From contig JAOZSV010000001.1 in assembly GCA_029939505.1 (NCBI GenBank), forward strand, positions 1-64,000: DNA of 64,000 nucleotides, read 5' to 3'. How positions within the stretch are numbered: the first letter of the stretch is position 1; each line of letters starts with the position of its first letter. Of this stretch, positions 1 through 64,000 are shown piece after piece. The notes below the pieces were generated by a model that did no database searches, was not told the DNA's origin, and saw only the letters and a program-made list of their open reading frames with translations. The DNA comes from Thiotrichaceae bacterium. GTDB lineage: Bacteria; Pseudomonadota; Gammaproteobacteria; Beggiatoales; Beggiatoaceae. The position numbers and the translations under genes are program-made.

Positions 1-150
1 AGTTAACGAAATTAGAAAAACCTCTGAGGTTTCCAAAACCTCAGAGGTTTAGTTAGCGAAATTAGAAAAACCTCTGAGGTTTCCAAAACCTCAGAGGTTT
101 AGTTAACGAAATTAGAAAAACCTCAGAGGTTTAGTTAGCGAAAAAGTTTA
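1..150. repeat. Tandem 50-bp palindromic repeat
   Basis: A 50-bp unit beginning AGTTARCGAAATTAGAAAAA and carrying the palindrome CCTCTGAGG..CCTCAGAGG occurs at 1-50 and 51-100. A third copy (101-132) has lost 18 bp so that only one arm remains, and a fourth start follows at 133. The remaining DNA to 352 holds no gene; it is AT-rich and probably contains the promoter of the tamB-like gene, but I see no clear -35/-10 pair. Confidence 0.9.
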
Positions 151-352
151 GCTCCAAATCATCATTATAGAATAACGACAATAATTGTATATAATATCTA
201 CAGGCCGATTGCATATAAACAGGGATAAGGCTTTGATGATCAAGTTTATGCAGATGTTGTTTGGGTTTATCCTTGCCTACATAAAATCCATGTAGATTTC
301 GTATCTGAACTTAATTCACATCAACAATGACATAAAACTTTCAAAAACCATT

Positions 353-3300
353 ATGAAACGTTTCCTAAAATACGCACTTTTTTTAATGTTATTACTGCTG
401 TTAATATTTCTTGGCTCCATTGGCGGGGCAATCACCACAGAAAGTGGCTTACGTTTTCTCGTTCAACAAGCTCAACTATGGGTGCCTGGGAAGCTAAAAG
501 TCGATAGCCTAGAAGGGCGGCTCAGGGATAAAGTGAGCATCACTGGTTTATCTTATCAATTTAAAGAGACGGCAGTCAAAGTCGGTTCATTCAAATTGGA
601 TTGGGATGCAGACTCCTTATTGAATGGGCAGGCACATGTGAAAAAACTGCATATTGATCGTATTGAAGTGCATTTGCCCAAAACGGAAGAGGATAAAGAA
701 TCAGAACCGTTCGTACTTCCTGACATCAAATTACCCCTAAAAATTGCCCTTGATGATGTGAAAATAGATCACCTCTCAATTAAAATAGCTGGGGCAGCAC
801 CCTTGATCATTGATAGCATTGAGTTGCAATCAACAACAACTGATGTGTTATCTTTGCAGCATTTACTGGTTAAATCGCCACAGTTTAATGCCAAACTGGT
901 TGGCGATGTCGGTTTAACAGCACCACATACGGTACAGCTTGATTTAGATTGGACAGCTAAATTGCCTGAATTTACTGTTGTTGGAGAGGGCAAGTTGAGC
1001 GGAAATATGCAAAAACTGACGTTAAATCATACAGTTAGCAAGCCGTTGAAAATAAACTTAAAAACGACAGTAAAGGATGTGTTTGGCGCGTTGGATATAG
1101 ATGCGCTGTTGACCTGGCAAGAAATTTATTGGCCCTTAAATCCAGCTGTGCCTAAAGATTATTTAGTCAACAGTCAACAAGGGCGTGTCACCCTTTTAGG
1201 CACATTGGAAAACTATGACTTTAATTTAAGCGCGAAAGTGGCTGGAAAACAGATTCCTGCTGGGCATTGGACTATCGCTGCGCAAGGTAATCAAGAAGAA
1301 ATCACTTTAAAAGAACTCCGCTCGAAGATTTTAAAGGGAGCCATTAGTGCGACGGGTAAAGTCAGTTGGGTACCCAAATTAGTCGCGCAGGTTAATCTCA
1401 ATACCGATAAAATCACGATCAAAGACTTTTGGAAAGAATGGCCTGATCAATTAAGAATCAACAGCCAATTAGTCGCTAACCTAGACGGCGATCATTTTAA
1501 AATCCATCAGTTCGATGTGAATTTACCTCAAACAGCTGCCAAATTATCTTTGAAAGGCGAAGGTATGTTAGCGGGTGAAAAAACGCGGGTAAAAACCGCC
1601 ACTTTGGCATGGCAAGGCGTGCAATGGCCCTTAGTGGGCAAAGAATCTCTTGTTAGCAGTAAAAAGGGAAAGGTGAGTATGATTGGTTCGCCGCAAAATT
1701 ATCGGGTTAATTTGGAGACGCAATTAGCAGGGGCGCAAATTCCACCAGGAGATTTGGCGATTAACGGACATGGTAATTTGCAACAGTTCACGCTGGAATC
1801 ACTCCGCACCGATATTTTAAAAGGGGTAATTAATACAACAGGTAAAATCAGTTGGCAACCTAAATTAGTCGCAGAAGTCAAACTCAATACGGATCAAATC
1901 ACCATAAAAGACTTTTGGAAAGAATGGCCAGATCAATTAAGAATCAATAGCCAATTGGTGGCGAACCTTAACGGTGATCATTTCAAAATCCATCAGTTCG
2001 ATGTGAATTTGCCTCAAACGGCTGCCAAATTATCTCTGAAAGGCGAAGGAATGCTGGCGGGAGAAAAAACCCGTTTAAAAACAGCAATTTTGACATGGCA
2101 AGGCGTACAATGGCCCTTAGTTGGTAATCAATCCATCGTCACCAGCAAAAATGGCTGGGTAAATGTAATTGGCACTCCGCAAAATTACTGTGTTGATTTA
2201 AAAACCCAATTAGCAGGGGCGCAAATTCCACCAGGAGATTTAACAGTCGCCGGGCGCGGTAACTTGCAACAGTTCACGTTAGAATCATTCCGCGCCGACA
2301 TTTTAGAAGGAGTAATCAATACAACGGGTAAAATCAGTTGGAAACCTGAATTAGTCGCAGAAGTCAACCTCAATACGGATCAAATCACCATAAAAGACTT
2401 CTGGAAAGATTGGCCTGATCAATTAAGAATCAATAGCCAATTGGTGGCGAACCTTAAGGGCGAACATTTCAAAATCCACAAGCTCGATGTGAATTTGCCT
2501 CAAACGGCAGCCAAATTATCTCTGAAAGGCGAAGGAATGCTGGCAGGTGAAAAAACACGTTTAAAAACAGCTACTTTAGCATGGACAGGCCTACAATGGC
2601 CCTTAGTCGGCAAAAATCCCCTTGTCACCAGCAAAAAAGGTCAAGTCAATGCTGTTGGCACACCAGAAGATTACCATGTCGATTTTGAGACGCAATTAGC
2701 GGGGGCGCAAATTCCACCGGGACATTTGGCGATTAATGGATACGGCAATTTGCAACAGTTCACGTTAGAATCACTCCGCGCCGATATTTTAGAAGGAGTA
2801 ATCAATACAACGGGCAAAGTCAGTTGGCAACCTGAATTAGTCGCAGAAGTCAACCTCAATACGGAACAAATTACCATAAAAGACTTTTGGAAAGATTGGC
2901 CTGATCAATTAAGAATCAATAGCCAATTGGTGGCGAACCTTAAGGGCGAACATTTCAAAATCCACAAGCTCGATGTGAATTTGCCTCAAACGGCAGCCAA
3001 ATTATCTCTGAAAGGCGAAGGAATGCTGGCAGGTGAAAAAACACGTTTAAAAACAGCTACTTTAGCATGGACAGGCCTACAATGGCCCTTAGTCGGCAAA
3101 AATCCCCTTGTCACCAGCAAAAAAGGTCAAGTCAATGCTGTTGGCACACCAGAAGATTACCATGTCGATTTTGAGACGCAATTAGCGGGGGCGCAAATTC
3201 CACCGGGACATTTGGCGATTAATGGATACGGCAATTTGCAACAGTTCACGTTAGAATCACTCCGCGCCGATATTTTAGAAGGAGTAATCAATACAACGGG

Positions 3301-6274
3301 CAAAGTCAGTTGGCAACCTGAATTAGTCGCAGAAGTCAACCTCAATACGGATCAAATTACCATAAAAGACTTCTGGAAAGAATGGCCTGATCAATTAAGA
3401 ATAAATAGCCAATTGGTGGCGAACCTTAAGGGCGATCATTTCAAAATCCACAAGCTCGATGTGAATTTGCCTCAAACGGCTGCTAAATTATCTCTTCAAG
3501 GAGAAGGATCGCTGGCAGGTAAAACACCTCGTTTTGATGCAACAGTCGCATGGCAAAATGTGCAATGGCCCTTAACAGGCTCACCCGCATTAGTCAACAC
3601 TCAAAAAGGCACTCTCCATGCTTTGGGAACGCCCAATGATTATCAATTAAATTTAAACGCTGATATTCAGGGCAAAGATATACCCGCCGGCTCTTGGAAA
3701 GCGACAGGTTCTGGCAATACCAGCCGTTTCCAATTCAAAAATTTACAGGCGAACATTTTAGAAGGTACGCTTGATTTAACAGGAAAAGTGCGTTGGCAGC
3801 CTGAAATTAATTGGCAAATTGCTTTAAATGGAAAGAATATCAATCCGGGGAGTCAATATTCAGAATGGCCAGGCAAAATCGCGCTAAAAGTTCATAGTAA
3901 AGGTCGCCTCAAAAACGGTCATTTAGAGACGCAAGTCAAATTGAAACATATCAAAGGGCAATTGCGTGAATATCCACTTCACCTGAAAACGGAAGTCGCT
4001 ATTAATAATAATAGCTATAAAATCAATTGGTTAGATTTTAAATTTGGAAAAATACACCTCATGGCTAATGGAAAACTGGGAGAACGCTCAAAATTAGAGT
4101 GGAGTCTTAATGCCCCCGATCTTGCTACCCTATTACCAGAAGCCCAAGGTAGCCTATCTGGAAAAGGCAATTTAACCGGCTCCCTTAACTCACCACATAT
4201 TACCGCCAAGTTAAATGGGAACTCATTGCTTTTTCAAGAGAACAGTTTAAATGCCATCGCTGCGAATATTAATGTCAATCTACACACACAAAAAGAACTC
4301 TTTTTAGAATTGATCGCCACAGATTTTAAACAAGGCGCAACTGAAATTGACACTTTAAGTTTACAAGTTCAAGGAAATTTCACAGCACATCACTTAATTG
4401 CGAGCCTGAAAATGCCCAGAGACGATTTCTCTCTCAAGCTACAAGGCGGTTTTAAAGAATCCCGTTGGCAGGGCAAATTACAAGAATTAACGGCATCAAC
4501 AGCAAAAGTGGGTGATTGGCAATTGCAAGCACCTGCTGATCTGACTCTATCCGCAGAAGAAGCGCGACTGGCTCAGGTTTGCTTACAACAGAGTCAACAT
4601 AAAATATGTACCCAACTCCATTGGCAAAAAACGGCAAAAAGCATGGTGAAAGCCACATTGGAAAACATCTCTTTAGCACTTTTTGATGCCTTTCTGCCCC
4701 CATATTCCAATTTAACCGGTATAATTAATGGAGACTTAGCAACGACTTTACACCCTGATGGGGCGATTAAATCAGACATGGTAATCAATCTCTCACAGGG
4801 CGCATTTAAAACATTTCTAAACAATGAATATAAGGCATTTCCTCATCAAGGCGGGAAATTCAATTTACAAATAACCCAAACGGGTTTAGCAGCTAAACTG
4901 AATTTCGATCTGCTTGAGAAAAGTGGAATACATAGCACATTTCACCTGCCAGGGTTCACTCATCTACCACTGAGCAATAAACAAATTCTCCAAGGAGAAA
5001 TGAAAGCCACTTTTGCTGATTTAGACATTTTACCCATATTCGTTTCCCAAGTTGAAAAAACCAAAGGTGAAATTAATATGGAGTTCAAACTGGGTGGAAT
5101 AATGGAAGCACCAGAAGTACAAGGGCAAATACGGATGAAAAATATTGCAACAGATTTACCAGAATTAGGTTTAGAAATCAAAGCGTTAGATGTAACGATT
5201 CTCGCTGAAAAAGAGAATATCACATTACAAGGCCACCTCAAATCTGGAGAAGGAAAACTCAACCTCAAGGGAACAGCTAAGTTAATCTCTGCGACAGACT
5301 GGAAAGCGAATTTGAACATTGCTGGTAAAAATTTTAAAGTCATTGATACAGCAGATGCTTGGGGAATCGTCTCGCCCAATATTGATGTGAAAGCCGTCCC
5401 TGATCGCGTTGACGTGCGCGGTAAAATCACGATTCCAGAATTAGCCATTACACCGTCTAAAGCAACAAGTGAAGCCGTGGCTACCTCTAAAGATGTCGTT
5501 ATTGTTAATCCAATTGAGTCAGAACCTGAAGAAAAAAAGGGTTCACCAGCCATAGCCATCTCCAGTCACGTCACCATCATTTTAGGCAATAAAGTCACTT
5601 TTGATGGCGCAGGTTTCACAAGCCGTTTTGGTGGGACAGTGATAGCCAGTAACAATCCGGGTAAAATAACCGTTGGCAATGGTGAACTCTATATTATTAA
5701 AGGCCGCTATAACGCTTATGGACAAAACTTAAAAATTGATCGAGGACGCGTATTTTTCAGCGGCGGGCCTATCGAAAATCCCGGTTTAGACATCAAAGCA
5801 TACCGCCGTATCAAACGTAAAGGTAATGATGATGTGATTGCGGGCATACATATACAAGGCACTGCACAATTACCAAAATTAGTTTTATATTCAAAACCCA
5901 CTTATGACGAAAGTAATACCCTGTCTTATATGATACTGGGCAAACCCGTGGCAGAGGTCGGCAAAGGAGAGAGTAATCTCTTATTAAATGCGGCGGCAGC
6001 CTTACCTTTAAAACATGGTGATAAATTAACACAAAAAATGGGGAAACAATTTGGTTTTGATGAAGCCGGTATTTCGACAGAAGACGGTATTGAACAAGCC
6101 GCGTTTGTATTGGGTAAATACCTCCGTCCAGGTTTATATGTCAGCTATGGAATTGGTCTCTTTGACGGTAACAATGTTTTACGAACGCGCTACGAACTCT
6201 CCAAGAGGCTTATGCTAGAAACAGAATTGGGAACAGAAAATGGCGTTGATTTACGCTATTCGCTAGAACGTTAA
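353..6274 (+). CDS. tamB: TamB-like translocation and assembly module protein, repeat-expanded
   Basis: Inner-membrane-anchored periplasmic protein of the TamB/AsmA-like family, which works with TamA (not in the window) in outer-membrane biogenesis and probably bridges the periplasm for lipid transport. A signal anchor lies at about residues 5-27, followed by the usual family opening with VDSLEGRL. The C-terminal DUF490 domain covers about residues 1590-1973 (motifs TVGNGELYIIKGRYNAYG and TLSYMILGKP) and ends in a beta-rich YSLER tail. At 1973 residues it is far longer than the roughly 1260 of E. coli TamB. The excess is explained by five tandem 162-residue blocks, each opening with ITIKDFWKEWPDQLRINSQL, flanked by more divergent versions. 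The family call is firm from the C-terminal domain. The next gene is separated by palindromic repeats, so this is probably a single-gene unit here. Confidence 0.9.
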   Translation: MKRFLKYALFLMLLLLLIFLGSIGGAITTESGLRFLVQQAQLWVPGKLKVDSLEGRLRDKVSITGLSYQFKETAVKVGSFKLDWDADSLLNGQAHVKKLHIDRIEVHLPKTEEDKESEPFVLPDIKLPLKIALDDVKIDHLSIKIAGAAPLIIDSIELQSTTTDVLSLQHLLVKSPQFNAKLVGDVGLTAPHTVQLDLDWTAKLPEFTVVGEGKLSGNMQKLTLNHTVSKPLKINLKTTVKDVFGALDIDALLTWQEIYWPLNPAVPKDYLVNSQQGRVTLLGTLENYDFNLSAKVAGKQIPAGHWTIAAQGNQEEITLKELRSKILKGAISATGKVSWVPKLVAQVNLNTDKITIKDFWKEWPDQLRINSQLVANLDGDHFKIHQFDVNLPQTAAKLSLKGEGMLAGEKTRVKTATLAWQGVQWPLVGKESLVSSKKGKVSMIGSPQNYRVNLETQLAGAQIPPGDLAINGHGNLQQFTLESLRTDILKGVINTTGKISWQPKLVAEVKLNTDQITIKDFWKEWPDQLRINSQLVANLNGDHFKIHQFDVNLPQTAAKLSLKGEGMLAGEKTRLKTAILTWQGVQWPLVGNQSIVTSKNGWVNVIGTPQNYCVDLKTQLAGAQIPPGDLTVAGRGNLQQFTLESFRADILEGVINTTGKISWKPELVAEVNLNTDQITIKDFWKDWPDQLRINSQLVANLKGEHFKIHKLDVNLPQTAAKLSLKGEGMLAGEKTRLKTATLAWTGLQWPLVGKNPLVTSKKGQVNAVGTPEDYHVDFETQLAGAQIPPGHLAINGYGNLQQFTLESLRADILEGVINTTGKVSWQPELVAEVNLNTEQITIKDFWKDWPDQLRINSQLVANLKGEHFKIHKLDVNLPQTAAKLSLKGEGMLAGEKTRLKTATLAWTGLQWPLVGKNPLVTSKKGQVNAVGTPEDYHVDFETQLAGAQIPPGHLAINGYGNLQQFTLESLRADILEGVINTTGKVSWQPELVAEVNLNTDQITIKDFWKEWPDQLRINSQLVANLKGDHFKIHKLDVNLPQTAAKLSLQGEGSLAGKTPRFDATVAWQNVQWPLTGSPALVNTQKGTLHALGTPNDYQLNLNADIQGKDIPAGSWKATGSGNTSRFQFKNLQANILEGTLDLTGKVRWQPEINWQIALNGKNINPGSQYSEWPGKIALKVHSKGRLKNGHLETQVKLKHIKGQLREYPLHLKTEVAINNNSYKINWLDFKFGKIHLMANGKLGERSKLEWSLNAPDLATLLPEAQGSLSGKGNLTGSLNSPHITAKLNGNSLLFQENSLNAIAANINVNLHTQKELFLELIATDFKQGATEIDTLSLQVQGNFTAHHLIASLKMPRDDFSLKLQGGFKESRWQGKLQELTASTAKVGDWQLQAPADLTLSAEEARLAQVCLQQSQHKICTQLHWQKTAKSMVKATLENISLALFDAFLPPYSNLTGIINGDLATTLHPDGAIKSDMVINLSQGAFKTFLNNEYKAFPHQGGKFNLQITQTGLAAKLNFDLLEKSGIHSTFHLPGFTHLPLSNKQILQGEMKATFADLDILPIFVSQVEKTKGEINMEFKLGGIMEAPEVQGQIRMKNIATDLPELGLEIKALDVTILAEKENITLQGHLKSGEGKLNLKGTAKLISATDWKANLNIAGKNFKVIDTADAWGIVSPNIDVKAVPDRVDVRGKITIPELAITPSKATSEAVATSKDVVIVNPIESEPEEKKGSPAIAISSHVTIILGNKVTFDGAGFTSRFGGTVIASNNPGKITVGNGELYIIKGRYNAYGQNLKIDRGRVFFSGGPIENPGLDIKAYRRIKRKGNDDVIAGIHIQGTAQLPKLVLYSKPTYDESNTLSYMILGKPVAEVGKGESNLLLNAAAALPLKHGDKLTQKMGKQFGFDEAGISTEDGIEQAAFVLGKYLRPGLYVSYGIGLFDGNNVLRTRYELSKRLMLETELGTENGVDLRYSLER
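1412..3841 (+). repeat. Five 486-bp in-frame tandem repeats within tamB
   Basis: The coding block starting at ITIKDFW recurs at 1412, 1898, 2384, 2870 and 3356, always 486 bp apart (162 codons). Copies three and four look almost identical at the nucleotide level, so the last duplication is recent. The fifth copy is diverged in its second half, and a diverged half-copy lies just before the first. Confidence 0.95.
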
Positions 6275-6277
6275 AGG

Positions 6278-6375
6278 GTTCCTAGACCTGACAGGTTTTT
6301 GAAACCTGTCAGGTCTGTCGTTTTATTGGTTTCTAGACCTGACAGGTTTTTGAAACTTGTCAGGTCTGTCGTTTC
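6278..6375. repeat. Tandem palindromes after tamB, possible terminator
   Basis: Two 51-bp units carry the inverted repeat GACCTGACAGG..CCTGTCAGGTC. The second has one mismatch in its right arm. The first hairpin lies four bases after the tamB stop and could end transcription. One arm-plus-loop of the same unit recurs at 13451-13483. Confidence 0.85.
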
Positions 6376-6445
6376 TTTTAGTCTGTTTTAACAGACTTGA
6401 ACTGTCAGCCTTGCAATTTATTTCAAGGCGGAATCGTTACGAAAA
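6376..6445. repeat. Dispersed repeat (AGTCTGTTTTAACAGACT type)
   Basis: This segment contains AGTCTGTTTTAACAGACT and a CCTTGAAA/TTTCAAGG-type arm. It recurs upstream of the second trypsin-SIR2 gene (14475-14595) and at 43691-43813. Its presence upstream of both trypsin-SIR2 genes suggests it was copied with the gene. Confidence 0.8.
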
Positions 6446-6502
6446 AAACTTTGTTTCTAAAATGTGAAATTGACTCCAAAAACCCTGAAATACAACTAAA
6501 AC

Positions 6503-8482
6503 ATGCCTAAACCCAACTTAAATAACGCCATCGTTCGCATCCTAATAGAAGACAGCGAACCACGTCAACCATTAGGAGCCGGCTTTTTGGTGTCGTCCCG
6601 CCATATTTTGACGTGCGCTCACGTTATCATCGACGTACTTGATCTCCCAGAAAATACACGCGAAGCACCAGAAGGTCTCATTTATCTTGATTTTCCATTA
6701 CTAGATGATAAACAGACCCTATCCGCAACAGTATATAAATGGTCTCCTGTCAAAGAGAGTGCAAAGGGCGAGTTTGAAGAAGATATTTGTGTTCTTGAAC
6801 TCTCTCCAGAAACCGTTTTACCTAATAAAGCGCAACCAATTCCCATCATTGTTCTTGAGCAGGAGGCCCTTTTTAATGATCGCGCTGTGCGAATGTTCGG
6901 TTTTCCAGAAGACAAAGAAAATGGGGACTGGCTAAACGGAACTTTGCAAGGAACCATCGGGAATGGGAGGGTGCAACTGGAAAGTGAAGTGGGGCGACGG
7001 GGTGTTGCGCCTGGCTTTTCTGGCACAGCGATTTGGGATAAAGAGGAAAACGCCGTCATTGGTATGATGGTAAGTATTTATGCAGGTGAAGTGGATACTT
7101 CCGCTTACATGATACCTGCTTATAAATTTATTGAGGTTTCGCCAGAATTAAAGCAGGTTTGCACCATTATCAAAAAGCGAACCCTTTTGATAGATGGAGT
7201 GCGTCAGTTAGAAACGAAAATGGAAGAGATCACGAAGGAAATAGACGAAGCGCAGCTTTTGGAACGCAACCACGCTTATCCCCAAGCACTTCAACGATGG
7301 AAAAACATTCAATCACTTTTGCCTGATGATATTCGAGCATCAGAAGCGATTCAGGCGTTGGAGGAAAAAATCGCGCTTCAAAAACGGGTGATTGATTTTC
7401 AAACACGTTTGACTAAACATTTTAAGGCATTGGGAGCAACTTATCTCCAAATAGATGTCCGTTTAAGACGCATGAAAAAAGAAGGGGTGGATGACGAAGC
7501 AGAAACCTTGTTAAATTTTATCGAAGAATTTTTAAATCAAGACATTTCTGCCGACGATTTAACTGAATTTTGGTCAATTTTAAACTCACAGCCTTCAAAT
7601 ACAAGGGTTGACGCACTTAATTATCAGACTTTAGCGGAGCGTTTACGACGGGGTAATATTGTGATTTTTTTAGGCAGCGATTTATTGCCCAGTTTTTGTG
7701 ATCAAACCTTATCAAATACTGAAATTGTGAAAGGTTTAGCCGATTTTGTCAAATATCCGAGTTTTAATGGAGATTTTCCAGAAATTTGCGAATACTTTGA
7801 CATGGAACCTAATTTTGGGCGGCAATCATTATCTGATAAATTGCAAACGTTGGTTGAACCTAAAACGTTGGTTGAACCTAAAACGCCGTCTATCGCGCTT
7901 TATCAGTTATTTGCTTTGCTTGAAAAGCCCCTGTTATTGATTTCAGCAACCTATGATACATATCTTGAGCAGAGCTTTCAGGCGTGTAATAAAAAATTTG
8001 TGGTACTGTATCATCATTCTGATAAAAAAAATACAGAGTCCTTATTTCTTGATTATTCTGATAAAACGGAGACTCAACAGAGTTCGAGTGAAAACTTATC
8101 AGAATTGCTCTTATTAGAACAGGGTTATTCGGTTATTTACAAAATTTTAGGACGGGTGGATGGTTCTTCAAATCAGGGGTTAGTTATAGCAGAAAAGGAT
8201 TATTTCACTTTTAATCAGTATCAAGATAAATTGATTCCGAGTTATATTTCGGAATGCTTAAGAACTCAGGGTTTGTTGTTATTGGGTCATCATCCAAAAA
8301 GTTGGGATAAGCGATTGATTCTAAAAATAATTTTAAATAAACGTCCCTATAATGAACCTGCCCTCACCATTTTTCAACAAGCCGATAAATTTGCCAGTTT
8401 ATACTTAAAGAACAAACAGATTGAAAATTATCCGATTGATTTAAAAGTGTTTGTGGAAAATTTGCAGGCGCAATTGTCATAA
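6503..8482 (+). CDS. Trypsin-like serine protease fused to a SIR2-like domain (copy A)
   Basis: Residues 1-215 form a chymotrypsin-fold serine protease with an apparent catalytic triad His40 (LTCAHVI), Asp94 (EEDICVLEL) and Ser173 (PGFSGTAIW). There is no signal peptide, so it is probably cytoplasmic. Residues about 225-360 are helical (a TPR-like ERNHAYPQALQRW segment and a short helical domain) and may be an adaptor. Residues about 374-659 resemble the SIR2-like NAD-binding domains of prokaryotic immune proteins: VIFLGSDLLPS in place of the usual GAG loop, ISATYDTYLE for the TNYD motif, an EKDYFTF segment and a C-terminal LLLGHHPKSWDKRL. The His of the usual LHG motif appears to be Leu (KILGR), so NADase activity is uncertain. 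It lies upstream of a PD-(D/E)XK gene and an nSTAND1-HEAT gene. The protease call is firm; the SIR2 call rests on motif order. Confidence 0.82.
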   Translation: MPKPNLNNAIVRILIEDSEPRQPLGAGFLVSSRHILTCAHVIIDVLDLPENTREAPEGLIYLDFPLLDDKQTLSATVYKWSPVKESAKGEFEEDICVLELSPETVLPNKAQPIPIIVLEQEALFNDRAVRMFGFPEDKENGDWLNGTLQGTIGNGRVQLESEVGRRGVAPGFSGTAIWDKEENAVIGMMVSIYAGEVDTSAYMIPAYKFIEVSPELKQVCTIIKKRTLLIDGVRQLETKMEEITKEIDEAQLLERNHAYPQALQRWKNIQSLLPDDIRASEAIQALEEKIALQKRVIDFQTRLTKHFKALGATYLQIDVRLRRMKKEGVDDEAETLLNFIEEFLNQDISADDLTEFWSILNSQPSNTRVDALNYQTLAERLRRGNIVIFLGSDLLPSFCDQTLSNTEIVKGLADFVKYPSFNGDFPEICEYFDMEPNFGRQSLSDKLQTLVEPKTLVEPKTPSIALYQLFALLEKPLLLISATYDTYLEQSFQACNKKFVVLYHHSDKKNTESLFLDYSDKTETQQSSSENLSELLLLEQGYSVIYKILGRVDGSSNQGLVIAEKDYFTFNQYQDKLIPSYISECLRTQGLLLLGHHPKSWDKRLILKIILNKRPYNEPALTIFQQADKFASLYLKNKQIENYPIDLKVFVENLQAQLS

Positions 8483-8485
8483 AAA

Positions 8486-8516
8486 GAAATCCGATTTTTT
8501 TCAAAAATCGGATTTC
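8486..8516. terminator. Hairpin after trypsin-SIR2 copy A
   Basis: GAAATCCGATTTTT pairs with AAAAATCGGATTTC only a few bases after the stop codon, with T-rich DNA in the loop. It may terminate transcription. The same hairpin family is scattered through the window, for example at 36415-36690. Confidence 0.6.
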
Positions 8517-8595
8517 TATACATGCGAATTAAGAGTTAAAATAGGAGTCCAACTCCAAATCACAAAGTTAATGAGTTTGTAAGAGGAATTGAAAT

Positions 8596-9204
8596 ATGGC
8601 ATTTAGTGATTTTAAAAATATTGCAGAAGTGCAGAAAAAATATCATATCAAATACCATGAAGCCATTTTTCTGGTTACTGAAGAAATACAACCATCAGAA
8701 AACTTTTTAAGTGACTTGGAATTTTATAAAGAAAATATTGATGTTTTTAGTTCAGAAGCCTCACGCTGTGAAATTATCATTTCTCCCCTTTTGAGAGAAG
8801 TGTATAAAAAATATTATTTAAAGTGTTCCTTCTGGATCCAAAAAAGTCTGTCTTATGATGAAACGCTTTCTGGCACACCAGATTATATCTTTTCTGCTCG
8901 TTCTGAGTTAGGTAAGACGGTATTAGAGAAACCAATACTTATTGTCGTTGAAGCAAAAAAAAATGATTTTGAACAAGGTTGGGGGCAATGTTTAGCGGAA
9001 TTAGTTGCTTCGCAAAAAATCAATGATGATTTTGAGCATCCTGTTTATGGAATTGTTACTGATGGTAATTTATGGCAATTTGGAGAATTGAAAAGAGATG
9101 TTTTTGTTAAAGAACCAATCAATTTTACAATTGATAAGTTAAATCAATTGTATGGGGCATTAAATTATGTGGTTCAATTAAGTGGAGAGAGTCCAAACCT
9201 TTAG
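8596..9204 (+). CDS. PD-(D/E)XK nuclease-like protein
   Basis: This 202-residue protein has a restriction-endonuclease-like core: Asp96 in LSGTPDYIFS, then Glu119 and Lys121 in ILIVVEAKKNDF, and a downstream helix QGWGQCLAELVA. This fits the D..ExK arrangement of the PD-(D/E)XK superfamily, as in HsdR N-terminal-like proteins. No helicase or methylase partner is adjacent. The start is supported by AGAGGA about 9 bp upstream. It lies between trypsin-SIR2 copy A and nSTAND1-HEAT copy A, so a part in the same conflict module is possible but inferred. The last codons and the stop are supplied by the first unit of a 28-bp tandem repeat (9191-9302), so the natural C-terminus may have been altered. 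Confidence 0.75.
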   Translation: MAFSDFKNIAEVQKKYHIKYHEAIFLVTEEIQPSENFLSDLEFYKENIDVFSSEASRCEIIISPLLREVYKKYYLKCSFWIQKSLSYDETLSGTPDYIFSARSELGKTVLEKPILIVVEAKKNDFEQGWGQCLAELVASQKINDDFEHPVYGIVTDGNLWQFGELKRDVFVKEPINFTIDKLNQLYGALNYVVQLSGESPNL

Positions 9205-9302
9205 ATTTGGAAGTTGGAGTCCAAACCTTTAGATTTGGAAGTTGGAGTCCAAACCTTTAGATTTGGAAGTTGGAGTCCAAACCTTTAGATTTGGAAGTGA
9301 TT
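9191..9302. repeat. Four 28-bp tandem repeats plus an inverted partner
   Basis: The unit GAGTCCAAACCTTTAGATTT plus GGAAGTTG is repeated four times at exact 28-bp spacing with no spacers. An inverted copy (ATCCAAATCTGAAGGTTTGG) follows at about 9310-9332. The first unit overlaps the end of the preceding gene. Confidence 0.92.
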
Positions 9303-9364
9303 GATATTTAATCCAAATCTGAAGGTTTGGATTCCAATAAATTGAAATTCATTAACCATTCACC

Positions 9365-12300
9365 ATGAAAAAAATGGAACCATACAAAGGCTTACGCCCC
9401 TACGAAGAACAAGATCAAGAAAATTTTTTTGGTCGAGAGGCTGAAAAACAAATCTTAATTGACAAAATCTTAACCAATAAGTTGACGTTGTTATTTGCAG
9501 CAAGTGGGGTTGGTAAAAGCTCGTTGTTGCAAGCGGCGGTGATACCACAGTTGAAAGCACCGTTAGGTAAAAATCGGGATGTGATTTATCATCATAAATG
9601 GTTTGCTGATCCTGAAGCCGATTTAAAACAAACATTTCTTGATTATTTTCAAGAAAATCATAAAATCAGTGCGGAGTCTTTAGATACGTCATTACCTTTG
9701 CCGGCGTTTTTGCGTTTTTGTACGATTTTTGTTAATGAGCCGTTGGTGATTATTTTAGATCAATTTGAGGAATTCTTTAATTATCAACGCCATAGAAAAT
9801 ATTTTAAGCCTTTTGTTCAACAACTGGCGGAAGCGGTGCTGGATCGAGACACGCCGACGGTGTTTGTGTTTTCCATGCGTGAAGATTTTGCTTTGGAATT
9901 AGATGCTTTTAAGCCTGAGTTGCCAACATTATTGTTTAATAATTTTTATCGTTTAAAAAAGTTAACAAAGGAAAAAGCGAAACAGGCGATTGTTGCCCCA
10001 TTAAAATCTCTTGATTTTAGTTATGAATCTGGTTTGTTAGATATTTTGTTGGATGATTTAAGTAAGCGTGAACAGAAGGAACATTTTGATAAAGATACCA
10101 ATTTGTTGGATAACCCTTTTTTTGTTGAGCCTCCGAATTTACAGATTGTCTGTATGCAGTTGTGGAAAATCGATCAAGATAATCCGCATAAGCAAATAAC
10201 CATTGCGACTTACAAAAAGCAAGGACGGGCAACCAACATATTAAAGAATTATTTTGTGGAGCGGGTGCAGCAGTTATCTTCCAACGATAAAAAATTGGCT
10301 TCCGCAGCGTTTAATTATTTAGTCAACAAACACGGCACAAAAATGGCGTATCCGCTGGGCGATTTGGCGAAACAATTACGGGTGGATGAATCAACACTCG
10401 GTCAAACGCTGGATAAATTAGAGCAAGCCCGCATTTTACGCCGCCAAAAACGCCAAAATGTGTTGTGGTATGAACTCTACCATGACATTTTTTCCAAGAG
10501 TATTTATGACTGGAATGAACACTATAAAACTCGGCAGCGTATTAAAAAACTAGCGATAGGCACTGGTACGGTGTTTGCCAGTGTTTTTTTGTTGTTTCTG
10601 GGAAATGATTGGTGGGTGAACTATACGACTTACCATCTCCGTTTAAGTCTGAAAGCGGGCATCTCCGATACGATTGAAGTGTATCAGGGCAAACAAGGCA
10701 GTGCTGATATTTTTGGACAGCAAAAATTTCGATATGAAGTCAACTCTACTCGTGCCAATATTGAAGCAGATAAGTTGTTTCAGCAAAAGCCTATTGAAAA
10801 AATTGAACAATTAAATAAGGATTTGGTTAGGGCATTTCCGTTAGCAAAACGATTAGAAGCGGATTGGGAAAACGGTGATATTGATAAAGTCTTATGTTTT
10901 GCGAATCAGTATATTGGCGGGCATAATAGGGACTTATCTCTTCAAACCATAGAACAGTTAGCCGGCTTTCGTTCAATTGAAAGTATTAATCGCTTAAAAA
11001 AACTGTTACCAACGCAAAAAAAAGAGTTAAAAGTAAAAATAATTGAGGCATTGGGAAACAGTAAAGCACCCTATCAAGTTCAACTCACCACTTTTTTATT
11101 GCCTTTTATAAAAGACGATGATATTTATATTCGTAGAAGTGTCACCAATGTACTGGCTCAATTGGGTACACATGAAACGGTTCAGCTGTTAATCGAATTG
11201 CTCAAAGATACCGATTGGAGAGTCCGCCGCAGTGCAGCAGACGGGTTAGGACAATTGGAAGCGCGTGAGGCGGTTAAGCCGTTAATCGAATTGCTCAAAG
11301 ACACTGATTCTCGTGTTCGTCGCAGTGCAGCAGACGGGTTAGGGCAGTTGGGGGCGCGTGAGGCGGTTCAGCCTTTAAAGGCATTACTCAAAGAGGGTAA
11401 TAAGAATGTCCGTTGGAGCGCGTTTTCAGCTTTAAGTCAGTTAGGCGTTCACGAATTGCCACAATTGAACAAAGAATTGACCACCTTGGAGGAACAATCT
11501 CGCCACCAAAGTGCGGGGCAACGTCAACAAGCGGCGGAAAAACTAGGAGAACTCTTTGTAGAACAAAGTGTTCATTTGCTCACGCCTTTACTTAAAGATG
11601 AACATTTTGGAACAAAAAAACAAGCGATTATTTCACTGAAACAAATTGGTGAAGAGCGAGCAGAGTGGTTGCGCCCCGTCTTACCTCAAATGCGCCCCTT
11701 GTTGGAAGACGCTAATATCCATATTCGCCGAAAAACAGTTATCGCACTCGGAAAAATTGTTTCCCAACTTTCTGAGGAAAAAGCACAATGGATCGAGCCA
11801 TTTGCTAATATTGCTAAGAACCAAGAAGAAATACTGGGTATCCGTATGGTTGCCCTGAAAGCCTTAGCAAAGTTAGGCACAGCGGCGGAACTTATCCTTG
11901 CCATGTTACAACCAGAAATGCTTGAACAAGAGAGCGATTCTTTTATCTTAACCGCCTTTACCGCATTAGGCGATATTCGTCATCCAGTTGCTTTAGATTT
12001 TCTGCATAAACAATTAGAGGATTTAACAGAACGTAAACGAATGTGGCGCGAAAAACGTGATACAGATACTCCTAAATCAACGCAAGCCCAAGTCTGTAAT
12101 GTCGCTTCAATCGTGGGCGATGAAAAAAATAGGTGGTTACAAAGCCAATGGGAAACTGACTTAGGTTATGCGATTGCCCAAATCGATCCTAAAAGTTCAG
12201 GGATAGCATTACTGAAACACGAACTGGCTGAAGTGAGAAAAGGGGCATGGCTGGCAATCGGTAAAGTTGCAAATATGAATATTATCAATGAGTTAGTAAA

Positions 12301-12586
12301 GCAACGACGTGAAAGTGAACCAGAACAAGCCCATTTTCGCCATGCCGCTTATCGGGCAATAGACAATGCCCTGATTACCATTGAAATGCAGGGCAATGCA
12401 CAAGATTTACTGGACTTAAAAGCATTGTTTAAAACGGTGAAACATGCGGGGATTAAAGATCGAATGGACTGGACGATTCTCTCTTTAGAACAGCGCATCA
12501 ACGAATCAAGTTCCACCGATGAAATCGGTGGAACAGAAACCGAGTTGCCGAATTTCCTCGTTTTCAGAGGCTTAGGCGTATCTTAA
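9365..12586 (+). CDS. nSTAND1 NTPase with HEAT repeats (copy A)
   Basis: A STAND-type ATPase, a class that often senses invaders in bacterial conflict systems. The nSTAND1 opening EPYKGLRPYEEQD..FFGRE is followed by Walker A AASGVGKSS (residues 45-53) and Walker B PLVIILDQFEEFF (about 125-140). A winged-helix-like stretch ends near residue 385. A single hydrophobic segment (about 397-415) should anchor it to the membrane. HEAT repeats of 31 residues (VRRSAADGLGQLGAREAVQP type, about four regular copies) are followed by degenerate helical repeats to the end. The paralogue at 20398 starts with MEPYKGL, so the true start may be the second ATG at 9374; neither has a good Shine-Dalgarno. The last 26 residues are absent from the paralogue and are encoded by a hairpin insertion that replaced the stop. 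Confidence 0.88.
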   Translation: MKKMEPYKGLRPYEEQDQENFFGREAEKQILIDKILTNKLTLLFAASGVGKSSLLQAAVIPQLKAPLGKNRDVIYHHKWFADPEADLKQTFLDYFQENHKISAESLDTSLPLPAFLRFCTIFVNEPLVIILDQFEEFFNYQRHRKYFKPFVQQLAEAVLDRDTPTVFVFSMREDFALELDAFKPELPTLLFNNFYRLKKLTKEKAKQAIVAPLKSLDFSYESGLLDILLDDLSKREQKEHFDKDTNLLDNPFFVEPPNLQIVCMQLWKIDQDNPHKQITIATYKKQGRATNILKNYFVERVQQLSSNDKKLASAAFNYLVNKHGTKMAYPLGDLAKQLRVDESTLGQTLDKLEQARILRRQKRQNVLWYELYHDIFSKSIYDWNEHYKTRQRIKKLAIGTGTVFASVFLLFLGNDWWVNYTTYHLRLSLKAGISDTIEVYQGKQGSADIFGQQKFRYEVNSTRANIEADKLFQQKPIEKIEQLNKDLVRAFPLAKRLEADWENGDIDKVLCFANQYIGGHNRDLSLQTIEQLAGFRSIESINRLKKLLPTQKKELKVKIIEALGNSKAPYQVQLTTFLLPFIKDDDIYIRRSVTNVLAQLGTHETVQLLIELLKDTDWRVRRSAADGLGQLEAREAVKPLIELLKDTDSRVRRSAADGLGQLGAREAVQPLKALLKEGNKNVRWSAFSALSQLGVHELPQLNKELTTLEEQSRHQSAGQRQQAAEKLGELFVEQSVHLLTPLLKDEHFGTKKQAIISLKQIGEERAEWLRPVLPQMRPLLEDANIHIRRKTVIALGKIVSQLSEEKAQWIEPFANIAKNQEEILGIRMVALKALAKLGTAAELILAMLQPEMLEQESDSFILTAFTALGDIRHPVALDFLHKQLEDLTERKRMWREKRDTDTPKSTQAQVCNVASIVGDEKNRWLQSQWETDLGYAIAQIDPKSSGIALLKHELAEVRKGAWLAIGKVANMNIINELVKQRRESEPEQAHFRHAAYRAIDNALITIEMQGNAQDLLDLKALFKTVKHAGIKDRMDWTILSLEQRINESSSTDEIGGTETELPNFLVFRGLGVS

Positions 12587-12645
12587 AAATGAACAAAAAA
12601 AAATCGGTTTTAAGACATTAAAATGCAAATAATCGTTTTCAACTA

Positions 12646-12674
12646 TTGACCGATTTCCAACGAAGAGGTATAAT
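12646..12674 (+). promoter_or_regulatory. Sigma-70-type promoter of the GlmS-like gene
   Basis: TTGACC (12646-12651) and TATAAT (12669-12674) are separated by 17 bp, a near-consensus sigma-70 promoter. Transcription should start near 12681, about 25 bp before the ATG at 12706, giving this gene its own promoter. Confidence 0.75.
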
Positions 12675-12705
12675 CAATTTCTTTTCAATTAACCGGTATG
12701 AATAA

Positions 12706-13419
12706 ATGACTCACAGCATTTTTTGTTTTTTGAACCCAACAGAGAACACTTTGAAACGTTTTAAAGTGTTACGTGATGTCTTAGCAGAAGAGAACAAACG
12801 GCTCGAGCTAGGAATATGTACTCTCCAGAAAAACGAGCCGATTCAATTTCAGTACGCTTATGATCTGTCTTCGTTGTTAAACGACTGGCAATTCAACGGT
12901 GGTTTGGGAATCGCTTTTTTTCGCCCAACCCCAATTGGTTCATCCCAAAACTGCGTGATGCCCTTCTATTCAATCGGGCAGATTGCAGTGGCGTACCTCG
13001 GCGTTATCGACAATCTCCCTGAAATACAGGAAAAATTGATTTCTGATGGAGTTCAGTTTTATTCCAAAAACAATGGGGCGGAAACGCTCTCTTATTTGTT
13101 TCAGCATTATTTGGAAATCGATCATCTTTCACCGATTGAAGCGATGAAAGCGATGATGAAAAAATTGAAGGGGCATTTTACCCTCATGGCATTAATAACA
13201 GAAGGAAAATGGTTGATGGTCGGATGTCATGATTATTCATTATCTGTGGGCAATAATAACGAGACCGTCTATTTCTGTACTGAACCAGAAATATTGGCTC
13301 AATTTTCCCCCTCAATGATTTCAGTCTTCGGGGAGAAAAAACCGACGATATTTTCTGCCACATCATCTCAATCCGATATTCTCTCGCTAGATTCTCTCCA
13401 GATTCTCTTTAGCGTGTAG
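12706..13419 (+). CDS. Degenerate GlmS-like class II glutamine amidotransferase domain
   Basis: This 237-residue protein follows the order of the Ntn-type glutaminase domain of GlmS: GIAFFRPTPIG (for GIAHTRWATHG), then IAVAYLGVIDNLPEIQEKL (for the HNGIIENY loop), NGAETLSYLFQHYL (for TDTEVIAHL), KLKGHFTLMALI and a C-terminal strand. The nucleophilic Cys that normally follows Met1 is missing (MTHS), the oxyanion Asn of HNG is replaced (YLG) and the conserved Asp of the TDTE motif is gone. Cys7 could serve only after N-terminal processing. It is therefore probably a non-catalytic ligand-binding or scaffold version. No sugar-isomerase domain follows. It sits with its own promoter between the two conflict modules. 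The family call rests on motif order and is moderately sure. Confidence 0.62.
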   Translation: MTHSIFCFLNPTENTLKRFKVLRDVLAEENKRLELGICTLQKNEPIQFQYAYDLSSLLNDWQFNGGLGIAFFRPTPIGSSQNCVMPFYSIGQIAVAYLGVIDNLPEIQEKLISDGVQFYSKNNGAETLSYLFQHYLEIDHLSPIEAMKAMMKKLKGHFTLMALITEGKWLMVGCHDYSLSVGNNNETVYFCTEPEILAQFSPSMISVFGEKKPTIFSATSSQSDILSLDSLQILFSV

Positions 13420-13748
13420 GTTGGAGTTTGTCCTGAACACCAACTTATTGGTTCCTAGACCTGACAGGTTTTTGAAACCTGTACTAGATATGTTATGATT
13501 GGTTATCGTATGACTAGATAGTGTCCATCCGAAAACACCTCCAAAGCTAAAGCGTTGGACTCCAAGAGGCCCGTTGTTTGGAGCGTTGGACTCCAAGAGG
13601 CCCGTTGTTTGGAGTTCAACGCTTCAGCTTTGGGATTTTTAAAGCCGTTTCCGGATGGACACTAGATATGTACTGAATCATAAATTATCGAATATTTTGG
13701 AGTCCAAAGCTTCAGCTTTGGGAAATTGATTGAAAAAAGGAGAAACCA
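13420..13748. other. Gene-free stretch with repeats and an E1 element
   Basis: No gene is visible. It contains a broken GACCTGACAGG palindrome (13451-13483), the E1 element at 13520-13663 and a GGAGTCCAAAGCTTCAGCTT unit near 13700. An AAAGGAG ribosome binding site for the next gene lies at about 13736-13742. Confidence 0.8.
13520..13663. mobile_element. MITE-like element, family E1, copy 1
   Basis: This 144-bp element has terminal inverted repeats AGTGTCCATCCGAAAAC and GTTTCCGGATGGACACT (one mismatch) and is flanked on both sides by AGAT, a 4-bp target duplication. The interior holds repeated AGCGTTGGACTCCAAGAGG units and no ORF, so it would need a transposase supplied in trans. Confidence 0.88.
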
Positions 13749-14126
13749 TTGGTGAAAAAGAAGCCTAAAAAACCCGATAAAACAGTACGTGATGTACTTT
13801 ATGATTGGGCAAGTAAAGAAATTTTACTGACCCATCAAGTTTATTCTCGACATATTGCAGAAGCTGCCCATGATGAAGCTTATGAATATTATGAAACACT
13901 CAAAGCTAATATCTCAAAACCAGAATCTGTTGTCATCAGTAAAACCGATAAACATACGAGAATTGTGAATATTAAACTGGTTAAGAGAAAACATAAATAT
14001 TTCAGGGTGGTGATTAGATATGGCGATATTTGGAATCGATTACTGGGAGCTAAAAATTATATTCTGACTTTTTATGGCGCAAACTCACCGATTACTGGAG
14101 AAACCGTTTATGTTTCAAATCATTAA
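13749..14126 (+). CDS. Small uncharacterised protein, possibly a toxin-like nuclease
   Basis: This 125-residue basic protein starts at TTG 13749 or, more likely, GTG 13752, about 9 bp after AAAGGAG. It has a Lys-rich N-terminus, an alpha-helical middle (SRHIAEAAHDEAYEYYETL) and a beta-rich end (HTRIVNIKLVKRKHKYFRVV, then KNYILTFYG). This layout recalls small nuclease-fold toxins of the barnase/RelE-like group, but no catalytic set can be named with confidence. It overlaps the next gene by 17 bp, so the two are probably translated together, an arrangement common in toxin-antitoxin pairs. I do not recognise the family. Confidence 0.6.
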   Translation: MVKKKPKKPDKTVRDVLYDWASKEILLTHQVYSRHIAEAAHDEAYEYYETLKANISKPESVVISKTDKHTRIVNIKLVKRKHKYFRVVIRYGDIWNRLLGAKNYILTFYGANSPITGETVYVSNH

Positions 14127-14439
14127 TGACAATGAACTTCAAATCAGAAAGATTGAACGCGATAAACAACTAGATGTATTTATAGCACATCTAAGAGAAA
14201 TCACCCATCCCTTAGAAACGGAAGTGGCCCCTTTGTTTGATGGTAATATTCTGTTCAAAGTGGATTCTGTTACTGGTGAACTGGTACAAATTTTTATTTA
14301 TGATTTCTCCATTGTACGTCGTAAGCTCTTAATGAATTTAATTTTTGTTTATACGACAGCAACTATTAAAAATTGGCTTAAAATGCTCATTGCCAGTTTC
14401 AATCTGGGAAAAAATACCAAAATTTTGGCGCATTCTTAG
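14110..14439 (+). CDS. Small uncharacterised protein, partner of the preceding gene
   Basis: I prefer ATG 14110 (MFQIINDNEL) over the longer ORF start at 14074, because GGAG lies 9 bp upstream and translation coupling to the preceding gene is then natural. The 109-residue product is acidic at first (ERDKQLDVFIAHLREI) and then contains a beta pattern (LFDGNILFKVDSVTGELV) and a hydrophobic helical end. It could be the antitoxin or immunity partner of the upstream gene, but this is inferred only from size, overlap and order. Direct repeats begin soon after its stop, so the C-terminus could be altered. Confidence 0.55.
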   Translation: MFQIINDNELQIRKIERDKQLDVFIAHLREITHPLETEVAPLFDGNILFKVDSVTGELVQIFIYDFSIVRRKLLMNLIFVYTTATIKNWLKMLIASFNLGKNTKILAHS

Positions 14440-14474
14440 CAATTTCATTCAAAATGAATATACTCAGCCATTAG

Positions 14475-14595
14475 CCTTGAAATCAATTTCAAGGCTAAAA
14501 GCTAAAGCAGGCTCAGCTAAACTTTCTTTTAGTCTGTTTTAACAGACTTGAACTGTCAGCCTTGCAATTGATTTCAAGGCTGAGTCGTTACGAAA
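14475..14595. repeat. Dispersed inverted repeat upstream of trypsin-SIR2 copy B
   Basis: CCTTGAAATCAATTTCAAGG and AGTCTGTTTTAACAGACT lie in the same order as at 43691-43813, and the right half matches 6376-6445. Homology with the region upstream of copy A continues up to the start codon, which marks the edge of the duplicated unit. Confidence 0.85.
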
Positions 14596-14649
14596 AAACG
14601 GCCCGTTTCTAAAATGTTAAATTGATTCCAAAAAACCTAAAATACAACA

Positions 14650-16695
14650 ATGCCTAAACCTAACTTAAATAACGCCATCGTCCGCATCCTAATAGAAGAC
14701 AGCGAACCACGTCAACCATTAGGAGCCGGCTTTTTGGTGTCGTCCCGCCATATTTTGACGTGCGCTCACGTTATCATCGACGTACTTGATCTCCCAGAAA
14801 ATACACGCGAAGCACCAGAAGGTCTCATTTATCTTGATTTTCCATTACTAGATGATAAACAGACCCTATCCGCAACAGTATATAAATGGTCTCCTGTCAA
14901 AGAGAGTGCAAAGGGCGAGTTTGAAGAAGATATTTGTGTTCTTGAACTCTCTCCAGAAACCGTTTTACCTGATAAAGCGGAGCCAATTCCCATCATTGTT
15001 CTTGAGCAGGAAGCCCATTTTAATGATCGCGCTGTGCGAATGTTCGGTTTTCCAGAAGATAAAGAGAATGGGGATTGGTTAAACGGCACATTGCAAGGAA
15101 CCATCGGGAATGGGTGGGTGCAACTGGAAAGTGAAGTAGGGCGGCGGGGCGTTTTGCCAGGCTTTTCTGGCACAGCGATCTGGGATAAAGAGGGAAACGC
15201 CGTCATTGGTATGATGGTCAGTATCTATGCAGGTGAAGTAGATACTTCCGCTTACATGATACCTGCTTATAAATTTATTGAAGTTTCACCCGAATTAGAG
15301 CAGCTTTGCACCATCAAAAGAAGACTTATCAATAGACAAAAACCATCGTCTGTATTTGAAAAACTCAAAGATAAACTGCCGAGTGGAAAATCAACCAGTT
15401 TGACAAATAAAGTGCATCAGTTAGAAACGGAAATCAAAGAGACCGAACATAAAATGATCACGAAGGAAATAGACGAAGCGCGGCGTTTGGAACGCAACCA
15501 CGCTTATTCCCAGGCACTTGAACAATGGCAAAACATACAATCACTTTTGCCTGATGATATTCGAGCATCAGAAGCGATTCAAGCGTTGGAGGAAAAAATT
15601 GCTCTTAAAAAACGGGTGATTGATGTTCAAAAACGTTTGATCAAACATTTTAAAGCGTTGGGAGCAACCTATCTCCAAATAGATGTGCGTTTAAGACGCA
15701 TGAAAAAAGAAGGAGTGGATGACGAAGCAGAAACCCTGTTAAATATTATCGAACAATTTTTAAATCAAGACATTTCTACCGATGATTTGACTGAATTTTG
15801 GTCAAGTTTAGACTCACAGCCTTCAAAGACAAAGGTTGACGCGCTCAACTATCAAGCATTAGCAGCGCGTTTAGAACGGGGTGATATTGTGATTTTTTTA
15901 GGCAGCGATTTATTGCCCAGTCTTTGTGATCAAAACTTATCAAATGCTGAAATTGTGAAAGGTTTAGCCAACTATGTCAATTATCCAAATTTTAATGGGG
16001 ATTTTCCAGAGATTTGCGAATACATTGACATGAATAATCAATTTGGGCGGCAATTATTATCTGATAAATTGCAAACATTGGTTGAACCTAAAAAGCCATC
16101 TATCGCGCTTTATCAGTTATTTGCTTCGCTTAGAAAGCCCCTGTTATTGATTTCAGCAACCTATGATACACGTCTTGAGCAAACCTTTCAGGCGCGTAAG
16201 AAAAAATTTGTGGTACTGTATCATCATTCTGATAAAAAGAATACCGATACCTTATTTCTTGATTATTCTGATAAAACGGAAATTCAACAATGCTCAAATG
16301 AAACCTTATCAGGATTGCCCTTATTAGAACAAGGTTATTCTGTGATTTACAGAATGTTAGGGCGTATGGGTGCTGATGATTCGTCTAAAGCATTAGTTGT
16401 CTCTGAAAAGGATTATTTCACTTTTACGCAATATCAAGATAAATTGATTCCAAATTATGTGGTGAAACAATTAAGGAATCGGGGATTTTGGTTATTAGGG
16501 CATCACCCAAAAAATTGGGATAAACGTTTGATTATTAACATAATATTGAGTAAACGCACCAATGAAGAACCCGCCCTCACAATCTTTCAAGAAACGGAAG
16601 AGTTTTGTCGCCTTTACCTGAAAAACAAACAAATTGAAAATTATCCGATTGATTTGAAAGTGTTTGTGGAAAATTTGCAGGCGCAATTGCCATAA
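14650..16695 (+). CDS. Trypsin-like serine protease fused to a SIR2-like domain (copy B)
   Basis: Paralogue of the 6503 gene. Over the first 215 residues it differs from copy A at only a handful of positions, and it keeps the His, Asp and Ser of the triad (LTCAHVI, EEDICVLEL, PGFSGTAIW). It has about 30 extra residues in the linker (around KLPSGKSTSLTNKVHQLETE), consistent with a flexible tether. The C-terminal SIR2-like region (VIFLGSDLLPSLCD, ISATYDTRLEQ, FWLLGHHPKNWDKRL) is more diverged than the protease, and again Leu stands where the LHG His is expected (RMLGR). The order trypsin-SIR2, nuclease, nSTAND1-HEAT is the same as in the first module. There is no Shine-Dalgarno, as in copy A. 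NAD-consuming activity is unproven. Confidence 0.82.
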   Translation: MPKPNLNNAIVRILIEDSEPRQPLGAGFLVSSRHILTCAHVIIDVLDLPENTREAPEGLIYLDFPLLDDKQTLSATVYKWSPVKESAKGEFEEDICVLELSPETVLPDKAEPIPIIVLEQEAHFNDRAVRMFGFPEDKENGDWLNGTLQGTIGNGWVQLESEVGRRGVLPGFSGTAIWDKEGNAVIGMMVSIYAGEVDTSAYMIPAYKFIEVSPELEQLCTIKRRLINRQKPSSVFEKLKDKLPSGKSTSLTNKVHQLETEIKETEHKMITKEIDEARRLERNHAYSQALEQWQNIQSLLPDDIRASEAIQALEEKIALKKRVIDVQKRLIKHFKALGATYLQIDVRLRRMKKEGVDDEAETLLNIIEQFLNQDISTDDLTEFWSSLDSQPSKTKVDALNYQALAARLERGDIVIFLGSDLLPSLCDQNLSNAEIVKGLANYVNYPNFNGDFPEICEYIDMNNQFGRQLLSDKLQTLVEPKKPSIALYQLFASLRKPLLLISATYDTRLEQTFQARKKKFVVLYHHSDKKNTDTLFLDYSDKTEIQQCSNETLSGLPLLEQGYSVIYRMLGRMGADDSSKALVVSEKDYFTFTQYQDKLIPNYVVKQLRNRGFWLLGHHPKNWDKRLIINIILSKRTNEEPALTIFQETEEFCRLYLKNKQIENYPIDLKVFVENLQAQLP

Positions 16696-16719
16696 GTCCT
16701 GAAGCACATCGAATCTGAT

Positions 16720-16771
16720 GGAGTCCAAACCTTCAGATTTGGCAGGGAGTCCAAACCTTCAGATTTGGCAG
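16720..16771. repeat. Two 26-bp direct repeats
   Basis: GGAGTCCAAACCTTCAGATT plus TGGCAG occurs twice in tandem, just after trypsin-SIR2 copy B. It belongs to the same family as the arrays at 9191, 19990 and 54090. Confidence 0.85.
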
Positions 16772-16866
16772 TCGGTCATTTCGAGTTTTTTCAAAAAACG
16801 GATCGTTTCTTTCCGCAAATTGTAAAAATCATTTCGCCATTTTCTTAATTATGGAGTTTAATACCA

Positions 16867-18591
16867 ATGAAACAAATACCTTATGGCATATCAAGCTACA
16901 AGACGATTCGCCAAAAAAATGCCTATTATGTGGATAAAACTCATTATATTCCACAAATTGAATCAGCCGGTGATTTTCTCTTTCTGATTCGTCCCCGCCG
17001 GTTTGGTAAATCGTCGCTATTGAGCATGTTAGAATGCTATTATGACATTGCACGAGCCGAAGAATTTGAGGCGTTGTTTGCCAAAACCTATATTCATGCA
17101 CATCCAACACCAGAAAAAAATGCCCATCTCATTTTGAAATTTGACTTTTCCCAAGTCAACCCTGAAATTGACAAAGTTGAATCTTCATTTAGTGCTCATA
17201 TTCGCAGTTGCTTATTCTTTTTTGGAAAAAAGTATCGTTCACTGTTAGATGATGATTATTTTGAAATGATCGAAACCTATCAAGAGGTTCATAGCAAACT
17301 CGAATTTGCTTTAAACTACATCGGCTATAAAGGGCATAAAGTTTATGTCCTGATTGATGAGTACGATAATTTCACTAACACGATTCTGACGACAGCAGGG
17401 CAAAGCCACTATCAAAAATTAACCCACGGCACGGGTTTTTTTCGCTTTTTCTTTAGCGTGTTAAAGGGGGGGACAAGTCAAGTTGACGCTGGTATAGCTC
17501 GTCTATTGATCACTGGCGTTTCACCCGTCACGATGGATGATGTCACCAGTGGTTTTAATATTGGCTTAAACATCAGTTTATACCCAAACTTTAACGAGAT
17601 TTTGGGGCTTAATGAACAGGATGTGATGACAATATTGAAGTATTATCAAGAACAGGGCTGCACATTACCCTATTTGAATGAGACACTTGCCCTGATGAAA
17701 ATGTGGTATGGCAATTACCTTTTTGCAAGAACAGCTTCAAATCATCTCTTTAATACCGATATGGTACTTTACTTTTTAAAAAACGTCATGGCTTATGAAG
17801 CCATTCCTGATGAGATGGTTGATCCCAATATCAAAGTCGATTACAGCAAACTACGCCATTTAGTGGTTCTTGATAGACGGCTCAACGGCAACTTTAGTCG
17901 TTTAAAGGCGATTATCGAAACAGGGCAAATTAATGCTGAAATTGCTATTAGCTTTCCAGTTGAAGATTTAATCAAACCGAATAACTTTATCTCGTTGTTA
18001 TACTATTTTGGTTTATTAACTTACCGAAGTGAAGAAGAACTGATTATTCCCAATCGTACCGTCAAAAAATTGATGTATAGTTATCTGCGTGATGGCTATG
18101 AAGAGGTCGATGTATTTAGCATTGATTTATGGCAGTTTGCTAACTTTGTTCGCAACATGGCGTACATCGGTGAATGGAAACCGGTTTTTGAATTTTTGGC
18201 TCAAGAAGTGGAGAAGCAAACTTCTATTCGGGATTATTTAAGCGGAGAAAAAGTGATCCAAACCTTTTTGTTAGCTTACTTGAACGTGACGGATTATTAT
18301 ATCACACGCACTGAAGAAGAAATGGGGAAAGGGTTTGTTGATTTATATCTTGAACCCTTTTTTGCGAAGTATGAAAAAGTCAAATATGGTTATTTGATTG
18401 AACTGAAATACATCAAGCGAGGCGATTTCACCCAGGAATTGCTCCAAGAAAAGATTGAGGATGCCAAAAATCAACTACAACAATATGCCACCGATTCACG
18501 AGTCATTGAGGGCAATCGGGGGGTCAATTTGCGATTAATTATGTTGATTTTTAATGGCTGGGAACTGGTTCATTTGGAAGAAGTGACTTAA
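16867..18591 (+). CDS. AAA-ATPase-like / PD-(D/E)XK nuclease protein (copy 1)
   Basis: Protein of the common AAA-ATPase-like plus PDDEXK_9 architecture. The opening IPYGISSYKTIRQKNAYYVD is typical of the family. Walker A is RPRRFGKSSLL (about residues 42-52) and Walker B is KVYVLIDEYDNFTN. The C-terminal nuclease-like core has VDLYLEP followed by YLIELKYI (D..ExK pattern, about residues 490-520). Family members are widespread and expanded in Bacteroidetes and large sulfur bacteria; their function is unproven. The paralogue at 26856 is nearly identical except for residues about 105-165, which are replaced. It stands between trypsin-SIR2 copy B and nSTAND1-HEAT copy B, but its lone style and duplication suggest it spreads independently. 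Confidence 0.85.
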   Translation: MKQIPYGISSYKTIRQKNAYYVDKTHYIPQIESAGDFLFLIRPRRFGKSSLLSMLECYYDIARAEEFEALFAKTYIHAHPTPEKNAHLILKFDFSQVNPEIDKVESSFSAHIRSCLFFFGKKYRSLLDDDYFEMIETYQEVHSKLEFALNYIGYKGHKVYVLIDEYDNFTNTILTTAGQSHYQKLTHGTGFFRFFFSVLKGGTSQVDAGIARLLITGVSPVTMDDVTSGFNIGLNISLYPNFNEILGLNEQDVMTILKYYQEQGCTLPYLNETLALMKMWYGNYLFARTASNHLFNTDMVLYFLKNVMAYEAIPDEMVDPNIKVDYSKLRHLVVLDRRLNGNFSRLKAIIETGQINAEIAISFPVEDLIKPNNFISLLYYFGLLTYRSEEELIIPNRTVKKLMYSYLRDGYEEVDVFSIDLWQFANFVRNMAYIGEWKPVFEFLAQEVEKQTSIRDYLSGEKVIQTFLLAYLNVTDYYITRTEEEMGKGFVDLYLEPFFAKYEKVKYGYLIELKYIKRGDFTQELLQEKIEDAKNQLQQYATDSRVIEGNRGVNLRLIMLIFNGWELVHLEEVT

Positions 18592-18603
18592 ATTTCAAGT
18601 TAA

Positions 18604-18713
18604 GTAGGTCGGGTTAGATGGCGCAGCAAAAAACGTAACCCGACACAGGCCATTTCTTAGGTAAATGTCGGGTTACGTTATCACGCGACGCTTGATAAGC
18701 TAACCCGACCTAC
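18604..18713. repeat. Hairpin repeat GTAGGTCGGGTTAG, intact copy
   Basis: GTAGGTCGGGTTAG and CTAACCCGACCTAC bound a 110-bp unit with a second internal pair (AACGTAACCCGACA/TGTCGGGTTACGTT). This copy is uninterrupted and shows the empty target site TTAGGTAAATG. The copy at 20046-20277 carries an E1 element at exactly that point. Confidence 0.9.
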
Positions 18714-18746
18714 CATACTTGCCCACCATTTCGAACTTTAAAACCA

Positions 18747-18965
18747 GACCTGCCAGGTTAAAAAAAACCTGGCAGGTCAAGGCAGCGACCAAACTTGATT
18801 TTGACTTTGGTTTCGAGGTTCAAGTTTTTTGAAAAAAAACTTGAACCTCGAAGACTTTGACCTGGCAGGTTTTCTTTTGAACCTGCCAGGTCTGGTTTTG
18901 ACTTTGACCTGGCAGGTTTTCTTTTGAACCTGCCAGGTCTGGTTTCGACTTTGACTTGAAAGTTA
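18747..18965. repeat. Cluster of palindromes and 47-bp tandem repeats
   Basis: Three structures lie in a row: GACCTGCCAGG..CCTGGCAGGTC (18747-18778); TTCGAGGTTCAAG..CTTGAACCTCGAA (18812-18852); and a 47-bp unit containing CCTGGCAGG..CCTGCCAGG repeated about twice from 18853. Nothing coding is visible in them. Confidence 0.88.
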
Positions 18966-18969
18966 TTTC

Positions 18970-19212
18970 ATGAGCATTCCTAAAGACATTTCCATGATAA
19001 AGCACATAAAAGTTTCTCAATATCGCTGTTTTCATTCTTTGGATATTGAATTAACCCAGCATCAAGTTTTGGCAGGCGCAAATGGTTCAGGTAAAACGAC
19101 ATTGTTGGATATTCCTACATGATTCGGGGAACTTCTGGCCAGCAATGATATTAACTCCGTTTTCTTTGAACCCACCCCAAGCCAATTCGTTACCATTCGT
19201 TATCAAAGGAGA
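18970..19212 (+). pseudogene. Truncated AAA-type ATPase gene
   Basis: From ATG 18970 the frame reads an SMC/RecF-like ATPase start (KHIKVSQYRCFHSLDIEL) and a Walker A motif GANGSGKTTLLD, then meets an in-frame TGA at about 19121. The same frame continues with plausible protein (FGELLASNDINSVFFEPTPS) up to the ribosome binding site of the next gene, where the homologous sequence stops. It is therefore the N-terminal remnant of an ATPase gene with a nonsense mutation and the rest deleted. What it was coupled to cannot be told. Confidence 0.75.
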
Positions 19213-19215
19213 AAT

Positions 19216-19839
19216 ATGAACGACGCACAGAAAATCATTCAGAATGAACTGGATTTAGAAGAAAAACTTCTTTGGGCAGGCAAGCCAAAGCAAGGAATTG
19301 TGTTTCAAAAAGGTGATATTTTTATGATTCCGTTTAGTCTCTTATGGGGTGGCATGATCTTACTCATTGAAATTTTACTATCTTTTTTACTATTTTTTGG
19401 AGGAAAAGGAATAGAAGGAATTATCTTCGCTCACCTTTTTTTACTTCCATTTGTGATTATTGGGCTGCATATGATCTTTGGTCGTTTTATCACTGATTTA
19501 AAAAGACGTGCTAATACGTTCTATGGTTTAACCGATCAGCGAGCAATAATTATTTCTGGTATTTTTAGCAAAACGGTAAAAAGTTTAAATCTTATCTCAT
19601 TCAATGTGTCACTCTCTGAGAAATCCAATAAAAGTGGAACGATCACATTCGGGCAAGAAATGTCATTTTATTCGGCTTATGTTTGGAATTCTAATCATTG
19701 GCTTGGAATGGCTTCTAGCGTGCCGAAATTTGAATTCATTGAAAATGCCAAGGAGGTATATGATCAGATCAGCAAGCAGCAAAACATAAGTAAATGGTGT
19801 GGTAGTGCAGAAAAGCAGAAATTTCCGTATAACTTTTAG
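19216..19839 (+). CDS. PH-domain-like membrane protein
   Basis: This 207-residue protein starts after a good AAAGGAG. The pattern EKLLWAGKPKQGIVFQKGD, a membrane hairpin (two hydrophobic stretches at about residues 36-62 and 70-92) and the following YGLTDQRAIIISG..GTITFG match bacterial PH-domain proteins found in many gammaproteobacteria and cyanobacteria. They are usually stand-alone and of unknown function. The end (KWCGSAEKQKFPYNF) does not look like the family and may be read-through from a nearby rearrangement, since an ATPase pseudogene abuts it upstream and repeats follow. Confidence 0.7.
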   Translation: MNDAQKIIQNELDLEEKLLWAGKPKQGIVFQKGDIFMIPFSLLWGGMILLIEILLSFLLFFGGKGIEGIIFAHLFLLPFVIIGLHMIFGRFITDLKRRANTFYGLTDQRAIIISGIFSKTVKSLNLISFNVSLSEKSNKSGTITFGQEMSFYSAYVWNSNHWLGMASSVPKFEFIENAKEVYDQISKQQNISKWCGSAEKQKFPYNF

Positions 19840-20045
19840 GTGCAATGAGGGCGACCTATCTTTTCTGGTTCACACGCTAGCGATTTTTCTGGTTCCCATG
19901 CGCCAGTATCACTGCCATTAAGTTAAGCCTTGGAATCCATTCGAGGTTTTAGTTTTTTTTTCAAAAAAACTAAAACCTCGAATCCTTTAGATTTGGAGTC
20001 CAAACCTTTAGATTTGGAGTCCAAACCTTTAGATTTGGAAGTTAA

Positions 20046-20277
20046 GTAGGTCGGGTTAGATTTTTTTGCGCCAAAACGTAACCCGACACAGGCAACTTAT
20101 TAATTAGGTAGTGTCCATCCGGAAACACTTCAAAAGCGAAAGCGTTGGACTCCAAGAGGCGCATTGTTTGGACTTCAACGCTTCAGCTTTGGGATTTTAA
20201 AAGCCGTTTCCGGATGGACACTAGGTAAATGTCGGGTTACGTTATCACGCGACGCTTGATAAGCTAACCCGACCTAC
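20046..20277. repeat. Hairpin repeat GTAGGTCGGGTTAG, interrupted copy
   Basis: Same repeat as 18604-18713, with outer arms GTAGGTCGGGTTAG and CTAACCCGACCTAC intact. It is split by the E1 element at 20110-20222, with AGGT duplicated at the join. Confidence 0.92.
20110..20222. mobile_element. MITE-like element, family E1, copy 2
   Basis: This 113-bp element has perfect 17-bp ends AGTGTCCATCCGGAAAC and GTTTCCGGATGGACACT, with AGGT on both sides (20106-20109 and 20223-20226). The uninterrupted target at 18659-18662 shows AGGT once, which confirms insertion with a 4-bp duplication. The interior resembles copy 1 but is shorter. Confidence 0.95.
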
Positions 20278-20397
20278 CATACTCCATTTTAAGTAGAGTA
20301 GGGTGGGCAACGTCTTTTTGTTGCCCACCATTTCGATCTACCAAAAATCCATTAAAGTTCATTCACCATTCACCATTAACCATTGCGATAAAAAAAA

Positions 20398-23300
20398 ATG
20401 GAACCCTACAAAGGCTTACGCCCCTACGAAGAACAAGATAAAGACAACTTCTTTGGTCGAAATGCCGAAAAGCAAATCTTAATTGACAAGATATTGACCA
20501 ATAAGTTGACATTGTTATTTGCAGCGAGTGGAGTCGGTAAAAGCTCGCTATTGCAAGCGGCGGTGATGCCGCAATTAAAAGAACCGGCTGATGAAAATCT
20601 GGATGTGATCTACCATAACCAATGGTTTGCTAATCCATGCGCAGATTTAAAACAAACGCTGGTTGATTACCTCCAAAAGCACAATAAAGTCACTGATCAG
20701 AAAACCTTAGATCAGTCATTACCTTTAGCCACCTTTTTTCACTTCAGCACGATTTTTACCAGTGATCCATTGGTGATTATCTTAGATCAGTTTGAAGAAT
20801 TTTTTAATTATCAATGCCATAGCAAATATTTCAAGCCTTTTATTCAACAACTGGCAGAAGCGGTGCTGGATCGAGACACCCCAACCGTGTTTGTTTTTTC
20901 CATGCGCGAAGATTTTGCATTGGAGTTAAACGCTTTTAAACCCGAATTGCCGATATTACTCTTTAATAATTTCTATCGCTTAGAAAAACTGAATCAAAAA
21001 AAAGCCCGCCAAGCGATTACCGCCCCGATAGAACCCCTCGGTTTTAATTATGAACCCGGTTTAGTCGATATTCTGTTGGATGATTTAAGTCTGCGCGAAC
21101 AACGGGATCGTTTTGGAACAGCGACGGATTTATTAGATGCCCCCTCTTTTGTCGAGCCACCGCATTTACAGATTGTCTGTATGCAGTTGTGGAAACTTAA
21201 TCAACATAATCTGAGTCAACGAATCACAATCGCCACCTACCAAAAGCAAGGGCGGGCCACCAACATATTAAAGGATTATTTTGTTAAGCAGGTGCAACAG
21301 TTATCTCCACAGGATAAAAAATTGGCTTCCGCCGCGTTTAACTATTTAGTCAACAAACACGGCACAAAAATGGCGTATCCGCTAGGCGATTTGGCGAAAC
21401 AAATCCGGGTGAATGAAACCACCCTCGATCAAACGCTGAATAAATTGGAGCAAGCCCGCATTTTACGCCGCCAAAAACGCCAAAATGTGTTGTGGTATGA
21501 ATTGTACCATGATATTTTTTCCAAAAGTATTTATGACTGGAATGAAGACTATAAAACTCGGCAGCGTATTAAAAAAGTCGTGATCGGTACGGGTGCGGTC
21601 TTTTCCAGTGCGGCTTTATTATTTATGGGAAATGATTTGTGGGTGAATTATACGACTTACCATCTCCGTTTAAGTCTAAAAACCGGCATCTCCGATACCA
21701 TTGAAGTGTATCAAGGCAAACAAGGCAGTGCTGATATTTTTAGACAGCAACAATTCCGATATGAAGTCAACTCGACTCGCGCCAATATTGAAACGGATAA
21801 ATTGTTTCAGCAAAAGCCGATTAAAAAAGTAGCCCAATTAAATCAGGAATTGATTAGGGAATTTCCGTTGGCAGAACGATTAGAAGCGGATTGGGAAAAT
21901 GGTGAGATTGATAAAGTCTTATCTTTTGCGAATCAGTATATTGGCAAACATAATAAGGACTTATCTCTTCAAGCCATAGAACAGTTAGCCGGCTTTCGTT
22001 CAATTAAAAGTATTGTTCGCTTAAAGCAACTATTACCAACGCAAAATAAAAAGGTCAAAGTAAAGATTATTGAAGCGTTGGGAAGCAGTCATGCACCCCG
22101 TCAACTTCAAATCGCCCATTTTTTGTTGCCTTTTACGAAAGATGATGAACCTTATATCCGTAAAAGTGCTGCCGATGCACTGGCTAAATTGGGTACAGTT
22201 GAAATAATTCCATCGTTAATTGAATTGCTCAAAGACACCGATTTGACAGTTTACCTCAGTGCCGAAAACGGATTAACGCAATTGGGAGCAAGTGAGGCGA
22301 TTCCGCCGTTAATCGAATTGCTCAAAAACACAGAGACAGGAATCCGCAGCCGAGCAGCCCACCAGTTAGCGCAATTGGGAGCGCATGAGGCGATTCCGCC
22401 GTTAATCGAATTGCTCAAAGAGATCGATATTGATGTTCGTAGCCGTGCCATAAACGGGTTAGCGCAATTAAAAGCGCATGAGGCGGTTCAGCCGTTAATC
22501 GAATTGCTCAAAGACACAGATGACGATGTTCGTCGCAGTGCCGTTGACGGCTTAGGGCAATTGGAAGCACGTGAGGCGGTTCAGCCGTTAATTCAATTGC
22601 TCAAAGACACCAATTGGGAAGTCCGCCGCAGTGCCGCTGACGGGTTAATACAATTAGGGGCGCGTGAAGCAATTCAGCCGTTAATGGCATTACTCAAAGA
22701 CAAACACATCGATTGGAAAGTTCGCAGACGGGTCGCAGACGTGCTAACGCAATTGGGAGCGCATGAGGCGGTTAAGCCATTAATCGAATGGCTCAAAGAC
22801 AATGATTCTAATATCCGCCGCCATGCAGCCGCCGGATTAGGAAAATTGGGAATGCTTGAAGCGGTTCAGCCGTTAATCAAATCGCTCAAAGACACCGATT
22901 TACAAGTCCGTAGCAGTGCAGCAGTTAGCTTAGGGCAATTAGGAGAACGTGAGGCGGTTCCGCCTTTAATGGCATTACTTAAAGATAAAAATGGGCCAGT
23001 CAGCAAAAGTGCCGTCAAAGGGTTAGCGCAATTAGGGGCGCGTGAGGCGATTCCGCCTTTAATCGCATTATTCAAAAACAAAAACCTCAATTGGAGAGTT
23101 CGCAGACGGGCCGCAGACGTGTTAGCACAATTGGGAGCGCGTGAGGCGGTTCAGCCGTTAATCGAATTATTCCAAAACACGGATTCTGATGTCCGCCGCC
23201 GTGCTGTCGCTGTTTGGTTAGGACAATTCGGATCGCGTGAGGCGGTTAAGCCATTAATCAAATTGCTCAAAAACACGAATTGGAAAATCCGCACCAGTGC

Positions 23301-24750
23301 CGCTGACGGGTTAGGGCAGTTGGGAGTGCGTGAGGCGGTTAAGCCGTTAATTCAATTGCTCAAAGACACTAATTGGAAAGTCCGCAGCAGTGCCGCTGAC
23401 GGGTTAGGGAAGTTGGGGGCGCGTGAAGCGGTTAAGCCATTAATTCAATTGCTCAAAGACGACGATGAAGATCTCCGCCTCAGTGCCGCAGATGGGTTAG
23501 TGCGATTGGGAACGTGTGAAGCGGTTAAGCCGTTAATCCAACTGCTCAAAGATACGGATGAAGATGTCCGCAGCAGTGCTGCCGACCTGTTAGGGAAGTT
23601 GGGGGCGCGTGAGGCGATTCAGCCTTTAAAGGTATTACTCAAAGAGGGTAATAAGGATGTCCGTTGGAGCGCGATTTCCGCTTTAACTCAATTAGGCGTT
23701 CACGAATTATCACAATTGAACAAAGAATTGACTACCTTGGAGAAACAATCTCACCACCAAAGTGCTTATCAACGTCAAAAATTGGCAGAAAAGATTGGAC
23801 AACTCTTTATAAAACAAAGTGTTAAATTACTCACGCCTTTACTTAAAGATAAACATTTGGGAGTAAAAAAACAAGCGATTATTTCATTGGGACAAATTGG
23901 TGAGCAGCAAGCGAAGTGGTTACGCCCCGTTTTACCTCAAATGCGCCCCTTGTTAGAAGACACTAATATCCACATTCGCCGAGAAACGATTATCGCACTG
24001 GGAAAAATGGTTTCCCAACTTTCTGAGGAAAAAACGCAATGGCTCGAAACCTTTGCTAATATGGCTAAAAATCAAGAAGAAATTCTGGGTATTCGTCTGG
24101 TTGCCCTAAAAGCCTTAGCAAAGTTAGGCACTGCGGCGGAACTTATCCTTGAACTGCTGCAACCAGAAATGCTTGAACAAGAGAGCGATTCTTTTATCTT
24201 AACCGCCTTTACTGCATTAGGCGATATTCGTAATCCAGTTGCTTTAGATTTTCTGCATGAACAACTAGCGGCTTTAACAGAACGTAAACGAGTGTGGCGC
24301 GAACAACGGGATGCAGATAAATTAACGCGAACCCAAGACGATGTCGCTTCAAACGTGGACGATGAAGAAAATAGGTGGTTACAAAGCCAATGGGAAACTG
24401 ACTTAGGTTATGCGATAGCCCAAATCGATCCTGAAAGTTCAGGAATAGCATTACTGAAACACGAACTGGCTCAAGTGAGAAAAGGGGCATGGCTGGCAAT
24501 CGCTAAAGTTGGAAAGGTGAATATTATCAATGAGTTAATAACACAACTCCGTGAAAGTGAACCCGAACAAGCCCATTTTCGCCATGCCGCTTATCAGGCA
24601 ATAGATAATGCCCTGATGACCATTGAAATGCAAGGCAATGCACAAGATTTACTGTACTTAAAAAAATTGTTTAAAACGGTGAAACAGGCGGGGATTAAAG
24701 ATCGGATGAACTGGACGATTCTCTCTTTAAAACAGCGCATCAACGAATAA
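20398..24750 (+). CDS. nSTAND1 NTPase with long HEAT array (copy B)
   Basis: Paralogue of the 9365 gene with the same order: nSTAND1 NTPase (EPYKGLRPYEEQD, Walker A AASGVGKSS, Walker B PLVIILDQFEEFF), a winged-helix-like segment, one transmembrane helix (about residues 395-413), then HEAT repeats. The regular 31-residue HEAT array has about 17 copies here against four in copy A, which accounts for almost all of the length difference (1450 against 1073 residues). N- and C-terminal parts align closely. It ends at KQRINE, which is probably the original C-terminus. The likely role, by analogy with STAND proteins, is recognition through the superhelix and ATP-driven assembly at the membrane; the ligand and the effector partner are unknown, with the trypsin-SIR2 protein the obvious candidate. 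Confidence 0.88.
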   Translation: MEPYKGLRPYEEQDKDNFFGRNAEKQILIDKILTNKLTLLFAASGVGKSSLLQAAVMPQLKEPADENLDVIYHNQWFANPCADLKQTLVDYLQKHNKVTDQKTLDQSLPLATFFHFSTIFTSDPLVIILDQFEEFFNYQCHSKYFKPFIQQLAEAVLDRDTPTVFVFSMREDFALELNAFKPELPILLFNNFYRLEKLNQKKARQAITAPIEPLGFNYEPGLVDILLDDLSLREQRDRFGTATDLLDAPSFVEPPHLQIVCMQLWKLNQHNLSQRITIATYQKQGRATNILKDYFVKQVQQLSPQDKKLASAAFNYLVNKHGTKMAYPLGDLAKQIRVNETTLDQTLNKLEQARILRRQKRQNVLWYELYHDIFSKSIYDWNEDYKTRQRIKKVVIGTGAVFSSAALLFMGNDLWVNYTTYHLRLSLKTGISDTIEVYQGKQGSADIFRQQQFRYEVNSTRANIETDKLFQQKPIKKVAQLNQELIREFPLAERLEADWENGEIDKVLSFANQYIGKHNKDLSLQAIEQLAGFRSIKSIVRLKQLLPTQNKKVKVKIIEALGSSHAPRQLQIAHFLLPFTKDDEPYIRKSAADALAKLGTVEIIPSLIELLKDTDLTVYLSAENGLTQLGASEAIPPLIELLKNTETGIRSRAAHQLAQLGAHEAIPPLIELLKEIDIDVRSRAINGLAQLKAHEAVQPLIELLKDTDDDVRRSAVDGLGQLEAREAVQPLIQLLKDTNWEVRRSAADGLIQLGAREAIQPLMALLKDKHIDWKVRRRVADVLTQLGAHEAVKPLIEWLKDNDSNIRRHAAAGLGKLGMLEAVQPLIKSLKDTDLQVRSSAAVSLGQLGEREAVPPLMALLKDKNGPVSKSAVKGLAQLGAREAIPPLIALFKNKNLNWRVRRRAADVLAQLGAREAVQPLIELFQNTDSDVRRRAVAVWLGQFGSREAVKPLIKLLKNTNWKIRTSAADGLGQLGVREAVKPLIQLLKDTNWKVRSSAADGLGKLGAREAVKPLIQLLKDDDEDLRLSAADGLVRLGTCEAVKPLIQLLKDTDEDVRSSAADLLGKLGAREAIQPLKVLLKEGNKDVRWSAISALTQLGVHELSQLNKELTTLEKQSHHQSAYQRQKLAEKIGQLFIKQSVKLLTPLLKDKHLGVKKQAIISLGQIGEQQAKWLRPVLPQMRPLLEDTNIHIRRETIIALGKMVSQLSEEKTQWLETFANMAKNQEEILGIRLVALKALAKLGTAAELILELLQPEMLEQESDSFILTAFTALGDIRNPVALDFLHEQLAALTERKRVWREQRDADKLTRTQDDVASNVDDEENRWLQSQWETDLGYAIAQIDPESSGIALLKHELAQVRKGAWLAIAKVGKVNIINELITQLRESEPEQAHFRHAAYQAIDNALMTIEMQGNAQDLLYLKKLFKTVKQAGIKDRMNWTILSLKQRINE
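22140..23710 (+). repeat. 93-bp in-frame HEAT-repeat array
   Basis: About 17 units of roughly 93 bp each encode 31-residue HEAT repeats (VRSSAADGLGKLGAREAVKP type). Some units carry one or two extra codons. The corresponding array in copy A (about 11110-11460) has four. Confidence 0.9.
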
Positions 24751-24765
24751 TTTATTGGACTTTTT

Positions 24766-24794
24766 AGAAACCTTTTCAAAAAACGGGGTTTCTT
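24766..24794 (+). terminator. Hairpin after nSTAND1 copy B
   Basis: AGAAACC pairs with GGTTTCT 16 bp after the stop codon of the nSTAND1 gene, followed by a short T-rich stretch. It is a plausible but weak intrinsic terminator. Confidence 0.45.
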
Positions 24795-24980
24795 GCATCC
24801 ATCTACTTTCTGATGTAGGGGCAATCCCTTGTGGTTGCCCTGAGCCCTGAGTAGTGACTTGATTTTTAATTCTGAAAATTCTCAAATTCTGAAAATTCTG
24901 ATTCTAACATTAAAGTAAATAAAATCAATAGTTTATAAAAAACTTTGTACAATTTTATAAGGGATTAAAGGAGAAATAAC

Positions 24981-26651
24981 ATGCGTGAATTTAACACAAC
25001 AGGACCATGTAACCCAGCCCTGCATTACACCGTCATGCGTGAAGCATTAATAGCCGTTTGCCAAGAAAAGGTCAAAAAAGGCCGCTATATTACCCTCTTT
25101 GCGCCCCGGCAAGCGGGAAAAACCACCTTTTTCAAACTGTTACTGAACACGCTTGAGAAAGACTTTACAACGGTTTGGCTCAGTTTTGAAAATCTGAAAA
25201 CGGCATCAAAAGAGGAATTTTATCAAGAGTTAAACCATAAACTTCACCGCGGACTTTCCAAATATAAGACTCAATCTGAACTCATCATCCATAGCTCAAT
25301 TAGCTTGGACCATTTTTTTGAAAACACTTCAGTTCAGTCTAAACCCCTTGTTCTAGTAATTGATGAATTTGAAGGTATCCCAGACTGTGTATTAAGAGAA
25401 GTCATGCACACTTTTCGGCAAATCTATCATCAAAAAGAATATTACAATCTCCATTCACTGATCTTAGTCGGTGTGAGTACCATTGCAGAATTAGTCGTTT
25501 CCTCCGCTTCACCATTTAACATTGCCGAAGAACTACAAATTCCCTACTTTACCTTTGCAGAAGTCACCTTGCTGATTGAACAATACGTCATCGAATCGGG
25601 GCATAAGGTTGAAAAATCGGTTATAAAAGCAATCTATGATAACACCAAAGGACAACCTGGCTTAGTTTGCGCGTTATGCTCACATCTTATGACAGAAATA
25701 GCCACCGACAAAAGCCAGTCTGTGACGAAGGCTGATTTTTACACCACACTTGGCTTTTTTCTCACCAAGAAATTTGATAAAAATATTTTGAATATTGTTC
25801 AAAAAGCCCAAGAAAAAAGGGAGTTTATGATAAAACTCCTTTTCAGGGATGAACCCGTGGCATTTACAATTGATGATCCAGATATTGCTTGGTTATATGC
25901 AAATGGTGTTATTGATGAAACAGACGGTTATGTGGATATTCCTGTACTGTTATATGCCAAACGCTTGATAAACGCATTCCGCCCATCAATAAATGGAGAA
26001 ACCCGACATTATATCAACTCGCCTTATGAGACGATTAACCAATATCTGACATCTGATGGGGAGTTAAATGTCAATGAATTGCTGAAAGAATACCGGGCAT
26101 ACATTCGTCGGCGAGGTTTTCGGGCTTTTGATACTGAACATTTGAAAGAAGCCGCATGGCATTATTCTCTAGACGGATTTATCAATTTCTTTATTCAGTG
26201 TCTTGGAGGGCAGACATTTGTCGAAGTGCCAACGGGTCGAGGGCGAACAGATATACTCATTCTCTATCAAAACCAGAAATACGTCATTGAAACAAAACGG
26301 TTTGTTAATCATTACTATTTTCAGCAGGGCAAAGGACAACTGGCAGAATATCTGAAATCAGAAGGCATTTCTGAAGGATACTATGTGGTTTTCAGCAACA
26401 TACATACTGAGAAAGATGAACTGTTTTCAGAAGAACTGATTCAGGGAAAACGGATATATACCCATATTATTCTGACAAAATTTGAACAACCAAGCCGTCT
26501 TCCAGTGCGAGAGGAACTGAAGCTGACCGAATCAGAAAAGATTGCCAACAACATGCTCAAAATGGAGACGTTTTCAATCGAACAGATTAGTCAAGCAACC
26601 AATGTGAGTCTTGATAGAATTAAAGCCTTGTCTGTTCACTTTGTATTGTAA
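24981..26651 (+). CDS. AAA_35-like ATPase fused to PD-(D/E)XK domain (copy 1)
   Basis: A 556-residue protein with an N-terminal P-loop ATPase (NTTGPCNPALHYTVMREA, Walker A APRQAGKTTFF at about residues 41-51, Walker B PLVLVIDEFEGIP) and a C-terminal restriction-like core: VPTGRGRTDILI, then YVIETKRF (D..ExK), followed by QGKGQLAEYLKSEG. The very C-terminus (NNMLKMETFSIEQISQATNV) looks like a helix-turn-helix. An AAAGGAG site precedes the ATG. Two close paralogues lie at 32222 and 33979. The stop codon overlaps the first bases of a dispersed AACGACARGGATTG repeat. Function is unproven; the pairing of a P-loop ATPase with a nuclease fold suggests DNA handling. Confidence 0.85.
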   Translation: MREFNTTGPCNPALHYTVMREALIAVCQEKVKKGRYITLFAPRQAGKTTFFKLLLNTLEKDFTTVWLSFENLKTASKEEFYQELNHKLHRGLSKYKTQSELIIHSSISLDHFFENTSVQSKPLVLVIDEFEGIPDCVLREVMHTFRQIYHQKEYYNLHSLILVGVSTIAELVVSSASPFNIAEELQIPYFTFAEVTLLIEQYVIESGHKVEKSVIKAIYDNTKGQPGLVCALCSHLMTEIATDKSQSVTKADFYTTLGFFLTKKFDKNILNIVQKAQEKREFMIKLLFRDEPVAFTIDDPDIAWLYANGVIDETDGYVDIPVLLYAKRLINAFRPSINGETRHYINSPYETINQYLTSDGELNVNELLKEYRAYIRRRGFRAFDTEHLKEAAWHYSLDGFINFFIQCLGGQTFVEVPTGRGRTDILILYQNQKYVIETKRFVNHYYFQQGKGQLAEYLKSEGISEGYYVVFSNIHTEKDELFSEELIQGKRIYTHIILTKFEQPSRLPVREELKLTESEKIANNMLKMETFSIEQISQATNVSLDRIKALSVHFVL

Positions 26652-26760
26652 CGACAGGGATTGCTTAAAAGGAGAATAAAACGAGGCATTACCACGAATC
26701 CCTTATAAAATACAATCCATGTCGTTAATTCTGTTTCCAACCTTGTCGTTTGTGTTATTA
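26650..26760. repeat. Dispersed AACGACARGGATTG repeat, copy 1
   Basis: It starts inside the stop codon of the preceding gene and contains ACGACAGGGATTG, CCACGAATCCCTTATA and ACAATCCATGTCGTT. Related copies lie at 29541-29660 and 43548-43631. Confidence 0.8.
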
Positions 26761-26855
26761 TAATTACGGTTGGAAAACCAAAAAATGAAATCACGTTATT
26801 AGCACACCTTGTTATTTAAGCAAACGGGCAGCGTACCGTATTATGGAGTTTAATA

Positions 26856-28580
26856 ATGAAACAAATACCTTATGGCATCTCCAGCTATAAGACGATTCGC
26901 CAAAAAAAGGCTTATTATGTGGATAAAACTCATTATATTCCACAAATTGAATCAGCCGGTGATTATCTCTTTCTAATTCGTCCTCGCCGATTTGGTAAAT
27001 CGTCGCTATTGAGCATGTTAGAATGCTATTATGACATTGCACGAACAGAAGAATTTGAGGCTTTGTTTGCCGATACCTATATTCATGCACATCCAACACC
27101 AGAGAAAAATGCCCATCTCATTTTGAAGTTTGACTTTTCCCAAGTCAATTCGGAGATTGATGAAGTGGAAACCTCGTTCCAAGAATATATAGATTCTTGT
27201 ATATTCCTTTTTTGTGAAAAATACCCTAATCTTTTTGAAAAGAGGTATCTTTCAATGATGGAAACGAAGAAAACCCCTTATGCGAAATTGAAACTGTTAC
27301 TCAGTTATATTGGCTCAAAAGGCTTAAAAACTTATATTCTAATTGATGAATATGATAACTTCACTAACACGATTCTGACGACAGCTGGGCAAAGCCACTA
27401 TCAGAAATTAACCCATGGCACGGGTTTCTTTCGCTTTTTCTTTAGTGTGTTAAAAGGGGCGACTGGCGAAGTAGATAGTGGTATTAGTCGTCTGTTTATC
27501 ACTGGCGTTTCACCCGTCACGATGGATGATGTCACCAGTGGTTTTAATATTGGCTTAAATATCAGTTTATACCCAAACTTTAACGAGATTTTGGGGCTGA
27601 ACGAACAGAATGTGACGACAATATTGAAGTATTATCAAGAACAGGGCTGCACATTACCAGATTTGAATGAAACACTTGCCCTGATGAAAGTGTGGTATGG
27701 CAATTACCTTTTTTCAAGAACGGCTTCAAATCATCTCTTTAATACCGATATGGTACTTTACTTCTTGAAAAACTTCATGGCTTATGAAACAATTCCTGAT
27801 GAGATGGTTGATCCCAATATCAAAGTCGATTACAGCAAACTACGCCATTTAGTGGTTCTTGATAGACGGCTCAACGGCAACTTTAGTCGTTTAAAGGCGA
27901 TTATCGAAACAGGGCAAATTAATGCTGAAATTGCTATTAGCTTTCCAGTTGAAGATTTAATCAAACCGAATAACTTTATCTCGTTGTTATACTATTTTGG
28001 TTTATTAAGCTACCGAGATGAAGAAGAATTGATTATTCCCAATCGCACTGTCAAAAAATTGATGTATAGTTATCTGCGCGATGGCTATGAAGAAGTCGAT
28101 GTGTTTAGCATTGATTTATGGCAATTTGCTAACTTTGTTCGCAACATGGCGTACATTGGTGAATGGAAACCCGTTTTTGAATTTTTGGCTCAAGAAGTGG
28201 AGAAGCAAACTTCCATTCGGGATTATTTGAGCGGAGAAAAAGTGATCCAAACCTTTTTGTTAGCTTACCTGAATGTGACGGATTATTATATCACACGCAC
28301 TGAAGAAGAAATGGGAAAAGGCTTTGTCGATTTATACCTTGAACCCTTTTTGGCAAAATATGTGAAAGTCAAATATGGTTATTTGATTGAACTGAAATAC
28401 ATCACGCGAGGCGATTTCACCCAGGAATTGCTTCAAGAAAAGATTGAAGCTGCCAAAAATCAACTACAACAATATGCCACCGATTCACGAGTCATTGAGG
28501 GCAATCGGGGGATCAATTTGCGATTGATTATGTTGATTTTTAGTGGCTGGGAACTGGTTCATTTGGAAGAAGTGACTTAA
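26856..28580 (+). CDS. AAA-ATPase-like / PD-(D/E)XK nuclease protein (copy 2)
   Basis: Close paralogue of the 16867 gene, with the same length (574 residues), the same opening (IPYGISSYKTIRQKKAYYVD), Walker A RPRRFGKSSLL, Walker B TYILIDEYDNFTN and C-terminal YLIELKYI core. Over most of the protein the two differ at only scattered residues, but residues about 105-165 are largely different (QEYIDSCIFLFCEKYPNLF here), so recombination with a third copy is likely. The start follows TATGGAGTTTAATA, a weak Shine-Dalgarno shared by both copies. The region upstream also shows similarity to the other copy for about 20 bp only. Confidence 0.85.
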   Translation: MKQIPYGISSYKTIRQKKAYYVDKTHYIPQIESAGDYLFLIRPRRFGKSSLLSMLECYYDIARTEEFEALFADTYIHAHPTPEKNAHLILKFDFSQVNSEIDEVETSFQEYIDSCIFLFCEKYPNLFEKRYLSMMETKKTPYAKLKLLLSYIGSKGLKTYILIDEYDNFTNTILTTAGQSHYQKLTHGTGFFRFFFSVLKGATGEVDSGISRLFITGVSPVTMDDVTSGFNIGLNISLYPNFNEILGLNEQNVTTILKYYQEQGCTLPDLNETLALMKVWYGNYLFSRTASNHLFNTDMVLYFLKNFMAYETIPDEMVDPNIKVDYSKLRHLVVLDRRLNGNFSRLKAIIETGQINAEIAISFPVEDLIKPNNFISLLYYFGLLSYRDEEELIIPNRTVKKLMYSYLRDGYEEVDVFSIDLWQFANFVRNMAYIGEWKPVFEFLAQEVEKQTSIRDYLSGEKVIQTFLLAYLNVTDYYITRTEEEMGKGFVDLYLEPFLAKYVKVKYGYLIELKYITRGDFTQELLQEKIEAAKNQLQQYATDSRVIEGNRGINLRLIMLIFSGWELVHLEEVT

Positions 28581-28717
28581 ATTTTAAGAATAACTCGCTG
28601 TCATTAAGTAATTAAACATGGGCGAACACGCAGGTTCGCCCCTACAGTTCTTAAATACGCGGAATTTTGGCTGTGTGCCCTTATAGCCCTGTGCCAACTC
28701 AAATAAGGAGATAATCC

Positions 28718-29536
28718 ATGCAAATCGCACCTTTAAACAATCAAGTGGTTTTTAAAAAACTACTGTCAGATGAAGAAATACTCAAAACTTTTATCAAAGA
28801 CTTTTTGGATATTGATATCACTCCCCAATCTATTGAAGTTGAAAAGAAGTTTGTTCCCCCCATCGGCGGTGTTGATTTTGAAATTGATATTTTTGTTGAT
28901 GATCCAATCCACCGTTTAGTCATTGAAATCCAAAGAGAACGCTATGATTACGATTTTGATCGCTTTTGGCATTATCATATCGCCTCGCAGTTAGAATTAG
29001 TCAAAAGCCACAAAGAGTACAAGTTAGATCGTACTGTCTATACCATCGTTTGGTTTACCCGTAAAGTGCGTGAGAAACAATACCAACGGAGTTTAATGAC
29101 GACTAACCAAGTCACGACAACGGAACAGGATGAATCCATGATACTGTATCCCCATCAGTTGTTTTTTCTTAATCCGTTTTATCTCAATGAGAAAACGCCT
29201 CAAGGGCTAGAAGATTGGATGACTTTGGTGGTGGAAAGTGTCAATAATCCTACCCATCCGAACATCAATTTGAAAAGACCGATTATACAAAAAGCGGCTA
29301 AGTTGATTGATGATGATGGATTAACGCCCAAAGAACGCATGGCGATTATAGACGAGCGGGATTACAATAATATGCGGCACAAGGAATGGGAAGATGGATT
29401 GCAACAAGGATTGCAAAAGGGATTACAAGCCGGACAAATAAAAATTGCCCGCAATTTGTTAGCAAAAGGACTTGACTATGCCTTCATTGCAGAAACCACC
29501 GGCTTGTCTATTGATGAGCTAGAATCTTTAACTTAA
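28718..29536 (+). CDS. Rpn-like PD-(D/E)XK nuclease family protein
   Basis: A 272-residue protein of the recombination-promoting nuclease/putative transposase group (Rpn, PD-(D/E)XK). The core reads GGVDFEIDIFV with Asp57, then LVIEIQRE with Glu70 and Gln72 (ExQ, the usual variant in this family), and a helical WHYHIASQLE. The C-terminus carries the characteristic repeated QQGLQKGLQAG linker followed by a short helical domain (ARNLLAKGLDYAFIAETTGL). A good AAGGAG lies 8 bp before the ATG. Rpn proteins are linked to RecA-independent recombination or horizontally acquired genes. A dead relative lies at 53104. Confidence 0.88.
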   Translation: MQIAPLNNQVVFKKLLSDEEILKTFIKDFLDIDITPQSIEVEKKFVPPIGGVDFEIDIFVDDPIHRLVIEIQRERYDYDFDRFWHYHIASQLELVKSHKEYKLDRTVYTIVWFTRKVREKQYQRSLMTTNQVTTTEQDESMILYPHQLFFLNPFYLNEKTPQGLEDWMTLVVESVNNPTHPNINLKRPIIQKAAKLIDDDGLTPKERMAIIDERDYNNMRHKEWEDGLQQGLQKGLQAGQIKIARNLLAKGLDYAFIAETTGLSIDELESLT

Positions 29537-29540
29537 CCTA

Positions 29541-29660
29541 AACGACAAGGATTGTATATAATAAAGGATAAGAAAACGAAGCATGACCACGAATCCCTTA
29601 TAAAAAACAATCCCTATAGTTGTTTTTAATCCTTTTTTATATACAATCCTTGTAGTTGGT
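29541..29660. repeat. Dispersed AACGACARGGATTG repeat, copy 2
   Basis: AACGACAAGGATTGTATATA at the left is matched by the inverted TATATACAATCCTTGTAGTT at the right, with CCACGAATCCCTTATA between them. It fills the space between the Rpn-like gene and the exoprotein gene. Confidence 0.85.
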
Positions 29661-29672
29661 ATTACTATAATT

Positions 29673-32108
29673 ATGTTGAAAAAATCACGTTATTTATTAG
29701 CAATTCCTATATTAATCAGTAGTTTATCCACAAACGCCGAAATCACTCTCGACGGCACACTCGGACGTAGTGGCGCATTGCCTGGCCCTGACTATCAAAT
29801 TGGGGCAGACTTGGGCAAGCAACATGGTGGCAATCTTTTCCACAGCTTTCAAGACTTTAACTTGAATCGTGCAGAAAGTGCCACGTTTTCTGGTCCCAAT
29901 AGTGTCAACAACGTTATCAGTCGCGTCACTGGCGGAAATCCCTCACAGATTGACGGGTTAATTCGTTCAACCATTCCCAACGCTGATATGTATTTTCTCA
30001 ATCCGCATGGGATTATGTTTGGAAAAAACGCAAGATTGGATGTGCAAGGGGGGTTTCATGCCAGCACCGCAGATTATATCGGCTTAAAAAATGAAGGACG
30101 GTTCGATGCGACAAATCCTAGACATAGCTTATTGACCGTATCCCCGGTAGAATCATTTGGATTTTTAGATAACAAAATAGCGGGTATTTCCATTGAGGGA
30201 ATTGGCGAAATGGCTAAAGTGGATGGAGAAGGTAGCATGACAGGATTAGTTGTACCAAACAGGAAAACTTTGTCACTGATTGGGGGAAATATTGAAATAA
30301 CCGGAAGCTATTATCATAATGACGAATATATCCGTGAATATCAAGGTTATATTAGACATCTCGGTAATCTGACTGCGGCAAGCGGCAGAATTAATCTGGC
30401 CAGCGTCGCTTCAAAGGGGGAAGTGATACCAACCCATTCTACCCTAGACGTATCCACATTCAATGAATTAGGAAAAATAATTCTTTCTAAAAAATCACTG
30501 CTAGAAGTGAGTGGTCCAACGACAGGTAGTGTATTTATCCGAGCAGACGAATTAATGGTCAGTGACGCAAGTCGGATTTTTAGTAACATACATTATAGAG
30601 AAGGTAATGTCGTATTTTCTAATGAGAATCATCATGATCATGATCATGCTCGTATTGATATAGAAGTTCGGAATCTTTCTGTTACTGAGCAAAGCTGGAT
30701 TGCTGGTTATTCGTTTACGGCTGGAAATCTGGGTCATATCTTAATTCTGGCTGATCATATTTTTTTAAATAACGGAAGTTGGATAAATAGTCAATCTTAC
30801 ACCAGTGGAAACACGGGCAATATTTCAATTAAAACTCATTCTATCTGTATAAAGGATAGTGGTATTGCTGTCATTGCTCGTAATACCGGTAATGCGGGTA
30901 ATATTTATATTCAAGCCACAGAAAAAATTCGCGTGAGCGGTGCTGATAAAACAGCCGGTTGGTCTAGTAGCATTCTATCAATTGCTACTCCTAATGATAA
31001 GAATATTGTAGGTGGAACAGGAGGAGATATTTTGCTAGAAACGGGAGAACTTATCCTTAAAAAGGGTGCACAAATTAGTAGTAGTACGATTGCTGGTGAA
31101 GGAAAACAAAGCAGCAAAGCCGGTGATATTACAATTCAGGCAACCGGTACAATTCAACTTTCTGGTGTTAATCCGTATGGTGAAAATGAAAATGGCCTTG
31201 GTTCAGGTATTTATGTTCGTTCTAAAGGTAACAATGCGGGTGATGCAGGTTCCCTCTCCTTAACGGCCAGTGCATTATCTATCACAGAAGGTGCTGAGAT
31301 GAGTGCGAGTACATCAGGGCGCGGGCAAGGAGGACATATTAATCTCAATATCAATGGTCCAACCTCTATTTCTGGAAATTCAGCACATATTATATTAGAA
31401 GAACCAAAAAAGAGTCAATTAGATTTTCAGAGAGAGTTCCCCAATTATCAAAAGAATAGAATTGCTATAAGTGGTATTTACGGCAATTCATTTAGTCATG
31501 CCAACGATGCGGGTGAAGCGGGTACGATTAAAATAAAAACTCATCATCTTAACCTGACAGAGGGTGCTTTAATTAACACTTCTACAAAACAAGCCAGTGG
31601 GGGTCATATCACGATAACAACACCAAATTTGCTCTATTTACAAGATAGTGAAATCACAACAAGCGTACACGGTGGCAAGGATGATGGGGGTAATATTACC
31701 ATTAAAAATCCCACTTTTGTGGTATTGAATCAAGGCAAAATAATCGCTCAAGCTGATGAAGGGCATGGTGGCGATATTTATATTAAATCTGAGCAATTTG
31801 TCACTTCTCCAAATAGCTTGGTGAGCGCCTCCTCAAGATTAGGAATAGATGGTGAAGTCAAGATTGATTCCCCTGAGATGGATATGGAAGGATTTTTAGT
31901 GGTATTACCAGGTGGGTTTATAGAGGCAAGTCATCCAATGGAAACACTCTGTGATCAAACTAAAAAAATGAATCATTTTTTCATCAAACAAAGTGAAGGA
32001 GTTCCTAATTCACCAGAAGATTTATTACCGAGTGGACCATTTTTGTCGGATAAAGCAAATACCAAGACTTACCAATCCAGCGTGATTCCAGAAGAGCAGT
32101 TGTTTTAA
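29673..32108 (+). CDS. Two-partner-secretion exoprotein with haemagglutination-activity domain
   Basis: A secreted TpsA-type protein of 811 residues. A signal peptide ends near SLSTNA (residue 23). The TPS domain follows: GGNLFHSFQDFNL, FSGPNSVNNVISRVTGGNPS, IDGLIRSTIPNADMYFLNPH, GIMFGKNARLDVQGGFHAST, all typical of filamentous haemagglutinin N-termini. The rest is a repetitive right-handed beta-helix (GNIYIQATEKIRV, AGDITIQATG, GGHITITTP) with a Cys-containing end, as in the shorter cyanobacterial and Beggiatoa-type versions. No TpsB outer-membrane pore is present in the window, so it must use one encoded elsewhere. The start codon lacks a clear Shine-Dalgarno. Confidence 0.9.
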   Translation: MLKKSRYLLAIPILISSLSTNAEITLDGTLGRSGALPGPDYQIGADLGKQHGGNLFHSFQDFNLNRAESATFSGPNSVNNVISRVTGGNPSQIDGLIRSTIPNADMYFLNPHGIMFGKNARLDVQGGFHASTADYIGLKNEGRFDATNPRHSLLTVSPVESFGFLDNKIAGISIEGIGEMAKVDGEGSMTGLVVPNRKTLSLIGGNIEITGSYYHNDEYIREYQGYIRHLGNLTAASGRINLASVASKGEVIPTHSTLDVSTFNELGKIILSKKSLLEVSGPTTGSVFIRADELMVSDASRIFSNIHYREGNVVFSNENHHDHDHARIDIEVRNLSVTEQSWIAGYSFTAGNLGHILILADHIFLNNGSWINSQSYTSGNTGNISIKTHSICIKDSGIAVIARNTGNAGNIYIQATEKIRVSGADKTAGWSSSILSIATPNDKNIVGGTGGDILLETGELILKKGAQISSSTIAGEGKQSSKAGDITIQATGTIQLSGVNPYGENENGLGSGIYVRSKGNNAGDAGSLSLTASALSITEGAEMSASTSGRGQGGHINLNINGPTSISGNSAHIILEEPKKSQLDFQREFPNYQKNRIAISGIYGNSFSHANDAGEAGTIKIKTHHLNLTEGALINTSTKQASGGHITITTPNLLYLQDSEITTSVHGGKDDGGNITIKNPTFVVLNQGKIIAQADEGHGGDIYIKSEQFVTSPNSLVSASSRLGIDGEVKIDSPEMDMEGFLVVLPGGFIEASHPMETLCDQTKKMNHFFIKQSEGVPNSPEDLLPSGPFLSDKANTKTYQSSVIPEEQLF

Positions 32109-32129
32109 AAGGTAATAGTACAACGGATT

Positions 32130-32170
32130 GATGAACAGGATTTTTAATATCCGCTTTAATCCTGTTCATC
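32130..32170. terminator. Hairpin after the exoprotein gene
   Basis: GATGAACAGGATT pairs with AATCCTGTTCATC, followed by CTTTTAATCC. It lies 22 bp after the exoprotein stop and could end its transcript. Confidence 0.6.
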
Positions 32171-32221
32171 TTTTAATCCCCACCTTAAATGTATTTTATC
32201 ATGGATTAAAGGAAAAAAAAC

Positions 32222-33880
32222 ATGCGTGAATTTAACACAACAGGCCCTTGTGATCCGGCAAAACATTACACCGTCATGCGTGAAGCATTCATGGCAACCA
32301 GTTTGGAAAAAGTCAAAAAAGGACGCTATTTTACTCTCTTCGCGCCCAGACAAGCAGGAAAAACGACTTTCTTTCAATTAATGATAGAAAGGCTAAAAGA
32401 ATCTTATACACCCGTTTGGATCACTTTTGAAAACCTAACCACGGTAAATAAAGAAACATTCTATCAGGATTTTGATGAACAGCTTAAAGAGGAATTACTA
32501 CAATACGGTTTTCAAACGGATTATTCCATCACAGAACCACGTAGTCTGGGGAATTTTTTTAAAAAGCCTCATCAAATCAAACCCATAGTCTTGGTGATTG
32601 ACGAATTTGAAGGTATCCCAGATAGTGTGTTAAGCGAAGTCATGCACAGTTTCCGGAAAATCTATCACAAAAGAGAATACCATCGCCTACATTCTCTGCT
32701 CTTGGTGGGTGTGAGTACGATTGCAGAGTTGGTGATTTCCTCAGCATCGCCCTTTAACATTACAGAGGAATTACAAATTCCTTATTTCACTCAAGAAGAA
32801 GTAAATGAACTCATAAAGCAATATGTGACTGAATCAAAACAGGTTTTTGAAGAAAATGTCATCAAAACAATCTATGACAATACTCAGGGGCAACCGGGGC
32901 TAGTCTGTGCATTATGTTCTTATCTCGTTGAAAAATTAGCAACGAATCGGCACAAACCGGTGACGATAGAACATTATTATAAAGCCCAACATCATTTCCT
33001 CACGGAACGGTTTGACAAAAACATCATCAATATCGTTCAAAAAGCCCGGGGGAAAAGAAATTTCATGCTGAAACTGCTTTTCGACGAAGAGCCATTGCCC
33101 TTTTCAATTCACGAACCCGATATCGCATGGCTATATGCGAACGGTGTGATTGATAAGGATAACGGGGAGACAAACATACTGGTTCCGCTGTACAAAAAGG
33201 TCTTGATTACCGCGTTTCGCCCGTCGATAAACGGAGAAAGCAGACATTATCTCAACTCGCCTGATGAGACGATTAACCAATATCTGACACCTGATGGGGA
33301 ATTAAATGTCAATGCGTTGCTGGAAGAATACCGGGCCTACATTCGTCGGCGAGGTTTTCGGGCTTTTGATACGGAACATTTGAAAGAAGCCGCTTGGCAT
33401 TACTCCCTTGACGGTTTTATCAATTTCTTTATTCAGTGTCTCGGCGGGCAGACGTTTGTCGAAGTGCCAACGGGTCGAGGAAGAACAGATATACTCATTC
33501 TCTATCAAAACCAGAAATACGTCATTGAAACCAAACGGTTTGTTAATCATTACTATTTTAAGCAGGGCAAAGGACAACTCGTCAAATATCTGAAATCAGA
33601 AGGCATTTCTGAAGGGTACTATGTGGTTTTCAGCAACAGACATACCGAAAAAGACGAACTGTTTTCAGAGGAACTGATTCAGGGGAAACGGATAACTACC
33701 CATCTCATTCCGACAAAGTTTGAACAACCAAGCCGTCTTCCCGTGCTAGACGAACTGAAGTTGACCGAATCAGAAAAGATTGCCAACAACATGCTCAAAA
33801 TGGAAACGTTTTCAATCGAACAAATTCGTCAAGCAACCAATGTGAGTCTTGACAGAATTAAACAGCTATCTGTTCAGTAA
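32222..33880 (+). CDS. AAA_35-like ATPase fused to PD-(D/E)XK domain (copy 2)
   Basis: A 552-residue relative of 24981. Its first 55 residues (NTTGPCDPAKHYTVMREAFM, Walker A APRQAGKTTFF) are identical to copy 3. Residues about 60-125 (MIERLKESYTPVWITFENLT) differ from both others, the Walker B region matches copy 3, and the nuclease core (VPTGRGRTDILILYQNQKYV, IETKRF) matches copy 1. It is thus a mosaic. An AAAGGA site precedes the ATG. Confidence 0.85.
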   Translation: MREFNTTGPCDPAKHYTVMREAFMATSLEKVKKGRYFTLFAPRQAGKTTFFQLMIERLKESYTPVWITFENLTTVNKETFYQDFDEQLKEELLQYGFQTDYSITEPRSLGNFFKKPHQIKPIVLVIDEFEGIPDSVLSEVMHSFRKIYHKREYHRLHSLLLVGVSTIAELVISSASPFNITEELQIPYFTQEEVNELIKQYVTESKQVFEENVIKTIYDNTQGQPGLVCALCSYLVEKLATNRHKPVTIEHYYKAQHHFLTERFDKNIINIVQKARGKRNFMLKLLFDEEPLPFSIHEPDIAWLYANGVIDKDNGETNILVPLYKKVLITAFRPSINGESRHYLNSPDETINQYLTPDGELNVNALLEEYRAYIRRRGFRAFDTEHLKEAAWHYSLDGFINFFIQCLGGQTFVEVPTGRGRTDILILYQNQKYVIETKRFVNHYYFKQGKGQLVKYLKSEGISEGYYVVFSNRHTEKDELFSEELIQGKRITTHLIPTKFEQPSRLPVLDELKLTESEKIANNMLKMETFSIEQIRQATNVSLDRIKQLSVQ

Positions 33881-33978
33881 TACAGCTTGTCACTATAGAC
33901 TTTCAGAACATTCAAAAAAACCTGACAGGTTTATCGTGTCAAATAATTTTTCTGAACATCTAGTTAAGGAAAAAGAAC

Positions 33979-35649
33979 ATGCGTGAATTTAACACAACAG
34001 GCCCTTGTGATCCGGCAAAACATTACACCGTCATGCGTGAAGCATTCATGGCAACCAGTTTGGAAAAAGTCAAAAAAGGACGCTATTTTACTCTCTTCGC
34101 GCCCAGACAAGCAGGAAAAACCACCTTTTTCAAACTGTTGTTGAATTTGATTGAGAAAGAGGGAAATTTAACAACTGTTTGGATCAGTTTTGAAAATCTG
34201 AAAACCGCCTCAAAAGAGGAATTTTATCAAGAGTTAAACCACGAACTTCACCGTGGACTTCCAAAAAAGGAAATTCCGTCTGAACTAACAATCCATAACT
34301 CAATTAGCTTGAGCCATTTTTTTGAAAACGCTCACAATCTGTCTAAACCCATAGTCTTGGTGATTGACGAATTTGAAGGCATCCCGGATAGTGTGTTAAG
34401 CGAAGTCATGCACACTTTCCGAAAAATATATCATAAAAGAGAATACCATCGCCTACATTCTCTACTCTTGGTGGGTGTGAGTACGATTGCGGAATTGGTG
34501 ATTTCCTCAGCATCGCCCTTTAACATTACAGAGGAATTACAGATTCCTTATTTCACTCAAGAAGAAGTGAATGAACTCATAAAGCAATATGTGACTGAAT
34601 CCAATCAGGTTTTTGAAGAAAATGTCATAAAAACAATCTATGAAAATACTCAGGGGCAACCGGGGCTAGTCTGTGCATTATGCTCACATTTGCTAACAAA
34701 AGTCGTCCCCGACAAAAGCCAGTCCGTGACGATGGCAAATTTTTACACCACACTTGGTTTTTTTCTCACCAAGAAATTTGATAAAAATATTCTGAATATT
34801 GTTCAGAAAGCCCAAGAAAAACGGGATTTTATGATAAAATTCCTTTTCAGGGATGAACCGGTGGCATTTACAATTGATGATCCAGATATTGCTTGGTTAT
34901 ATGCAAATGGTGTTGTTGATGAGACAGACGGTTATGTGAATATTCTGGTGCCGTTATATGCCAAACGCTTGATAAACGCATTTCGTCCGTTGATAAATGG
35001 AGAAACCCGACATTATATCAACTCGCCAGATGAGACGATTAATCAATATCTGACACCTAATGGGGAGTTAAATGTCAATGAATTGCTGAAAGAATACCGG
35101 GCATACATTCGTCGGCGAGGTTTTCGGGCTTTTGATACCGAACATCTGAAAGAAGCCGCTTGGCATTATTCCCTAGACGGTTTTATCAATTTCTTTATTC
35201 AGCGTCTTGGTGGACAAACTTATGTGGAAGTGCCGTCTGGAAGAGGGAGAACCGATATTTTGATCCGTTACAAAGGCGGCTCATATATCATCGAAACGAA
35301 GGTTTATTCCGATAACACCTATTTCAAAAGAGGCAAAGGACAACTGGTAGAATACCTGAAATCAGAAGGCATTTCTGAAGGGTACTATGTGGTTTTCAGC
35401 AACAGACATACCGAAAAAGACGAACTGTTTTCAGAGGAACTGATTCAGGGGAAACGGATAACTACCCATCTCATTCCGACAAAGTTTGAACAACCAAGCC
35501 GTCTTCCCGTGCTAGACGAACTGAAGTTGACCGAATCAGAAAAGATTGCCAACAACATGCTCAAAATGGAAACGTTTTCAATCGAACAAATCAGTCAAGC
35601 AACCAATGTGAGTCTTGACAGAATTAAAGCCTTGTCTGTTCTTCAATGA
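33979..35649 (+). CDS. AAA_35-like ATPase fused to PD-(D/E)XK domain (copy 3)
   Basis: A 556-residue tandem neighbour of copy 2, separated by 98 bp that contain a partial CCTGACAGG palindrome. The N-terminal 55 residues match copy 2, the following ATPase segment (EEFYQELNHELHRGLPKKE) follows copy 1, and the nuclease core has its own version: VPSGRGRTDILIRYKGGSYI then IETKVYSDNTYFKRGKGQL. The catalytic D..ExK pattern is kept. The tail from about EYLKSEGISEGYYV onward is nearly identical to copy 2. The mosaic points to frequent gene conversion among the three genes. Confidence 0.85.
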   Translation: MREFNTTGPCDPAKHYTVMREAFMATSLEKVKKGRYFTLFAPRQAGKTTFFKLLLNLIEKEGNLTTVWISFENLKTASKEEFYQELNHELHRGLPKKEIPSELTIHNSISLSHFFENAHNLSKPIVLVIDEFEGIPDSVLSEVMHTFRKIYHKREYHRLHSLLLVGVSTIAELVISSASPFNITEELQIPYFTQEEVNELIKQYVTESNQVFEENVIKTIYENTQGQPGLVCALCSHLLTKVVPDKSQSVTMANFYTTLGFFLTKKFDKNILNIVQKAQEKRDFMIKFLFRDEPVAFTIDDPDIAWLYANGVVDETDGYVNILVPLYAKRLINAFRPLINGETRHYINSPDETINQYLTPNGELNVNELLKEYRAYIRRRGFRAFDTEHLKEAAWHYSLDGFINFFIQRLGGQTYVEVPSGRGRTDILIRYKGGSYIIETKVYSDNTYFKRGKGQLVEYLKSEGISEGYYVVFSNRHTEKDELFSEELIQGKRITTHLIPTKFEQPSRLPVLDELKLTESEKIANNMLKMETFSIEQISQATNVSLDRIKALSVLQ

Positions 35650-35752
35650 GTTTTTTGTAACTCATTGATTTAACAAGAAACCTCTTATTGAATCAAGAAA
35701 AATTAGGTCACTATGTACTGAAGCACAACGTTCCCTTTGACTCTTTTTATTC

Positions 35753-36082
35753 TCACGCTGCTTGACTCAATGTTTCAGTCGCCCACTGATTGAGATTCTT
35801 TCCACTTATTTTAGCGGCGTTGGCAATGGCAGCGTGAACTTTAGGTGATATTCGCAAGATTATATCGCCTGAATAAGGTTGCTGTGGTGCTTTACCCATT
35901 TTTTCACAAGTTTTGAGGTAATCATTGACCGCTTCTTCAAAACTCTGGCGCAATTGATTAACCGAATCGCCGTGAAAACCAACAATATCACGAATATCAG
36001 CAAGATGCCCAACAAAGCACTCGTCTTCAGAACTATATTCAATATGGGCGGTATAACCTTTATAATTCATTGTATTATTCAT
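35753..36082 (-). CDS. hicB: HicB-like antitoxin
   Basis: This 109-residue protein has the HicB partial RNase H fold (NYKGYTAHIEYSSEDECFVG, then DIVGFHGDSVNQLRQSFEEA) and a C-terminal ribbon-helix-helix DNA-binding part (GDIILRISPKVHAAIANAAK). It normally neutralises HicA and represses the operon. It overlaps the hicA frame by 4 bp, with hicA first, the usual order. The RHH region and the interaction domain are intact. Convergent to the ATPase gene at 33979. Confidence 0.9.
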   Translation of the reverse strand: MNNTMNYKGYTAHIEYSSEDECFVGHLADIRDIVGFHGDSVNQLRQSFEEAVNDYLKTCEKMGKAPQQPYSGDIILRISPKVHAAIANAAKISGKNLNQWATETLSQAA

Positions 36083-36273
36083 GGTGTGACTCCAGCTTGT
36101 TCCAAAAAATAACGCGCATCACGTATTTGATACGGTTTAGCTTCCTTGTGGGGATGCGGGCGATGGAAACTACCAACCACTTCATTTAATACAAAACGCA
36201 CCCTAGAACCATCGCCTTCAATAATTTCAGCACCCAATGCCACAAACAACGATTCAATACGTGACCACTGCAT
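36079..36273 (-). CDS. hicA: HicA-like toxin, N-terminus apparently frameshifted
   Basis: HicA is a small dsRBD-fold mRNA interferase. The open frame starts at internal Met (MQWSRIESLF) and reads GDGSRVRF, then FHRPHPHKEAK and RYFLEQAGV, typical of the HicA subfamily with the active His in FHRPHP. The first 20 residues are missing. They are found just upstream in another frame: from an ATG at 36334 the sequence reads MNSKHYKTLEAIF and returns to the HicA frame as SEPVPKSMQW if one base is removed from a run of five A (36294-36298, plus strand). Either the toxin has been inactivated by a single-base insertion, a shorter product is made from Met 36273, or the run is a sequencing error. Confidence 0.8.
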   Translation of the reverse strand: MQWSRIESLFVALGAEIIEGDGSRVRFVLNEVVGSFHRPHPHKEAKPYQIRDARYFLEQAGVTP

Positions 36274-36334
36274 TGATTTTGGAACAGGTTCTGAAAAATA
36301 TTGCTTCTAATGTTTTGTAGTGTTTACTGTTCAT

Positions 36335-36721
36335 AAAGATTGAAAATAACGGGTCAATTTAATTTTTTCATCACTCATTGATTTCACCTGATATTTAGAA
36401 TTCCAGCTGAGAAATCGTTTCGAGCTTAGAAATCCGATTTTAGAACAAAAAAATCGGATTTCTTAAACCTCAGTTTCGAGCTTAGAAATCCGATTTTTGA
36501 AAAAAATCGCTTGAGCATACTTGGTTTATTGGAGTACAACTCCAATTTTAACTCATTGATATTAAGCGTTGAAGTCGAAATCCGATTTTTGAAAAAAATC
36601 GGATTTCTTAAACCTCAGTTTCGAGCTGAAAAATCATTTCGAGCTTATAAATCCGATTTTTTTTCAAAAATCGGATTTATTGAGCATACTTTGTTTATTG
36701 GAATACAACTCCAATTTTAAC
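36335..36721. repeat. Cluster of AAATCCGATTTTT hairpins
   Basis: No gene is visible. AAATCCGATTTT/AAAATCGGATTT hairpins occur about four times between 36436 and 36683, one broken in its right arm. They are interleaved with TTTCGAGCTTAGAAATCC and TATTGGAGTACAACTCCAAT units. The last unit (ACTCCAATTTTAACTCATTG) runs into the stop codon of the kinase gene. Confidence 0.88.
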
Positions 36722-39700
36722 TCATTGTTCAGGCAAGCTCAATGCAACAGGAAATTCAATCTTAAAAGTCACGCCTTTGTTGGGGCGACTTTCACAAGTC
36801 ATTGTACCATGTAACTGGCTAGTCACCAGATTATAACAAATATACAACCCCAATCCGGTTCCACCATGAGCGCGGTGGGTGGTAAAAAAGGGTTCAAACA
36901 CTTTTTCTAAGGCATCAGGGCTAATGCCTTTACCCGTGTCGGAATAGTTTATCAGCAAACGCTCGTCTTCTAAACGAATTGCGATTATAATACGCCCATT
37001 CTTCTTACCTTCTTCAAAACCATGTATCAAACTATTCATGATTAAGTTTGTCATAATCTGTTCTAACGTGCCCGGTACACTATAAATGTTCAAGTGTTCA
37101 AGACAATCCAGTTGAATTGAAATGGCAGTCTGTTTAAACTTATTATGTAGCGTGTTAATGACATCCTCAATGATGCTTTTAACATCAAAGCGCCTGATTT
37201 CTTCAGAAGTTTGATCAACGGCAGTTCGTTTAAAACGACTGATTAAGTCTGCCGCCCGTTTTAAGTTGGAGAGTGTCAATTTAGCTGCTTCATCAATCTT
37301 TTCCAGTGCCGAAACCAATTCTTCTTCATCGACTTCTTCGTTATCAAGCAATTTATTGACAAAGTTGGATTTTCTTTGTAAGACTGAAGCACTTCCCACT
37401 GCAACACCAATCGGCGTATTCACTTCATGGGCAAAACCGGCAACTAACCGCCCAAGTGAAGCCATTTTTTCGCTTTGTACTAATTCATTGCGCGTTTGGG
37501 TTAATTCTTCGACTTTATTATTCAATTGGGCAGTGCGCTCTCGTACCTTTTGTTCCTGAGTCTGATATAATAGCGCGTTTTCAATGGAAATCGCCGCTTG
37601 AGAGGAAAGTATTTCAAGTGTCTTGAGTCGCGCTTGCGTAAACGCGCCTTGAGTCACATTATTTTCTAAGTAAAGTATGCTAACCAGTTCACCTTGATGA
37701 ATAATAGGATGACATAGTACTGATTTGAGTTGATGTTGTTGAATGTAGCGATCTTCGGTATAAATGCCCTCTTGCATGGCATTGGCTAATACCACAAATT
37801 GATGGGTTCTCGCCACATAATTGACAATGGCGGTGGGCAAAGTTCCCTCGATAGAAAGTGAATGCAACAGGGTAACTTCATCAACGTTAAACGCGCCTTC
37901 AGCTTCAATGATCCATTCCCCATTCCCCTCTTCCTTTTTCAGAAGCAAACCCCGTTCTGCCCCAGCGTTTTCAATGAGGATGTGCATCATTCTTTTTAAA
38001 AGTTTGTTTAATACAATTTCACCAGACAGGGTTTGAGCGGCTTTTATCACGCTGTCTAAATCCAATAACGTGGAGGTGCTTTGACGATGTGAAGAAGTCA
38101 AAACGGTGGATTGCGCTATTGTGTGGGAAATAGGGATAAACTCTTCTGGTATGACTAGCCATTGCGGATATCTTTCCTCTAAATCCTTAACCTTAACGAT
38201 TGCGCCCCATTGTTGATAGGCATAATGAGCGTCACGCATATAGGTTTGGGCAATTTTCTCCATGCCTTCTCCCAAATAAAACTCTGCCGCTAATTCATAA
38301 GCTAAAGCTTCTTCTTGAAGGTATTCTTGTTTCTTTGCACCAGCAATGGCTTTTTCGTACAATTCAGCCGCACGCCATTTTTCACCAGAAATTCGCGCCC
38401 TTTCTGCTTCGACTAAATCATACTTATGTTGATAATTGCTCGGCGCGTGAGAAGCCCAAAATTGTAGTTGTTCTTGGTTGGCAGCGACTTTTTCGAGATA
38501 TTCTGCCGCCTGTTCTGCTGTTTCTGCTGTAGGATAGTTCGCCAAAAGGGCGAGAGAATAATAAAAAGATCCTTGCCCAAAGGGTAGCTCCGTGGCGATG
38601 TGTGGCTTACAATCAGCGGCTAAAGTGGCGTTAGCAAGTGCTTGTTCCTTGTCTTTCAGCAAGTAACTGAGAATCGTTTTTGCGAGATAAACCATTGCCA
38701 GCAAAAGTGTATTGTTGTCTTTTTGCAAAACAGGTAATATTTTTGTTTCATCAAAAACGTCGCCTACTAATTGCCGCTCCGTCGATTCTCCGCTTAAATT
38801 CAAAGCCAGTTGCGTCCATATACTGGCGTAGATGAGCTGAAACTCTTGTTTGAGATTCCGAATGAAACCAATATAAGGCATTTGTACCTTTATCACGTCT
38901 TCTAAAGGTTGTCCAATCAGGAAATAATTGGCGCAATAGTGCATTGCATTATAGCAAGCAAACTCGATATCCCCAATTTCCAAGGCGAATTGGATATTTT
39001 CGTGTAGTGGCGCGATAATTTCTTTGGCATGTTCTTTCCAATGTCTGATATGTACATTAAACATTGTGACAACGCGCACTTTGATTTTGGCATCAGGATA
39101 GCGTTCCAACAGTTGTAAAGCCAGTAAACCAAATTGATTACCCTTTTCTATATTCTTTTGAATTCCACATAAAATAGTACCATAAAAGGCATATCCGAAA
39201 GCAGACAGGTATGAGTTACCATAGTTGATAGAAAGTTCCATCATCGTAAAAACGACTTGCGGTAACCGTTTAGGGTTAACGATGAAAGTTGGTGCAAATA
39301 GATGCATTAATATCCGTTGCGCTGCCAATTTATCGGTAGCCGTCATGGCGGGTAAATGAATGAAGGCTGAAAGTTCACGGTTTTCAGGGGGCATTTTTAA
39401 TAGAGAAATATCAAGCATTTCAATAACTTGCAATCCTATATCCAGGGCAGCTTGTTGTTGGTTTTGAGCAGAATGAAACTGGATTCTGAACTCATAAACC
39501 TTGATTTTGTCTCGCACCGTTTTGGCTTGTTGCAACACAATATCAGAAAACGTCTCAGCTTCCTCGTAATTAATGTTTAAATAAAAGCTTTCAACGGATT
39601 CTACATAGAGATTAAGTGTCAAATCATATTCCGTTTCCCAACTGTCTTCCGACAAGAGTTTGCGCCCAACATTCAAATAGTTCACCGCAGCCTGATATGC

Positions 39701-41950
39701 TGTTGTCGCTTTCGCTTTTTTAGCCGCTTGTAAATTCAATTGGGCGATTTCGTTTTTCTCCTCTTGGCGACTCACCAATTCAATACTGAGGTTGAAATGA
39801 TCAACTATCTCGAAAAGGCTTTCTTCCCCGTCTTTTGAATTTGATAACAAATAACGCGCAATTTGCTGATGAATGGCAGGTTTCTCAGTCTCAGCCATCA
39901 AAGAATAAGCCGCTTGTTGGATGCGATCATGTTGGAATTTAAAACGAGCTGTTGCCTCCTTTAACTTATAGTTCTCATCCAATGGTAATAATAAGCCTTC
40001 TTCCACCGCATTCAAAAGGGGTGTCAAAATTTCAACAGGATGTTGATAGATTGTGGATAATAAAGCTAAATCAAATTCGTTGCCGATACAAGCGGCGAGC
40101 TTTAAAACAGTTTGCGTGTCGGCGGGAAACTGCTTTATTTTGTTTGCCATCAATTCAATCACATTGTCTGTCAAGTCAAGGGCGGCGATTTTTTTAATAT
40201 CCCATTGCCATTTTTGTTCTTTGAACTCAAAAACCAATAATTCCTTTTTATACAAGGACTTCAAAAACTCGTGAGTAAAAAAGGCATTGCCCTGTGTCTT
40301 TTCATAGACTAAATTTGTCAAAGGAAGAGCCTGATCTGAATGACAAATTAACGCTTCTGCAATTAATGTATTCACATCAGCAAGCGACAAGTTTTGTAAT
40401 TGAACAGTATTGACGATGGCTTTTTTTTGCAATTTTTCCAGCAGCATCATCAAAGGGTGAGTGGCATCAACTTCATTATCTCGATAAGCGCCGATGATGA
40501 AAAAATAGTGATGATTTGATTCAGCCATTAAGGTGAAAAGCAAATTTAAAGACGCTAAATCTGCCCATTGTAAATCATCTATAAACAGTATCAACGGATA
40601 ATCTTTTTGGCATAACACACGAAAAAAGTTTTGAAAAACCAGATTAAAACGGTTTTGCGCTTCTGAGGGCGCAATTTGTGCAACTGGCTGTTGTTTGCCA
40701 ATAATCAATTCTAATTGAGGAATCACATCAATTAAGACTTGCCCATTATTTCCCACCGCATTTAGGATTTTTTCCTGCCATTGGTTTAATTGGCTAACTG
40801 ATTCCGTTAATAAATAATTGCAAAATGCGTTAAAGGCTTGAGTTATGGCGAAATAGGGCAGATTGCGTTGATATTGATCAAATTTACCTGCTGCAAAATA
40901 GCCTCGTTTTTCAGTCATGGGTTTATGAACTTCATGCACCAAAGCCGTTTTGCCCACGCCAGAATAGCCAGCGATGAGCATCATTTCAGCCGCGCCCTGG
41001 CTGACGCGCTCAAAGGATTGCAATAAGATATTCACCTCATTTTCACGCCCATAAAGTTTTTGAGGGATTTTAAATTGATCTGAAAAATCGTTTTGGGCAA
41101 GTTGAAAGGAAAAATCAACGCTGTTTTCAAAATGTTGTTGGTTTTCTAAGCATTTCTCCAAATCTGCCTTAACACCAAAAGCCGATTGATAACGATCCTC
41201 CGCATTTTTCGCCATTAATTTCATCACGAGTTCAGAGATAATCTGTGGCACTTGAGTATTGACTTTATTAACAGGAACAGGTGTTTTGGCAATATGAGCA
41301 TGTACCAACTCTATTGCGTCTGTGGATTTAAAGGGCAATTCCCCTGTCAACATTTCATAGAAAGTGACTCCTAATGAATACAAATCTGTGCGATAATCTA
41401 TACAACGATTAATACGCCCAGTTTGTTCAGGGGATAAATAAGCTAATGTGCCTTCTAACTGTTCTGGATTTTTGAGGATGGGATTTTCACGCGATAGACG
41501 GCTTGCAATTCCAAAATCAATGATTTTTAATTGCTGGGTTGTTGAATTAGCCACAATATTGCTAGGGTTAATATCTTTGTGAATGATATTCGCCGCGTGA
41601 ATATTGCCCAAACTGTCAGCAATTTTGATGGCAAAGGGCAAAAATTCTTTGACTAAGGGGCGTTGTTCCATTAATTGTTTTAAGGAGTCGCCACCAAAAT
41701 CTTCTAAAACAATGAAGAGCGTATTTTGATATTTTTCAATATCATACGCCTTGATTACCCCAGCCAAATCAAAATTGCGAATGATTTCATACTCTTGCCG
41801 ATAACGGGTTAATTCTGCTGGCGTGGGATAGTCTTCTTTGAGCATTTTAAGGATAATGGGTTGATTATCCTCATTTCTGCGCCCACGATAGACGACAGAG
41901 TTGGCACTTTCATAAATGGGTTTTATAATATTGTAGTTAGAAATATTCAT
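36722..41950 (-). CDS. Ser/Thr kinase - AAA ATPase - GAF - histidine kinase giant signalling protein
   Basis: A 1742-residue cytoplasmic sensor. Residues about 7-265 form a Hanks-type kinase (Lys35, HKDINPSN with Asp126, DFG 145-147, GTLAYLSPEQTGR). A STAND/AAA_16-like ATPase follows (Walker A AGYSGVGKTAL, residues 327-337; Walker B YPLILFIDDLQWAD), then TPR-like helices to about 1290, a GAF domain (about 1320-1460), a coiled coil and a histidine kinase with H-box GFAHEVNTPIG, N-box NLIMNSLIHGFE, SDTGKGI, EPFFTT and GGTGLGLY near 1696. This architecture is known from cyanobacteria and Beggiatoa-like bacteria. No response regulator lies beside it. All key catalytic residues appear to be present. 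The stop codon lies in a dispersed repeat. Confidence 0.93.
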   Translation of the reverse strand: MNISNYNIIKPIYESANSVVYRGRRNEDNQPIILKMLKEDYPTPAELTRYRQEYEIIRNFDLAGVIKAYDIEKYQNTLFIVLEDFGGDSLKQLMEQRPLVKEFLPFAIKIADSLGNIHAANIIHKDINPSNIVANSTTQQLKIIDFGIASRLSRENPILKNPEQLEGTLAYLSPEQTGRINRCIDYRTDLYSLGVTFYEMLTGELPFKSTDAIELVHAHIAKTPVPVNKVNTQVPQIISELVMKLMAKNAEDRYQSAFGVKADLEKCLENQQHFENSVDFSFQLAQNDFSDQFKIPQKLYGRENEVNILLQSFERVSQGAAEMMLIAGYSGVGKTALVHEVHKPMTEKRGYFAAGKFDQYQRNLPYFAITQAFNAFCNYLLTESVSQLNQWQEKILNAVGNNGQVLIDVIPQLELIIGKQQPVAQIAPSEAQNRFNLVFQNFFRVLCQKDYPLILFIDDLQWADLASLNLLFTLMAESNHHYFFIIGAYRDNEVDATHPLMMLLEKLQKKAIVNTVQLQNLSLADVNTLIAEALICHSDQALPLTNLVYEKTQGNAFFTHEFLKSLYKKELLVFEFKEQKWQWDIKKIAALDLTDNVIELMANKIKQFPADTQTVLKLAACIGNEFDLALLSTIYQHPVEILTPLLNAVEEGLLLPLDENYKLKEATARFKFQHDRIQQAAYSLMAETEKPAIHQQIARYLLSNSKDGEESLFEIVDHFNLSIELVSRQEEKNEIAQLNLQAAKKAKATTAYQAAVNYLNVGRKLLSEDSWETEYDLTLNLYVESVESFYLNINYEEAETFSDIVLQQAKTVRDKIKVYEFRIQFHSAQNQQQAALDIGLQVIEMLDISLLKMPPENRELSAFIHLPAMTATDKLAAQRILMHLFAPTFIVNPKRLPQVVFTMMELSINYGNSYLSAFGYAFYGTILCGIQKNIEKGNQFGLLALQLLERYPDAKIKVRVVTMFNVHIRHWKEHAKEIIAPLHENIQFALEIGDIEFACYNAMHYCANYFLIGQPLEDVIKVQMPYIGFIRNLKQEFQLIYASIWTQLALNLSGESTERQLVGDVFDETKILPVLQKDNNTLLLAMVYLAKTILSYLLKDKEQALANATLAADCKPHIATELPFGQGSFYYSLALLANYPTAETAEQAAEYLEKVAANQEQLQFWASHAPSNYQHKYDLVEAERARISGEKWRAAELYEKAIAGAKKQEYLQEEALAYELAAEFYLGEGMEKIAQTYMRDAHYAYQQWGAIVKVKDLEERYPQWLVIPEEFIPISHTIAQSTVLTSSHRQSTSTLLDLDSVIKAAQTLSGEIVLNKLLKRMMHILIENAGAERGLLLKKEEGNGEWIIEAEGAFNVDEVTLLHSLSIEGTLPTAIVNYVARTHQFVVLANAMQEGIYTEDRYIQQHQLKSVLCHPIIHQGELVSILYLENNVTQGAFTQARLKTLEILSSQAAISIENALLYQTQEQKVRERTAQLNNKVEELTQTRNELVQSEKMASLGRLVAGFAHEVNTPIGVAVGSASVLQRKSNFVNKLLDNEEVDEEELVSALEKIDEAAKLTLSNLKRAADLISRFKRTAVDQTSEEIRRFDVKSIIEDVINTLHNKFKQTAISIQLDCLEHLNIYSVPGTLEQIMTNLIMNSLIHGFEEGKKNGRIIIAIRLEDERLLINYSDTGKGISPDALEKVFEPFFTTHRAHGGTGLGLYICYNLVTSQLHGTMTCESRPNKGVTFKIEFPVALSLPEQ

Positions 41951-42209
41951 TGATTTTTATTTTAGTACAACGGGTATGAGTACAGCGGATATATGAGTAC
42001 AGCGGATTTTAGAAAAAAACGGATTAAATATAATAAATTCATAGCATTAAGCGTTTTTTAAATTCGTTTATTTCGTAAATTCGTTGTACTCCGATCCGTT
42101 GTACTCTAGTTGTACTCTTTATACTTGATCATCAAGTTATAAGAAGTTAAAAAAATCCGTTTATTTCATAAATCCGTTGTACTATCATTATATTATAAGG
42201 AGATAAAAA
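41951..42209. repeat. Divergent intergenic region with GTACAACGGAT-type repeats
   Basis: Variants of AGTACAGCGGAT and ATCCGTTGTACT are repeated in both orientations, together with TTTATTTCRTAAAT. It lies between the divergent kinase and V-ATPase genes and must hold both promoters. An AAGGAG site lies 9 bp before the 42210 start. Confidence 0.75.
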
Positions 42210-42530
42210 ATGGAAGACACCCTAAAGCGTTTGCTTAGAGCAGAAACTGATGCAGAGCAATTAGTGACTAAAGCGCAGACGGAACGTGAAGACATTATTC
42301 AACAAGCCTTACAAGAGGTGCGTCAAGCGGAGGAGCAATTTAAAGCGAAAATCCCTGAATTACATGCCCGCTTTTTAGAAAAGGCTAAAGTACGTGCTAC
42401 CCAAACAATCGCCGAATTAAATAAGCGTTACGATGAGCGAAAAGAGCGTTTACATCATCTCGCTGAGGAAAATCACCAAAGGGCGTTAGAGGCCGCTGTC
42501 CATTTACTCATGTCTTCAGGTAAACCATGA
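42210..42530 (+). CDS. V-type ATPase subunit G/H-like peripheral stalk protein
   Basis: A 106-residue, almost wholly helical coiled-coil protein (EDTLKRLLRAETDAEQLVTK, LEKAKVRATQTIAELNKRYD) of the subunit G/H type, which forms the peripheral stalk of prokaryotic V/A-type ATPases. The Shine-Dalgarno AAGGAG is well placed. The stop overlaps the start of the next gene (ATGA), and the pairing with subunit C supports the call. The sequence alone would not be decisive. Confidence 0.75.
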   Translation: MEDTLKRLLRAETDAEQLVTKAQTEREDIIQQALQEVRQAEEQFKAKIPELHARFLEKAKVRATQTIAELNKRYDERKERLHHLAEENHQRALEAAVHLLMSSGKP

Positions 42531-43513
42531 TGATGAATTATGCTTATCTTAATGCCCGTGTATCAATACTCGCAGGGCGTTTGCTTTCAGAAAAACGCTT
42601 CACTGAATTATCAAATCAACCGCTGGATGCTTTAGCAGCAAAGGGCGGTAGTGAATGGGAAGATTTAGGGCTTGGTGATAGTAGCGTTGATCAGACTTTA
42701 ATAGAACAAGCCTGGTTAATCCGACTATTAACAGATTTTAAAACGTTAGTACGCCCATTATCGGGGGCAGAACGAGAATTGCTCATGTATTGGTTTCATA
42801 AACACGATATTGCCAATCTCAAAACCATTGTGCGCGGCAAAATTGCAGGGCTAGATGCAGAGGCGATTTCTACCCAATTATTAGAATTAGGAACACTGAC
42901 TGCTTTGCCAATTAAACAATTACTACGCACAGAAGAAGTCGGTGAACTACTACGACATTTGGAAAACAGCCCTTATGGTAATATTGCACATCAAGCGCGG
43001 CGCGTATTTGAAAAGGAACATCAACTTTATTCATTAGACGCTGCAATTGATCGGCATTACCTATTAGGATTTGTACAAAGAGTTCGCGTCCTTGACAATA
43101 AGCAACGCCAAAGTTTATCGCCGCTTATTAGTATTTTCATGGATCGCTTTAATTTATTATGGTTACTACGCTATCGGTTTGCCTATCACTTATCGGCAGC
43201 AGAAACCTATTACTTATTAGTTCCCGCAACTTACAGGCTTAATCGCAGTCGTTTGCAGAGCTTGGTGGAATTAAATTCTTTAGAAGAAGTGCTTGACAAC
43301 TTGCAGGAACCCTTCTATAGTTTATTATCAGAAGCAGAAAATACTTTTATCGTTGATCAGCGGCTTATAAAAGAAATGCGACGAATTGCTGAACTGACTT
43401 TGAAATTGCGAAGTTTTACTTTAGCAAAAGTGTTTGCTTATGTCTTATTGCGGGAAATGGAAATGCAGCGAGTGATGGCGATTATTAAAGGCAAACGGTT
43501 AAATTTAATGTAA
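42527..43513 (+). CDS. V-type ATPase subunit C (AC39/d family)
   Basis: A 328-residue helical protein of the V-type ATPase subunit C/d (AC39) family, which links the rotating central stalk to the membrane ring. Family features include YAYLNARVSILAGRLLSEKR at the start, a middle FHKHDIANLKTIVRGKIAGL segment and the C-terminal LREMEMQRVMAIIKGKRLNL. The gene begins with ATGATGATG overlapping the preceding stop. The remaining subunits (I, K, E, A, B, D) normally follow in such operons but here a repeat-rich region and opposite-strand genes follow, so the operon is cut short or split. Confidence 0.88.
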   Translation: MMMNYAYLNARVSILAGRLLSEKRFTELSNQPLDALAAKGGSEWEDLGLGDSSVDQTLIEQAWLIRLLTDFKTLVRPLSGAERELLMYWFHKHDIANLKTIVRGKIAGLDAEAISTQLLELGTLTALPIKQLLRTEEVGELLRHLENSPYGNIAHQARRVFEKEHQLYSLDAAIDRHYLLGFVQRVRVLDNKQRQSLSPLISIFMDRFNLLWLLRYRFAYHLSAAETYYLLVPATYRLNRSRLQSLVELNSLEEVLDNLQEPFYSLLSEAENTFIVDQRLIKEMRRIAELTLKLRSFTLAKVFAYVLLREMEMQRVMAIIKGKRLNLM

Positions 43514-43876
43514 CTTGATGATCACGTTTTTTCTAAAGCCAAAACCTAACGACAAGGATTGTATCAGCGAAAGGATTTCAAGCAAGTACAACCACGATCT
43601 AACCCCTTATTACATACAATCCTTGTAGTTATTGTCTTTGGTAAAAAACTTGAACATCAAGTAAATTGAAGATGATTTGTAACTACTCCGCCTTGAAATC
43701 AATTTCAAGGCTAATAGCTCAAGCAGGCTCAGCTAAACTACTCAGTCTTCTTTTAGTCTGCTTTAGCAGACTTTAGCTTTCAGCCTTGCAATTTCAAGGC
43801 GGAGTAGTTACACCCGTCCAGCAAAGGAAACATTTTGGACAGGGTTGCAAAACCCCATCCAGCACAACGAATTATT
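43514..43876. repeat. Repeat-rich spacer after the V-ATPase pair
   Basis: No gene is visible. It holds the third AACGACAAGGATTGTAT copy (43548-43631), a GGTAAAAAACTTGAA unit that recurs at 53346, and the large dispersed repeat with CCTTGAAATCAATTTCAAGG (43691-43813). These lie between convergent genes and may also terminate both. Confidence 0.85.
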
Positions 43877-46255
43877 CTAATAAACATTAAAGAATATAAA
43901 AATGACCGTGATGAGGACTATAGCCGGATAGCTAATCCTGCCAATGCGATTAATCAGTTTCATGCGTTTATCGTCCTTTTCATGAATGTGCATGATAACC
44001 ACTAATGCCAGCGAATACACGGCTAAGAAATAAATTAAGTAAAACACATATTCCAGCATGGTAAAATAGGGCAATGTAGGCAATTCTGAAGATAATCGGA
44101 TATGCAAGATAGAAGTGGGTAAGATTAGATTAGCCCCCAACGCAACTTTAGTGTTAAAGGTATTAATATAAAATATGCCATATCCCATTAGAATTAACAA
44201 AATGGTGGGAAAGAGATTTTTCCAAAAAAAACTCACAACATACCGTTTAATTTCAATCACCACATTTAAGCGCGAATATTTTAGCTTATGTTGTGAATGA
44301 AAAAATTTGGTCATACCAAACGTAGAATCCGTTTCTTTAATATTTTCAAAAAACGAAAGGTTATTAATCTGCCAGCCATGAATATAAAAGACATTGTTTC
44401 TTTTGAGTTTTTCTATGTGGGTACCGATTCGCATTCCTTGACTATCTACGGCAAAAATCAAGCTATCGCGGGTTTTGTTTTTGTGCCGCAATTGGAGAGG
44501 TAACACTTGATTATCCAACGGATAATGATGAAAATCAAAGTTACCTTTGAAAAGTGCTTTGACGCGATAAATTTCGGTGATGGTGCGTTCGTCAAACTTG
44601 ACCGAAAAATTTTCCTCAATATCCGGTTTTTCCAGTGTGCCATCCGTCGGATTCACTATATTGACAAACTCAATGAGTTGCCCCCCAAAACGACCTGAAG
44701 GATTATCTACCTTATCGTTATCGGGTTTGAAACGAAACCAAATATAAAAATCAAGCATATAAATGGCTTCCTTGGTATCAAGTTGACTGATATCATTGAA
44801 TTCAAAACCGACATAAACAACCTCGGCTTTCCGCCGGAATTGACCATTGATTTTGAGCAAACGTTCCTCAAAAACGTCAGCTAGCGTTTCTTTTAGTATC
44901 TTTGGGGTCATTTTGGGCACGGTCCAAGTTCGGGGCCAGTATTGATACCAAGCTACTGTTGGTTTGCCGTTTTCAAAAACGCCTATGGGTATTTGTTTAT
45001 CAGTATCTCCATTTTTATCAAAAAATATTGGGCCAGTTACACCATCCACGGCGTAATTGTGGTCGGAAAAACGCCATAAATTTTCTTTTAGCCGTTCTCG
45101 TTTTTCGCTTAAATTCCCCTTTGGCGTTTGTGCTAATAGTGCCTGAAGAACAACTCGCGCGGCATCATAATAAATAACAGCGGTTGTTGAAGGATCATTA
45201 TTATAGGTTTTAATGAATGCCCGTTTGAAATGGCTAGCCGTTGTCGAAGGCGTATTCTCATTACCGTATTGTTCAATAAAAGCTTGTTTGAAATCAACGG
45301 CACGTTTACCGGCTAAATCAGAGAGAAATGGTGTTGTCAGATAAACACCATCCGTATAATAGCCCGGTTGATATGTTTCTTTTATTTCTCCTTTTATTTT
45401 GTCGGCAAATGTTTTGCTGGAAAGCGCATCTGCGCCAATGATTGGAATATCAACAACCCGCTTGTGTTTCAGATGGATGAGCGTTTGTGCCGCTTCGTTT
45501 GAATGGGTCGCCAAAAATAGAATAGAATTTTCCGCTTTGTCTTTCAAAACTTGAGTCATTTTTGCGCGGCTTTGGTTGAAACTGTTTGGATTGTTTGAGG
45601 TAAAACCCCATTGTTCTTGAATCTTTAAACCAATCGTTCTGGCACTAAAAACAAAAGCGTCTTTGAGGCTTGAACCGTAAGCATCCTCGTCAAATAAAAT
45701 ATAGGCTTTGTCATAACCAAGAACGTTATGTACATAATTAGCCACCAACGCTCCTTGGCTAGTGTTATTGAAAATAACGCGGAAATACCAGTCGTTTCCC
45801 ACGGTCAATTTATCAGCAGTAGCTGAACCGGTCACTGCCGGTATGCCATGTTGTTTGTAAACGTCAGCCGCTGCTAAAGAAGCATCGCTGGCATAATGGC
45901 CAATCACCGCAACGGCTTTCCCGTTGACAATTTCCGCCGCTTTTTCTTTTGCCAGATTTGGATCGTTGTTATCATCAAATTTGAGCAATTCTATCCGCTG
46001 GCCATGAATGTGACTCTCACGGTTGATTTTTTTTAGTGCCAATTGAACCCCTTGGACCATCGCTTCACCATTAGGAGTACTCATTGGTCCTACCACAGCA
46101 ACATAAAGCGTTTCTTTGGGAAATAAATAGGTTTTCCACAGAAAAATACCTGATGAACTGACTAATAAAATAATTGCAGCAAGTATCAGGTAAAACTGTT
46201 TTTTACCCCGTTTTTGAGGCGATGAAATAGCTGTTTTTTCAGGTTGTTCAGACAT
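43877..46255 (-). CDS. Periplasmic binding protein fused to a pentameric ligand-gated ion channel
   Basis: A 792-residue receptor channel. After a cytoplasmic N-terminus and one transmembrane helix (about residues 21-40) comes a type I periplasmic binding domain of the Leu/branched-chain amino-acid class (YVAVVGPMSTPNGEAMVQGV, AVIGHYASDASLAAADVY, AVTGSATADKLT; about 50-430). It is followed by a Cys-loop-family ligand-binding beta sandwich (about 455-670) with the Pro-loop FHHYPLDNQVLPLQL that lacks the flanking cysteines, as in prokaryotic members, and by four membrane helices: M1 NLFPTILLILMGYGIFYI, pore-lining M2 ALGANLILPTSILHIRLS followed by SELP, M3 FTMLEYVFYLIYFLAVYS and M4 at the C-terminus. 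Related fusions have been noted in surveys of bacterial channels, but none is characterised in depth to my knowledge. Downstream of an OppA-like gene on the same strand. Confidence 0.9.
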   Translation of the reverse strand: MSEQPEKTAISSPQKRGKKQFYLILAAIILLVSSSGIFLWKTYLFPKETLYVAVVGPMSTPNGEAMVQGVQLALKKINRESHIHGQRIELLKFDDNNDPNLAKEKAAEIVNGKAVAVIGHYASDASLAAADVYKQHGIPAVTGSATADKLTVGNDWYFRVIFNNTSQGALVANYVHNVLGYDKAYILFDEDAYGSSLKDAFVFSARTIGLKIQEQWGFTSNNPNSFNQSRAKMTQVLKDKAENSILFLATHSNEAAQTLIHLKHKRVVDIPIIGADALSSKTFADKIKGEIKETYQPGYYTDGVYLTTPFLSDLAGKRAVDFKQAFIEQYGNENTPSTTASHFKRAFIKTYNNDPSTTAVIYYDAARVVLQALLAQTPKGNLSEKRERLKENLWRFSDHNYAVDGVTGPIFFDKNGDTDKQIPIGVFENGKPTVAWYQYWPRTWTVPKMTPKILKETLADVFEERLLKINGQFRRKAEVVYVGFEFNDISQLDTKEAIYMLDFYIWFRFKPDNDKVDNPSGRFGGQLIEFVNIVNPTDGTLEKPDIEENFSVKFDERTITEIYRVKALFKGNFDFHHYPLDNQVLPLQLRHKNKTRDSLIFAVDSQGMRIGTHIEKLKRNNVFYIHGWQINNLSFFENIKETDSTFGMTKFFHSQHKLKYSRLNVVIEIKRYVVSFFWKNLFPTILLILMGYGIFYINTFNTKVALGANLILPTSILHIRLSSELPTLPYFTMLEYVFYLIYFLAVYSLALVVIMHIHEKDDKRMKLINRIGRISYPAIVLITVIFIFFNVY

Positions 46256-46284
46256 GATAGTTTTTTTCCTTTAGTTTATCCAGA

Positions 46285-46375
46285 AAAATCCCAAAGCTTC
46301 AGCTTTGGACTCCCAAAAAAAACGGTTTTATTGGAGTCCACGGTTTTATTGGAGTCCAAAACTTTAGCTTTGGGT
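46285..46375. repeat. CCAAAGCTTCAGCTTTGGAC palindrome pair
   Basis: CCCAAAGCTTCAGCTTTGGA and the inverted AACTTTAGCTTTGGGTTTAA bracket two GGTTTTATTGGAGTCCA units between the OppA-like and channel genes. It may attenuate read-through. Confidence 0.75.
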
Positions 46376-48049
46376 TTAATTTTCTAGGTACCAATGACGA
46401 ATATGTTGTCCACCAAAGGCCATGCTATACCAGCCTTTGACCCAAGGTTTGACTAAAAGGCGCGTTGTCGCAAAATAAACTGGGACAATTGCCGTTTCTT
46501 CTTCAGTAAGAATTTGTTCCGCTCGGTGGTAAAATTGTTTGCGTTCTTCGGGATTAGCACCTTGTTGGGCTTTTTCTACCGCTTCAGCAAATTCAGGATT
46601 ATCCCAAATCCAGTGAAAGAAACCTTTATTGGGATGGAATACGTCGTAGAGCCAGTTATTGGCATCGGGATAGTCTGCCGTCCAAGCCATCCTGAAAATA
46701 TGGGTGGTATCTTGTTCAATCGCTTTTAGGTAGTCACCTGGCCAATCTTGATTCACGATTTCTATCTCAATTCCCAAATGATGTTTCAGCATTTCTTGGG
46801 TGGCTAGGGCAATATTCTGAAAATCTTCCGAAGTACTATATAGGAGACGCACTTTAGGAAAATTTTTACCTTCTGGATAACCCGCTTCTGCTAACCAAGC
46901 CCGCGCTTGTTTAGGATTAAATGGAATTCCCATGAATTCCTCTTTTGGATCAATGGCACCAAAAATCGGGGGACGAGTAAAAGTAGTCGCAGGTGAATTA
47001 ACCCCCCAAATAATAAAATCATTCAAGGCTTGTTTATCAATAGCCGCTGCAATAGCTTTGCGAACGAATGGATTATCCATCGGGGGATTTTTAGTGTTAA
47101 AGCTGAAAAACTCAGTCATAAAATTTGCACTCGTCTGGACTTCCTTACGCAAAATGATGTCAGAAAGAATGCGGGGAATTTCCATCTGGGGCAAAGGCAG
47201 ATATTGTCCGCCTAACATATCAAGGTCACCTTTTTCATACATAGCAAGGGCCAATACGCTGTCAGGAATTATCTGATATTCCACTTTTGGAAGTTTGACT
47301 TTATCCGCATCATAGTAATACGGATTTTTGGTCAATATGAGTTTATCACCTTTGTTCCATTCGGTTAATTGATAAGAACCGCTAGTTTGAATATGTTCAG
47401 GTTCGGTCCACTTGTCACCATATTGTTCAATCACCTTACGCGGCAAAGGGCGATAAGTCCACAGACTGGCTAAAGCCGGAAAATAACCAATTGGATATTC
47501 AAGCGTAAATTCTACTCTATAGTCATCTAGCGCACGAACCCCAAGGGGAGGTAAGGTTTCAGGTTGTTTCTCTTTCTTTTTACTATGAGGTTCGGCATTT
47601 TTAAGAGCCAGAAGCGTAGCGAATGAAGGTGCGCCAGTCTCATATTTCAGATTACGTTGAATGGCCCATACCACATCATGAGCGGTAACCGGTTCTCCAT
47701 GAGACCATTTCGCATCCTGCCTGAGATGGAAAGTATAAATAGTGCCTTCTTGGTTCACTTCCCAATGGGTTGCCAATTCTGGGACAACTTCATAAGTTTT
47801 GGGATCAAAATCGGTTAAGCCTAAAAACAACTGCTCAACAATTTCAATACTATGATTTTCAATAGTTAACCCCGGATCAATCGTTGCAACCGGGTCTTGA
47901 AATGGTATCCGTAAATAGCCGGCGTGTGATTTCTGCGCCACTGGCGAATCAGTGTCAGCCTCTTGTAATTCACAACCGCTTAGTAGCAAAAATATCCAAA
48001 CCAAACTGATGAAAATAAGAGAGTTGAATCGTAGCATGTTTTTATTCAT
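46376..48049 (-). CDS. OppA-like peptide-binding lipoprotein
   Basis: ABC-type solute-binding protein of family 5 (SBP_bac_5: oligopeptides, nickel, heme and others). I choose Met at 48049 (MNKNMLRFNSLIF) rather than 48100, because it gives a normal signal peptide with lipobox LLLSGC. The mature protein shows the family marks: FQDPVATIDPGLTIENHSIE, WSHGEPVTAHDVVWAIQR near residue 130, and a C-terminal EEETAIVPVYFATTRLLVKP. No permease or ATPase genes are adjacent, so it is either an orphan binding protein or serves a transporter elsewhere. It precedes the channel fusion gene by about 120 bp on the same strand, so the two may be co-transcribed, although a hairpin lies between. Confidence 0.9.
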   Translation of the reverse strand: MNKNMLRFNSLIFISLVWIFLLLSGCELQEADTDSPVAQKSHAGYLRIPFQDPVATIDPGLTIENHSIEIVEQLFLGLTDFDPKTYEVVPELATHWEVNQEGTIYTFHLRQDAKWSHGEPVTAHDVVWAIQRNLKYETGAPSFATLLALKNAEPHSKKKEKQPETLPPLGVRALDDYRVEFTLEYPIGYFPALASLWTYRPLPRKVIEQYGDKWTEPEHIQTSGSYQLTEWNKGDKLILTKNPYYYDADKVKLPKVEYQIIPDSVLALAMYEKGDLDMLGGQYLPLPQMEIPRILSDIILRKEVQTSANFMTEFFSFNTKNPPMDNPFVRKAIAAAIDKQALNDFIIWGVNSPATTFTRPPIFGAIDPKEEFMGIPFNPKQARAWLAEAGYPEGKNFPKVRLLYSTSEDFQNIALATQEMLKHHLGIEIEIVNQDWPGDYLKAIEQDTTHIFRMAWTADYPDANNWLYDVFHPNKGFFHWIWDNPEFAEAVEKAQQGANPEERKQFYHRAEQILTEEETAIVPVYFATTRLLVKPWVKGWYSMAFGGQHIRHWYLEN

Positions 48050-48099
48050 ATAAATTTCTCTGAAGTTCCAACAAAGATTATAGACGTTCAGATAATTCA

Positions 48100-48221
48100 C
48101 AGGGCGAACAGTTCGCCCCTATATGACAATCGTATATGTCATAAATTGTATGGGCATATATAAGTGTCTGCCCTTGTGTTCGAGGCTTACAGTTTGTTGA
48201 AGAAAACTGTAAGCCTCGATC
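48100..48221. repeat. Hairpins upstream of the OppA-like gene
   Basis: GGGCGAACAGTTCGCCC and TATGACAATCGTATATGTCATA are followed by TTCGAGGCTTACAGT..ACTGTAAGCCTCGA (48179-48220). The last is a member of the CGAGG hairpin family with its own stem sequence. Confidence 0.85.
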
Positions 48222-48291
48222 ATTATTGACCTGAAAATCTATAACTGACTATTTCTTGAAGAAATAGTATTTGTTGATCAAATGTCAGCAA

Positions 48292-51200
48292 TTAAGGTAT
48301 TGAAATAAGCGGAAAATTTCTAACCGCCCGTGGAATAGCCACCGTTGGCGTTTGTTGGCCTTCTGTCAGTTCTTCTACGCCATCCGACAAATACAAATCG
48401 ATTTCCTTAAAAGAAATCTCCTTATCACCTTTATAGTCCGCTTCCCCTCTGAAGCCTTCCAATAATATTTTGGTAAATGCACCATTGCCCCAATCAGGAC
48501 TCTCAAGGGCCAATTGTTCACCCGTTGTGGCCGTTAAAACGACAATGGCCTCTCTTTCTGCACTCCCTAAATCATTAGTGACCTCATCTACGTCAATGAG
48601 TCCATCGCCCATGACATTACCTGAATGACAAGTATCCAGAAAGAATAAAACTTTACCTGGTAAATTCATCACCGTCTTTTTAATATCGCGGAAAAAAACA
48701 CTTGAACCCTTAATTTCGGTTTCCGTTTTCACTTTAGCATCACGCGGCAAGAAAAAATATTGCTGTTTACTATCGCTTCCATGTCCACCTATATTAACGC
48801 CGTGCCCTGCTATAAATAACATAGCCACATCGCCTAATTGGACTTGACTTTGTAACCAAGCAAGGCCATCAAGTACTTCTTTTTTGCTGGCATCTAGCAA
48901 CTTTTTGATGGTCACCTCCTTATATAACTTGCCTTTTTGATTTTGGAGGGCGTTAGCAAAATCATTGGCATCTTTGGCCGCAAAATTTAGGGTGAGTTCT
49001 TTGTTATCATATTTACTCACACCAACTGCCAGCACATAAAGATTTGGTTGCGGTTTTTCGGTCACTTTCCCCGTCCACTGTAACTCAATCGCAAGGGGTT
49101 GAGAAGTGACAAAACTATTTTCAACCACCAAACCAAATTTTACATCTCGCGGCGGTAACGATACTCGCAGATGATATTCCTTTTCATCTTTAGGCAATTG
49201 ACAAAAAGAGGTACTTACATCACGACTAGCAACGTTACTAATGCCACGACTGGCAACATTACTAATTCCGCGACTGGCGACGTTACTAATTCCGCGTGTT
49301 TGTTGCGATAAATCACAAATTTCAATTGGTTTACTCGCATCGTCAGAATTCTTATTTTTGATACTTCCTATTTTCTGCCCATCAACCAGTACTTGGAGGC
49401 CTGTGATAGGTTCCCCGGAAGGTAAACGGAGACTATAACGTAATTCTACCACTGACGTAGCGAAAGAGGCCTTTTTGCTACCGCTACTAACTACCCCACT
49501 GACACCACGACTAACCACCCCACTGATGCCACGGCTGGCTACATTACTAATCCCACGAGTTTCAGTTTTGGCATGTGGATCTGGTTCGACTAATGCTAAC
49601 ATCTCAATTTCTGGCGGTAATGATTCTTGCAGCGTTGGTTTAGGAGATTGGGCTGAAGATTTTTCCCTAGGAGACGGTGATGAAGATTTTTTGTTCAGCA
49701 GTCGCCTAGAAGATTGGGATGATGTTTTTTGAGATTGTCCTTTTTTAACCGGTTGTTTGGCCTGCAATTTTTTAATTTTCGGCAGAATTGAAGAGCGCGT
49801 GGCTTCCGCTAATTTTAAATTGTCCACTAATTTATCCACCACTTCAGGTGAATAATGGCGCTTCAGGGATTGTTTAAAAGTTTGCTTCAGGCGATTTATT
49901 TCATCTGCCAATAAGATCGCTTCATCAATATCATAGAGCATTAATGTGTTTTTTACTATCTGCGGACTATAAAGGTTTCTAAATTTACTGAGGGGAAAAA
50001 ATTGTGCCGCTTCAGTCTGCCCACGATTGACATACCAACCCATTATGTTTTCACCACCTGCCGAGGCCATATAATGGGATCGCGGTGTCCATATAATCCA
50101 GCGTTCGTCATAAGGAAAATAGGCTAATAATTCGGCACCATCAGAGATTCGGTACCAACGTAAAATTCCATCGCTAAATGCAGCGACGGCAACTTTCCCA
50201 TTCCCCGCAATCTTGACATCCCAAGGAATAGCGGGTGCGGTTTGTTGCCATTTGAGTTGGCCTTTTCTATCTAATAATCGTAACGACCAATCGGTTCCCA
50301 CCAAAATATGTTGTTCATTTTTGGTAATGGCAAAGCTGCGAACCATTTCGTCTGGCTGAAGCTGTAACAGTTTACCATTGATTTTAAAATCGGTGGTGTT
50401 TATCTCACCAGTAATATCGAAATAGGACGAATTAATAATTGGGATCGTCATAGATGGCTGTCGTTTGTCCAGAGGTTTAACAGCAACAAGGCTCCGATCA
50501 CGCACGGAAAAACGTCTGGGGCGTTTTTGGTCCCCTTGGTTATAATTAAATTCAATCTGACTTCCATCCATAGAAATTTGTAAACCTTTATCATAACGGA
50601 AATCAGCAATACGGAAATCAGCAGTTCCGGCATCACGTTCTAATATTTTGTCCCCATTAGCATTAAAACGTCCAAAAGTCGGTTCAAAGGTACCAAACAC
50701 AAGTCCCCCATCTCGCAAAGCCCGAATATCCATGATCGTATTTGAGGCCGCGGGCCATTTGTCGTAGCGACTTTGGTCTGCTTGATTCCAACGTAAAATA
50801 AACGTTTGATTGTTTTCCAAATGTGTGCCACCTGCATAGAGCCACTGTCCATCTTTAGACCACGCAACCGTGTTCAAATTACCATTCACACCCAATGTCT
50901 GTGGTTCAGATAAAAGAGTCAAGTCCATACCGAACAAAACATTGATGGTATTAGAATCCGCAAACCCCACCACAATTTTATTACCTGTGGGGGAAAAATC
51001 GACAGAAAATGGTTTATTGCCACCGGGTGCTTTGCGTTTCGCCAATAATTTGAAATTTTGATCATAGAGACGCAGATAACCATCCCAACAACTTGTCACT
51101 AAACGTCCTTGCTGATCAAAATTGGCCCAATAAGTCGCATCACCATAGTCAGTATCCAGCGCATGCAAATGATAATCAGAAGTGCGATAGACTCGGATGC

Positions 51201-51717
51201 CTTGTTGGCCTAAATTAGCCACCAAATAATGCCCATCCGGAGAATAAGCCAAATGAAAAATCAAATTGGGATGTCCAGGAAGACGTTGATTCATTTCACC
51301 CGTTTTGCGATTAAACAAGTAAATTGAATAGGTGCCTTCCAAAGTTTGTCCCGTCCATCCACCGGCAGCCACCGTTTCACCATCTGGTGAAATAGCCACC
51401 GCGTGAATTTTACCTTCATTACCTTTATCAATGGGTGGACGTAAAATTTGGATGAGTTTACCATTATCTAAAGACCAAACCCGCACCGTCTTATCCAACG
51501 AACCCGTGACTAAATAACGTTCATTGGAATCTACATCAATGCGTTTGATCACTTCAGTATGCATTCCCGTTTCTGGACGAAAAAAAGCCTTATTTAGGTT
51601 GTTAACCTCCGCAAAAGCGGATAAGGCAGGAAAGCCAAATAAGCACAAACTTATAAACACTTGGCCAAATCTTAATATGGCAATTTGGCGTTTAAAATGG
51701 CGCATTAGAAATAACAT
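48292..51717 (-). CDS. Secreted WD40-repeat protein with caspase (C14) domain
   Basis: An 1141-residue orthocaspase-type protein. The ORF start is at 51717, but Met5 (MRHFKRQ, 51705) gives a better signal peptide that ends near PALSAFA, so export to the periplasm is expected. Residues about 50-560 form WD40-type blades (IDVNSNERYLVTGSLDKTVRV in slightly varied form, HAVAISPDGETVAAG). A low-complexity linker (about 640-730) follows, including two arrays of RGISNVAS octads that flank an 80-residue beta domain. The C-terminal caspase begins at LYVLAVGVSKYDN, with His972 in FIAGHG and Cys1030 in FLDTCHSGN, so the dyad is complete. Multiple metacaspases are reported in large sulfur bacteria. An exported caspase is unusual and suggests an extracytoplasmic stress or signalling role. 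Confidence 0.92.
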   Translation of the reverse strand: MLFLMRHFKRQIAILRFGQVFISLCLFGFPALSAFAEVNNLNKAFFRPETGMHTEVIKRIDVDSNERYLVTGSLDKTVRVWSLDNGKLIQILRPPIDKGNEGKIHAVAISPDGETVAAGGWTGQTLEGTYSIYLFNRKTGEMNQRLPGHPNLIFHLAYSPDGHYLVANLGQQGIRVYRTSDYHLHALDTDYGDATYWANFDQQGRLVTSCWDGYLRLYDQNFKLLAKRKAPGGNKPFSVDFSPTGNKIVVGFADSNTINVLFGMDLTLLSEPQTLGVNGNLNTVAWSKDGQWLYAGGTHLENNQTFILRWNQADQSRYDKWPAASNTIMDIRALRDGGLVFGTFEPTFGRFNANGDKILERDAGTADFRIADFRYDKGLQISMDGSQIEFNYNQGDQKRPRRFSVRDRSLVAVKPLDKRQPSMTIPIINSSYFDITGEINTTDFKINGKLLQLQPDEMVRSFAITKNEQHILVGTDWSLRLLDRKGQLKWQQTAPAIPWDVKIAGNGKVAVAAFSDGILRWYRISDGAELLAYFPYDERWIIWTPRSHYMASAGGENIMGWYVNRGQTEAAQFFPLSKFRNLYSPQIVKNTLMLYDIDEAILLADEINRLKQTFKQSLKRHYSPEVVDKLVDNLKLAEATRSSILPKIKKLQAKQPVKKGQSQKTSSQSSRRLLNKKSSSPSPREKSSAQSPKPTLQESLPPEIEMLALVEPDPHAKTETRGISNVASRGISGVVSRGVSGVVSSGSKKASFATSVVELRYSLRLPSGEPITGLQVLVDGQKIGSIKNKNSDDASKPIEICDLSQQTRGISNVASRGISNVASRGISNVASRDVSTSFCQLPKDEKEYHLRVSLPPRDVKFGLVVENSFVTSQPLAIELQWTGKVTEKPQPNLYVLAVGVSKYDNKELTLNFAAKDANDFANALQNQKGKLYKEVTIKKLLDASKKEVLDGLAWLQSQVQLGDVAMLFIAGHGVNIGGHGSDSKQQYFFLPRDAKVKTETEIKGSSVFFRDIKKTVMNLPGKVLFFLDTCHSGNVMGDGLIDVDEVTNDLGSAEREAIVVLTATTGEQLALESPDWGNGAFTKILLEGFRGEADYKGDKEISFKEIDLYLSDGVEELTEGQQTPTVAIPRAVRNFPLISIP
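49221..49560 (-). repeat. Two 24-bp in-frame tandem arrays (RGISNVAS) in the caspase gene
   Basis: At 49221-49298 and 49481-49560, 24-bp units encode RGISNVAS or close variants (RGISGVVS, RGVSGVVS). The two arrays lie on each side of a short beta-rich domain. They differ mainly at third codon positions. Confidence 0.92.
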
Positions 51718-51926
51718 AAATTCATTTTCTCCTGTTAGTAGATTAGATAGATAATGGTGGGTGGAGCGTTCGCTCTACCCCAGCCTATTTTAATTTAAAT
51801 TTAGAATGTTGAGTTAATGTTGCTAATAATTTAATTGACAATAATTATATCGCCATTTTCGTTAGAGTGTTAGGCTTTTAGTGTCATTTTACCATAAAAT
51901 GGACATTTAAAGGACAAATAACAATG

Positions 51927-52209
51927 ATCGAGGCTAAAGTTTTTTGAAGAAAAACCTTTGTACAGGACATTTTTTATTGTTTTCGAGGCTAACGTTTTTT
52001 TAACGAAAAAACGTTAGCCTCGAAATCAGAATGATCAGAATTTTCAAATTTTCAGAATTAAAAATCAAGTGAGTTTTCATTAACTTATCAGGTTTTAAAT
52101 TTTGTAAATTCTTAAATTCTTAAATTCTGATTCTAACAATGGAAAGTGATTTAAATCAATGAATTATAAAAAAATGTCCTGTACAAAGAAGAAAAACTTT
52201 AGCCTCGAT
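51927..52209. repeat. 283-bp segment bounded by about 40-bp inverted repeats
   Basis: The left end ATCGAGGCTAAAGTTTTTT.. running to CTTTGTACAGGACATTTTTT is matched in inverted form at 52166-52209. Inside are a complete CGAGGCTAACG hairpin (51976-52023) and a TTCTGATTCTAAC unit that recurs near 24900. No ORF is present. Confidence 0.82.
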
Positions 52210-52347
52210 CACATACATTGCTCACCATTTCAGCCTTCATATTATCATAAAAAGTTCTTAAAAAAACTTGTTCTCCAATTAAAAGTCAGTTAAGTCTTTA
52301 TATATAGTTGGGTCGTCTGACAGCGTCAACGACCTAAACTATACGCC

Positions 52348-52463
52348 TCAATGCCATTAAGTTAAGCCAGGGCGAACACGCAGGATTCGAGGCTACAGCC
52401 CCTGAATATGTGGAGATTGGTAGGGGCAGAACTGTGTGTCTGCCCTTAACTTAATGGCAGTGA
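52348..52463. mobile_element. MITE-like element, family E2, copy 1
   Basis: This 116-bp element has ends TCAATGCCATTAAGTTAAG and CTTAACTTAATGGCAGTGA and is flanked on both sides by AACTATACGCC (52337-52347 and 52464-52474), an 11-bp target duplication. Its interior (GGGCGAACACGCAGG and CAGCCCCTGAATATGTGGAG) matches the element at 62886 in the opposite orientation. Confidence 0.9.
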
Positions 52464-52636
52464 AACTATACGCCTAGCCCTCATAACGATGAAAAATAGA
52501 GAGTATAGTGTATATTACACTTGGGGACCAATTATTTTATTTCAAGTTTGAAAAAAAAATCAATCAGGTAGATAATGTGACTTGAGCAATGATGATTGAC
52601 GTGACCGATTTTTTATCTCTGCCCTAATATTATCAA

Positions 52637-52957
52637 TTCGAGGCTAAGAGTTTTTATCATCAGTAAAAACTAAAACTCGCATGAATAGTGGATGTCTTAA
52701 TAGACCGTTTTTTAGTGTGGCTATTATGTTGATATTGTCGGTGATGAATAAAAAATATCAGTTTAAACAATCACTTGAAAATTATTTTCGGTGATTTAAA
52801 AGAGAATTTCATGAACTTCAAGAACGGATTGATGTAAAGTGTCTTTTGGAGGTGGTGGAAAAACGTCATGAGCGGGGCAACTTGGGCAACTTAAACTGGT
52901 TGATTCCATGCAACGGGTACTCGCCGCGTTTTTCTTCAAAAAACTCTTAGCCTCGAA
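52637..52957. repeat. 321-bp segment bounded by TTCGAGGCTAAGAGTTTTT inverted repeats
   Basis: TTCGAGGCTAAGAGTTTTT at 52637 and AAAAACTCTTAGCCTCGAA at the right end are the two arms of one CGAGG-type hairpin, separated by about 280 bp. The interior has short broken reading frames (such as VEKRHERGNLGN) that I cannot assign. Confidence 0.75.
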
Positions 52958-53103
52958 TGTTAAATCATAATTCGATTTAGTTTGTTAACATATCGGAATT
53001 ACTGATGGGCAGATATTAAGCAACAGTCACAAATTGCGATGCTCGCATTTAGAAAACCCGTTTTTTGAAGAAACTGGATTTATCACCTCGAAAAATTTTC
53101 TTA

Positions 53104-53345
53104 AGCATAGCGAAAATACTCACCCAGGATTTTCCAGAATTGCTTCAATTTATTTTGACAAAATATCAAGTTGAGGCTGAAAAAACCTGGGCATTAGTTG
53201 GTTTCGAGGTTTCAAAAAACTGAAACCTCGAAAAGAATTTGTTTTCATCAAACGCATTGCGGATGTGATTTTTGAAGCGAAAGATAAGCAAGGCAATGAA
53301 GTGATTATTCATTTGGAATTTGAGCGCGAATATCAATCAGTCTTT
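53104..53345 (+). pseudogene. Rpn/PD-(D/E)XK family fragment split by a palindrome
   Basis: Before the palindrome the frame reads ILTQDFPELLQFILTKYQVE and KTWALV. After it, another stretch reads KEFVFIKRIADVIFEAKDKQ and IHLEFEREYQS, which together look like the start of a PD-(D/E)XK family transposase-like protein, with the IHLEFE core. The hairpin TTTCGAGGTTTC..GAAACCTCGAAA (53202-53233) separates the two and creates a stop codon. The 5' and 3' ends are missing. Confidence 0.75.
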
Positions 53346-53388
53346 GGTAAAAAAAACTTGAATCTCAAGTGAATTGAGGATGATTTTA

Positions 53389-53397
53389 TGATATAAT
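53389..53397 (+). promoter_or_regulatory. Extended -10 element before osmC-like gene
   Basis: TGATATAAT is an extended -10 sequence (TGN followed by TATAAT). No good -35 is seen at 17 bp, as expected for extended -10 promoters. Transcription would begin near 53404, about 85 bp before the start codon. Confidence 0.5.
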
Positions 53398-53487
53398 ATC
53401 AATTTTCAAATTGGCTTTCTGAAATCAGAAATGTTCAAAATTTCTGAAATCTGATCGCTTGAATTTTTCACATTGGAAGTTAAAATT

Positions 53488-53928
53488 ATGCCAACTATCA
53501 AAAAAATTGAAGTCAGCGCTGCGCTGGTTGACAATTTTAAATTTGAAAGCAAAATCCGCGGTCATCGCGTTATCATTGATCAACCCCCTCAAGGAGGTGG
53601 TAAAGATGAAGGGCCTAGCCCTCTTGAATTTGCTTGTCTTTCACTCTCAGCCTGTGTGCTTACTGTTGGGCAAATTGTCGCCAAACAAAAAAGAATCCGG
53701 TTGAAAAATTTTGAAGTTCGGGTTGAAAGCGAGATAGACAGCGATGGCTTTATGGGAAAAAGCAAGGAAAACCGGGTTGGTTTTTTTGGTTACAAAGTCA
53801 TCGCCAAAATTGATGCGGACATCTCTTTAGAAGAGAAAAAAGCATTTTTGGAAGAAGTTGATCATCGTTGCCCGATATCAGAAAACCTTCAGAACAATAC
53901 GCCAGTTACTGTTGAGTTAGAAGAATAG
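53488..53928 (+). CDS. OsmC-family protein
   Basis: OsmC/Ohr-like protein of 146 residues from ATG 53488, which has GGAAG about 8 bp upstream; the longer ORF would need a TTG start. The signature GPSPLEFACLSLSACVLTVG holds Cys50 and Cys56, and a second family Cys lies in HRCPIS, so the usual peroxidatic pair is probably Cys56 and the later Cys. OsmC proteins reduce organic hydroperoxides with thiol help. It stands alone, with an extended -10 promoter in front and hairpins behind. The exact subfamily (OsmC, Ohr or YhfA-like) is not settled. Confidence 0.88.
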   Translation: MPTIKKIEVSAALVDNFKFESKIRGHRVIIDQPPQGGGKDEGPSPLEFACLSLSACVLTVGQIVAKQKRIRLKNFEVRVESEIDSDGFMGKSKENRVGFFGYKVIAKIDADISLEEKKAFLEEVDHRCPISENLQNNTPVTVELEE

Positions 53929-53944
53929 TTCAGTGCTGAAGCAT

Positions 53945-54176
53945 AAGTTTTAATATTGGAGTCCAACGCTTTAGCTTTGGCGGTGCCAAAATGACTAGCG
54001 ATCAAAGCTAAAGCGTTGAACTCCATTATATTCAAACATTTATGCTTCAGTACTTAATAAAATCGACCACATTCGAGGCTTCAGCTTTGGACGTATTTTG
54101 GAGTCCAAACCTTTAGATTTGGACGTATTTTGGAGTCCAAACCTTTAGATTTGGACGTATTTTGGAGTACAACGCT
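53945..54176. repeat. GGAGTCCAAC/AGCTTTGG palindrome and 32-bp tandem units
   Basis: TGGAGTCCAACGCTTTAGCT pairs with AGCTAAAGCGTTGAACTCCA around 53960-54025. A 32-bp unit containing GGAGTCCAAACCTTTAGATT and GGACGTATTT then repeats about twice, and a final unit runs into the stop codon of the RND gene. Confidence 0.88.
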
Positions 54177-57100
54177 TCAGCTTTGGACACCCTTTTTCGC
54201 CATCATGTCTTCATAAATAGATAACAATGCCGGTACCGCCAGTAACACCAAAATGGTAGAAAACATTAAACCAAAAGCAATAGAAGTCGCCATCGGAATT
54301 AAAAATTGTGCCTGTAACGAAGTTTCAAAAAGGAGCGGAGTCAAACCAAAAATGGTTGTCAATGAGGTGAGCAAAACTGCCCGTAATCGTTGACAAGCCG
54401 CCTCAATCAACGCTTCTTTGACTAGCATTCCTTCTTCGCGGAGTTGTTTATAAAAAGTGATCAAGACAATGGAATCATTTATCACGATGCCCGATAATCC
54501 AAAGAAACCAAATAGCGATAAAATGGTCAAATCAATCTCCATCATCCAATGTCCGAAAATGGCACCGACTAAACCAAATGGAATTATACTCATCACAACG
54601 AAAGGCCAACCATAAGAAGCAAATTGCCAAGCGAGTATAATATAAATCATGGCAATCGCAAATATCAGTCCTCGTTTCATATCGCCCAACGTTTGAGCTT
54701 GATCAGCCATACGTCCTTCAAAAGAATATTCCACCCCATAACGGACACTCAAGTCTGGTAGAACGTTTTCAACCAGGTTCGCTACAATTTTATTCGCATT
54801 ATTAACCGCTTTATCCACATCGGCTGACAGTTGGGCAGCCAAACGTCCTTGAGCATGGCGTATCGTTTCAAAGCCGCGCCGTGTTGTCACATTCACAGCC
54901 GTAGAAAATGGAATACGCGCACCATTGGGTAATTGCAACATGAAATTTTCTAAACTGGCTAAACTGTAACGTTCCTGATCGGGCAATACCACCCGCACTT
55001 CCACTTCATCTTCATTATCTTGAAAAATCTGCACTAAATGTCCATCAAAAGCCGCGCGTAATTGTTTTCCAACCGATTCTATCGTTAAACCCAAAGCATT
55101 CCCATAATGGCTCAACGAATAAATCCATTGTTCCCTTCCATAAGGCATATCATCTTCAATCCCATTCACTCCTGGAAATGTTTTTAACACGTCTGCCAAT
55201 TCCAATACAGCCGCTTTCACCTTATCCGCATCCGTGCCGTTGAGACGAATTTCAATATCTCTACCCGGAGGTCCACCGCGACTTTCCATGATAGTAAGAC
55301 TTTCTAAACCGGGCGGGTTAATAATTTTCGCTTCCCAAGCCTGAATAAATTGTTTATTACGCACAGTACGACTATCTGGCGAACTCAGTTCAATCATAAA
55401 AGAGCCAAATTGATCACCCTTTCTACCGGCACCACGCGCTGATGTTCCACTACCATGCCGAACAACCATCACTTTAACAATATTCCCACCCAATTCCTTA
55501 TCAGTGGCATATAAAGTCTTTTCTAAATGTGCTAAAAAAGTATCAACCCGCGTTGATGAACTCCCTGCGACAAAATTGGCATTTGCGAGGAGAATGGTAT
55601 TATCAGGTGAGGGAAAAAAGGTAAAGTTCAAACGCCCACCGGCTAATAAACCAACCGCAAACATCATGGCAGCCAGCATCAATGCCAATACGCTCCAACG
55701 AAAAGCAATCGTCACCGTGACAAGGGCGCGAAAGTACTTATCACGCATGGCATCAAAAGCCCTTTCCAATTTCTGTCGTACTTTGCTGGTTTTTTGACGA
55801 TGAAGTTTATGGAAAGTATGCCGTAAATGACCGGGTAAAACGAAAAAGCATTCGATCAATGAAGCAATTAACACGCAAATCATCACGGTTGGAATGTCAA
55901 AAAGGATATTGCCCATAATCCCCCCAATCAGCATGAGCGGTAAAAAAGCCGCAATCGTTGTTAATGAGGCGGCAGTGACGGGGGCTAACATGCGTTGTGC
56001 GCCCCCCTCAGCAGCCAACAAAGATTGTTCACCCGTTTGAAAATGGGTAAAAGCGTCTTCACCAACAACAATCGCATCATCAACAATAACGCCTAATGCC
56101 ATAATCATAGCAAATAAACTCACCATATTGATGCTGCCCCCTATCATATAGAGTACCGCGAGCATACCCATCAATGAAATAGGAATACCCGCTGCAACCC
56201 AAAAAGCCACCCGCCCATTGAGAAAGATAAATAAAGTCGCCACCACCAATATTAAGCCACTCAAGCCATTTCTGAGTAGCAAAGAAATACGTTCATCAAT
56301 CAATTCCCAAGATTGGGCATAAACATGCAATTCAATTCCCGGCGGAAGTAAAGGGCGTGCTTCCTCTAACCAAACTTGTAATATTTTTGCCGATTTTAAC
56401 GCATCATTTTCTTCAGTACGTAATAATCGCAATTCAATGACGGGTTTATCTTGATAAGTTATACGCACTTCGCCATCTCGCGGGCGGCGTTCAATCGTCG
56501 CAATATCTCCAAGTTTAACATAACGTCCTGATTTTTCAGTAATTATTGGCAAATCGGCAAAAGCGAATTCATCACGGCGTTGTTCCAAACTACGCAATTG
56601 TCGTGCAACTTCACCGCGCCCGATAGCACCCGCCGGTATATCTTGACTAAAACGTGTAATTTGCTCACCCACTTGGGGCAATGTCAGCCCTAACTCTTCC
56701 AATTGAACAGTGGAAACTTGTATCGCGATTTCTTCTTTAGGTAAACCCTCAATCTCAATTTTGCTAATGCCACGCTCAAGTAATTCACGTTCTATGCGCC
56801 TTGTTAAATGGCGTAATTCATTCGTATCATCGACTCCCATTAAGAGCAAACGGGCAATGCCATCATAATGAGCCGCGCGACTGATTTCTGGCTTTTCTGA
56901 GGTGCTGGGTAGATTACGCAATAATGCGACTTTTTCCTTAACCTGATCAAGTGCCCAGCCCATGTCAGTTCCTTCCTCATACTCTATGACAATTGTTGAG
57001 AAGTTTTGAGTAGAAGTTGAGTTCATTTTATGCACATGATCAAGGGTGCGTAATTCCTGCTCAATAGGGCGAGTAATAGACATTTCGACATCCTCAGCCG

Positions 57101-57284
57101 TTGCACCTGTCCATAAGACTGTTACTGATATAATATCCAGTGCAAAATTAGGCAAAAACTGAGTATTGAGTTTACTCAAAGCCAAAAAGCCCGCCAATAG
57201 CAGTATCAACATTAATAAGTTCGCCGCAACTTTATGTTGGGCAAAAATACCGATAAGATTTTTTTGATGTTTAAATGTTTGCAC
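54177..57284 (-). CDS. RND-family efflux permease (AcrB/HAE1-like)
   Basis: A 1035-residue inner-membrane proton-driven exporter of the RND superfamily. Twelve hydrophobic segments are visible in the usual pattern: one at the N-terminus (NLLMLILLLAGFLALSKL), two large periplasmic loops, and paired groups at about 335-480 and 860-1010. The motifs GVIVDDAIVVGEDAF and GVDDTNELRHLTRRIE fit, and Asp pairs in TM4 (VDDAIVV) serve proton transfer. No membrane-fusion or outer-membrane partner lies beside it, which is unusual because it should begin an operon after an adaptor gene. The last codons (GVQS and stop) derive from a dispersed CCAAAGCTGAAGCG repeat, so the natural C-terminus may have been trimmed. 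Confidence 0.93.
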   Translation of the reverse strand: MQTFKHQKNLIGIFAQHKVAANLLMLILLLAGFLALSKLNTQFLPNFALDIISVTVLWTGATAEDVEMSITRPIEQELRTLDHVHKMNSTSTQNFSTIVIEYEEGTDMGWALDQVKEKVALLRNLPSTSEKPEISRAAHYDGIARLLLMGVDDTNELRHLTRRIERELLERGISKIEIEGLPKEEIAIQVSTVQLEELGLTLPQVGEQITRFSQDIPAGAIGRGEVARQLRSLEQRRDEFAFADLPIITEKSGRYVKLGDIATIERRPRDGEVRITYQDKPVIELRLLRTEENDALKSAKILQVWLEEARPLLPPGIELHVYAQSWELIDERISLLLRNGLSGLILVVATLFIFLNGRVAFWVAAGIPISLMGMLAVLYMIGGSINMVSLFAMIMALGVIVDDAIVVGEDAFTHFQTGEQSLLAAEGGAQRMLAPVTAASLTTIAAFLPLMLIGGIMGNILFDIPTVMICVLIASLIECFFVLPGHLRHTFHKLHRQKTSKVRQKLERAFDAMRDKYFRALVTVTIAFRWSVLALMLAAMMFAVGLLAGGRLNFTFFPSPDNTILLANANFVAGSSSTRVDTFLAHLEKTLYATDKELGGNIVKVMVVRHGSGTSARGAGRKGDQFGSFMIELSSPDSRTVRNKQFIQAWEAKIINPPGLESLTIMESRGGPPGRDIEIRLNGTDADKVKAAVLELADVLKTFPGVNGIEDDMPYGREQWIYSLSHYGNALGLTIESVGKQLRAAFDGHLVQIFQDNEDEVEVRVVLPDQERYSLASLENFMLQLPNGARIPFSTAVNVTTRRGFETIRHAQGRLAAQLSADVDKAVNNANKIVANLVENVLPDLSVRYGVEYSFEGRMADQAQTLGDMKRGLIFAIAMIYIILAWQFASYGWPFVVMSIIPFGLVGAIFGHWMMEIDLTILSLFGFFGLSGIVINDSIVLITFYKQLREEGMLVKEALIEAACQRLRAVLLTSLTTIFGLTPLLFETSLQAQFLIPMATSIAFGLMFSTILVLLAVPALLSIYEDMMAKKGVQS

Positions 57285-57307
57285 GAGAGTTTTTTTTCTT
57301 AATTGGG

Positions 57308-57686
57308 GATCGAGGTTTTAGTTTTTTGAAAAAAAACTAAAACCTCGATCAGAGAATGCCTAAATCTTTCTTACCTTAAACTGTTTCTGGCTTAAAATAA
57401 AATACCTGAAAATTTATGCTTTTGTAACTTAGCTTTGGTTTGGAGTTCATTCGAGAGTCGATTCTAGGTTCAAGTTTTTTCGGTAAAAAAAACTTGAACC
57501 TAGAATTGAGTTTTTCGTAAAAAAACTCAAACCTCGACTAAAGTTTTTTGAAGAAAAACTTTAGCCTCGAATGCTTTAGCTTTGGGCGTTTTTCCGTTCA
57601 ACGCTTTTCCGTTCAACGCTTTAGCTTTGGACGTTTTTCCGTTCAACGCTTTTCCGTTCAACGCTTTAGCTTTGGACGTTTTTCCT
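57308..57686. repeat. Hairpin cluster and 45-bp tandem array
   Basis: Hairpins: ATCGAGGTTTTAG..CTAAAACCTCGAT (57308-57350), TTCTAGGTTCAAG..CTTGAACCTAGAA (57462-57505), TTGAGTTTTT..AAAAACTCAA (57506-57531) and CGACTAAAG..CTTTAGCCTCG (57535-57571). Then TTCCGTTCAACGCT units form a 45-bp repeat (57572-57686). Confidence 0.88.
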
Positions 57687-57971
57687 CGTTCAAAAATTCT
57701 ACTTGGAAATGCCTTATTGCCCACCTACCAAAAACAGGGTAAATAATTTATTATTTAATTAATAATTAATAATTAACAATTAATAAAAATGGCCCTTTAA
57801 ATTTGTTATCAATGAGCCTTTAAATTTGTTATATCGGTATGAGCCTTTAAAATCGCTTCAGTCCATTTTTATGAACAAAAAAAGGTCAAAAAATGCTTAA
57901 TCTTTTCTTTGTAAAATGTTTTAAAATTGGATCAAGGTTTTAATTGAGTTATCAAATGGCACCGTTTTCGA

Positions 57972-58047
57972 TTCGAGGTTAAAGTTTTTTTATTGAAAAA
58001 ACTTTAACCTCGAATTTAGTTTTTTGACGAAAAACTAAAACCTCGAA
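57972..58047. repeat. Two adjacent CGAGG hairpins sharing a centre
   Basis: TTCGAGGTTAAAG..CTTTAACCTCGAA (57972-58014) is followed at once by TTTAGTTTTTT..AAAACTAAAACCTCGAA. They are members of the same hairpin family with different stem sequences. Confidence 0.85.
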
Positions 58048-58114
58048 ATTGAACCTCCCCAAGTTTCAAACGATGTTGGGTGGCTGCTTTTAGGGCTTGT
58101 TTCAGAAAGCCTGA

Positions 58115-58185
58115 CAAGTTTAACCGACAATTTGTTTTATAGGGATGTGCCGAGATAACCCGTTTTGGTAATTTCGGTAGGGCAT
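58115..58185. repeat. Dispersed TTTAACCGACAATTTG repeat
   Basis: CAAGTTTAACCGACAATTTG with the following GTGCCGAGATAACC and GTTTTGGTAATTT recurs at 62553-62620 in the same orientation. Confidence 0.8.
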
Positions 58186-58366
58186 AAATTTGTAACTATT
58201 TGATTTAATTATGGAATTAACAATTTCCATTATTTTTATTACTGACTGGAAAATATAATAAATTTGACATTGACGACACTGCCTGTGGTTATGGGCTGCG
58301 AGTTTCCTGAAACCGATAGAATTTAAATCATATCACCTTAAAATCCAATAGTAAACAACATAAATC

Positions 58367-58792
58367 GTGACTCAGCATACTTGGCAATGTTACATAGATA
58401 CAGAAAAACAAGCTAAAGATAACCTGTTTATAGTGCAAAATGGTAAAATCTTTGCTGGTAAGCATCTGATTATTGATCTATGGAGTTGCCAACAACTGGA
58501 TAATCTCACTTTTATCGAACAAACCCTACGTGATGCCACTGATATTGCGGGAGCTACCCTGCTCCACCTCCATCTACATCATTTTACGCCTAATGGTGGT
58601 GTATCAGGTATTGCAGTGCTGGCAGAATCACATATCAGCATTCATACATGGCCTGAACGTGGCTATGCAGCACTGGATGTTTTTATGTGTGGTGATACAC
58701 AGCCTGAAAAAGCAGTTGAATTGCTCACAAAAAGATTTCAACCTGAGCATACTGAAATCAGAACCCATTTACGAGGAGTGATTAAGAATTAA
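58367..58792 (+). CDS. speD: S-adenosylmethionine decarboxylase proenzyme
   Basis: AdoMetDC makes decarboxylated SAM, the aminopropyl donor for spermidine. The proenzyme self-cleaves before a Ser that becomes the pyruvoyl cofactor. Here Glu87-Ser88 lies in VLAESHISIHTWPERGYAAL, with His93 and Cys108 at spacings of +5 and +20 from the Ser. These match the distances in the bacterial class 1b enzyme (Ser63, His68 and Cys83 in the Thermotoga enzyme, from memory). The start codon is GTG. About 25 residues precede the usual GKHLIIDL start. It begins a tight unit with the GNAT gene (2-bp gap), and an aminopropyltransferase follows at 60550, so it provides the substrate for that enzyme. Confidence 0.92.
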   Translation: MTQHTWQCYIDTEKQAKDNLFIVQNGKIFAGKHLIIDLWSCQQLDNLTFIEQTLRDATDIAGATLLHLHLHHFTPNGGVSGIAVLAESHISIHTWPERGYAALDVFMCGDTQPEKAVELLTKRFQPEHTEIRTHLRGVIKN

Positions 58793-58794
58793 CA

Positions 58795-59676
58795 ATGAAA
58801 GATTTACACAAAATACAAGAGTCAGATGTTAAGAACATCTTTGCTAATATTGAATCGCATGATGAAAATGATGCCAAGGAAGCTGACTTGCGAATGAAAA
58901 ATTTACGCAAAATGCAAGAGCCAGATATTGAGAAAATCGTTGCCATTATTGAATCACATGACGAAGATGATGCTGAGGAAGCAGAATATGGCTATCGCAA
59001 AATGAGTGGAATTGACAATAATTATGTCTACGAAGTTAATGGCGAAATCATAGGAATAACAGGTTTTTCAATACCAGCTGGTTGCGAGCAGACTTATTGG
59101 CTATCATGGACTTATATTGATGATAAACATACAAATAAAGGACATGGTCGAAGCATGCTGGGTGAAATTATTGCTTATATAAAACGTTCTGGAGGTAGAA
59201 AATTATTTGTTAAAGTCAGTGATTATGTTGACCCAGAAGATGGTGCTATCTACGCTGCTGCACTACATTTATATCAATCTTTAGGCTTTGAAATAGAAGT
59301 TACCCATAAAGATTTTTATGATAAAGATGAGTCACAAATTATCTTGGGAATGCGCCTAAAAGATAAGGAAGTAGTAGATGTTGAAGATGATAACTGCAAT
59401 GTGCAGTTTGATGGCATATTTGAAATCGCCGAAACTGAAAATGCCTATAGTTTTAATTGGCATGACAAAGGTAAATATCCCTTAAAAGCCAAGGAGGTTC
59501 AAATAGGTATTAATGCGGTTCGTGATGACGATGCACGTGCAATATTCCTTTCATTTCCTAGTAATTTAACTAAAATTGAAGCTCCTTTGCTACAATCTGG
59601 TTTTATCAATACTGGGATACTTGAAGATTATTATGATGATGGAATTGATGAGAATCATTATTCCCTTTATCGATAG
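58795..59676 (+). CDS. GNAT-family acetyltransferase with duplicated N-terminus
   Basis: A 293-residue protein. The central GNAT domain has the acetyl-CoA loop region NKGHGRSMLGEI (Q/RxxGxG/A-like) and the following helix, with YQSLGFEIEV near its end. The N-terminus is an internal duplication of about 34 residues (KIQESDVKNIFANIESHDEN and KMQEPDIEKIVAIIESHDED), of which the second belongs to the GNAT fold. The C-terminal third (FDGIFEIAETENAYSFNWHD) may be a second, degenerate GNAT unit. It is immediately downstream of speD, so a polyamine or related amine is a reasonable acceptor, inferred from context only. Confidence 0.78.
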   Translation: MKDLHKIQESDVKNIFANIESHDENDAKEADLRMKNLRKMQEPDIEKIVAIIESHDEDDAEEAEYGYRKMSGIDNNYVYEVNGEIIGITGFSIPAGCEQTYWLSWTYIDDKHTNKGHGRSMLGEIIAYIKRSGGRKLFVKVSDYVDPEDGAIYAAALHLYQSLGFEIEVTHKDFYDKDESQIILGMRLKDKEVVDVEDDNCNVQFDGIFEIAETENAYSFNWHDKGKYPLKAKEVQIGINAVRDDDARAIFLSFPSNLTKIEAPLLQSGFINTGILEDYYDDGIDENHYSLYR

Positions 59677-59686
59677 AAAACTATTT

Positions 59687-59810
59687 AGTGTCCATCCGGA
59701 AACGCCAGTTTATGTCATTTCGACGTGAGGAGAAATCTGGTTTGATCAGTCTGTTAAGATTTCTCGCTCCGCTCGAAATGACACAGAATTTGAGTTTCCG
59801 GATGGACACT
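59687..59810. mobile_element. MITE-like element, family E1, copy 3
   Basis: This 124-bp element has ends AGTGTCCATCCGGAAAC and GTTTCCGGATGGACACT and ATTT on both sides (4-bp duplication). The interior is unrelated to copies 1 and 2: it is a TGTCATTTCGA..TCGAAATGACA palindrome with AGAAATCT/AGATTTCT arms. Confidence 0.93.
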
Positions 59811-59844
59811 ATTTAAACAACTACCAAATATGGAGTACTAAACA

Positions 59845-60444
59845 ATGAAATTAGCAAAACAGCTTCTAATTACTTCTAGCCTAAGCGTTCTATTACTTAC
59901 AGCCTGTGGTGGTGAAAGTAGAGTTCCAGGTTCTAAAGCTAATCTGGAACGCATTCTGGAAATTACAGCAAGTGAGCTCAAGGGGTTTGAAGAGAAGCAT
60001 AAAGACACTACCAAAGAAAAAGCGGTAGATGATTTTTCACTATCTTTGGCAGAATCCTTAAATTCAGCAGTGCCTAAAGTTTATCCTAAAACATTGGGTG
60101 TTATTGCAGAAAATGATGGTTCATTTATAGGTTTTGAAGACAAAAATGTTAATAAACTAAAAGATAAAGGTGAACCCATTGCTTTTAAAATCGAAATTGA
60201 TGGAGAAAAACAACAACTGATCGCATATAATACTGAACGTTCAGCAGAAAGTGGCATTGGCAGTATGATGATGGGTATGGCAGGTGGCATGATGATGGGT
60301 ATGCTTATTGGCAACATCATGAATCGCCAAAGTACGACAGGTACACGACCTGGTGCTAACACTCCTCCAAGAAGACCAGCTAATTTAACATCTTCTAGTG
60401 CAAGATCACGTTCAGGTTCAGGAAGTTTTTCTTCAGGCAAGTAA
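59845..60444 (+). CDS. Lipoprotein of unknown function in a polyamine cluster
   Basis: A 199-residue protein with a signal peptide and lipobox LLLTAC (Cys at residue 21). A mixed alpha/beta domain follows (LERILEITASELKGFEEKHK, then PLKDKG-like EPIAFKIEIDGEKQQLIAYN), then a Met/Gly-rich hydrophobic segment (GSMMMGMAGGMMMGMLIGNI) and a Ser/Arg-rich tail ending SGSGSFSSGK. The hydrophobic segment suggests membrane insertion in addition to the lipid anchor. I do not recognise the family. It lies between the acetyltransferase and the membrane aminopropyltransferase, with an E1 element inserted just upstream, so it probably belongs to the same functional unit. Confidence 0.75.
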   Translation: MKLAKQLLITSSLSVLLLTACGGESRVPGSKANLERILEITASELKGFEEKHKDTTKEKAVDDFSLSLAESLNSAVPKVYPKTLGVIAENDGSFIGFEDKNVNKLKDKGEPIAFKIEIDGEKQQLIAYNTERSAESGIGSMMMGMAGGMMMGMLIGNIMNRQSTTGTRPGANTPPRRPANLTSSSARSRSGSGSFSSGK

Positions 60445-60549
60445 GTTCTGAAGATGTAAAACGCAAGAAAGAACATATTTACCATAAACTACATGAAGAG
60501 AATGAGGTTTCTTTTTCTTCATGTCCTTTATGCTCTTCGTGGTAAAATA

Positions 60550-62097
60550 ATGGCAAGTCCCATCAAAACCAACTACAGCAAACTCAGCAATAAACAAACA
60601 GGCATCCTGCTAATTTCCATTCTCATAGTTGCTTTATGTGGCATTGCCTATGAGTTGATTATCAGTACCGTTTCTAGCTATCTGCTTGGCAATAGTGTCC
60701 ATCAATTCTCTCTTACCATTGGCTTTTTTATGTTTGCCATGGGTATTGGGTCTTATCTATCTAAATTGCTTAATGATAATCATATAGAAAATTTCATTAG
60801 CGTAGAAATCGCTATTTCTCTAATTGGCGGTATCTGTAGCTTACTATTATTTATTGCCTTCCCAATGGTGAGAGCTTTATACGATGCCACCATGTATAGC
60901 TTGATCCTGATAATTGGCGCCTTAGTTGGAATGGAAATTCCTATCTTAACTGCAATTCTGTCACAAAAACAAAGCACCCGTGACTCAATTGCGAATGTCA
61001 TGTCACTCGATTACATTGGAGCATTAATTGGCTCAGTTGCCTTTCCGCTGTTTTTATTACCACAATTAGGTTTAGTACGCTCATCCTTTGCCATTGGTTT
61101 GATAAATATTCTTACTGCATTAAGCAATATCTACTTTTTTCGCACCTATCTCAAGCATGCCAAGTTACTTATTATTATCAGTCTTAGCATTCTTATCCTG
61201 CTAATTGGTTTTACCATCTATGGCACCGTACTGACAAGTTATGCAGAAAAACATTTGTATTTTGATCAGGTTATCTATCAGAAACAAACTGCCTACCAAA
61301 AAATAGTGGTTACAAAATCTGTAACAACCAGTGAGCAACGCCTTTATATTGATGGACATATCCAATTCTCATCACGCGATGAATACCGCTATCACGAATC
61401 ACTAGTACATCCCCTGCTCTCTATTTCTGGCAAAAAAGAAAATGTATTAATACTTGGTGGAGGTGATGGTTTAGCCATAAGAGAAGTGTTAAAACATGAG
61501 GATGTAAAGCGTATTGATCTGGTTGATATCGATCCAGAAATGACTCATTTGGGAAAGAACCTATACCAACTCGCCAAACTCAATCAGCATAGTTTAGACA
61601 ACGATAAAGTACATATTTATAATCAAGATGCCTTCACTTTTATTAATCAAAACGGTATTCTCTATGATCGCATAATTATTGATATGCCTGACCCACATAA
61701 TGAAGCTATTAATAAGCTCTATTCAAAAGAATTTTATACCATGATCATCAAGCGTATGACTGCTAATGGCTATCTGGTATCACAAAGTTCCTCTCCTTTT
61801 TTTACTCATAAAACTTACTGGAGCATCGAAGCAACACTGAATGCCGTGTTTAATGACACCCTCAGCTACAATGTCAATATTCCCTCCTTTGGAGTATGGG
61901 GATTTCATCTTGCCAGAAAGACTGCTGCATTTCCTAAACAATTTAATTTTGATATAGAAACTAGATTTATCAACACCGCCACCATGTTAGCAGCAACTGT
62001 ATTTTCTAAAGACATACAGAAAGTAGACTCACCAGTCAATACCATAATGGAGCCTACGCTGTATCAGCTTTATATTAAAGATTTACAGACACCGTAG
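60550..62097 (+). CDS. Membrane-bound polyamine aminopropyltransferase (spermidine-synthase-like)
   Basis: I choose ATG 60550 (MASPIKTNYSKLSNK). The upstream 19 codons of the ORF consist of repeat-like CTTCATG..CTCTTC sequence and have no family support. About 7 membrane helices (residues about 18-240) precede a class I methyltransferase-like aminopropyltransferase domain, with LILGGGDGLAIREVLKHEDV (SAM/dcSAM binding), LVDIDPEM, DQVIYQKQTAYQKIV at its beginning and IIIDMPDPHNEAINKLYS at the active-site gate. It would transfer the aminopropyl group of decarboxylated SAM made by SpeD to an amine, probably near the membrane. The clustering with SpeD and a lipoprotein is known in several bacteria; the acceptor is not established. 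Confidence 0.9.
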   Translation: MASPIKTNYSKLSNKQTGILLISILIVALCGIAYELIISTVSSYLLGNSVHQFSLTIGFFMFAMGIGSYLSKLLNDNHIENFISVEIAISLIGGICSLLLFIAFPMVRALYDATMYSLILIIGALVGMEIPILTAILSQKQSTRDSIANVMSLDYIGALIGSVAFPLFLLPQLGLVRSSFAIGLINILTALSNIYFFRTYLKHAKLLIIISLSILILLIGFTIYGTVLTSYAEKHLYFDQVIYQKQTAYQKIVVTKSVTTSEQRLYIDGHIQFSSRDEYRYHESLVHPLLSISGKKENVLILGGGDGLAIREVLKHEDVKRIDLVDIDPEMTHLGKNLYQLAKLNQHSLDNDKVHIYNQDAFTFINQNGILYDRIIIDMPDPHNEAINKLYSKEFYTMIIKRMTANGYLVSQSSSPFFTHKTYWSIEATLNAVFNDTLSYNVNIPSFGVWGFHLARKTAAFPKQFNFDIETRFINTATMLAATVFSKDIQKVDSPVNTIMEPTLYQLYIKDLQTP

Positions 62098-62098
62098 A

Positions 62099-62210
62099 TT
62101 GGGTTAGCGAAGCGTCGTTCCCAACGTCTTTGTTGGGAATGCCTTCAGCAATGCTCCGCATTGCGGGACGCAGAGCGTCCCAACATGAATTCCCAACGAA
62201 GAGGGAACTA
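62099..62210. repeat. Repeat with GTTGGGAATGCC and GGGACGC palindromes
   Basis: GTTCCCAACGTCTTTGTTGGGAAT and GCGGGACGCAGAGCGTCCC form hairpins directly after the aminopropyltransferase stop; the second, with T-poor flanks, is not a typical terminator. Confidence 0.7.
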
Positions 62211-62275
62211 GAAAAACTTTATCTTGGAGCGGACTTTCAGCCGCTCAAGAATGGTGTTAGCTGTAAAAGGACAAA

Positions 62276-62485
62276 ATGCAAAAAATAATAAAATGGAACC
62301 CTTTCAGTAGCAAAAAAACTGAAAGCATATATTGCGAGGGTCTTCACGATGATTACGAAGGTTTCCGTATTCTTTTAACAGCGGAAGAAAAAGCATCAGA
62401 CATGTTGCGGCTATCTTTTGAAAATGCTCTTTATTATCAAAACAGAGATGAAAGCTATTTATTAAATCACCCAAAAACGCAGTAA
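62276..62485 (+). CDS. Small hypothetical protein, possibly truncated
   Basis: A 69-residue ORF with a good AAAGGA 6 bp upstream. It reads MQKIIKWNPFSS, then DYEGFRILLTAEEKASDMLR and LSFENALYYQNRDESYLL, a pattern of one beta-hairpin and helix seen in small uncharacterised proteins of about 130-150 residues. It stops shortly after the DESYLL region, where repeat-like DNA begins, so the gene is probably truncated. I do not recognise a function. Confidence 0.5.
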   Translation: MQKIIKWNPFSSKKTESIYCEGLHDDYEGFRILLTAEEKASDMLRLSFENALYYQNRDESYLLNHPKTQ

Positions 62486-62725
62486 AAAATTGGTCAGGCT
62501 CGTTTTTTTTTACGTTTTGTAAAATAATCTGAACCTGGCCCCTTTTCCCAACAAGTTTAACCGACAATTTGTTTTATCGGGGTGCCGAGATGACCAGTTT
62601 TGGTCATTTTTGTAGGACAAATGGGTAATTTTTTATTTAATTTGCGAACGTAGGGTGGGTAGGAGTTTCGCTGCAACCCACATTTTTATGAATGGTGGGT
62701 TTCGTACCTCTACCCACCCTACGCT

Positions 62726-62850
62726 TCAATGCCATTAAGTTAAGGAAAATTTATTTGAATCCAAACCTTCAGATTTTGATTATATCGTTTATAATCAAAC
62801 ACTTCCAAATCTAAATGTTTGGACTCCAAGGCTTAACTTAATGGCATTGA
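62726..62850. mobile_element. MITE-like element, family E2, copy 2
   Basis: This 125-bp element has ends TCAATGCCATTAAGTTAAG and CTTAACTTAATGGCATTGA. CCCTACGCT lies on both sides (62717-62725 and 62851-62859), a 9-bp duplication. The interior carries a TCCAAACCTTCAGATTT..AAATCTAAATGTTTGGA palindrome, unlike copy 1. Confidence 0.9.
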
Positions 62851-62885
62851 CCCTACGCTTGCTACCGCGAAACTCACCCTACGCT

Positions 62886-62994
62886 TCAATGCCATTAAGT
62901 TAAGGGGCTTCACACCGTTCAGTCCTTCCAATCTCCACGTATTCAGGGGCTGTAGGTGCGAACATGCGTGTTCGCTCTGGCTTAATGGCATTGA
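62886..62994. mobile_element. MITE-like element, family E2, copy 3
   Basis: This 109-bp element has ends TCAATGCCATTAAGTTAAG and, shortened, CTTAATGGCATTGA, with CCCTACGCT on both sides (62877-62885 and 62995-63003). The interior matches copy 1 in inverted orientation (CCACGTATTCAGGGGCTGTA). Confidence 0.88.
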
Positions 62995-63066
62995 CCCTAC
63001 GCTTGCTAAATTTAATTAATGTTTGTTAAATAATTTATTTAACAAATTCAATAGGAGTTTTATAGA

Positions 63067-64000
63067 ATGAGTAACTTAAAGAGGACAGCCTTTGCATCTG
63101 CAATAGTGTCCGTATTAGTAATGGGTGTAGCCACAACGGCTTATTCCGAAACCTCTACTAAAAGCGGTGCGTTTATCGCTGATACCACGACTGTGGCGGC
63201 TGGCAGTAGGGTGAACATCTCTATCATGGGGCTAAACGCTCAAGGTCAGGTGGACACGGACACCCAAGGCGAGCAATTGGGCTCAACTATCGTAGCGATG
63301 GTCACTTCTAGTAAAGGTGAAGTTGAGTGTGCTGGAGAATCTGGCACGTCACCAACAGTATGCTTCTTTGAAGCAGATGTGACTGGAGGTACGACTCGCT
63401 ACGTTAAACTGGTTGCTGGTATTGGCAAAGTTAATATCAGTTATCCGGTTGAAGCCGGCGGTACGACAGACACGATTAACATCACGCTTCAGGAAGTCTT
63501 TCCTAACAAAGCAGGTGGTACAACGGTCAATGTGATTGACAGTACCCAAAAGATCATCAATATTTATGCTGATCTTGATGTTGCTTTACTTGACATTACT
63601 GAATTTACTGGTGGTGATACGGATGATACAGATACCGTTGGTGGTATTGATGGTATAACCACAGCCGGTAAAGAAGGTGCCCAAGTGAAGATGGTTGCCT
63701 ATAAAGATATTAAGATTGACTATGCAATGGGAACGCCTGATACGCCAGAAGTATCTGGTCAAAACATAAACAGTGCCGTAAATGGTATTTTGACGCTAGT
63801 GTTACGTCCGATGTTACCTCCGATGTTACCTCCGAAAACGAGCGAGTCTGTCGGAGGAAATACTGCTACCGAGTCTATTACCTTAACTGGTCACATGCTC
63901 AAAGGTGAAGCAACTATTTCTATTCCTACAGAGGTCACCGAGGCAGCTAAATACTACATGGAAGCAACCTTGAAAGGGTATGAAGGCTTGTCTTCTGTGG
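63067..64000 (+). CDS. Secreted repeat/surface protein, N-terminal part (runs off the window)
   Basis: The frame is open from ATG 63067 to the window end (311 codons seen) and is not in the ORF track because no stop is reached. TAGGAG lies 12 bp upstream. A signal peptide is clear (AFASAIVSVLVMGVATTAYS, cleavage near AYS-ET). The mature part is Thr/Gly/Val-rich with Ig-like beta patterns (GAFIADTTTVAAGSRVNISI, VNISYPVEAGGTTDTINITL), typical of large secreted adhesin-like proteins. Near residue 245 three 12-bp units (CCGATGTTACCT) are repeated and read LRPMLPPMLPP, while another frame reads SVTSDVTSDVTSE, so an indel pair is possible. Its family is not identified. Confidence 0.8.
   Translation, partial: MSNLKRTAFASAIVSVLVMGVATTAYSETSTKSGAFIADTTTVAAGSRVNISIMGLNAQGQVDTDTQGEQLGSTIVAMVTSSKGEVECAGESGTSPTVCFFEADVTGGTTRYVKLVAGIGKVNISYPVEAGGTTDTINITLQEVFPNKAGGTTVNVIDSTQKIINIYADLDVALLDITEFTGGDTDDTDTVGGIDGITTAGKEGAQVKMVAYKDIKIDYAMGTPDTPEVSGQNINSAVNGILTLVLRPMLPPMLPPKTSESVGGNTATESITLTGHMLKGEATISIPTEVTEAAKYYMEATLKGYEGLSSV

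Follow-up and report, generated by a model that had tools for sequence, protein, structure and literature searches.

The window, by which we mean the whole 64,000-nucleotide stretch analysed here, comes from a relative of the giant sulfur bacteria. One 792-aa ORF on its minus strand starts with ATG and is read from 46255 down to 43877. Taken together, Pfam, phmmer, AlphaFold and Foldseek show that its product joins a periplasmic binding domain (PBP) to a Cys-loop-type (Pro-loop) receptor extracellular domain (ECD) and the four-helix transmembrane domain (TMD) of a pentameric ligand-gated channel (pLGIC), as the sequence-only reading had proposed. From the N-terminus, the predicted receptor-channel subunit comprises a signal anchor or TM0 (residues 17–44; 46124–46207), a LIVBP/LivJ-type binding domain located by Pfam, alignment and Foldseek (residues 47–441; 44933–46117), an ECD located by phmmer, alignment and Foldseek (residues 463–671; 44243–44869), and helices M1 (673–696; 44168–44239), M2, the pore helix (700–724; 44084–44158), M3 (733–757; 43985–44059) and M4 (762–791; 43883–43972), all four taken from the AlphaFold model. 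Family alignment identifies the Pro-loop FHHYPLDNQ (residues 575–583; 44507–44533) and a pre-M1 arginine, Arg671 (44243–44245). This loop, and the SELP that follows M2, had been picked out earlier and are both present.

The AlphaFold model, computed with 44 aligned homologues (mean pLDDT 83.4, pTM 0.82), shows an N-terminal helix at residues 17–44, a two-lobed PBP, a β-sandwich ECD and four transmembrane helices. By the positive-inside rule, the basic stretch KRGKK ahead of the first helix favours an N-terminus inside and a periplasmic PBP, in line with the anchor and topology suggested earlier, and by pLGIC topology the C-terminus past M4 would likewise be periplasmic.

Directly upstream on the same strand (46376–48100, minus), across a gap of 120 bp, lies the OppA-type gene that had also been noticed from the sequence; its product matches SBP_bac_5 (E 1.5e-85) and has a lipobox, LLSGC. 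Elsewhere in the window are genes for V-type ATPase G-like and C/AC39 subunits (42210–43513, plus), convergent with the channel gene; WD40 repeats plus a caspase-like Peptidase_C14, with low-complexity RGISNVAS/RGISGVVS repeat units between (48292–51717, minus); a 1742-aa Ser/Thr kinase–AAA–GAF–histidine kinase hybrid (36722–41950, minus); and a 1450-aa nSTAND1–HEAT protein (20398–24750, plus).

In the binding domain, Peripla_BP_6 covers residues 52–417 (Pfam, E 2.7e-34), the first half of the protein matches LivJ/LIVBP among PDB sequences (phmmer), and Foldseek aligns the model with LivJ 4gnr at a TM-score of 0.89 of target. Both the two-lobed fold and the α-group site of the LIVBP group of type I PBPs can be recognized: in alignments, S123 and T146 fall on LIVBP S79 and T102, which bind the α-carboxylate and α-amino group of the ligand (1z15–1z18/1usg), and D276 falls on an acidic residue of 4gnr. 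LivJ and GLIC are among the Foldseek matches of the model, and none of the matches listed is a solved chain spanning both the PBP and the channel part.

For the channel part, the earlier reading had looked to the Pfam families Neur_chan_LBD and Neur_chan_memb. The former gave no match in the window protein, and the latter matched residues 682–766 below its cut-off (E 5.2e-4, 20.8 bits against 28.1), so this test nearly failed a true case. Comparison with GLIC, also proposed at that stage, gave a clear result: phmmer against PDB sequences aligns GLIC with residues 528–789 (E 7.6e-14), and Foldseek aligns 334 columns of the model (E 8.5e-19, TM 0.77 of GLIC). The protein also matches NCBIfam LGIC_1 (E 3.1e-9). 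Pfam was rejected as sole arbiter, as Neur_chan_LBD detects just 9 of 44 pLGIC types and none of 50 of the MscS-pore relatives described below. When the five ECDs of the same genome were used as a profile against PDB sequences, the outcome was at most suggestive: the best E was 0.2, and all matches were GLIC or GLIC chimeras.

AlphaFold, Foldseek and phmmer thus concur on a β-sandwich ECD followed by four transmembrane helices. The proline of the β6–β7 loop has been described as the only absolutely conserved residue of Pro-loop receptors (PMC4795631), and Pro579 occupies this position within FHHYPLDNQ. Based on an ungapped match to GLIC made by hand, M2 has N at –2′, K at 0′, A at 2′, N at 6′, L at 9′, I at 13′ and R at 17′. 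Leu at 9′ corresponds to the hydrophobic gate of an M2-lined pore, and this position is hydrophobic in nearly all of the 44 relatives. Basic residues occupy 0′ in 33/44 and 17′ in 37/44, and the commonest residues at –2′ include no acidic one. This charge pattern would point, if anything, away from the signature typical of cation channels.

How does this protein compare with known systems? Fusions of PBP-I to pLGICs (ART-LGICs) were reported by Tasneem et al. 2004 (PMC549065), for example in Magnetospirillum and Bradyrhizobium, together with Cache/MCP-N fusions and PBP-II genes conserved in the neighbourhood. The window gene resembles these in its N-terminal PBP-I, Pro-loop ECD, four transmembrane segments and separate PBP-II gene next door. 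It is well supported as a new member of an already known kind, in keeping with the earlier remark that such fusions appear in surveys. The 2004 set is without the MscS pores, cNMP domains, C-terminal SBPs, NTPase variants and Beggiatoaceae expansion described below, and the term 'MscS' is absent from the text of PMC549065. The basic architecture is not new; what appears to be new, and could not be seen from the sequence of the window, is that this PBP+ECD unit also occurs on MscS pores.

GLIC, from Gloeobacter, is the best channel match of the window protein and shares its ECD–TMD fold, Pro-loop and M2 pattern, but it lacks a PBP, is proton-gated, and has Glu at –2′, where the window protein has Asn. 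DeCLIC (Desulfofustis), another pLGIC from a prokaryote, also carries an additional N-terminal domain (NTD) in the periplasm, although this domain consists of two jelly-roll lobes rather than a PBP, and Ca2+ depletion activates the channel (PMC9897478, PMC12664993). The DeCLIC papers describe NTD-bearing pLGICs as little studied (PMC9897478, PMC12664993); Jaiteh et al. 2016 discarded the ends of the sequences and state that associations with such domains are known at the genome level only. Ionotropic glutamate receptors are similar in concept only: they too place a PBP-type domain on a ligand-gated channel, but their tetrameric pore is unrelated and resembles that of K+ channels, and they have a second ligand-binding domain, of the PBP-II type.

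The genome that contains the window has five PBP+ECD genes, counting the window gene. One of the others (L002, 788 aa) also has SBP_bac_5 upstream, another (L003, 1190 aa) bears a C-terminal SBP_bac_1 domain (E 4.7e-31), and the remaining two (L005 and L004/L009) lie in tandem on one contig and have an MscS pore, the second with an added cNMP-binding domain. A scan of GTDB contigs yielded 79 family loci, mostly from Candidatus Parabeggiatoa, Thiomargarita, Thioploca and Halobeggiatoa, with the remainder from Desulfobacterota (among them Desulfonema magnum and Electrothrix), Leptospiraceae and a single Anaerolineaceae. In the order to which the window belongs, all of one family, 33 of 43 genomes carry a family match, with up to 16 in one genome. 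A class-wide draw of 369 genomes gave 12 that match at 1e-10, 4 from the window's family and 8 from other families. Spread by viruses was considered and rejected, as a scan of viral contigs found no relatives.

After deduplication, the set comprised 162 ECD genes. These include 47 PBP-ECD-TMD genes plus six divergent ones identified by eye, 10 PBP-ECD-TMD-SBP_bac_1 genes, and 86 unique genes with an MscS pore, 44 of them PBP-ECD-MscS and 42 PBP-ECD-MscS-cNMP. A few are without a PBP (L211, L219), and one has an NTPase (L058). The SBP_bac_1 domain sits past M4, on the periplasmic side, and the cNMP domain past MscS, on the cytoplasmic side; as judged from predicted topology, every added domain would fall on the correct side of the membrane.

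Several variants deserve mention in their own right. A second, different SBP (SBP_bac_1) is fused past M4 of a PBP-pLGIC in L003 (G000:C152), L017, L018 and L077, and also in a Chloroflexota MAG, such that the channel is sandwiched between two binding proteins; at L133 (G029:C248), three PBP-ECD-TMD genes, two with SBP_bac_1, form a recently duplicated 15-kb array. In L058 (3166–6537, Candidatus Parabeggiatoa HSG14, 1124 aa), PBP and ECD are followed by one or two transmembrane helices and a C-terminal P-loop NTPase (AAA_22, STAND/NACHT-like), suggestive of a sensor module with a non-channel output. The same genome as the window also encodes a 657-aa dCache-TM-pLGIC (L008/L225, G000:C131), and L213 has a 697-aa dCache-pLGIC followed by a short 369-aa pLGIC, where a heteromer is possible. 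L211 (3931–6249) and L219 (3027–4559) consist of a signal peptide, ECD and MscS, one with a cNMP domain, and would represent minimal Pro-loop-ECD/MscS chimeras.

In the MscS types, the pLGIC pore is replaced by an MscS-family pore at the ECD/M1 border. One concern is circularity, in that a profile built from mixed pore types could create the apparent ECD homology. We rejected this explanation because a profile made from pLGIC-type ECDs only still matches 86/86 MscS-type ECDs (median 1e-53, worst E 2.5e-23), with 0.087 the best value for shuffled or reversed controls. A structural model based on MscS-type sequences alone matches MscS/YnaI (Foldseek, 4.6e-14) as well as a GABA-A chimera, ELIC, GluCl and the alpha7 nAChR (about 1e-8); its pTM is low (0.42), so it should not be used to judge how ECD and pore are placed relative to each other. 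The junction hardly varies in position: in most genes, the MscS profile starts 1–5 residues past the end of the ECD. All 50 scanned MscS types contain MS_channel_2nd, the β domain that with TM3 marks the MscS superfamily. They have an MscS pore in place of the four-helix TMD of pLGICs, and the Pro-loop proline in just 3/84. By their domain content, then, they are not pLGICs but carriers of a pLGIC ECD. Compared with MscS and bCNG-type channels, they share the MscS β domain, about half with a cNMP-binding domain (phosphate cassette motif kept in 39/43), but have in addition the periplasmic PBP and Pro-loop ECD.

No report of such an addition to MscS or bCNG-type channels was found in the open-licence literature, and searches there for MscS fused to Cys-loop, pLGIC or PBP returned nothing relevant; since only open-licence papers were covered, this absence is weak, and the arrangement appears to be undescribed. 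The failure of Neur_chan_LBD to detect MscS-type ECDs may be why these chimeras have gone unreported.

Phylogeny of the ECD points to a single pore swap. In a 150-row tree, pore type changes once, with the MscS types on one side of a branch of SH-aLRT 99. In a careful 50-row tree, rooted on two long outgroup rows, the MscS clade (support 100/99) is nested within the pLGIC types and adjoins the SBP_bac_1-bearing pLGIC lineage. Across this swap, residues at the ECD–pore interface were largely lost. The Pro-loop proline (P579) is found in 61/62 pLGIC types versus 3/84 MscS types, and the corresponding fractions are 52/62 versus 1/86 for F575, 55/62 versus 5/86 for D581, 52/62 versus 2/86 for Q583, and 61/62 versus 2/86 for the pre-M1 R671. 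In pLGIC types, conservation reaches ≥75% in 48 ECD columns, eight of which belong to the Pro-loop or pre-M1 stretches; five of these eight are lost in MscS types, versus 3 of the 40 elsewhere (Fisher p = 0.0015, a descriptive value, as columns are not independent, the event is single, and the interface stretches were picked from general knowledge of pLGIC structure). Residues of the ECD core, namely R508, D604, S661, W506 and H591, are kept in both pore types.

The binding domain may have a partly different history. In pLGIC types, S123 is conserved in 50/52 PBPs, T146 in 48/52 and D276 in 43/52. MscS-type PBPs retain the serine (77/80), while T146 drifts (41/80) and the position of D276 varies (S32/D24/T13), so the ligands of the two groups probably differ. 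The PBP tree, which has long branches and a simple model, requires four pore-type changes, at least three of them on supported branches. Taken at face value, this suggests that PBP and ECD have not always been inherited together, and exchange of PBPs between pore types is possible.

Gene neighbourhoods also distinguish the two pore types. Of the pLGIC-type genes with enough flank to be counted, 26/47 are immediately preceded by an SBP_bac_5 gene on the same strand, often overlapping or ≤20 bp apart, versus 1/75 MscS-type genes; about 20 of the 47 are without one, as are all eight pLGIC types bearing a fused SBP_bac_1. Lipobox-like signals occur in 20/24 of the upstream SBPs, so that most are predicted lipoproteins. 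The conserved linkage supports the nutrient-sensing pair that had been raised as a possibility and that, along with the architecture and topology, is the portion of the earlier interpretation supported here. MscS-type genes are arranged as tandem pairs, MscS then MscS-cNMP, with an ECD gene directly downstream in 14/37. Tandem pairs of PBP-pLGIC genes in Desulfobacterota suggest that heteromers may form. Also in Desulfobacterota, the PBP-pLGIC genes at L084 and L095 adjoin a separate MscS-family (MscK-like) gene, possibly a hint of how the MscS fusion arose.

The explanation we favour, with somewhat better than even confidence, is that the window gene encodes a PBP-gated Pro-loop channel subunit with an OppA-like partner, and that the PBP+ECD block moved once to MscS. 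The product would assemble, alone or with other subunits, into a pentameric inner-membrane channel, with the LIVBP-type domain tethered atop each ECD on the periplasmic side. An amino-acid-like solute would close the PBP cleft and thereby move the ECD; this motion would then be relayed to M2 through the Pro-loop and pre-M1 Arg, such that the pore opens or closes. Retention of the amino-acid-binding Ser/Thr positions makes it plausible that the PBP acts as a second ligand sensor gating the channel. A second solute, such as a peptide, would probably be delivered or signalled by the OppA-family lipoprotein. An alternative, which we regard as distinctly less likely though worth serious thought, is that gating starts at the ECD itself, with protons, Ca2+ or a small amine as the trigger (compare GLIC, DeCLIC and ELIC), and that the PBP is just a modulatory or stabilising accessory. 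The NTD of DeCLIC modulates gating and does not drive it (PMC9897478, PMC12664993), and the ECD core that is strongly conserved in both pore types (R508, D604, S661) could form a separate ligand site. Yet an accessory role does not readily account for maintenance of the amino-acid-site positions in the PBP, or for the fact that the PBP stays with the ECD across the pore swap in nearly all copies.

Both binding domains come from ABC-importer families, which raises the question of whether the protein is instead a receptor for substrate-loaded SBP, or an importer, with the PBP and OppA-like SBP feeding transport and ion flux secondary or absent. We consider this improbable: no BPD_transp_1 permease is encoded on the window's 113-kb contig (the ten matches in the genome are all elsewhere), the pore helix pattern is channel-like, and the SBP is linked to pLGIC-type and not MscS-type genes. 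Finally, most of the genomes are draft MAGs, and the window's own is in 497 contigs, so one might ask whether assembly errors fused separate genes, either in the window or in the MscS chimeras. Identical junctions recur in dozens of genomes and species, including the complete Desulfonema magnum NZ_CP061800.1 and G040 (one 4.81 Mb contig), the position of the ECD–MscS junction mostly varies by no more than a few residues, and the MscS types form one clade. The fusion recurs in about 60 other PBP-ECD-TMD genes, some of which lie on complete chromosomes, which settles the doubt voiced earlier about merged genes, and we rejected the artefact as exceedingly improbable.

Within the favoured explanation, the PBP+ECD unit would have moved once, en bloc, from a pentameric to an MscS-type pore, after which the Pro-loop/Arg machinery decayed, so coupling in MscS types would have to work differently. 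We put at even chances the broader proposal that PBP and Cys-loop ECD constitute a portable ligand-sensing module, whose transfer to an unrelated, normally heptameric pore gave rise to MscS channels that are gated by solutes and, in half the cases, regulated by cyclic nucleotides, and that dispense with the Pro-loop/pre-M1 Arg coupling regarded as essential in this receptor family. MscS assembles as a heptamer and pLGICs as pentamers, and these chimeras raise the question of how an ECD of five-fold symmetry is accommodated on a seven-fold pore.

How ECD motion is transferred to the pore in Cys-loop receptors has been asked for a long time, and the usual approach has been to engineer chimeras between related channels. 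About 86 natural chimeras with an unrelated pore are now available for this purpose. Residues lost once the pore had been exchanged (F/P/D/Q of the Pro-loop and the pre-M1 Arg) would mark pLGIC-specific coupling, while those retained would mark the ECD's own role or its role toward the PBP. The hosts are mostly filamentous, which would fit a role in chemotactic gliding or in membrane-potential signalling along filaments, although this is speculation; Desulfonema is a reported gene-transfer partner among filamentous gliders (PMC6390638). The biological role of prokaryotic Pro-loop channels has been called unknown for all of them (PMC4795631), and the large filamentous sulfur bacteria, in which the family is so widespread and, in one genome, so abundant, may be the place to seek it.
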